From Bacillota bacterium (GTDB lineage: Bacteria; Bacillota; Bacilli; Alicyclobacillales; SLC66), in the NCBI GenBank assembly GCA_021821225.1, contig JAKACR010000008.1, forward strand, positions 1 through 26,552: 26,552 nucleotides of DNA. Direction: 5' to 3'. Each line of letters opens with the position of its first letter. Positions within the stretch are counted from its first letter, which is position 1. Position numbers and translations under genes: made by a program. Shown piece by piece: positions 1 through 26,552 of the stretch. The notes beneath the pieces are model-generated. The model saw nothing but the letters and a program-made list of their open reading frames with translations, ran no database searches and was not told the DNA's origin.

Positions 1-1
1 G

Positions 2-541
2 CGGATCATCAAACAGTACGGGCAGACGGGGGTGCAGGCCCACAATCCGCCGGTCACCTACACGGCGCCAAACGGCGACACGCCGACACCGGGCGGCGGC
101 ATGATCATCACGGAGATCAACGGCAGCTACGCCGACAGGCTGAACAGCAAGGGGAAACTGCTGTACACGGCGCACCTGCCGGGTATCAGCTATCCGTCGG
201 ATACGCAACTCCTGCCAAACGGCAACCTGCTGGTCGCGGACTACAATACGCCGGGCACGATCGAGGAGGTCACGCCAAAAGGGAAGCTGGTGTGGCGCTA
301 CCGCAAGTTGTCAGGTCCGGGGGAACTGTCCAACCCTTCGCTGGCGATGCTGCTGCCTAACGGCAACATTGTGGCGAATGACGACTACAATAACCGCGTT
401 ATTGTGATCAATCCCCACACGAACAAGATCGTGTGGCAGTACGGCCATAAAGGCGTCAAAGGCACCGGTCCCGGCTACCTGAACACGCCGGACGGGCTTG
501 ATCCAATGCCGGCGAACGTCCATCTGCCCAAGGCCAAGTGA
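2..541 (+). CDS. NHL/PQQ-type beta-propeller protein, 3' part only
   Basis: This is the C-terminal 179 residues of a gene that begins before the window; the frame is open from base 2. Repeats of the form [13 protein letters not shown] and [22 protein letters not shown], each followed by a K-(I/L)-V-W-x-Y strand, are typical blades of NHL- or arylsulfotransferase-like beta-propellers, which usually sit outside the membrane and act as binding scaffolds or lyase-like enzymes. No signal peptide can be judged because the 5' end is missing. The stop lies about 75 bp before a truncated reductase gene on the same strand. The propeller fold is well supported; substrate and activity cannot be inferred. 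Confidence 0.75.
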
Positions 542-611
542 GATTGGTGCGCCGGGAACGCGTTTTGCACAGCCGCGTGGTCGAATAGGCCGCGCGGCCA
601 AGTGCTTTATA

Positions 612-1478
612 TTTTGGATATACTCGCAGGGGCGCTCCGAGGAGATCGTCGGATCTTGGCTGAAGAACAAGAACCGCCATGACTACGTGGTTGCAACGAA
701 GGTCCGTTTCGGGATGGGGAGCGCGCAAAACGACGTCGGGCTGAGCCGCAAACACATTCTCGCGGGGGTCGAGGCCAGTCTGCGTCGGCTGGGGACCGAG
801 TACATAGACCTGTATCAGGTCCACGCGTGGGACCCGGAGACGCCGCTTGAAGAGACGCTCTCTACGCTGAATGACCTTGTGCGGCGGGGGCTCGTCCGCT
901 ACATCGGAGCCAGCAACTACCGCGCCTGGCAGTTGCAAAAGGCGGTCCAGATGAGTCGCGGGAACGGCTGGGAAGCGTTCTCCTGCCTTCAGCCGCAGTA
1001 CAACCTTTTGTGCCGGGCGACGGAATTTGAACTGCTCTCGCTGTGTGAGGCGGAGGGGCTGGGCGTGATTCCCTGGAGTCCCCTGCGGGGCGGATGGCTG
1101 TCGGGGAAATTCCACCGCGGCATGGCGGCGGCGCCGGAAGACACGAGGGTGGCGACCGCGGAGAAACACGGTTGGGGCGAGAGTTGGTCGAATTACAACA
1201 ATGAATACACGTGGGGCGTTCTGGACGCCCTGACCGACGTGGCGCGCGAAGCGGAGAAAACGCCCGCGCAGGTGGCGCTCAACTGGCTGCTGTCGCGAAC
1301 CGCCGTTACGGCGCCGATCGTCGGCGCGCGCAACGTGGCGCAGTTTGAGGACAACATGCAGGCGACGGACTGGTCACTTAGCGTAGAACAGGTGGCGCGC
1401 CTGGACCGCGCGAGCGCGCTGCCGGTGACGTATCCGTATGACGACGCGGCGGAACGCCAGCAGCGCGCCGGCCGGTAG
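612..1478 (+). pseudogene. Aldo/keto reductase, 5'-truncated
   Basis: The frame matches an NADPH-dependent aldo/keto reductase of the (beta/alpha)8 barrel type. Homology-like sequence starts at YSQGRSEEI near base 621 and continues through [29 protein letters not shown], the [10 protein letters not shown] segment, [13 protein letters not shown] and the C-terminal APIVGARN cofactor motif. The first 50-60 residues, including the start region and the catalytic Asp of the D-x-A-x-x-Y motif, are absent. The frame extends upstream to base 498, but that part overlaps the preceding propeller gene and does not look like a reductase. No convincing ribosome binding site precedes 618. A deletion between the two genes is the simplest reading. 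Confidence 0.7.
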
Positions 1479-1490
1479 TAGGTTCCCCGG

Positions 1491-1538
1491 GGGGACATGT
1501 GATAAACCAAATTACGGCAGGCGCAGTCACATGTCCCC
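1491..1538. repeat. 12-bp perfect inverted repeat between convergent genes
   Basis: GGGGACATGTGA (1491-1502) and its exact reverse complement (1527-1538) are separated by 24 bp. The right arm touches the dinB stop codon and the left arm follows the reductase stop, so the pair could form a shared stem at the ends of two converging transcripts. There is no T-tract on either side, so a classical terminator is not certain; a small REP-like or MITE-like repeat is an alternative. Confidence 0.6.
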
Positions 1539-2626
1539 TAGAACAGTGTCAGCTGGACGGAGCCCATGGTCTCGTCCTGCAGGTCTTGCACGGTCACTCC
1601 GAGCAGCCGCACCTTCGCCTGCAGGTCGACCTGCTCCAGCAGCCGGTGCAGATACACGTCCATTTCAGCCGCGGTCTGCACCGGCGCCGCTGTGGTCATG
1701 CGGCGTGTGATCTGGCGGAAATTAGAAAATTTAACCTTTAACACGACCACGCGGCCGCGCAGGGCGCGCTGTTTGAGATTCTGCTCAACGCTTTGCGCAA
1801 GGTCCTCCAAGATGCGGGCCATCTTTGCCGTGTCGTCCATATCGACCTGAAAGGTCGTCTCCTTCCCGATCGAGCGGCGAACGCGCTCGGGCTCAACAGG
1901 CCGCGGATCGATCCCGCGAACGAGATTGTAGAAGGCGCGCCCGCGGTCGGAGAAGACGTTCGCCAATTCCTCGACGCCAAGCCGCCGCAGGTCCTCTCCG
2001 GTGCGCACCCCGAGTTGCCTGAGCCGTTCTTCGGTGACCTTTCCGACGCCAAAGAACTTGCGCACGGGCACCGCGTCAAGGAAGGTCTGCGCCTGTTCCG
2101 GCGTGATCACTGTCATCCCGTCGGGCTTGTCGTAGTCTGACGCGATCTTTGCGATAAATTTGTTGTACGAGACTCCTGCGGATGCGGTGAGCCCCGTCGT
2201 CCGGAAGATCTCCTCGCGAATGGCGCGCGCGATCAGCGTGCCGGACGTGATGCCGCGGCTGTCGCGCGTGACGTCCAGGTAGGCCTCGTCGAGCGAGAGG
2301 GGTTCGATCAGGTCCGTGTAGGACCTGAAGATAGCCAGAATCTCGCGCGACACCTGGCGATAGACCTCCATGCGCGGCTTCAGGAAGACAGCTTGCGGGC
2401 AGAGGCGATAGGCCGTTTGCGACGGCATGGCGGAGTGAATCCCGTACTTGCGCGCTTCGTACGAGCAGGTCGCGACCACTCCGCGCGCATGCGGCGCGCC
2501 GCCCACGATGACGGGTTTGCCGCGGTACGCCGGATGATCCCGCTGTTCGATGGACGCATAGAATGCATCCATGTCAATATGGATGATCTTGCGCAGCACC
2601 GCTTCCGTATCCATGTCCCGGGCCAC
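1538..2626 (-). CDS. dinB: DNA polymerase IV (Y-family, translesion)
   Basis: This encodes a full-length Y-family error-prone polymerase of 362 residues that bypasses DNA lesions. Visible features are the palm motif KIIHIDMDAFYASIEQ with metal ligand D18, the catalytic pair in SLDEAYLD (D113/E114), the helix-hairpin-helix segment around KFFGVGKVTEERL, a little-finger domain, and a C-terminal QLTLF that matches the beta-clamp-binding peptide. The frame begins at GTG 2626; the ATG at 2614 is equally possible and closer to the usual family start, since neither has an ideal ribosome binding site. It is downstream of, and co-directional with, the secreted propeller gene. No LexA-type box was recognised upstream. 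Confidence 0.95.
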   Translation of the reverse strand: MARDMDTEAVLRKIIHIDMDAFYASIEQRDHPAYRGKPVIVGGAPHARGVVATCSYEARKYGIHSAMPSQTAYRLCPQAVFLKPRMEVYRQVSREILAIFRSYTDLIEPLSLDEAYLDVTRDSRGITSGTLIARAIREEIFRTTGLTASAGVSYNKFIAKIASDYDKPDGMTVITPEQAQTFLDAVPVRKFFGVGKVTEERLRQLGVRTGEDLRRLGVEELANVFSDRGRAFYNLVRGIDPRPVEPERVRRSIGKETTFQVDMDDTAKMARILEDLAQSVEQNLKQRALRGRVVVLKVKFSNFRQITRRMTTAAPVQTAAEMDVYLHRLLEQVDLQAKVRLLGVTVQDLQDETMGSVQLTLF

Positions 2627-2707
2627 CGCTCTTCACGCGTTCAGTCTGCCAATGGGCGCCATTGGCGCGAATCTGCCACCATTGTACCACACCGCGCTCA
2701 CGTCGCA

Positions 2708-4762
2708 TCACAGCCATTTCCAGTTGCGACCGCCGTTCTGCGTGCGCAACAGTCCCTTTTGCGTGAGCATCCAGCCGGTCGCGGGACTGACGAAGTCGAT
2801 CGTGGCTCCGCCCGGCTGGAAGCCGTTCGCCACGGAATCCGCCGGGAACACGTATGCGGTCCAGTGTGCGGCGCCGTCGGTCGTGCGCAGAATGGTGGAG
2901 AGCGGAAGGTTCCCGCTTTTCGTCCACGTGTAGTACGTAATCCAGCCGTCGCGTGGATTGATGAAGTCGAACTGGCCCAGCTGCTTGACGGTTTCGGACT
3001 GGCGCCACAGGGTGCGCCACGTTCGACCGGCGTTCGAAGAGACCTGTGTTGCGATATTGGCGCGTTGGCGGTGTTGGCCGGTCGTGTAGAGCATACGGGA
3101 ATCTGCGCCAAAGATGACGCGTGATGATGCCCAGGCATCCGTCCAGACTGGCACGACGACCCAACGGGATGCGGCCTGCCCGGTCCACATCGCTCCGCCG
3201 TCCGTTGTTGACCAGACCTGTTCGAAGTCGCCGTTCTGGACCTCCAGCGCGCCGTCTCGCGGCGACCAGAAACGGAGCGACTGAATCTCGCTGCTTGTGT
3301 ACAGGGCGCCCGGCGCGCGCGCGACGAACGTCCAGTGTCGTCCGCCGTCCACGGTGCGGTAGATGCTGACTGCTCTCCCCGGTTCCGTATCCCGCGCTAT
3401 CGCCCAGCCGTCGGCGGCATTTGCGAACGTCAGGTGGGGTTGTGTGACGGCGGCGCCGGGAAGACTGCTGCGGATGCGCCAGGAGACGCCGCCGTCACGC
3501 GTGGTGAGAAACGCGTTGGCGTTGGATGCGTCGCCAAGGCCGTAGCCAAGGCTCGCCGAGACGAAGTGCACCGCTGACGTGGGCTGGACGTCCGGCAGGA
3601 TTTGCGCGAATGTCCTGCCGCCGTTCACGGTCTTGAGAATGAACATGCCGTTGATGTTGTAAGCGATGGCGTAGCCCACCGTGATGTTGACCAGCGCGAC
3701 GTCGCGTATGCTCCAGGCGCGCCTCGCCCCCACGAGTTGTGTGTGCAGCCCGCCGTCGCGCGTGACGGCGACGCCGCTCTGCATCGGCATGGCGCCCATG
3801 GCGTCGGGTATCCAGCCGTATCGCGGCGTGACGAACACCGGAGCGCCGACTCCGGTCGGGTCGCCGTTGCGGAGCAGGTCCGACTGGAGGATCGTCCAGT
3901 GTCTCCCGCCGTCAACGGTGTGCCACAGTTGGTCCGTCATGGACGCGGTGCTACTCGTGACCAGCCAGCCGTCGGAGCGATTCAGGAAGGCCACCTGCAG
4001 TCCCGCAACTGACGGCAGCAGTCTGTTGTACTGGACTGTCCAGTGCGCCCCGCCATCGTTCGTGTGCAGCAGAAGGGCACGGTCGTGGACGGGGAATGGG
4101 TGCGCGGGAATGGAGACGACGCCTGCCGCGTAACCGTCCGCACCGCTTTGAAAGCTGACGGATTGCAGCATGAATCCGGCGATCGGGATGTGCAGGGTGC
4201 GCCACGACCCTCCACTGTTGTCAGTGGCGACCACCGCGCGCCCGAGGACCGCGAGGATCTGCGTGGCAGACGGGCAGTCGAGCTGCGTTCCGCCCTGTGC
4301 AGGGGACGCGGCTGTGCGATAGACCGTCGTCCAGCGCAGGCCTCCGTCAGTGGTGCGCTCCACCACCCACGTGTGGTAGTCGACAAAACTTTCGGTCGAA
4401 CCTTCTCCGCCGATTGCGTATCCGACCTTGGGGCTCAGGAAACGCAGGTCAAGGATGGTGAAGGGTTGGGTGGAGAGCTTTGTCCACGACTGTCCGCCGT
4501 CGACGGTGTGAAGGAGAAAGGACCCGTTGGCGATGAACCCGTCTTGTGCGGTGGGGAAGCTGATGGCGCCGTACTGGGTAGACTGCGGACTGCCCGCCAC
4601 GTGCGCGCGCAGACTGCGCGTGATTGCCGGACCGGTCGGCACGGTGGTGGCGTGGATAGGCGGCGCGGCGGAGGCGACCGTCCCGGGACCCATTGTCAAC
4701 CAGAATGCGGTGAGACAGGCGGAGCAGAGGCTGGCGGTGCGGACGAGCGGAAGTCTCTTCAC
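2708..4762 (-). CDS. Secreted Asp-box (BNR/Ycf48-like) beta-propeller protein
   Basis: This is a protein of about 684 residues with an N-terminal export signal: positively charged KR, a hydrophobic stretch and AxA sites near GTVASAAPP. It has at least ten Asp-box repeats of the form (S/T)-x-D-G-G-x-x-W, for example TVDGGQSW, TTDGGLRW, TNDGGAHW and TRDGGVSW. Such repeats build propellers as in sialidases, Ycf48-type assembly factors and VPS10-like proteins, but no sialidase catalytic residues are evident. I chose the GTG at 4762 because GGGGAG lies 9 nt upstream; a TTG at 4771 is in frame but sits directly on that motif. The protein is probably extracellular or envelope-bound; ligand unknown. 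Confidence 0.85.
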   Translation of the reverse strand: MKRLPLVRTASLCSACLTAFWLTMGPGTVASAAPPIHATTVPTGPAITRSLRAHVAGSPQSTQYGAISFPTAQDGFIANGSFLLHTVDGGQSWTKLSTQPFTILDLRFLSPKVGYAIGGEGSTESFVDYHTWVVERTTDGGLRWTTVYRTAASPAQGGTQLDCPSATQILAVLGRAVVATDNSGGSWRTLHIPIAGFMLQSVSFQSGADGYAAGVVSIPAHPFPVHDRALLLHTNDGGAHWTVQYNRLLPSVAGLQVAFLNRSDGWLVTSSTASMTDQLWHTVDGGRHWTILQSDLLRNGDPTGVGAPVFVTPRYGWIPDAMGAMPMQSGVAVTRDGGLHTQLVGARRAWSIRDVALVNITVGYAIAYNINGMFILKTVNGGRTFAQILPDVQPTSAVHFVSASLGYGLGDASNANAFLTTRDGGVSWRIRSSLPGAAVTQPHLTFANAADGWAIARDTEPGRAVSIYRTVDGGRHWTFVARAPGALYTSSEIQSLRFWSPRDGALEVQNGDFEQVWSTTDGGAMWTGQAASRWVVVPVWTDAWASSRVIFGADSRMLYTTGQHRQRANIATQVSSNAGRTWRTLWRQSETVKQLGQFDFINPRDGWITYYTWTKSGNLPLSTILRTTDGAAHWTAYVFPADSVANGFQPGGATIDFVSPATGWMLTQKGLLRTQNGGRNWKWL

Positions 4763-4960
4763 GGTGGGCAACTCCCCGTTCGGGCTGTACTCGATGACGC
4801 GCCTGTCTGGCGCGACATGAATCAGACGACGGGGGAGACAGAAAGGTTACACGAGGTTCTGGCGCCAGGACCGCGCCTTGACGCGTATGGCGGCGAGTGT
4901 GAAGACAGAAATACGCCCCAGACGGTCCTGGAGCGTACTGTCGTTGTGACAGGCGGGCGA

Positions 4961-5938
4961 TCAGCGGTTCACAAGCGCTATGGCAATCGAAGCGAGCGAG
5001 AAGCCAAGGGCGACGAGGTACATCACGCTGACCGTCTGAATCTGCGTCAGGCCGGACGCCATGAGACGGTAGTGGCCGTGGCTGTGGTCCGCCTTGTAGA
5101 CGGGCCGTCTCTCGACGACGCGCTTGATCACGACGTAGATCGCGTCGAAGATGGGGACGCCGAGGGCGAGCACGGGGACGAAGATGGAGATCACGGTCGC
5201 GGACTTGAACGCCCCCATCACGGCGATGGCGGCAAGGACGTAGCCGATGAATGTCGAACCGGCGTCGCCCATGATGATTCGGGCGGGGTAGAAATTGAAC
5301 CGCAGAAACGCGAGCGACACGCCGATGATGGCCGCAGCGGACACGGCGGACGGCATGTCGCCCTTGATCGTGGAAATGACGAGCAGGGTTCCCGCCGACA
5401 TGGCCGCGATGCCGCCGGCGAGGCCGTCCAGCCCGTCAAGGAAGTTGAACACATTCACGATGCCTACAACCCATACAATTGTCAATATATCGGAAAGCCA
5501 ACTGGAGAAAGCAATATACGTGCCGCCGTGGATAGGGTCCTCGATGCCGCGAATCGCGGTACCCGTGTATACCAGGATCGCCGCAGCCGCAATCTGGGCG
5601 AGGAACTTCGGCCATGCGGGAAAGTCCCTGCGCCGGGTCTTGGCGTAGTCGTCGACCATGCCGACGAGAAACATCAGGACGGCTCCGACAAGGAGGCCGT
5701 TGAACGGGGGGGAGAGCCGGAGGGGCGAATGCAGGACAAAGTGGCGCACGGTCAGCGTGGTGATCACAAATCCAAGGATCATCGCCGCACCACCGAGCAT
5801 GGGGAGGGGATTCTCGTGTGTCTTGCGTTCCGTGGGCAGATCCACGAATCCCGTGCGCAGCGCCACTTTTCTCATCAGTGGGACAAGCGCGTATACGGTT
5901 ACGAATGCGATAACGACGGCAATGAGATCCACAAACAA
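4961..5938 (-). CDS. Undecaprenyl-phosphate N-acetylglucosaminyl 1-phosphate transferase family protein (WecA/TagO-like)
   Basis: This integral membrane enzyme of 325 residues and about ten or eleven membrane segments belongs to the MraY/WecA family. The family transfers a sugar-1-phosphate from a UDP-sugar to undecaprenyl phosphate, starting teichoic acid or other cell-wall polymer synthesis. Diagnostic motifs are LVGMVDDYAK (Asp-Asp), NVFNFLDGLDGLAGG, FYPARIIMGDAGSTFIGY and a late histidine cluster DHSHGHYRLM, which favours the WecA/TagO branch over MraY. The start is TTG at 5938, with GGGAGG 9 nt upstream and a strong promoter at 5985-6014. The next gene on this strand is the secreted propeller, about 200 bp downstream. 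The exact sugar substrate is an inference. Confidence 0.9.
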   Translation of the reverse strand: MFVDLIAVVIAFVTVYALVPLMRKVALRTGFVDLPTERKTHENPLPMLGGAAMILGFVITTLTVRHFVLHSPLRLSPPFNGLLVGAVLMFLVGMVDDYAKTRRRDFPAWPKFLAQIAAAAILVYTGTAIRGIEDPIHGGTYIAFSSWLSDILTIVWVVGIVNVFNFLDGLDGLAGGIAAMSAGTLLVISTIKGDMPSAVSAAAIIGVSLAFLRFNFYPARIIMGDAGSTFIGYVLAAIAVMGAFKSATVISIFVPVLALGVPIFDAIYVVIKRVVERRPVYKADHSHGHYRLMASGLTQIQTVSVMYLVALGFSLASIAIALVNR

Positions 5939-5984
5939 CGTGTGTGCGGCCTCCCTGACTGCTTTGGATACTAATCCTGTCCCA

Positions 5985-6014
5985 ATTATAGTGACCAGAC
6001 TTGTCGAACGTCAA
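5985..6014 (-). promoter_or_regulatory. Promoter of the WecA/TagO-like gene
   Basis: On the minus strand TTGACG (6009-6014) and TATAAT (5985-5990) are separated by 18 bp, a near-consensus sigma-A promoter. The predicted transcript starts near 5978, about 40 nt before the TTG start codon. Confidence 0.7.
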
Positions 6015-6143
6015 TAAATGCCTTCGTATGTAACGCATTTGTTACCTTTTAGGGCCCGTCAGGGTCCATTATAAGTGTATTTTGTGTCGGAATGCGTAGA
6101 ATATTCCCGGAAAAACGAGAGAGATCGTTCTCTCTTTGGTCGG

Positions 6144-6173
6144 TTGACTTTTTCCGCGGGACGAATGTATACT
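6144..6173 (+). promoter_or_regulatory. Promoter of the tRNA operon
   Basis: TTGACT (6144-6149) and TATACT (6168-6173) are 18 bp apart, about 45 bp before the first tRNA. A short hairpin (arms 6118-6124 and 6129-6135, loop TCGT) lies just upstream. All six tRNAs are co-directional and closely spaced. Confidence 0.65.
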
Positions 6174-6217
6174 CATTAGGCACTGTACCTGTCGGGCGCG
6201 TGACGTGGTTCTGATAC

Positions 6218-6293
6218 AGGGGCGTAGTTCAGCTGGTAGAACGGCGGTCTCCAAAACCGCATGTCGTGGGTTCGAATCCTGCCGCCCCTGCCA
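6218..6293 (+). tRNA. tRNA-Trp (anticodon CCA)
   Basis: The cloverleaf is complete: acceptor stem AGGGGCG/CGCCCCT, anticodon loop CTCCAAA, T-arm with GGTTCGAATCC, and an encoded 3' CCA. It is the first gene of a six-tRNA cluster. Confidence 0.95.
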
Positions 6294-6334
6294 TTTTGTC
6301 ATTTGCGTTCCGGCTTGGAAAACTGTGATAGTGC

Positions 6335-6411
6335 GGTGGGCGTGGCGAAGCGGTCAACGCACCGGATTGTGGCTCCGGCACTCGTGGGTTCGAATCCCAT
6401 CGCTCACCCCA
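6335..6411 (+). tRNA. tRNA-His (anticodon GTG)
   Basis: Acceptor GTGGGCG pairs with CGCTCAC. The extra 5' G (position -1) faces C73, a hallmark of tRNA-His. The anticodon loop is TTGTGGC and the 3' CCA is encoded. Confidence 0.94.
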
Positions 6412-6413
6412 GA

Positions 6414-6485
6414 TGGGGAGTAGCCAAGTGGTAAGGCAACGGACTTTGACTCCGTCATTCGTAGGTTCGATCCCTACCTCCCCAG
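6414..6485 (+). tRNA. tRNA-Gln (anticodon TTG)
   Basis: Acceptor TGGGGAG/CTCCCCA, anticodon loop CTTTGAC, T-arm GTAGGTTCGATCCCTAC. The discriminator G is followed by CCT, so CCA is not encoded in full. It starts only 2 bp after the tRNA-His CCA. Confidence 0.94.
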
Positions 6486-6491
6486 CCTTGC

Positions 6492-6564
6492 GAGCCATTA
6501 GCTCAGTTGGTAGAGCACCTGACTTTTAATCAGGGTGTCGATGGTTCGAGTCCATCATGGCTCA
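6492..6564 (+). tRNA. tRNA-Lys (anticodon TTT)
   Basis: Acceptor GAGCCAT/ATGGCTC, anticodon loop CTTTTAA, T-arm GATGGTTCGAGTCCATC. CCA is not encoded. Confidence 0.95.
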
Positions 6565-6666
6565 CTCTCCATCCACATCTTCTCGTGGTCGGTCCCCGGC
6601 GCGGATGTTGCCTTGAGAATGGTGTGCGGTTCTTGCGGAGCACCGGGCAGAGAACCCTTCCACCTT

Positions 6667-6749
6667 GCGGGTGTGGCGGAATTGGCAGACGCACCAGACT
6701 TAGGATCTGGCGGGAAACCATGGGGGTTCGAGTCCCTTCACCCGCACCA
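6667..6749 (+). tRNA. tRNA-Leu (anticodon TAG)
   Basis: Acceptor GCGGGTG/CACCCGC, anticodon loop CTTAGGA, a class II long variable arm (CGGGAAACCATG region), and an encoded 3' CCA. Confidence 0.95.
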
Positions 6750-6771
6750 CCGCCCAGCGCGTGTGGTCCTT

Positions 6772-6845
6772 CGGAGTTTAGCGCAGCTTGGTAGCGCGCC
6801 TGCCTTGGGAGCAGGAGGTCACAGGTTCAAATCCTGTAACTCCGA
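6772..6845 (+). tRNA. tRNA-Pro (anticodon TGG), integration target
   Basis: Acceptor CGGAGTT/AACTCCG, anticodon stem CCTGC/GCAGG with loop CTTGGGA, T-arm ACAGG/CCTGT; CCA is not encoded. From 6801 to its end the gene is identical to the copy at attR, so the 3' half was restored by the inserted element and the tRNA remains functional. This is the usual strategy of tyrosine-recombinase elements in tRNA genes. Confidence 0.95.
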
Positions 6846-6871
6846 TTCGTGAAAAGCCTTATACAGCAAGG
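6801..6871 (+). repeat. attL, 71-bp direct repeat
   Basis: It is identical to 25954-26024, with a constant offset of 19,153 bp. It begins in the anticodon stem of tRNA-Pro and runs 26 bp past the tRNA end. The flanking bases differ on both sides (c/t before, a/g after). Confidence 0.95.
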
Positions 6872-6880
6872 ATTTTCAAT

Positions 6881-6918
6881 GATCGGCCATCTGACTGCGA
6901 TGGCCGATTTTCTGTTTC
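6881..6918 (+). terminator. Intrinsic terminator supplied by the element
   Basis: ATCGGCCAT (6882-6890) and ATGGCCGAT (6900-6908) form a perfect 9-bp stem with a 9-nt loop, followed by TTTCTGTTT. It lies just inside the element after tRNA-Pro and would end the tRNA transcript in the integrated state, shielding the convergent integrase gene. Confidence 0.75.
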
Positions 6919-6956
6919 GTGTGCCGAATATGTGCACGGGCTTTTCTGTGTGCGCC

Positions 6957-8117
6957 TCATGGGGCGAATACGTCCTCCAAAGCATCGGTCGCCACTTTCT
7001 GCATGCCCGGCTGGACGTGACTATAGGTTCCCAGTACCATCGTTACGCTGTTCCCCAATCGTTCGCTGACGATCTTGGGGTGCACGTTGTGTTTTAGCAA
7101 CAGGGTAGCGCATGTGTGGCGAAGATCATACAACCTGATATCGGACGGAAGTCCAGCTCGCTTCAGAAGCGGCTTAAAATGTCGGTGCACCACGTTTTGC
7201 TTGTCGAGCGGTTCGCCGTTTTGTGCAGCGAAGATAAAGTCATGATCCTTGTATTCGTCGCGATGCGCCATCCTGTATTCTCGTTGTACTGCCCGGTGTT
7301 GCCGCAGAATCTTGGCCGTGGATTCCGTGAGGGCCACACTCCGGCGACTGCCCGGCGTCTTGGGTTCCTTGACGCGCCATGTACCTCCTATGCGTTCGAG
7401 TGACTTGGTTATGCGCATCGTCTGGCAGTCGTTGTCCAAGTCCGACCACGCGAGCGCCAAGGCCTCCCCAGGTCGACAGCCAGCGTCAAGCATGAGTTTG
7501 AACAGAGGATAGTACGAACTGGCGTTCGCCATGTCCCAACTCTCCTTGGCCGTTTGAAGAAATGTCGCCACCTGCGTCTCGTCCATCGCGTGCATCTCGC
7601 GTGCCTTGCCTCGCGGGCGCTCGACGGCTTCCATCGGATTGAATTCGATCATGCGCAAGCGTACTGCGTGCTTCATCGCTTGCTTCAGGATCATCGTCGC
7701 GTATTGCGCCGTGCGGACGCCCGACTGTTGTTCGATGGCGCTAATGAGTTTTTGAAAGGTCATTGGATCATGTTGCAGTCTGGCGAGTTTCTTGTCGCCC
7801 AGGGCGGGGAACACAGCCCGATTCATTAGACCGGCGTAGTCGTTCCATGTGCGTTCCTGCACACGCTTTTTGGCGACTTCGTTCAGCCAATCCGTCAAGT
7901 AGGCCTGCAAGGTTTGTTTGCTTGGTTCGATCAAGTTCCCTTGATCGCGTTTTGTTTCGAGCGCTCGCGCCGCCTTCTCTGCGTCCTTCTTGCCACCCGT
8001 GATCGTATGATTCACGTACCGCCGTTTGCCATCTGCCCCCAGCCCGTCGAATATGCGGATCAACCATGTATCCTTGCCGTCAGCGCTCTTCTTCTTGCGC
8101 GCAATGATCTGTGCCAT
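6957..8117 (-). CDS. int: Tyrosine-family site-specific integrase
   Basis: This phage-type tyrosine recombinase of 386 residues carries out integration and excision at tRNA-Pro. It has an N-terminal arm-binding region (AQIIARKKK... YVNHTITGGKKDAEKA), a SAM-like core-binding domain, and a catalytic domain with CRPGEAL (R215), SRRSVAL, YDLRHTCATLL (R333) and GTYSHV with nucleophile Y365. Two usually conserved histidines are replaced: Tyr in the H-x-x-R position and Asn in the LGH position, substitutions tolerated in some family members. I chose ATG 8117 because GAGGGG lies 10 nt upstream; the in-frame ATG at 8147 would sit almost on the predicted transcript start. The gene faces attL, 85 bp away. 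Confidence 0.95.
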   Translation of the reverse strand: MAQIIARKKKSADGKDTWLIRIFDGLGADGKRRYVNHTITGGKKDAEKAARALETKRDQGNLIEPSKQTLQAYLTDWLNEVAKKRVQERTWNDYAGLMNRAVFPALGDKKLARLQHDPMTFQKLISAIEQQSGVRTAQYATMILKQAMKHAVRLRMIEFNPMEAVERPRGKAREMHAMDETQVATFLQTAKESWDMANASSYYPLFKLMLDAGCRPGEALALAWSDLDNDCQTMRITKSLERIGGTWRVKEPKTPGSRRSVALTESTAKILRQHRAVQREYRMAHRDEYKDHDFIFAAQNGEPLDKQNVVHRHFKPLLKRAGLPSDIRLYDLRHTCATLLLKHNVHPKIVSERLGNSVTMVLGTYSHVQPGMQKVATDALEDVFAP

Positions 8118-8155
8118 CGGTTTCGTCCCCTCATTCGTCCATCTCATCTATGCTT

Positions 8156-8184
8156 ATAATACCTCAAACTATTTCAGCACACAA
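8156..8184 (-). promoter_or_regulatory. Putative integrase promoter
   Basis: On the minus strand TTGTGT (8179-8184) and TATTAT (8156-8161) are 17 bp apart. The predicted start near 8149 leaves about 30 nt of leader before the ATG at 8117. Confidence 0.5.
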
Positions 8185-8231
8185 TAAGCACACGGACACT
8201 ATTTAGGCGCGCCGCATCAACGTTTGTAGGG

Positions 8232-8260
8232 TGTTATCTTGCTTATTAAGCAGGATAACA
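8232..8260. promoter_or_regulatory. Long dyad upstream of the integrase
   Basis: TGTTATCTTGCTT (8232-8244) pairs with AGCAGGATAACA at the right end (to 8260) with one mismatch, around a 3-nt centre. It lies between the divergent integrase and 8545 genes, so an operator or a recombination-accessory site is plausible; it has no T-tract. Confidence 0.5.
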
Positions 8261-8348
8261 TGTGCGCAAGTGCCATCGTGAAGGCTATCAAGCAAAGCGC
8301 CCGCAGACGCTGACAAGTGACGGACTGCAGTTCTGCTATGTCTATGGT

Positions 8349-8477
8349 GCGAAAAAAGCGAAATAAGCGAAATAACTCCTTTCGAGTCCGTAAAACCCGC
8401 GCAGCGCAAGGGTTTCTGGGGCACACCTTATTTCGCGCGCCTTGCGAAATAAGGGGGATAACTTGCGAAATAACTCC
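8349..8477. repeat. Iteron-like cluster of GCGAAATAA 9-mers
   Basis: Four direct copies of GCGAAATAA (8358-8366, 8367-8375, 8444-8452, 8465-8473), one inverted copy (8428-8436) and a variant GCGAAAAAA (8349-8357) fall within 130 bp. Two of them extend to the same 13-mer ending in CTCC. The inverted copy and the third direct copy form a perfect 10-bp dyad, CTTATTTCGC/GCGAAATAAG, with a 7-bp spacer (8427-8453). Such clusters serve as replication-initiator iterons or cooperative operators. The spacing suits either reading. Confidence 0.7.
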
Positions 8478-8544
8478 ATCGCCGTCTCTCCAAAGGAATA
8501 CAATCAGAGAATGCGCGCGCCGAAGATCGGGGAGGGGACCTGTC

Positions 8545-8916
8545 ATGCAAACTCTGGCCGACCGTGATCTCGCATACGCCATCTCGCCGCGCGCCCTGGC
8601 GAAACTCCTGCATCCTTACCGCGGCTTGCCCAAACTACACACGGTGCGCATCGACTACACGGACCCAGACGGCTCGATCGTCCGAACGCGTATCAACCAT
8701 TTCTCACTCGTCGCCATCACAGACGGCTGGCACACCGTCACCGTGGCGCTCACACTCCTGTACGGCCTGTCGCGTCTGCTGCCGCGCGACACCACGGCCA
8801 CACTGACAGCCGATTCGCTGACACTCGCGTACCCGCAAGGGTGCGTCATCTTGGACCACCAGACGCCGCGTGTCCCGATGGAGATTCCAATCGTGGACTT
8901 GCGCACCCTCGTCTGA
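8545..8916 (+). CDS. Uncharacterised 123-residue protein
   Basis: The ATG at 8545 has a strong ribosome binding site (GGGGAGGGG, 7 nt upstream). The frame continues upstream to 8317, but that part covers the iteron cluster and is unlikely to be coding. I recognise no family. The protein has an N-terminal helix-like part rich in Leu/Ala/Arg (SPRALAKLLHPYRGLPKL), then alternating beta-type segments (TVRIDYTDPDGSIV, HTVTVALTLLYGL, TATLTADSLTLAYPQG), with no signal peptide or membrane span. Its position directly after the repeats suggests a product that acts on, or is controlled by, that region. That is inference only. Confidence 0.6.
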   Translation: MQTLADRDLAYAISPRALAKLLHPYRGLPKLHTVRIDYTDPDGSIVRTRINHFSLVAITDGWHTVTVALTLLYGLSRLLPRDTTATLTADSLTLAYPQGCVILDHQTPRVPMEIPIVDLRTLV

Positions 8917-8960
8917 AGCGAGGGCGGGGGAGTGCAGCGGGGATGCGGGGGTTAGAGAAT

Positions 8961-8976
8961 GCGAACCCGGGTTCGC
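8961..8976. promoter_or_regulatory. Perfect 16-bp palindrome
   Basis: GCGAACCCGGGTTCGC is fully palindromic and lies 44 bp after the 8545 gene stop. With no loop and no T-tract it looks like a protein-binding site rather than a terminator. Confidence 0.4.
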
Positions 8977-9073
8977 AAATCGGCCAACGTCTGCGGTAGG
9001 CACGGATGCACGGATTCGTGCAGACCTCCGAGCAGGCCCTCACGCCGGACAAATCGGCAAACGTCTGCCGTTA
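8975..9073. repeat. Imperfect direct repeats
   Basis: CAAATCGGCCAACGTCTGCGGT (near 8977) and CAAATCGGCAAACGTCTGCCGT (near 9050) match except for two bases. A shorter third copy, AAATCGGTCACCGT, follows near 9100. They lie in the convergent intergenic region after the 8545 gene; function unknown. Confidence 0.5.
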
Positions 9074-9466
9074 TCTGAAAACGTGGCACCGGCGGCACAA
9101 ATCGGTCACCGTGAACCATACGCAATTTGCGTAGTCGCCAGTCCGAAGTTGGACTCTCCAAGATGGGGGGCGGCATGAAGAAACCCTCCGATGTGGACCG
9201 GAGGGCATAGAGCGAGCGTCATTCTCGACCACATACAGCTTCGACTGCGGTTGCGTCTCACTCGGCGTTGCGCGGCGCGTCACGGCTCGCCATGATGGAC
9301 CCATTCTCTCCCTCTTGTGTTGCGGCTCGCCCGTCAGAGCGCCAAACCAAACAGTCATCGCATGCGCGCACCGCTCAATGCGCGTCATCCGCATGCCCAT
9401 CTCTTCGTGAACGGCGTCCATCTTGGGCTGGCTCTGCGGGTGTTTGCTGATCTGCGGCGAGTGCAT
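9071..9466 (-). CDS. Small element protein, 131 residues, paralogue-like to the 10815-11012 product
   Basis: The ATG at 9466 is preceded by GGGGAGG about 9 nt upstream and overlaps the end of the previous gene by 92 bp. Residues 16-48 (from MDAVHEEM to ALTGEP) resemble the small protein at 10815-11012 at about one third identity, including the shared MD-x-V start and AL-x-GEP end, which argues the frame is real. An intrinsic-terminator-like hairpin (9177-9206) lies inside the 3' third, so the functional C-terminus is uncertain. No known domain is recognised. The segment is amphipathic and helix-like, compatible with a short coiled coil. Confidence 0.5.
   Translation of the reverse strand: MHSPQISKHPQSQPKMDAVHEEMGMRMTRIERCAHAMTVWFGALTGEPQHKRERMGPSWRAVTRRATPSETQPQSKLYVVENDARSMPSGPHRRVSSCRPPSWRVQLRTGDYANCVWFTVTDLCRRCHVFR
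9119..9133. promoter_or_regulatory. Short perfect palindrome
   Basis: TACGCAA-T-TTGCGTA has 7-bp arms around one base. It may be an operator or a random short dyad. Confidence 0.3.
9177..9206 (-). terminator. Intrinsic terminator-like hairpin on the minus strand
   Basis: Read on the minus strand, CCCTCCG and CGGAGGG (9199-9205 and 9184-9190) form a 7-bp stem with an 8-nt loop, followed by TTTCTTC. It would end the minus-strand operon running from 11250. It also supplies a GGAGGG next to an ATG at 9176 that opens a 74-codon frame to 8952, which I do not regard as established. Confidence 0.5.
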
Positions 9467-9635
9467 TCGCTCCGGCCTCCCCTTCAGAGCGCGATTCTCT
9501 CATTGCGATTCGGAGCGCGATCGGCTCGGCCACGGCCAAGAATGCCCGTGTGTGTTTCTCCGTCCATTCGCCAATCACGACAGACCGTCCCGGTGGTTTG
9601 AGCGCGTCTGGGTTGATGGCTCGTTTGCGTGGCAT
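9375..9635 (-). CDS. Small basic N-terminus protein, 86 residues
   Basis: The ATG at 9635 has an excellent ribosome binding site, AAGGAGG 7 nt upstream; the ATG six bases earlier is too close to it. The product starts MPRKRAINPDALKPPG and has a helix-like middle (GEWTEKHTRAFLAVAEPIALRIAMRES). The C-terminus is Ala/Gln/Arg-rich and low in complexity where it overlaps the next frame. No family is recognised. It lies 77 bp after the ImmA-like gene in the same operon. Confidence 0.55.
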   Translation of the reverse strand: MPRKRAINPDALKPPGRSVVIGEWTEKHTRAFLAVAEPIALRIAMRESRSEGEAGANALAADQQTPAEPAQDGRRSRRDGHADDAH

Positions 9636-9711
9636 ACGCATGCCTCCTTCTTTCGATTGGTCTCCACAGCATCCTGTCCTTGTTGGGCTTGACCGGATGT
9701 GCTCCGCGGGA

Positions 9712-10764
9712 TCAGGCCCTCTGCAACTGCCGGAGCCGCGCCAAATCTTGAGCGATCTGTTTGCGCAACTCCATGATTTTCTTCCAGACGAAATTGCGCG
9801 AAGAACGTGAAGCCTCGCTCATGTACACCTCTTGAAAGAATTCGCGCAGGCTCCACAAAATGCGTCTGTCGGACCGGATCGACTCGTACAATTGCTCGAT
9901 CTCCGACCAGGTTTCGGCCACTTGATCGGTCGGTTCCTGCTGCCGCTCTTGCTCCGCCCTGGCCACTTCGTACTCGTCCTCGGTCTCGTCCAGCAGACGG
10001 CTCATCCCGGCTGTCGCCTCCGCGCGATCCGCGATCATCCGAAGGGCATTCGCGTGCCACTCTGCCGCATACGGACCGTTGTCATCGCCCCATATGGCGA
10101 GACGTTCCCACATCGCGTGCTCCGGCATGGAGAAGGCTTGCGCGAGTTCCGACAGGTCAGCTTTGGTGAATGTCGTCCGCCCTTTGAGCATCGGCTCCAG
10201 CAGATAGGTTGGTGCGAGCGCATAGAACGCGAAACGTTCGGCTTCCTCGTCCTGGTCGAGGCGCGCTCTATCCGCCATCCACATCTGATTGCCCTTGTGC
10301 AGCAGAATGTGCCCGATGCCACGGGCAATCGTGATGCGGCGTTCAGGGAGTGACAGAGCGGTTCCAATCCAGATGATGTACTCGTCTTCGCCCTTGCGGT
10401 ATCGGGTTGGGCCGTCGGAGCGAATCACCCGGATCGGCTTCTTGGGAGGGAACAACTCCACGTGCGTGGGCCCTTCCGCATACGAGGGGCCGCCCCTTCG
10501 CATGATCCGGAGTTTGCCGGTTATGACCTCCGGTTCAAAGACGGACAGGGATATATCTTCGGGGGACTGGAATCCATGCCGGCGGTACAGTTCTTCGATG
10601 CGAAGATCAAACGAGTGCGTGGCGCGGCTAAAACCGGATTCGGCATCATCTGCGACCGGCGGCCGCGCACCGCCCTGAGCCTTGATGTCTGTGAAGGCGC
10701 CGACGCTTCCCTCTTCCCAGTCCAGGTTTTCCCGTTGCGTTGCCTTCGGTTCTGTCATCGACAT
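9712..10764 (-). CDS. ImmA/IrrE-like protein with degenerate metalloprotease motif
   Basis: The 350-residue protein contains the core of the ImmA/IrrE family, whose active members cleave phage or ICE repressors after DNA damage. The segment ITIARGIGHILLHKG (about residues 144-158) aligns with the usual A-H-E-x-x-H-x-x-x-H helix, and DEEAERFAFYALAPTYLL aligns with the glutamate-ligand helix and LxxP. In place of H-E, however, there are Arg148 and Gly149; only His152 and the later Glu are kept. A long charged C-terminal helix follows. The start is ATG 10764 with GGGAGGA upstream. Its operon partners are the 10815-11250 genes, and a divergent HTH gene lies beyond, as in ImmR/ImmA arrangements. 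It is probably a non-catalytic regulator or pseudo-enzyme. Confidence 0.75.
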   Translation of the reverse strand: MSMTEPKATQRENLDWEEGSVGAFTDIKAQGGARPPVADDAESGFSRATHSFDLRIEELYRRHGFQSPEDISLSVFEPEVITGKLRIMRRGGPSYAEGPTHVELFPPKKPIRVIRSDGPTRYRKGEDEYIIWIGTALSLPERRITIARGIGHILLHKGNQMWMADRARLDQDEEAERFAFYALAPTYLLEPMLKGRTTFTKADLSELAQAFSMPEHAMWERLAIWGDDNGPYAAEWHANALRMIADRAEATAGMSRLLDETEDEYEVARAEQERQQEPTDQVAETWSEIEQLYESIRSDRRILWSLREFFQEVYMSEASRSSRNFVWKKIMELRKQIAQDLARLRQLQRA

Positions 10765-10814
10765 CGTGTCGTCATCCTCCCATTCATCATGCGATCCTCA
10801 GCGTGGCCGCCCGT

Positions 10815-11012
10815 TCACGGCCTTTGCAGAACGCTGACCTCTCCATCCCGGCGATCCATCGCGACCTCGTTCTGAAGCGGGGATGCAGGTTCACCCGACA
10901 GCGCGCACAGCAGGCGCGACGATACGGCGTTCACCCGTTCCTCAAGCCACGCCATCTGTTCGCGAACATCTTGGTATACGATGTCCATGTTCGCCTGCTG
11001 ACTCTCATTCAT
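10815..11012 (-). CDS. Small element protein, 65 residues
   Basis: I placed the start at ATG 11012, which overlaps the TGA of the previous gene region (ATGAATGA at 11005-11012) and suggests translational coupling. The product MNESQQANMDIVYQDVREQM continues as an amphipathic helix to CALSGEP and resembles residues 16-48 of the 9071-9466 product. No known domain. The longer frame up to 11093 would overlap the upstream gene and has no ribosome binding site. Confidence 0.6.
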   Translation of the reverse strand: MNESQQANMDIVYQDVREQMAWLEERVNAVSSRLLCALSGEPASPLQNEVAMDRRDGEVSVLQRP

Positions 11013-11250
11013 GGTTGACCACCATGCCGGAAAGCGGAGCAAGTGCTTCGATTTCGATGAAGCGAACGATCTCCAGCAGATCCGCGAAGACATCGCGGGC
11101 GGAATAATCGGGAACCTCGATCATCTTGAAAGCCAATTCCGTCACCTTGTCGTAAATCGGCAGGATGTTGAGGTTTTCGTTCACGGAGGGCGCAAAATGC
11201 TCGTTGCAACCCAGTGCCTGCAGATCCGCTTCCTCAATCAGCGGCATCAT
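11005..11250 (-). CDS. Small acidic protein, 81 residues
   Basis: This is the first gene of the minus-strand regulatory operon. The ATG at 11250 (with a second ATG next to it) follows AAAGGAGG at ideal spacing; a TTG directly upstream could extend it by one residue. The sequence is acidic and helix-rich (MIEEAD..., YDKVTELAFKMIEV, DVFADLLEIVRFIEIEALAPL) with a single Cys. No family is recognised. Its place between a promoter facing the repressor-like gene and the ImmA-like gene suggests a regulatory or lysogeny role. Confidence 0.65.
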   Translation of the reverse strand: MMPLIEEADLQALGCNEHFAPSVNENLNILPIYDKVTELAFKMIEVPDYSARDVFADLLEIVRFIEIEALAPLSGMVVNHE

Positions 11251-11282
11251 CAATTCCTCCTTTCTTATCGTTTGTCTTGATT

Positions 11283-11312
11283 ACGATACGATAAAATAAT
11301 TGCTCTTGTCAA
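11283..11312 (-). promoter_or_regulatory. Promoter of the minus-strand regulatory operon
   Basis: On the minus strand TTGACA (11307-11312) and TATCGT (11283-11288) are 18 bp apart, with the ribosome binding site of the 81-residue gene about 25 bp further on. The region is AT-rich compared with its surroundings. Confidence 0.55.
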
Positions 11313-11351
11313 TATATATAGACGCAAAAGCTCATATAATGACTGCTTCGT

Positions 11352-11381
11352 TTTACATATGCGCTTGCCGTTGTGTATAAT
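11352..11381 (+). promoter_or_regulatory. Promoter of the HTH regulator operon
   Basis: TTTACA (11352-11357) and a perfect TATAAT (11376-11381) are 18 bp apart. Transcription would start near 11388, inside the palindrome at 11382-11394. Confidence 0.7.
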
Positions 11382-11394
11382 CCCCTTATAGGGG
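11382..11394. promoter_or_regulatory. Operator-like dyad at the transcription start
   Basis: CCCCTtatAGGGG has 5-bp arms and sits directly after the -10 box, a classic place for repressor autoregulation by the HTH protein encoded immediately downstream. Confidence 0.5.
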
Positions 11395-11402
11395 TGATGT
11401 TC

Positions 11403-11639
11403 ATGGTGAGCACGATCGAAATCGACATGAAAGATACCGACATCAAGACGGCTATCCGTCAAATGATCGCCAAGTCTGGCGTCAGAAGTCTCGCCTCGGT
11501 TGCTCGAGATATGGGAATCAACGAGGCCACCTTGCGCGTGGCCGTGAATAATGGTCAAATCCGAGTAAAGGATTTCCTGCGCATCGCGGAACTGTGCGGG
11601 TTCCAGGTGGTTGTGAGAGGCGGGGGTGTTAAAGCATGA
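11403..11639 (+). CDS. Small helix-turn-helix regulator (Cro/repressor-like)
   Basis: A 78-residue protein with a helix-turn-helix at about residues 29-50 (SLASVARDMGINEATLRVAVNN), followed by a strand-like IAELCGFQVVVRGG tail that could dimerise. This resembles short phage regulators and addiction antitoxin-like DNA-binding proteins. ATG 11403 is preceded by AGGGGTGAT at about 5 nt; earlier in-frame Mets would lie upstream of, or directly on, that motif. The dyad at the transcription start is a likely self-operator. The ATGA overlap at 11636-11639 couples it to the membrane protein downstream. Confidence 0.75.
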   Translation: MVSTIEIDMKDTDIKTAIRQMIAKSGVRSLASVARDMGINEATLRVAVNNGQIRVKDFLRIAELCGFQVVVRGGGVKA

Positions 11640-12001
11640 CAAGGCGTGCAGTAACCTTGGTGGGGATCGGTGGAGCGGCCTTTCTGGCCGCGCGTTCGAT
11701 GCTTTGGACATCAGGCATTGCCGGTCTGGCCGTCGCGCCCGATGCACACGCGGCAACCGTTGGATTCGGGCTGGCGTTTCTCTTCTTGGTGGGCGGCGCG
11801 TTTGCCCTGGAGAAACCGCTTGTGTCCGCAATCGCATTCCTTTTGGCGTTTCTCTACGGGGCCATCACCACAACTGCGGCCCAGTGGTCGCTCATGCTGG
11901 TTCTGTGGCCGCTTGTGGCGGTCGGCCTTGGAATCCTCAGTGCATTAAATCTAAGTGACGTGGTCGAGCGTGTGCAGGACAACGGCGGTGCCAAGTCGTG
12001 A
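11636..12001 (+). CDS. Small polytopic membrane protein, 121 residues
   Basis: The start codon overlaps the stop of the HTH gene (ATGA). About four hydrophobic segments are visible: roughly residues 5-25, 40-58, 61-80 and 84-106, ending in a charged tail (DVVERVQDNGGAKS). No family is recognised. A holin-like or superinfection-exclusion role is possible for a membrane protein co-expressed with a repressor, but no motif supports a choice. Confidence 0.65.
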   Translation: MTRRAVTLVGIGGAAFLAARSMLWTSGIAGLAVAPDAHAATVGFGLAFLFLVGGAFALEKPLVSAIAFLLAFLYGAITTTAAQWSLMLVLWPLVAVGLGILSALNLSDVVERVQDNGGAKS

Positions 12002-12052
12002 CCGGGGCCGGGATTTGTGTCGCGGTGAGAAGCGGGAAAGGGGAGACGTGAA

Positions 12053-12319
12053 ATGGGATTCCTGTGGTGGCTTATCGGGCTTATTGTCTCCATCGTCTTG
12101 AACAGGCGCATGGCTGCGTCGAAAGGGCGTAGAAAGTGGCTCTGGACGCTATGGGCTGTCTTGATCGGACTTTTTAGCACGATCCTGTTGCTGGTGTTTC
12201 CAACGAAAAAGCCCATGAAGACATGCCCGTTATGTACGCTGACCATTCCGGCTGGAGCGATCCGCTGCCCGAAGTGCCAAGGGGACCTGCGCGATGTTCA
12301 GGGGGGTGCTGAACTTTGA
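12053..12319 (+). CDS. Membrane-anchored zinc-ribbon protein, 88 residues
   Basis: ATG 12053 follows GGGGAG at good spacing. There are two predicted membrane segments (FLWWLIGLIVSIVL and LWTLWAVLIGLFSTILLLVF), then a cytosolic zinc ribbon, CPLC-x11-CPKC, near the C-terminus. It is the last protein-coding gene before the long structured region and is probably co-transcribed with the HTH and membrane genes. Function unknown; zinc-ribbon/TM proteins of this size are common superinfection or envelope-associated accessories. Confidence 0.65.
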   Translation: MGFLWWLIGLIVSIVLNRRMAASKGRRKWLWTLWAVLIGLFSTILLLVFPTKKPMKTCPLCTLTIPAGAIRCPKCQGDLRDVQGGAEL

Positions 12320-12329
12320 GCGCCCATTG

Positions 12330-13195
12330 GCTTCGATGGATCGTTGGCGCGCTGGCTGCGCAGGATCGCCTGTGAGCCGCGTTTGTGGCGTGGATGGCGG
12401 GAGTTTATGCCAAGCACATCTTGCGCGGCTCCTGCGGCATCCCTGCGCGTCTGGCGCGCCCTCAGTTGAATTGAGGGCTGCGGGGAAATGGGAGTTATCG
12501 CGGCTTCGTTGCCGTGAAGGGGACTCAGCAATTTTGCTGAGGGGCTGTGTTCAAGGCGGACCCTTTGCGCGGCTGCCGGTATCGTCACACTGACCGACGA
12601 CTCAAAATTGAGCGGTGAGAATTCCGTGCGCGTGGACGTGTCGCTCGCAAACTGACTCGGCAAAATTGCCGAGTCAGAATGCGCACCCTAGATTCAATCG
12701 AGGGCTCCTGCGTTTTCGCCAGTGAAGAGGGACGTCAGGCACGGTGCGGGGTATTGACGGTGACAAGCCCCTTGCGAAGGGAATGGGCGTGCAGGACCCC
12801 GCGGGAGCTGCGTGACAGTTCGGGTAAAGCGACGGGGAGACAAACGCACAGCGAAGGTTCACGGGGCATCCCTGCGCGTCTGGCGGGGGTGAACTGAACC
12901 GAGGCGCAGGGGCGTTGCCGTGATTGTCACCATGAACGTGAATCAGCGATTTTTCTGGGGGCTATCAATGCAGCAGGCCCCTTGGGATGTGGTGCGACGG
13001 CCGCATCGGCTGCTAGTAGTCTTCGAGTGCTAATTGACCCGATTGGCACTGGTGGGAAGAGGATCCGCGCGCTGACTCCGTATTAATCGGTTAGTCATCG
13101 TGCGGCGGACCGGGGATTCACGCGGAACGCGACTCCCCGGTCGGAGGGTGCGGACCGGGGGACACATAAGCAGGCGTCGGTTGAGGAGACGCCCT
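12330..13195 (+). ncRNA. Candidate large structured noncoding RNA (ornate phage-RNA type)
   Basis: About 880 bp have no frame with a ribosome binding site or coding character, but contain a dense set of long stems. These include 12374-12381/12424-12431 (8 bp), 12441-12446/12480-12485, 12459-12464/12472-12477, 12511-12521/12561-12573, 12524-12541 (8-bp arms) and 12652-12677 (12-bp arms). Further along are 12686-12704, 12746-12752/12796-12802 (7 bp), 12870-12877/12904-12911 (8 bp), 13026-13034/13042-13050 (9 bp), 13108-13116/13134-13142 (9 bp) and 13173-13193. G-U pairs in two stems would be A-C mismatches on the other strand, favouring plus-strand RNA. Size, location in a phage-like element and multi-stem nature recall the GOLLD and ROOL classes; I cannot confirm membership without a covariance search. 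Confidence 0.5.
12436..12885 (+). repeat. Duplicated 21-nt module inside the structured region
   Basis: The string GGCATCCCTGCG-CGTCTGGCG occurs exactly at 12436-12456 and 12865-12885, offset 429 nt. In each copy the CCCTGC part closes a stem, but with different partner sequences (12480-12485 and 12904-12911). Confidence 0.75.
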
Positions 13196-13211
13196 TACTA
13201 CAGGTCTACTT

Positions 13212-13934
13212 TCACGCGCTGGACGCCATTAGAAACGCATCTGTGGTGTGCTTCACCACGCTGGAGAGAGACACCTTCAAGGGGTTGTCTGGATCGGACG
13301 TCTGATCGAATTGCAGGACCGAAACGCGGACCGTGTTTTGCGCCCGCAGAAGTTCCGCCACGGCCCAACTGTAGTACGCTGGTACATACCCCAGTTTGAT
13401 GGACTCATTGTACAACACCAAGACAGCATTATGGTCAAATGGGTTGGTGGATTCCTGTTCCAGCAACAGGGTGACGTTGGAACGCAAGTACGCTTTTACG
13501 GACTCACCCTCGTAATAGCGCCACCCCGCGACGATAAAGTCGATGTTCAGACACCCGTCATGTAAAATGATGGGGGCTACGAATTCATATGTGTCCGTCG
13601 CCAACCGACCTCCGGTAGCCGACAGAAGATCCATCGGCGTATGATCCCTGGACAATCCGATCCGTTTTAGAATATCCAAAAAGTCCGGCCTGGAACGGTC
13701 TGGCAAACGGCGCGAAAAGGCCGCAAACAGCTCGCGGGCATGGTACGTTTTGTCGGTATCCGGGAACACCAAATGCAGCCGGTATCCGTCCGCCAAGGCA
13801 TCCGGAAGCGTCCGAGGGCCGTGTTTCTCATACGCGAATTGATATCCCTGTTCCACGTGTCTCAGAGTGCCCACGTGATAGCGTTGCCGTGAACGCGGGT
13901 TTTGCCAGATTAACCAAAGTTCATATGCGCCCAT
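13212..13934 (-). CDS. HipA N-terminal-like plus HIRAN-domain protein
   Basis: A 240-residue protein. Residues 1-120 resemble the HipA N-terminal subdomain (ELWLIWQNPRSRQRYHVGTL... YQFAYEKHG, then a loosely matching segment). Residues 131-215 match a HIRAN domain (VAGWRYYEG, LLLEQESTNPFDHNAVLVLYNESIKLGYVP), which in other proteins binds DNA 3' ends or stalled forks. It starts 4 bp after the kinase gene stop, so translation is probably coupled. In HipBST-type systems a separate HipA-N-like protein acts as antitoxin of the kinase; by analogy this could be the neutralising or targeting subunit. The family call is good, the role is inference. Confidence 0.8.
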   Translation of the reverse strand: MGAYELWLIWQNPRSRQRYHVGTLRHVEQGYQFAYEKHGPRTLPDALADGYRLHLVFPDTDKTYHARELFAAFSRRLPDRSRPDFLDILKRIGLSRDHTPMDLLSATGGRLATDTYEFVAPIILHDGCLNIDFIVAGWRYYEGESVKAYLRSNVTLLLEQESTNPFDHNAVLVLYNESIKLGYVPAYYSWAVAELLRAQNTVRVSVLQFDQTSDPDNPLKVSLSSVVKHTTDAFLMASSA

Positions 13935-13938
13935 AGCG

Positions 13939-14805
13939 TCAAGTCTGCCCCTTCCACCAGTCGATCAACCACGTTTGTCTGAGAGAAAGAAGCTTGCAGG
14001 TAAATTCCTTTCGTTTCTCACTCATGAGATCGTCGGGTATATCGTTTACCGCAGCGCGAGAGTGCTCTGTTCGCATACTCGCCACACGTTCAATCCATGG
14101 CTTCAGGTCTGCTTCGTGTCTCTTCCGGATGTGCGAAAGGAGTGCCAAAAATTTCGGCTTCTCAGCGCCCGGCAGGCCAATCATGGATTTCCCCTGACGC
14201 ATGAATCCAGTCGTCCTCTGCTTGTCTCGAAAGAAAGAATCCAAGGCGGATTCGGGGATCAAATGTCCCAATGAGCACCCGCTATCATACAGAGGCGCCA
14301 AGCGGTACGATCCATTCGCGTCGCGTATTACGCCCCAGTTGTCGCAATGGCGGTCCTGGTTTGCAACCAACGCGTCAAACACGGGAATGCTCAGGAAGTC
14401 GCGGTCCAATTCCACCGTCTCAAGTGCAGTCAGAATGGCACCGATGTCGTAGCCCGCCAGTCGCGACCGATCGAACTCCGCATTGGAAAGACTGAGTAGG
14501 TCTCCACCTTGAAACAATTCTTCCGAGAGGGACACGAAATTCTCGGATAATGAGCCAAGTTGTCTATTGTACACCGCGATCTTTGTGTTCGCCGTGTCAA
14601 AGCCCAACCGCCTCCCGAGCGCGCAAGTCACCTGCTCGCCCCAAGCCTCCCCGGTATTGTCTTTTGGAATTTTGAACAGGGCACGCGTACCGGTTCCCGG
14701 TTCCATCAACCATAACTTACGTCTAATGCCGGGCGCTTGAGTGAATTCATCACTCGTCCAATCAGAAACGTCGGGGATATCTAGAGAACGCGAATTTTCG
14801 TCCAT
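13939..14805 (-). CDS. HipA-like serine/threonine kinase
   Basis: A 288-residue protein with the HipA kinase core: ATP-contact Lys in LFKIPK (K45), the GEAWGEQVTCALGRRLG helix, catalytic loop FDALVANQDRHCDNWGV (D151, N156) and the metal-binding motif LAPLYDSGCSLG (D174). E. coli HipA phosphorylates glutamyl-tRNA synthetase and halts translation; related HipT acts on tryptophanyl-tRNA synthetase. It lacks the HipA N-terminal subdomain, which is encoded by the next gene with a HIRAN domain. ATG 14805 has GGTGA 5 nt upstream. No HipB-like repressor gene is adjacent. It is likely a toxin or defence kinase carried by the element. Confidence 0.85.
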   Translation of the reverse strand: MDENSRSLDIPDVSDWTSDEFTQAPGIRRKLWLMEPGTGTRALFKIPKDNTGEAWGEQVTCALGRRLGFDTANTKIAVYNRQLGSLSENFVSLSEELFQGGDLLSLSNAEFDRSRLAGYDIGAILTALETVELDRDFLSIPVFDALVANQDRHCDNWGVIRDANGSYRLAPLYDSGCSLGHLIPESALDSFFRDKQRTTGFMRQGKSMIGLPGAEKPKFLALLSHIRKRHEADLKPWIERVASMRTEHSRAAVNDIPDDLMSEKRKEFTCKLLSLRQTWLIDWWKGQT

Positions 14806-14817
14806 TCATTTCACCGC

Positions 14818-14916
14818 CAGATGGACGTGAAACTTGTGCATACTCCTGCACAGTTCAGTGTTCTCTCGTGATGTCCTTATTACACTCAGTTATCACAGTT
14901 CGCCGCCGTCCATCTG
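14818..14916. promoter_or_regulatory. Control region upstream of the kinase pair with inverted repeats
   Basis: CAGATGGACG (14818-14827) and CGTCCATCTG (14907-14916) are exact inverted copies flanking 79 bp. Between them lies an operator-like dyad, TGTGCA-N6-TGCACA (14835-14852). The first arm sits 12 bp before the kinase start. No clear -35/-10 pair was found. The remaining stretch to 15265 holds another dyad, AGTAGT-N4-ACTACT (15087-15102), and no credible gene. Confidence 0.45.
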
Positions 14917-15265
14917 AGAAAATAATTCTATGCGGTTTTGCAGGCCCTGGATTGCGCCCACTTCTCGTCTCATTTGACGCCTCCTGCTCAAACATCAATA
15001 GCCCAATGACCGATCGCCACAGCGTTGCTCAATTGCTTGGCGGTGCAGACGGCTGGTCGCTCACCCTCCTTATGGTGTTTTAATAGAGTAGTGTAGACTA
15101 CTGTATACCTTCGATGCAAGACGTGAAAACCCTGCGTCTTTGGCAACCCCACAAATATTTTATGTTTGGGTCACCGTCAAAGTGTGTCAAAAACGTATGA
15201 TTTCCGTGGATACCCTCGTGTTTATGTAGAGCGCAGCCATCGCACAACCGCGCCCACGTCTGCTT

Positions 15266-17827
15266 CTACCTATACGGCCCACGCGTAGCCGACTGCGCAT
15301 GCGCGGCTTGTGCGATCCGATCTTGTTTCTGCGCCTGTCTGTGGTTCGTGAGAGAGGCGTCGATAGCTTTCTTCACGCCGCTGACGAGTTCATTGACGAT
15401 GGCCTGGACATCACTGCCGTACGCGCTGGCCTGTGCAGGCGTCGGGCTGCCCGTGTAGCCTTCGGATGCGAGTGCTGAGAAGATCGACTTTGCTGATGCA
15501 CCGTGTCGCGCTAAGTCCAATGCGTGCCCATACCGTAGCTTTCCGTTGGGCAGACGTTCCAACAGTACCTGCGTGTCGGCTTGTGCAAATTGGGCGAGTG
15601 ACGAGAAAGACGCATGTTTGCCGTATGGTCCGGTCTTCTGGTAGGCTCCAAAGGTGTGCAGCCCCCCTAAATTGTGATCGACCAGAGCCGCGTGTGAGGT
15701 GCCCCATGTACTTTCATGCGCCCATTGCGCAATCAAATCGGCGGCCGGAATCCCCGTTGCCTTCGACACCTTCACGGCGTAGGGGAGCATGCTGCCGGCT
15801 CCCGCATGCCCGGCGTTTAGCGCGGTATTGATCAGGCTGGCCTGACCGCCGACGAACGAACTAATGGTTTTCGGCAGATGGGAGAAGAATGGGGCAATCC
15901 CTGTGAATCCCTTGAGCACGCCGCCCTCAAGTTGGTCGATGAACGTGGTCACGATGGCGCCTGTCTGCCCGAGTTTCGCGGCCTGCGCTGCTTTTTGCGC
16001 CGCCGCGATTGCATGTTTATCCGCTTGAGTCAGCGGGATTGCCAGGGGGGCGCTTGGAACTTTAAGCGCAGGAGCATTTAACGCGCCGCTCTTGATGACG
16101 GCCATTCCCTGATTGATATCAAGGCCGGGCATAAGCGCCGCCTGAAGGTATTTGTTCGGCGAGATCTTCTTGACCATGTTCAGATAGGCAGCCCCGTACG
16201 TCGTTTTCGTCCCAGGAATCAATGCGGCGGTGCCCTGCTCCAGGATGCTCATCATTTGAAACGGGTTGGTGATCTTGCCACCACTCGCCTTCATAATCGC
16301 AGAGAACCCGAGGAGTTGCTGAATACCCTTGGCGTTTGCAAAACCTTGATCCATCTGAGAAACAAGTTGTGCTCCGCGCATGCCTTGCAGCCCCTGAATA
16401 CCGGAGGCGTTCATCGCCGCATATTGCCCTGCTACGCCCGTCGGGTTACTGATGACGGGATTGATACTCGCCAGCGTGCCGTAGACACTCGCGAGTCCTG
16501 TAAAGAGCGGGCCTTGACGTCCTTGCATATGCGAGACTTGCGCAAGTTGCGTCAGCATCCGATTCCCGGCATACGGGGTGAGTGTCGAACCTTTGCCTGA
16601 TGTGACGCCGAGGGTCCCAAGTGTCGTCATCAGTTGCGTTTGTTGCTGATCCGACAAGCCATTCGCCATCGCGAATTGGGCGGCTTGGCCTGTCAAATTT
16701 GCCACCGATGCGTTGTTGCCGCCGAACGCCTGTGCCATGGCTTGCGCCGATTGAAGCGCGGTAGTTGCCGTTACACCGAACGCGGCAGCCGCCTTCTGGA
16801 TGCTCAAGTTCAGGATGTTCGCACCCTGACCGACCGTTCCCAGACTGTGCGCGAGTTGTGAAGATGTCGGCGCGGTTTGTTGCCACGTCGCATAGCCAGA
16901 GGCGAACCCATCGGCGATCGTCTTCGTCGCCAACAGTACAGCCGCCGCCGGGACTGCCGCCGCACCCACCGCCGCCAGGCCGCCGTCCGCCATCATCCCC
17001 GCAGCACCGCCGCCAAGCAAGCCGGGCGATCCGCCGACCGCCATATCGGTCAGCGTTCCTCTTGCGGCTCCGCGCAAGCCAGACCCTAGAACAGACCCGA
17101 TGCTGTTCCCTTTTGCCGATCGCGCGAAATGACCGAGAAACGACGTGCGTTGCCCCGTCACGGGCGGCTGGTTCGCTTCGCTGGACAGCCGCTGATAGGC
17201 CGTGCGCCCTGCTCCCGTCTCGCCCTGCTGGTACGAGCTGTACGCGCCCGCCAATTCTTCCGCGACCGACGAGCCGACCATGGACCGGATATCCGGTTGA
17301 TTCGCGCGCGCCAGCCAGTCGCCGTACCACTGCGAGGAACCGGGATACGCGCGTGAGCGCAGGTGTCCGCCGAGAACCGGGACCATGCCGGGCACGTTTT
17401 GCGGGGACTGTGCGGCTTGTGAGCGGGATCTGCCAGGCGACGGACCGCTCCCGGAAGACGGACGCATGGCGTTGAGCATGGGGAGTGCCTGCGCGAGCAC
17501 GTTGTCGTAATACTCGATGACGCCGCCTTGCGTGTTCAGGTTGTACTGCGGCTTGTGACCGCCTTGACCGCGAGGTCCGGGGCCTTGTGCGACACCGCTC
17601 CACCCGGCATTCTGCGCGCCCCCGGCGGAGGATCGCGGACCCGTTGGCGGATCCGAACCGCCGCCGACCGCCATCTGCCCATTTTGCACCTGCGGCATCG
17701 CGCCAAAGCCGATCTTCTGCATGCTCGCGCCGACTTCTTTGACATGCGCATGCAGTTTGTCGAGTGCCGCTTCGAGGTCGTGGAAGCCCTTGAGGTCGGC
17801 CGAGGTGGAAAAGCGGATTTCAGCCAT
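15266..17827 (-). CDS. Tape-measure-like protein with C-terminal glucosaminidase domain
   Basis: An 853-residue protein. The N-terminus has a short coiled-coil-like stretch (DLEAALDKLHAHVKEVGASMQKIG), then Gly/Pro/Ser/Gln-rich linker sequence. The long middle is Ala/Gly/Gln-rich and helical with a hydrophobic segment (about residues 275-300), as in tail tape measure proteins. About residues 680-800 resemble FlgJ/LytG-type glucosaminidases: LIAQWAHESTWGTSHAALVDHNLGG, with the probable catalytic Glu in HEST. Such domains locally open peptidoglycan during DNA entry. ATG 17827 has GGGAGG upstream and overlaps the preceding gene by 8 bp. No other recognisable tail or head genes are present, which is unusual. 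Confidence 0.75.
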   Translation of the reverse strand: MAEIRFSTSADLKGFHDLEAALDKLHAHVKEVGASMQKIGFGAMPQVQNGQMAVGGGSDPPTGPRSSAGGAQNAGWSGVAQGPGPRGQGGHKPQYNLNTQGGVIEYYDNVLAQALPMLNAMRPSSGSGPSPGRSRSQAAQSPQNVPGMVPVLGGHLRSRAYPGSSQWYGDWLARANQPDIRSMVGSSVAEELAGAYSSYQQGETGAGRTAYQRLSSEANQPPVTGQRTSFLGHFARSAKGNSIGSVLGSGLRGAARGTLTDMAVGGSPGLLGGGAAGMMADGGLAAVGAAAVPAAAVLLATKTIADGFASGYATWQQTAPTSSQLAHSLGTVGQGANILNLSIQKAAAAFGVTATTALQSAQAMAQAFGGNNASVANLTGQAAQFAMANGLSDQQQTQLMTTLGTLGVTSGKGSTLTPYAGNRMLTQLAQVSHMQGRQGPLFTGLASVYGTLASINPVISNPTGVAGQYAAMNASGIQGLQGMRGAQLVSQMDQGFANAKGIQQLLGFSAIMKASGGKITNPFQMMSILEQGTAALIPGTKTTYGAAYLNMVKKISPNKYLQAALMPGLDINQGMAVIKSGALNAPALKVPSAPLAIPLTQADKHAIAAAQKAAQAAKLGQTGAIVTTFIDQLEGGVLKGFTGIAPFFSHLPKTISSFVGGQASLINTALNAGHAGAGSMLPYAVKVSKATGIPAADLIAQWAHESTWGTSHAALVDHNLGGLHTFGAYQKTGPYGKHASFSSLAQFAQADTQVLLERLPNGKLRYGHALDLARHGASAKSIFSALASEGYTGSPTPAQASAYGSDVQAIVNELVSGVKKAIDASLTNHRQAQKQDRIAQAAHAQSATRGPYR

Positions 17828-18221
17828 TTCCCTCGCCTCCCTCGATTGATGCGTGAGCCTCCGCGATCATCGACAAGGACTCAGCGTCTCCGGAACCTAA
17901 CGGAAGTCCCGTCAACCGTTGCAGGTCCAGGATGAGTTGCCCAACCGCGACGCGACAGTCTCGTACCGCGTCCACACCCATACGCCCGATTCGCGCGACT
18001 TCCGGGTCGGTAGACGGCATCCGCAATTCCGGTTCGAGCACACGCGAGAGTTGAGAAGCCAAGATCGCCGCGCCGACCGCGGTCCCTGCATGGTGCTGCG
18101 CGAGGGCCAAGTCCACCGGCTGTTGGTGTTCGACGTAGGCGCTTCTCGCATCCGCATAACGTGCAGCCGCCGCGCTGGATTCCACAAGAAGATGGCTCAG
18201 AACTTCAAACGGATCAGGCAT
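17820..18221 (-). CDS. Uncharacterised 133-residue protein before the tape measure
   Basis: ATG 18221 follows GGAGG by 8 nt and overlaps the preceding gene by 8 bp; its own end overlaps the tape-measure start. The sequence is helix-rich and mildly acidic (VLSHLLVESSAAAARYADARSAYVEHQ, AVRDCRVAVGQLILDLQRL). By position it could be a tail chaperone or connector protein, but I see no diagnostic motif and no slippery site for a programmed frameshift. Confidence 0.65.
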   Translation of the reverse strand: MPDPFEVLSHLLVESSAAAARYADARSAYVEHQQPVDLALAQHHAGTAVGAAILASQLSRVLEPELRMPSTDPEVARIGRMGVDAVRDCRVAVGQLILDLQRLTGLPLGSGDAESLSMIAEAHASIEGGEGNG

Positions 18222-18495
18222 GGTGGACGCCTCCTCTTGATTCGCGGGCCTTCACAATCAGCCAATCTTGCAGACCCGGGTCACGCTCCAACATCTTGTG
18301 AACTAGCTCTTGAAACTCAGCCTCGGATCGTGGCGCGGTTCGCCTGGGGAACTCTGTTCTGAGCCACTTCTTCAACGACGGGTCGCGCTCCAGCATCTCA
18401 TGGATGATGTGTTGTGTGTGCTCTTCCGTTGCGCCGGTCCGATGCAATGCGCTCTCCAATTTCGCGATTCGCTGTTCGAGTTTTTCTGTCGCCAT
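18214..18495 (-). CDS. Small protein with a duplicated HxMLERDPxLxxWL motif
   Basis: ATG 18495 overlaps the upstream stop (TGATG) and follows GGAGGG by 7 nt; a GTG one codon earlier is also in frame. The 93-residue protein begins with a coiled-coil-like heptad (KLEQRIAKLESAL). It then has two copies of a 14-residue motif, HEMLERDPSLKKWL and HKMLERDPGLQDWL, with 10 identical positions, separated by a Pro/Arg linker. No family is recognised. Confidence 0.65.
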   Translation of the reverse strand: MATEKLEQRIAKLESALHRTGATEEHTQHIIHEMLERDPSLKKWLRTEFPRRTAPRSEAEFQELVHKMLERDPGLQDWLIVKARESRGGVHHA

Positions 18496-18899
18496 CACGA
18501 AACCCTCCCCGTATTTTGTGCTGTCAGTAGTTGTTCAAGCGCCGCCACTCGCGCCGCCAACTCTTCAACCTCAGCCGCCTTGACCGCCATATCCAACGCG
18601 GCTCGCGCTGCCGACACACGGGCGCCAGCCTGAGCCTCCGCGTCCGCCATCACGTCTCGCAGCGTTTCGACCGCTTGCCCGCTTATTGCTGACAGTCTGC
18701 CGATGGCTTGTTGCAAGGCGGCATGCTTTGCCGCACGGTACGCCGACTGGAACTCCGCGTCTTCGCGAACCCACCGATAAAGCGTGGTCAACCCGACACC
18801 TGACGCCCTGGCCGCTTCGTGAATGGTCGGACATTCCAGCAATGCGGCGACCGCCAATTCGCGGCGTCTGTCGCGCTTTTCGTTCACCCTTCTTGCCAC
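18495..18899 (-). CDS. Helix-turn-helix protein, small-terminase-like (phBC6A51-type)
   Basis: A 134-residue protein with a basic N-terminus and a homeodomain-like HTH at about residues 18-45 (LLECPTIHEAARASGVGLTTLYRWVRED). A long Ala-rich helical C-terminus ends in a coiled coil (EVEELAARVAALEQLL). This arrangement, with AEFQSAYRAAKHAALQQAIGRL after the HTH, is common in Bacillota phages and is often annotated as a terminase-small-subunit-like or phBC6A51-type HTH protein. The start is GTG 18899 with GAGGTG upstream. In a satellite it could redirect packaging. No large terminase follows. Confidence 0.7.
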   Translation of the reverse strand: MARRVNEKRDRRRELAVAALLECPTIHEAARASGVGLTTLYRWVREDAEFQSAYRAAKHAALQQAIGRLSAISGQAVETLRDVMADAEAQAGARVSAARAALDMAVKAAEVEELAARVAALEQLLTAQNTGRVS

Positions 18900-18911
18900 C
18901 TCAACCCACCT

Positions 18912-19205
18912 CTATCCATTTGCGTCGCTGCCTGCCGTCAGTTCGCGCCACTTCTCCAGCGGTACAACGATCAGCCACGGTCGCCGATCCGCTTTGAGCG
19001 CCAGTGCATCGCTGCCGTCCAACCACGCATACAGTTGCTTGAACCCGTCCGCCCGCGCCTTACACTCAAACCGCAGCCCCTGTGCCTCCACGTCACCCGA
19101 AAAACTTCCGCCCGCCGCACCCGAAAGGGGGACGCGTTCTCCACCCATCAGTTTGGCGAACTCCCGTTCGGCGCGCAATCCTTTGTCACGTTGCGACTTA
19201 CCCAT
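18912..19205 (-). CDS. Holliday-junction-resolvase-like PD-(D/E)xK nuclease
   Basis: A 97-residue protein with the Hjc/phage Hjr pattern: a basic N-terminus with GLRAEREFAKLMGG (Glu of the first helix), then SGDVEAQGLRFECKARADG, giving the catalytic D...E-x-K, then KQLYAWLDGSDALALKADRRPWLIVVPL. Such enzymes cut four-way DNA junctions during replication or packaging. ATG 19205 is preceded by GGAGGTG. It sits in the replication operon next to the helicase genes, which fits a recombination-linked role. Confidence 0.75.
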   Translation of the reverse strand: MGKSQRDKGLRAEREFAKLMGGERVPLSGAAGGSFSGDVEAQGLRFECKARADGFKQLYAWLDGSDALALKADRRPWLIVVPLEKWRELTAGSDANG

Positions 19206-19265
19206 TCACTCACCTCCACGAATCCCACTTGGCGATTCCGCCGCGACCAGATCTGGCGGCACCCG

Positions 19266-19643
19266 TCACGGCGGCCTGTTCGCCAGTCGAGCAACCTTCT
19301 CTCGGGCCAGTGCCCATAGTTCCATCGGATCATCGGGAGCGCCAACTGCGCGATCATCAATGTACAGGTCTGCGCTCACTTTGCGGGTGTCACTGCCGTA
19401 CAGGGCAATCCGCTCCGACAAATTCTCGTTCAGCGTGTCATAGGGCACCCCGTGAGCATCTAGCCATTTCCTGCACGCTTCAAGCTCCGGTCCGGCTCTG
19501 CATGTCCACACAACCAGCTTGTGACCGTCTGTGTGCCACTGTCGCATCGTCTCGATGGCAGTGGTGACCGGTTCGCCAATGGCAGGCCACTTCGGGTAGC
19601 AGATCGTGTTGTCAAAATCCACGGCGAGCACAAGATGCGTCAT
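19266..19643 (-). CDS. HAD-superfamily hydrolase
   Basis: A 125-residue minimal HAD phosphatase. LVLAVDFDNTICYP holds the nucleophile and acid Asp pair (D9, D11), KLVVWTCRAG the second motif Thr, and ADLYIDDRAVG the metal-binding acidic motif. Such small HAD proteins are frequent in phage genomes; substrates are typically nucleotides or polynucleotide ends, but cannot be assigned here. I chose ATG 19643, overlapping the upstream TGA and preceded by GAGGGTG; the longer frame to 19685 would overlap the upstream gene further. Confidence 0.8.
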   Translation of the reverse strand: MTHLVLAVDFDNTICYPKWPAIGEPVTTAIETMRQWHTDGHKLVVWTCRAGPELEACRKWLDAHGVPYDTLNENLSERIALYGSDTRKVSADLYIDDRAVGAPDDPMELWALAREKVARLANRPP

Positions 19644-19936
19644 GCGTTCACCCTCTTTCGCATGATGGGGACTACTTTGCGCCATCGGATGATCGCCGAG
19701 TGTGCATCCCGTAGGTCGTCCGTCAGACTAATCAACGTCATGAGTTCGGCCGGCGCATCTGGCGTCTGTGCAATCAAAGACGCGAACCGCTCCAGGCAAT
19801 CCGCCGTCTGTGTGAAGAGCGCGGGGAGTTCTCGCCAGGCTCCGTGGCGTTCTTCGCGCGTGGTCGCCTGCGTTAATTCCTGTAGGCGGTCTCTCACGTC
19901 TGCCATCTCGCGGGCTGCGTCCGAGAATGCGCTCAT
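19640..19936 (-). CDS. Uncharacterised helical protein, 98 residues
   Basis: ATG 19936 follows GGAGGTGA at ideal spacing and overlaps the helicase stop by 4 bp. The protein is almost entirely helical and charged (DAAREMADVRDRLQELTQ, LTDDLRDAHSAIIRWRKVVPIMRKR), with no recognised domain. It is translationally coupled on both sides to the helicase and HAD genes. Confidence 0.65.
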   Translation of the reverse strand: MSAFSDAAREMADVRDRLQELTQATTREERHGAWRELPALFTQTADCLERFASLIAQTPDAPAELMTLISLTDDLRDAHSAIIRWRKVVPIMRKRVNA

Positions 19937-21357
19937 ACGTTCACCTCCATTCCCAACTTGCGGTAAACGTCTCTGCGCCGCCAGAATTGCCCGCGCAGCA
20001 TCGGACTGCCGGAGTCCCAGAAGTCCCACACCGCCGCGGCCATCTTATCCTGTGCCGGTCGCATGATCCGTCCAACCTCTTGCTCGGTCGCTCCCGCCGC
20101 GCGCTTCGGACAGACCGAGAACAATTGATCCAAATGAACGATGTCCAACCCTTCGCGTGCCAGTTGGGTGGCGAATAGCACATCCACCCGGCGCTCCTGA
20201 ACGTCCTTCATGACACGGGCGCGCTCCCGCTTCGGCATTTGCCCTGTGAGCGTTGCAAGGCGCAGGGCGGGGGATTGTGCCTCCAGCATCGCGCGAAGCG
20301 TCTGCAGGTGTTCCACGCGCTCAGAGAGTACCAACGAGTAATGCCCTACCGTATTTGAGGCGATCGTGTCCACGATCAGGCGATTGCGCGGTTCGTCTTG
20401 CGTCAGACGTGTGAGCAGCGTCGAGTAGTCGTCGTCCACACCGCCGAATGCCGTCTCGACAACGTGGAGTGTCGGCGTGATGGTCTGCAAGCGCGAGCGG
20501 TCAATCTGATGCAGAATCGGACCACCAACCGCGTACAAGATCGGATGCAACCCATCCTGCCGTTCTGGTGTTGCAGACAACCACAGGCGATAGCGAGCAG
20601 GGAAGGCACCAAACACCTGGCGAAAGGTGGTGGCGGGGCAGTGCTGGGACTCGTCGAGCATCACCAGCCCGAGCCGTTCCCGGATGTCCGTTAGGTCACG
20701 TTTGGCTAAGGTCTGCACCAGTCCGACTGTCAAGCGGTCGCCGACCCGCCATTGTCCGTCGCCCAACATACCAATCTCGTCACGCTCGGTATCGAGGAAC
20801 TGCGCGGCGCGTTCGACCCACTGCAAGGCGAGTTCGCGTGTATGCACCAGCACCAATGCAGGCTGTCCGGCGCGGGCGATGATCTCCAGTCCCATCGTCG
20901 TCTTGCCCGATCCGCACGGGGCAGCGAGGCCACCCGCCAGCATCTGCACAAGGCGTTCCACCGCCAACACCTGATACGGTCGGAGTGTGATTCGCGAATG
21001 AAACTCGACAGGTGGCAGCGTCAGCCTGTGATCATCCATCGCCCACTGCACTCCATGCTCGCGGAAGCGGCGCAGGAGCGTTTGCCCATAGCCGCGGGGC
21101 AGGGTGAGGGTATCGCCTTCTACCGCCCACATGGTCAATCGTTGCGGGATATTGCCCACGTAGCGTCCCATGCGCACAGCGGACGTATAGGCCGGGTTGG
21201 GGATGGTCAGATCCCCCAGGGTGATCTCCAGAAGGGGTGGCGGGATCGAATTTACCGGGATGCGGATGTTAGCGTCTATCGTTAGGTGTATACTGTTGCT
21301 CTCAGCCGCTTTGATCGTGCCGCCCATGGCCTGTGGGCGGTCTATTGTTGTCTGCAC
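19933..21357 (-). CDS. Superfamily 2 DNA/RNA helicase (XPB/UvsW-like)
   Basis: A 474-residue SF2 helicase: Walker A APCGSGKTT (about 146-154), motif Ia LVHTRELALQW, DEAD-type box LDESQH (about 234-239), motif III LSATPERQDG, and C-terminal helicase motifs V and VI (FATQLAREGLDIV, EQEVGRIMRPAQ). About 120 residues precede the RecA core. It probably unwinds or remodels replication or recombination intermediates of the element. The start is GTG 21357 with GGAGGGGG 7 nt upstream, next to the preceding stop. It is part of a tightly overlapping replication operon. Confidence 0.9.
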   Translation of the reverse strand: MQTTIDRPQAMGGTIKAAESNSIHLTIDANIRIPVNSIPPPLLEITLGDLTIPNPAYTSAVRMGRYVGNIPQRLTMWAVEGDTLTLPRGYGQTLLRRFREHGVQWAMDDHRLTLPPVEFHSRITLRPYQVLAVERLVQMLAGGLAAPCGSGKTTMGLEIIARAGQPALVLVHTRELALQWVERAAQFLDTERDEIGMLGDGQWRVGDRLTVGLVQTLAKRDLTDIRERLGLVMLDESQHCPATTFRQVFGAFPARYRLWLSATPERQDGLHPILYAVGGPILHQIDRSRLQTITPTLHVVETAFGGVDDDYSTLLTRLTQDEPRNRLIVDTIASNTVGHYSLVLSERVEHLQTLRAMLEAQSPALRLATLTGQMPKRERARVMKDVQERRVDVLFATQLAREGLDIVHLDQLFSVCPKRAAGATEQEVGRIMRPAQDKMAAAVWDFWDSGSPMLRGQFWRRRDVYRKLGMEVNV

Positions 21358-21358
21358 A

Positions 21359-21559
21359 TCATCGCCCCCTCCGTGTCTCGTACCACCGTGAAACTTCCTT
21401 CAGTGCCTTGTCCGCCTCCGAGTGGTTCACGTCACGCGCCAGCGTCGTGTACGTGCTCCAGCCGACCGGATAGAGCCTGCGCCACACCACGTCATAACCG
21501 CCGTCAGACCGCAATGCCTGTTCGATCCACGGGATTCCCGTCCGCGTCCTGCGTCTCAT
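21359..21559 (-). CDS. Small basic protein, 66 residues
   Basis: ATG 21559 is preceded by GGGAGGTGAT. The product begins MRRRTRTGIPWIEQALRSDGGYD and has several aromatic residues (VVWRRLYPVGWSTYTTL) and a helical C-terminus ending RRGR. It overlaps the upstream gene by 56 bp and abuts the helicase start. Nucleic-acid binding is likely from composition alone; no family is recognised. Confidence 0.6.
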   Translation of the reverse strand: MRRRTRTGIPWIEQALRSDGGYDVVWRRLYPVGWSTYTTLARDVNHSEADKALKEVSRWYETRRGR

Positions 21560-21917
21560 TCGGCATCACCTCCCGACAGGGCGGGAAGTGTGCGAGCCTC
21601 AAGAGCTTCCCGGTAGAGTCTGCCAACGTGACGGTGTGAACCGTGTCTCGCGGCAGTCGCGCGGTCTGCAATACAGCGGCGTCGTAACGGGCGAGCACGT
21701 CCGCATACTGGCCCGTTAATGTGATGGGTTGATCCTCGAACGTGAGAGTGTAGGATTGTGCGAGATAGGCGGCCACAGCGTCCCGGTTCGCGCGTAATGC
21801 CACCCGGTGCTCGTCGGTCAATTCGGGAGAGGGGCGGACCAGTATCCGCCCATTGCCATCCAGAGAGATGTCAGCGCCGCACCGCCTGATGCTCTCGACA
21901 ATTCGTGCCGCCTCCAC
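21504..21917 (-). CDS. Uncharacterised 137-residue protein
   Basis: The GTG at 21917 directly follows the TGA of the ATPase gene (TGAGTG), with GGAGGTG 6 nt upstream of the start. The N-terminal 50 residues (ARIVESIRRCGADISLDGNGRILVRPSPELTDEHRVALRANRDAVAAYL) resemble the small TubC-like or primase-associated docking fold seen beside phage replication genes: an alternating helix-strand-strand-helix pattern with a conserved LTxxxxxxLRAxRxxVxxYL. The remainder is unrecognised. It is probably an accessory to the primase/ATPase pair. Confidence 0.6.
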   Translation of the reverse strand: MEAARIVESIRRCGADISLDGNGRILVRPSPELTDEHRVALRANRDAVAAYLAQSYTLTFEDQPITLTGQYADVLARYDAAVLQTARLPRDTVHTVTLADSTGKLLRLAHFPPCREVMPNETQDADGNPVDRTGIAV

Positions 21918-23270
21918 TCAAAACACCTCCACGGCAGGCTTGGGAGTTTCCAGTTCTGCGGACGTTTCATCATCGTCACGTTTTGGCTTGGCGATGTTGC
22001 GATCTTGACAGTAAAGCCGCGCCACGGCAGGGTTTTCTGCCTCTCTAGGAAGATCGCCATTGGCGATGTTCTTTTCCGCTCCAGAAAGTCCGTCTAGCCG
22101 CGCCGTTACAGGGTTTTCAGGGAACATCGCAACATCGCCAACGTTTCCCCCTATAGGGCGTGGCGGTGTTAATTCCGCCGATGCGGGCGGCGGCAATTTC
22201 CAGTACCACTCCTTTCCGCGTTTCTCACTGCGTACCGCTAAGTCTTTCTTGCCCCGTTCGAGCGTTCGACGCTTGATACCGGATGCCGCTGCATTTTCGT
22301 AGATGATAGTTGCTGCTAATTCTTTTCCATTTAGCGCGTCACGCAGGAACTGCGTGGCCACGTCGAGCGCGCTGTCCTCTTCGGTCGCTTGATGCCCCGA
22401 AAACATCCGACTGCCGCTTAATTCAGGCGCCTCCCCGTTCCATTCAAACTGGCCGTCACTCAAGGTGTAAGCGATTGGGGAAGCCTTGGCTGCCATGCTC
22501 GCTTTGACGTGGACGACGCCGCGGCGATTGGGGTTATCCGGGTCTTCGCCAACCATCAATATCGACCGAGACACCCCGGCGATGTCGATACTGCCGAGTC
22601 CTCTGTACATCAGGTTATCCCCACTCGCTTTCCGCATATGACGGACCAGAAGGACCGCGCACTTTTGGCGACTGGCGAGTTGCGCCAGTGGTGCGAGAAC
22701 AGCCCGTGTTTCGTTTGCCCGGTGCATGTCGGTGCCAGATCCGAGATGCGCCTGAATGGGGTCGATGATCAGCAGGCGGTATTGCTTGGTCGCAAGCGCC
22801 GCCTCGATCTCTGGAAGATGCCGAGACAGGTCGACCGCGCGCTCGCCGTCGTATTCTGTCACAGCTTCAATGATATCGACCCGGCTCCGATCAGCCCCGA
22901 CTGCGATCAAACGCGGAACTATCGTCTCGGCTATTCCGTCTTCAGCCCCGATTAGCAACACGTCGCCCACCGCCGGGCTTACCTCTTGTCCAGGTAGCGT
23001 CAAGCCTTTAGTGACGGCTGCGGCCAGCGCCAGCGTTAGCCAGGACTTACCGACACCGGGGTCGCCGTCGATCAATGTCAGGTACCCTAGGGGAATTCGC
23101 GGCCACCAAAGCCAAGAAACACGGGCCGGTTCGATATCGCCCAGATTCTTTATTTTGAGCGTGGCAGCAGGTGGCAGGATGTTTGCGTCTCGCATGGTGC
23201 CGTTCACTTTTGCAGTCTTCTTCGCCATTTTTCGGGCGAATGCTTGTTCTTCCGGCGTCAGATCAGCCAC
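21918..23270 (-). CDS. RecA-like AAA ATPase (RepA/AAA_25 helicase family)
   Basis: A 450-residue RecA-fold ATPase of the plasmid RepA / phage DnaB-like type. It has Walker A GDPGVGKSW (K75), LLIGAEDG, Walker B RLLIIDPIQAHL (D170), and a sensor-like LLVRHMRKASGDNLMYRGLGSIDIAG. The C-terminal part has a winged-helix-like segment (AATIIYENAAASGIKRRTLERGKKDL), then a low-complexity tail with an imperfect repeat (ENPVTARLDGLSGAEKNIA, ENPAVARLYCQDRNIA). It likely works as the replicative helicase with the adjacent primase-polymerase; the two genes overlap by 8 bp. Confidence 0.88.
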   Translation of the reverse strand: MADLTPEEQAFARKMAKKTAKVNGTMRDANILPPAATLKIKNLGDIEPARVSWLWWPRIPLGYLTLIDGDPGVGKSWLTLALAAAVTKGLTLPGQEVSPAVGDVLLIGAEDGIAETIVPRLIAVGADRSRVDIIEAVTEYDGERAVDLSRHLPEIEAALATKQYRLLIIDPIQAHLGSGTDMHRANETRAVLAPLAQLASRQKCAVLLVRHMRKASGDNLMYRGLGSIDIAGVSRSILMVGEDPDNPNRRGVVHVKASMAAKASPIAYTLSDGQFEWNGEAPELSGSRMFSGHQATEEDSALDVATQFLRDALNGKELAATIIYENAAASGIKRRTLERGKKDLAVRSEKRGKEWYWKLPPPASAELTPPRPIGGNVGDVAMFPENPVTARLDGLSGAEKNIANGDLPREAENPAVARLYCQDRNIAKPKRDDDETSAELETPKPAVEVF

Positions 23271-24186
23271 TTTTCCGGGCCTCCATCCGCAAAACAGAAG
23301 TCAAGACGTCGCGTAGAATTCGTTGCGGTAGGGGGGTGGCATTGTCGGCATTCCAATGACTCATGAATTGGCGTGCAACGTATACGTCGACGCCGTGTGC
23401 AATGAGCATCCCGTACAGCGCCACCGCTGCGCGATTGCGCTCATCGGACAGCCCAGCTTCTGACCATGTGCGCAACTGCTCCAGCCGGGGGTCGCCTTGC
23501 ACCATCCGCGCCCGTCCGCCATCCATGGACGGTCCCCGAGCGCCAATCCTCCGCCGTAGCTCATCCTGCATCCAGCCCGGCATTTCGGCGACCGGGGAGC
23601 GGTCGATGACGTGGTACCGTCTGCCGCTTGCGTGCATGCTGCCGGGGCCAGTCACGGTCTTTGTCAGTAGTTCGACGCCGTCCGTGACATCCGCATGTTG
23701 CGTCAGCCAGTCGGGCCGCACGTAAAACAATTGAAAGCCGCCGCCACCCGACTCGACTGTAAATGTCGCGTCCACCTGGTGGCCGCCAGTGATCTGTCGC
23801 CACTCTGCAGGCCCATCCTGCCCCTCACGATGCCGGTCCAGGTCGATGCCGCAGTTTCCCGACAGATCTAGCCGCAGACCGTAATTCGGATCGAGGATGG
23901 GACGTGTAAATTTAAGCCAATCCTCGTAACCCATCTCATCGCCGGAATAGGTGACCGCCGACCAAGATTCGCCGTGCGTGTGTTTCCCGGGGTGGGGGCA
24001 ATCTGCGCCTTTTGGACAGGCACATGTGCCGTTCAAGACGCCCCATTGGAGCATAACCGGCCAGCCGCGCCCAACGGTGGCAGAGTGGACGTAGCGGTCG
24101 ATTTCGCGCTCGAAGCGTGGTATGATGTCTATAGAGTTTTTCTCGGTTGTAGCCACTCCCGCCGGAGTGGCTTCTTTGTTGTCCAT
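23263..24186 (-). CDS. Bifunctional primase-polymerase (Prim-Pol, PF09250-like)
   Basis: A 307-residue protein with the Prim-Pol N-terminal domain. WPVMLQWGVLNGTCACPKGADCPHPGKHTHG (written here in parts: WPVMLQWGV, then CACPKGADCPHPGKH) carries the Cys/His cluster; NYGLRLDLSGNCGIDLDRH holds the catalytic Asp pair (about D115/D117); SGGGGFQLFY follows. These enzymes prime and can extend DNA in plasmids, phages and satellites. I chose ATG 24186 with AAAGGAG 8 nt upstream over the longer frame to 24246. It pairs with the downstream RecA-like ATPase, an arrangement typical of element-encoded replication initiators. Confidence 0.9.
   Translation of the reverse strand: MDNKEATPAGVATTEKNSIDIIPRFEREIDRYVHSATVGRGWPVMLQWGVLNGTCACPKGADCPHPGKHTHGESWSAVTYSGDEMGYEDWLKFTRPILDPNYGLRLDLSGNCGIDLDRHREGQDGPAEWRQITGGHQVDATFTVESGGGGFQLFYVRPDWLTQHADVTDGVELLTKTVTGPGSMHASGRRYHVIDRSPVAEMPGWMQDELRRRIGARGPSMDGGRARMVQGDPRLEQLRTWSEAGLSDERNRAAVALYGMLIAHGVDVYVARQFMSHWNADNATPLPQRILRDVLTSVLRMEARKSG
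24152..24180 (+). terminator. Terminator-like hairpin, plus orientation, inside the primase-polymerase start
   Basis: GCCACTCC (24152-24159) and GGAGTGGC (24164-24171) form a perfect 8-bp stem with loop CGCC, followed by TTCTTTGTTG. It faces against the gene it lies in and encodes its EATPAGVATT segment. Confidence 0.45.
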
Positions 24187-24342
24187 TTGCAAGGCTCCTT
24201 TCGTGATGCCGTTCCGGCGGCGTCCTACCGCTCCGACTCGCCGCAATCTCCTCCGGCTGGCCCGCTATATCGCGCGGTGCCTGTTGCGTGCGCCCGGCGG
24301 CGCGTAGTTTGCGATTGTCAAAGATTGTTCTCCGGCTCTTTC

Positions 24343-24546
24343 TTATGCTTCTCTGCGCCAGCCGCCGGGTAACGGTTGACCGCCGCTCGCAATCCATTCC
24401 TGCAACTTGTCCTCGGGGATGAGCCACCGTCTCCCGCATCGCACGCCAGGCAAACGCCCTTCGCGCAAAAACTCACGAACCCGTAGCGGCGTGCTGCGGA
24501 TTATGCCCGCCACTTCCTTCGGGGTGTACATGATCGGCACTCCCAT
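24343..24546 (-). CDS. Excisionase-family HTH protein (HTH_17/MerR-like)
   Basis: A 67-residue winged-helix DNA-binding protein of the excisionase/HTH_17 type: MYTPKEVAGIIRSTPLRVREFLREGRLPGVRCGRRWLIPEDKLQEWI (split: YTPKEVAGII is the recognition region, then GVRCGRRWLIPED the wing). AAGGAGG lies 7 nt before ATG 24546. Its small size and fold suit a recombination directionality factor (Xis), though in PICIs and plasmids similar proteins regulate replication. It heads the minus-strand replication operon, about 155 bp before the primase gene, and diverges from the 24650 gene. Confidence 0.78.
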   Translation of the reverse strand: MGVPIMYTPKEVAGIIRSTPLRVREFLREGRLPGVRCGRRWLIPEDKLQEWIASGGQPLPGGWRREA

Positions 24547-24597
24547 GTTTCCGCCTCCTTCTATTCGTCTCGCCTCGTATCATATCGTCAAAAACCG

Positions 24598-24606
24598 TGT
24601 TATGAT
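24598..24606 (+). promoter_or_regulatory. Extended -10 promoter of the zinc-finger gene
   Basis: TGTTATGAT (TG-n-TATGAT) is an extended -10 element about 45 bp before the ATG at 24650. No good -35 box is visible, as is common for extended -10 promoters. Confidence 0.4.
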
Positions 24607-24649
24607 GCATGGACATAGGGGTACACTTTGGGTACGGGAGGGTGATTTA

Positions 24650-25510
24650 ATGGATGCCGTAAAATGGCCCGTCTCGCCTTTGCTTTGGCGGCGCGGGTTT
24701 CAAACACAAAGCGGATTCGAGACGTGGATAACTCTCTGTGGAAATCCAGAAAGGAACTATGAGCACCGATTCGCGAACCTTGAATACGTGTGGAAGGAAT
24801 ACTCAGCAGCGGGTGAGCCGGGGGAGGATTGGCAGAAGCGTTTAGGGGAGTTCATGCGGCAATATGGGGCACCCATCACCGCGGCACCAGGTCTAGAGCC
24901 AGAACATTGGAAGAACCCCACGCTTAAGCCTGCAGAACTAGCGCCCGAGGAGTCGATGAGACAAATCATAGTGGAATCTCGCAACGCATATGTGTGCAAC
25001 GAAATGCTCGTAGCTGCGAATCGGGGGTGGGTCACGCGCCTACAGGAGCCTGTATCTCTATGTTTGGACACCGAGTATCCGGAACAGGTTGATAGATATG
25101 ATCCGCCCGCCTATACAGGTCGCACATCGGAATACAAGCGAAAGCTCCAGAACGCTGCCTACTCGTTCGTCAGGAAGGTTGCCGCGCATTACGTGCCGGA
25201 ACTTTCCGTCCAAGTGCTGCAATCAGGCGACGAAAGGATATTCGGCCATACTCTACCCGGTTTGAGACCGGCGCTTTGGTTGTCTTTCCTCACAAGCATA
25301 CCGGGGACGGTTGTGCCGGAGGAATGGCTGACGTGTCGGGATTACGGCAAGTACAAGGGGTGCGGACAGCCGTTTCAGAGCGATCAGCCGAACACACTTT
25401 ATTGCCCCGATTGCAAACGGCGCATCAATACGGAGAAAACGCGTGCGAAAAGAGCCAAGGCGCGCAGACGGGCGGCCTCCGAAATGGTCGAAATGGTAGG
25501 GGAGGATTGA
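24650..25510 (+). CDS. Uncharacterised protein with C-terminal CGNR-like zinc finger
   Basis: A 286-residue protein. ATG 24650 is preceded by GGAGGGTGAT; the frame runs up to 24407, but that part is antisense to the excisionase-like gene. The N-terminal 200 residues (WPVSPLLWRRGFQTQSGFETWITLCGNPE, VQVLQSGDERIFGHTLPGLRPALWLSFLTS) match no family I know. The C-terminus has a zinc-binding pattern, C-x(8)-C-G-x-x-F...YCPDC, followed by a basic helix (TEKTRAKRAKARRRA), much like the CGNR/ABATE family of putative transcription regulators. It is the only plus-strand gene in this half and diverges from the replication operon. A regulatory or RNA/DNA-binding role is plausible. Confidence 0.75.
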   Translation: MDAVKWPVSPLLWRRGFQTQSGFETWITLCGNPERNYEHRFANLEYVWKEYSAAGEPGEDWQKRLGEFMRQYGAPITAAPGLEPEHWKNPTLKPAELAPEESMRQIIVESRNAYVCNEMLVAANRGWVTRLQEPVSLCLDTEYPEQVDRYDPPAYTGRTSEYKRKLQNAAYSFVRKVAAHYVPELSVQVLQSGDERIFGHTLPGLRPALWLSFLTSIPGTVVPEEWLTCRDYGKYKGCGQPFQSDQPNTLYCPDCKRRINTEKTRAKRAKARRRAASEMVEMVGED

Positions 25511-25578
25511 ACCATTCGTCGCCCTTGGAAGCGATGCCTGGGAATTGTGTCGGGTTGCTTGAACTTCACCCTCGCCAT
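25399..25578 (-). CDS. Possible small gene antisense to the zinc-finger gene end
   Basis: ATG 25578 is preceded by AAGGAGGG at 8 nt, one of the best ribosome binding sites in the element, and opens a 59-codon frame (MARVKFKQPDTIPRHRFQGR...). Most of it overlaps the last 112 bp of the 24650 gene in antisense. No family is recognised, and the C-terminal half may only mirror the opposing gene. Confidence 0.3.
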   Translation of the reverse strand: MARVKFKQPDTIPRHRFQGRRMVQSSPTISTISEAARLRALALFARVFSVLMRRLQSGQ

Positions 25579-25689
25579 AGGATACCCTCCTTCGTATCGG
25601 TTTGTGTGCGAATTTTGGCAGGTGGTCATAATTTCTTTCGTTTCTCCCGTGTCTGGCAAGGGGTCGGGCAGCAACCCTCCTGCGTGGTT

Positions 25690-25953
25690 TCAAATACGCA
25701 TTTCAGGGGGAGGGGTATCTCCCGATCCGGGCACCTCTGCCGCACATCCGAAAAGTCTACAATGACAAGCATGGGAAACATCGGAGTCAGTCCATATTCT
25801 GTAAACTATGCGCCATTTCATGTGCCATCTCTGATAGTCTAGCACACCGTCAACGATCTTGAAACATCTTGGAAGGGGTCGATAATCCTTGTTTTATAAG
25901 GGTTTTAGGATGCCTGAGGATGCATTAGAATCATTGAGATTTCCATATTTTAT
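25690..25953. other. Noncoding right end of the element
   Basis: AT-rich stretch with no credible gene. It contains a 4-bp-arm dyad CCTT-N7-AAGG near 25890 and a tandem GGATGC-N4-GGATGC near 25908-25923, about 30 bp before attR. Short direct repeats beside att sites can be integrase arm-binding sites; here that is only a suggestion. Confidence 0.35.
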
Positions 25954-26024
25954 TGCCTTGGGAGCAGGAGGTCACAGGTTCAAATCCTGTAACTCCGATT
26001 CGTGAAAAGCCTTATACAGCAAGG
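25954..26024 (+). repeat. attR, 71-bp direct repeat (3' tRNA-Pro fragment)
   Basis: Identical to attL. Bases 25954-25998 are the 3' 45 nt of tRNA-Pro without its 5' half, so this copy is not a functional tRNA; the remaining 26 bp are the original sequence downstream of the tRNA. Confidence 0.95.
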
Positions 26025-26026
26025 GA

Positions 26027-26063
26027 GATCGGAGGACAACCGGCAAACGGTTGCCCTCCGATC
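26027..26063 (+). terminator. Native terminator of the tRNA operon, now separated from it
   Basis: GATCGGAGG-ACAACCG and CGGTTGC-CCTCCGATC form a 16-bp, nearly perfect stem (one mismatch) around a short loop. Before integration it would have stood about 30 bp after tRNA-Pro. The following T-run is weak (GCTCGTTTACT). Confidence 0.6.
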
Positions 26064-26119
26064 GCTCGTTTACTGTGATTCCGGATGAGTCTTCGCGCGA
26101 TTGGCCGTCACATCATTGG

Positions 26120-26141
26120 GACGGACAGCGGCGTGTCCGTC
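26120..26141. repeat. Hairpin in the leader of the phosphatase gene
   Basis: GACGGACA-GCGGCG-TGTCCGTC has perfect 8-bp arms, 65 bp before the gene start. There is no T-tract; function unknown. Confidence 0.35.
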
Positions 26142-26206
26142 TTGTCCGTGCGTGAGCACCAGTAGGGACCAGTCTGCCGGTGTAGCGGGAAGGGATGGCA
26201 GGGAGA

Positions 26207-26552
26207 ATGATCACACTCTATCTCGTTCGACACGGCAAGAAGGAAACTGCGATGGGCGACGTACCGTTGTCGGCCGAAGGAATTGAGCAGGCGCGGATGA
26301 CTGCGGCGTATTTTGCGGGCAAATCGGTGGATCGGGTGTACTCGAGTCCCCTGAGAAGAGCCAGGGAAACCGCCGATATCATCGGATTGCGCCTCGGTCT
26401 GCCCGTTGTCGTGGATGACAGGCTGAGGGAGAGGGCGAACTGGGGCGACTTGCCAGGACAGACATTTGAGGAGTTTGTTGAGATGTGGGACAGATGCACG
26501 CGCGACCGCGAATACGAGCCGCTCATCGGCGACTCGGCGAAGCAGGCGGGTG
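26207..26552 (+). CDS. Histidine phosphatase family protein, 5' part
   Basis: The frame starts MITLYLVRHGKKETAMGD and continues VPLSAEGIEQAR, VDRVYSSPLRRARETADIIG and RLRERANWGD to the window end. The RHG motif carries the phospho-accepting His; SSPLRRARETA and the RLRE-x-x-x-W-G segment are typical of the phosphoglycerate mutase-like phosphatase branch. The gene is cut by the window end at residue 115. ATG 26207 has AGGGAG close upstream; an in-frame ATG at 26195 would add four residues. It belongs to the chromosome, not to the element. Confidence 0.88.
   Translation, partial: MITLYLVRHGKKETAMGDVPLSAEGIEQARMTAAYFAGKSVDRVYSSPLRRARETADIIGLRLGLPVVVDDRLRERANWGDLPGQTFEEFVEMWDRCTRDREYEPLIGDSAKQAG

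Follow-up and report, generated by a model that had tools for sequence, protein, structure and literature searches.

A gene-free, strongly folding block in a satellite-like integrated element of a Bacillota bacterium: a candidate orphan large RNA

Between a cro-side operon and a hipIN-type gene pair, an integrated element of a Bacillota bacterium carries a block of about 880 bp that has no coding signal in any of the six frames and folds more strongly than expected by chance. We consider it roughly an even bet (probability about 0.5) that the cro-side operon ends in an orphan RNA, large and structured, which this block represents. All positions refer to the window, i.e., the whole stretch of 26,552 nucleotides that was analysed (contig JAKACR010000008.1).

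The block and its element

A perfect direct repeat of 71 bp, the two copies of which are 19,153 bp apart, defines the att borders of the element. The following features are relevant:

6801..6871, attL, first copy of the 71-bp repeat, overlapping the 3' part of tRNA-Pro(TGG) (6771-6846)
6957..8147, minus strand, tyrosine integrase (Phage_integrase E 6e-22; phrog_1 E 3.8e-69)
9712-10764, IrrE/ImmA-like protease inside the element
11352..11381, plus strand, promoter-like TTTACA-18-TATAAT (11/12 matches), start of the cro-side operon
11373..11639, plus strand, small HTH/Cro-like regulator (phrog_4583 transcriptional repressor, E 1.7e-4)
11636..12001, plus strand, 121-aa hydrophobic protein
12053..12319, plus strand, 88-aa membrane/zinc-ribbon-like protein, immediately 5' of the block
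12320..13211, probably plus strand, gene-free structured block and candidate RNA (codon model, hairpin counts, fold z-scores)
13212..13934, minus strand, HipN-like putative antitoxin, HipS-like (Couple_hipA) plus HIRAN (PDC-M03B E 7.2e-85)
13939..14805, minus strand, HipI-like kinase, HipA_C (PDC-M03A E 8.6e-89)
15266-17827, minus strand, 853-aa protein with a C-terminal glucosaminidase domain
18495-18899, terminase-small-like protein
18912-19205, RusA-like resolvase
19933-21357, helicase
21918-23270, AAA ATPase
23263-24246, Prim-Pol
24343-24546, excisionase-like HTH protein
25954..26024, attR, second copy of the 71-bp repeat, 19,153 bp from attL

With its own integrase, att repeats, Prim-Pol, helicase and a terminase-small-like gene the element looks satellite-like, and the presence of the Prim-Pol and helicase genes suggests that it replicates itself. 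Capsid, portal and large terminase were not found among the element ORFs scanned, a set that leaves out some small ORFs. The phage-like setting proposed in the first-pass annotation is supported by the position of the block inside a bounded integrated element of 19,153 bp.

The block is limited by the stop of the upstream ORF (12053-12319) at 12319 and by the end of the minus-strand hipN gene at 13212. A codon model, in which each of the 24 listed genes has its highest score in the gene's own frame, gave -0.080 to -0.217 bits per codon for 12320-13200 with 6-14 stops per frame, and this applies to all six frames. Furthermore, the six ORFs in or across the block had no PHROG match at E<=1, and the single Pfam match (E 0.067) fell below the cut-off. 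Negative codon scores, stops and the lack of a family match above cut-off led us to reject a protein product, and the earlier description of a gene-free stretch of about 880 bp holds.

Some observations on the neighbouring genes may be added. For the regulator at 11373-11639 the start assigned by the tool is a GTG, and an ATG at 11403 behind a GGGGTG-like site looks likelier by eye. The protein search with the 121-aa protein returned a single entry, which matches the query exactly and apparently stems from the window's own contig, and the relatives of the 88-aa protein in the protein collection form one cluster at 97% identity. The 853-aa protein is without PHROG match and perhaps tape-measure-like; other virion genes were not found in the element. 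An ORF of 367 aa at 24407-25510 (plus strand), which has no Pfam, PHROG or PADLOC match and ends in a cysteine-rich basic tail, overlaps or converges on the excisionase-like gene.

The "convergent toxin-like pair" of the first-pass annotation is indeed present 3' of the block, and its identity can be refined to a hipIN-type kinase/HipS-HIRAN module (PADLOC defence candidate PDC-M03; HipA_C E 4.1e-11, Couple_hipA E 1.9e-5, HIRAN E 5.6e-12). The hipIN toxin-antitoxin family has the same order, a kinase gene and after it a gene for a HipS-like part plus HIRAN, as described in the available part of PMC8262856. Here, however, the pair is only a neighbour of the block: four hipIN-type loci (L003-L005 from phages and L010 from IMG/VR, the latter being the one hipN locus with an alignment) contain no DNA similar to the block and no Rfam RNA. 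In tectiviral-type phages of Vibrio and in the Clostridioides phage phiCDKH02 the same pair adjoins the integrase. Upstream of the HipA-type gene of phiCDKH02 are about 620 bp in which no gene is annotated (L003, 2473-3091); this gap has neither an Rfam match nor similarity to the block. A literature search on PDC-M03/hipIN yielded only unrelated papers among the matches listed.

HipN occurs widely, with 183 proteins at E<=1e-8; among the best 120 of these, the nearest named relatives are mostly Bacilli. A 98% identical HipN is assigned in NCBI to an Armatimonadota MAG; the tRNA cluster of the window, which matches Clostridioides, Paenibacillus, Niallia and other Bacillota (best 20 of 47 plasmid records), and the remaining HipN relatives with a name speak for Bacillota, which makes a host from this phylum probable. 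The Armatimonadota label may reflect a mislabelled MAG or a widely moving element. This HipN lies on a contig of 8,261 nt, the 97% relative of the 88-aa protein on one of 1,640 nt, and a further HipN of 72% identity on a contig of 57 kb.

Folding strength, predicted structure and strand

The folding of the block exceeds chance on both strands. The 890 nt at 12320-13209 reach a minimum free energy of -417.6 kcal/mol on the plus strand (dinucleotide shuffles -377.4, sd 8.3; z -4.85) and of -351.9 kcal/mol on the minus strand (shuffles -308.1, sd 7.2; z -6.10), and none of the 60 shuffles per strand was as low in either case. Eighteen other 890-nt segments of the element (12 shuffles each) gave z-scores from -2.6 to +1.5 on the plus and from -1.4 to +2.0 on the minus strand. 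A comparison of 150-nt segments revealed a mean z of -1.64 (plus) and -1.62 (minus) in the block (n=15) versus -0.03 and -0.02 elsewhere (n=357), and the minimum of the 900-nt running mean in the element falls on the block for both strands. The signal is uneven: 7/15 plus and 6/15 minus segments of the block have z < -2, with strong values at 12350-12500, 12550-12800 and 13000-13200 and values near 0 for segments starting at 12500 and 12700-12750.

A density of at least twelve stems had been noted before and is borne out by 12 plus-strand hairpins of at least 7 bp with G-U allowed, a number reached by 2 of 150 shuffles (mean 7.69). Watson-Crick hairpins of at least 8 bp occur three times (shuffle mean 0.17, maximum 1). 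Helices of at least 10 bp at any distance are not enriched, as the 29 on the plus strand are reached by 80 of 200 shuffles. Both nested stems described earlier can be read directly: GCCG..AAGGG / CCCTT..CGGC encloses 12524-12541, and GCGGGG / CCCCGC encloses CCCTTGCGAAGGG. In the plus-strand ensemble 424 of the 890 positions are paired with a probability > 0.5, and the predicted elements are:

12346..12460, plus strand, long imperfect hairpin of 115 nt with blunt GGCGCGC/GCGCGCC ends (-71.3 kcal/mol; z -4.50 plus, -5.87 minus)
12421..12437, plus strand, 5' arm of a 17-bp helix (4 G-U), pairing with 12799-12815
12498-12517, plus strand, predicted hairpin
12524..12541, plus strand, palindromic hairpin CTCAGC-AATTTT-GCTGAG
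12590-12760, 12908-12982 and 12986-13007, plus strand, predicted domains
12652..12677, plus strand, palindromic hairpin CTGACTCGGC-AAAATT-GCCGAGTCAG, loop complementary to the loop of 12524-12541
12799..12815, plus strand, 3' arm of the 17-bp long-range helix, pairing with 12421-12437
13026..13050, plus strand, 11-bp hairpin with two G-U pairs, plus-only (13020-13056: z -4.44 plus, -0.27 minus)
13065..13144, plus strand, two strong adjoining hairpins, 13065-13105 and 13106-13144 (13060-13147: z -3.64 plus, -5.50 minus)

The 17-bp helix is the longest on the plus strand (length reached in 5/200 shuffles), is prolonged by 12443-12452/12785-12794 and encloses a domain of 390 nt. It is mutually exclusive with the 115-nt hairpin because bases are shared. 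The 38-nt stem 12646-12683, which contains the palindromic hairpin 12652-12677, has a DNA z of -9.05. The loop AATTTT (12530-12535) is complementary to the loop AAAATT (12662-12667), and a single compensatory exchange (A-T to G-C) distinguishes the stems of the two palindromic hairpins; these points are read from the sequence and are not statistical evidence.

For the candidate transcript the plus strand is likelier, because GC skew, the promoter-like site at 11352, the plus-only hairpin 13026-13050 and an excess of long plus-strand hairpins point in this direction. In detail, the GC skew is +0.15 to +0.17 over the block, as in the plus-strand genes upstream; past the block, in the minus-strand genes, it drops to around 0 or lower. 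Among strong promoter-like sites, the one at 11352 alone faces the block (three promoter-like sites in 11000-14000, 1.6 expected), and the block is in line with the operon that starts there, so that the proposed continuation of this operon is borne out for the direction. Hairpins of at least 9 bp number six on the plus versus one on the minus strand, a difference reached by 1/150 shuffles; this excess depends on the cut-off, since at other limits it is reached by 70/150 (at least 7 bp), 15/150 (at least 8 bp) and 20/150 (at least 10 bp). The plus-minus energy difference of the block is the same as in shuffles (z 0.43), i.e., energy picks no strand, and for this reason the earlier argument from G-U pairs in two stems is weak, with the hairpin 13026-13050 as the part that speaks for a plus transcript. 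On the minus strand, too, the longest helix is unusual (16 bp, 1/200 shuffles). Inside the block no promoter-like or terminator-like site and no T-run terminator was found; the only terminator-like site before or in the block lies inside gene 11636-12001.

Internal duplication and search for relatives

The block contains an imperfect internal duplication:

12414..12565, plus strand, repeat copy A (approximate alignment range)
12846..12989, plus strand, repeat copy B (approximate alignment range)
12436..12456 (in A) and 12865..12885 (in B), plus strand, 21-nt motif, copies identical

The A-B alignment scores 82, with a maximum of 41 among 300 shuffles. Fifteen piece-against-piece comparisons were made, four overlapping pairs (A-D, A-0, D-C, B-T) were dropped, and among the 11 kept only A-B is clear, with A-C (p 0.013) and D-T (p 0.033) being weak. 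The two copies have no consensus fold beyond chance, as 95 of 200 column-shuffled alignments fold equally well. This rules out the duplication as support for structure and points to a sequence motif instead of a conserved fold. There is also no codon periodicity between the copies (16, 17 and 17 mismatches by phase in the longest gap-free piece). It is possible that the 21-nt motif, identical in otherwise diverged copies, is a protein-binding or recombination motif. Operators repeated along the element were considered and rejected: the main palindrome occurs nowhere else, and a looser pattern has two matches outside the block, which is chance level.

GOLLD, ROOL, OLE and HEARO are families in Rfam. 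At gathering score, cmscan with 4,227 Rfam families returned six tRNAs for the window as a whole and nothing else. At E<=5 the region 12200-13300 gave three weak sub-threshold matches, two of them to plant-type miRNA models (E 2-3). A match of isrO on the minus strand (25.1 bits versus a cut-off of 42; E 0.0061) lies over the strongest hairpin and was taken as chance. As none of the four large RNA families appeared at E<=5 over 12200-13300, the suggested likeness to GOLLD and ROOL found no support in this check, and the block is not recognisably GOLLD, ROOL, OLE or HEARO.

The block is an orphan in the searches made: blastn against phages and plasmids, and short block patterns against viral and genome contigs, gave no homologue. 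In blastn, phages gave nothing and plasmids eight records with short matches only (3-6% of the query, E 0.3-0.9). Block patterns of 22 and 17 bases had no match in viral contigs; a 16-base pattern led to 21 viral loci, in which every match to the block includes the seed and nhmmer found no match (best locus L014, 38 nt, 84%, E 3e-4). The sole genome-contig match of the 22-base pattern, in Actinoallomurus, is taken as chance because it lies in an open frame and similarity does not extend beyond the repeat motif. Matches of 25 nt and 36 nt (89%) among 31 actinobacterial-type genomes were likewise dismissed as chance, being in G+C-rich open frames, and a viral locus with a 15-residue match to a neighbour of the block was judged unrelated. 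The regions 13212-13934 (alone), 21918-23270 and 19933-21357 had no relatives in viral contigs. An antisense search with the block revealed no significant target in the window, and the best match outside the block on either strand is 26 nt (E 0.83).

A candidate RNA and its alternatives

If the block is a structured RNA, it would be a plus-strand product that closes the cro-side operon starting at the promoter-like site 11352, and this operon, as in such elements, would be switched on upon relief of the lysogeny repressor. The RNA would accumulate stably and fold into several domains, with either the long-range helix 12421-12437/12799-12815 or, alternatively, the hairpin 12346-12460, and with further domains at 12590-12760, 12908-12982, 12986-13007, 13026-13050 and 13065-13144. 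It may act in trans during induction in a structural or oligomeric role, as proposed for GOLLD and ROOL, and oligomerisation could perhaps proceed through the mutually complementary loops. We favour this reading because of the whole-block z-scores, the lowest running mean of the element, the lack of a coding signal, the alignment with the operon and the GC skew, together with the plus-only hairpin, the plus hairpins of at least 9 bp and a precedent in Vibrio satellites (PMC7567579, available part). It is weakened by the lack of a homologue and of a fold common to A and B, the energy difference that selects no strand and the middle part with z near 0, and also by the lack of promoter- or terminator-like sites in the block, the 16-bp minus-strand helix and the cut-off dependence of the plus excess.

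As far as covered by the available part of PMC12286853, the block shares with GOLLD and ROOL the length class (ROOL env-120 has 659 nt, many GOLLD RNAs exceed 800 nt), the prophage or phage setting, the lack of a protein and several stable domains. Loops kiss in these RNAs, and the loops 12530-12535 and 12662-12667 could do so as well. The block differs from them in having no Rfam match, and the tRNA genes here are host genes at the att site, with no array beside the block. Noncoding RNAs make up the most abundant transcripts both of PLE, satellites found in Vibrio, and of ICP1, their helper phage; one of them (ICP1) has about 800 nt and lies in an ORF-less space of 1 kb (PMC7567579, same part). 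The PLE inter-inverted-repeat (IIR) and ICP1 transcripts are comparable to the block as noncoding sequences between gene clusters of a satellite or helper phage. In contrast, RNA-seq exists for those transcripts, and the PLE transcript has antisense homology to leaders of PLE genes (PMC7567579), whereas the block has no significant match on either strand in the rest of the window.

The main rival is a region that acts in cis at the DNA level, with the palindromes and the 21-nt motif as sites where element proteins would bind or carry out processing (replication enhancer, packaging, regulation). The fold signal is equal on both strands, as expected of DNA palindromes, the palindromes 12524-12541 and 12652-12677 are near-perfect, A and B are imperfect direct repeats with an identical core, and the element with its Prim-Pol and helicase seems to be self-replicating. 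The crr region of satellite P4, which has two imperfect repeats, would be comparable to A and B in this case. However, the CTCRGCAAWWTTGCYGAG palindrome is unique in the window even at 3 mismatches, the block is about 7-11 kb away from the replication genes, the G-U pairs make the hairpin 13026-13050 plus-only and the GC skew is plus-strand-like, so that we regard a DNA site as unlikely.

Decayed sequence, i.e., functionless remains of genes or duplicated mobile DNA with the palindromes as relics, would account for an imperfect duplication with indels, for the lack of a homologue and for the seemingly reduced gene content of the element. One would not expect relics to form the best-folding 890 nt of the element, though, and there is no codon signal and no codon periodicity between A and B, which makes decay improbable in our view. 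We think even less of a long untranslated spacer, a 3' UTR belonging either to the plus-strand cro-side operon or to the minus-strand hipIN genes, in which the hairpins only insulate, protect or end transcripts. Such a spacer would fit the location right between two converging transcription units, the strong hairpins of either strand and a hairpin (13172-13194) about 20 nt past the hipN stop, but 880 bp is long for the terminator region of a compact element, T-run terminators were not found and long-range helices are not needed.

Going beyond the orphan RNA preferred here, the block might represent a new class of large ornate RNAs of phage satellites that is made from the early operon, assembled through self-complementary or mutually complementary loops, AAUUUU (12530-12535) and AAAAUU (12662-12667), and able to adopt two alternative folds, with either the 115-nt hairpin or the long-range helix. 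We give this extended proposal a small chance; if true, such RNAs extend beyond GOLLD and ROOL. Where phages and satellites have been measured for large noncoding RNAs, these are abundant, but they fall into a small number of recognised classes, whose roles are not settled. As a compact and well-bounded satellite-like element, in which a single exceptional noncoding block separates a regulatory operon from a hipIN module of the defence type, the present case would make a small and directly testable system.
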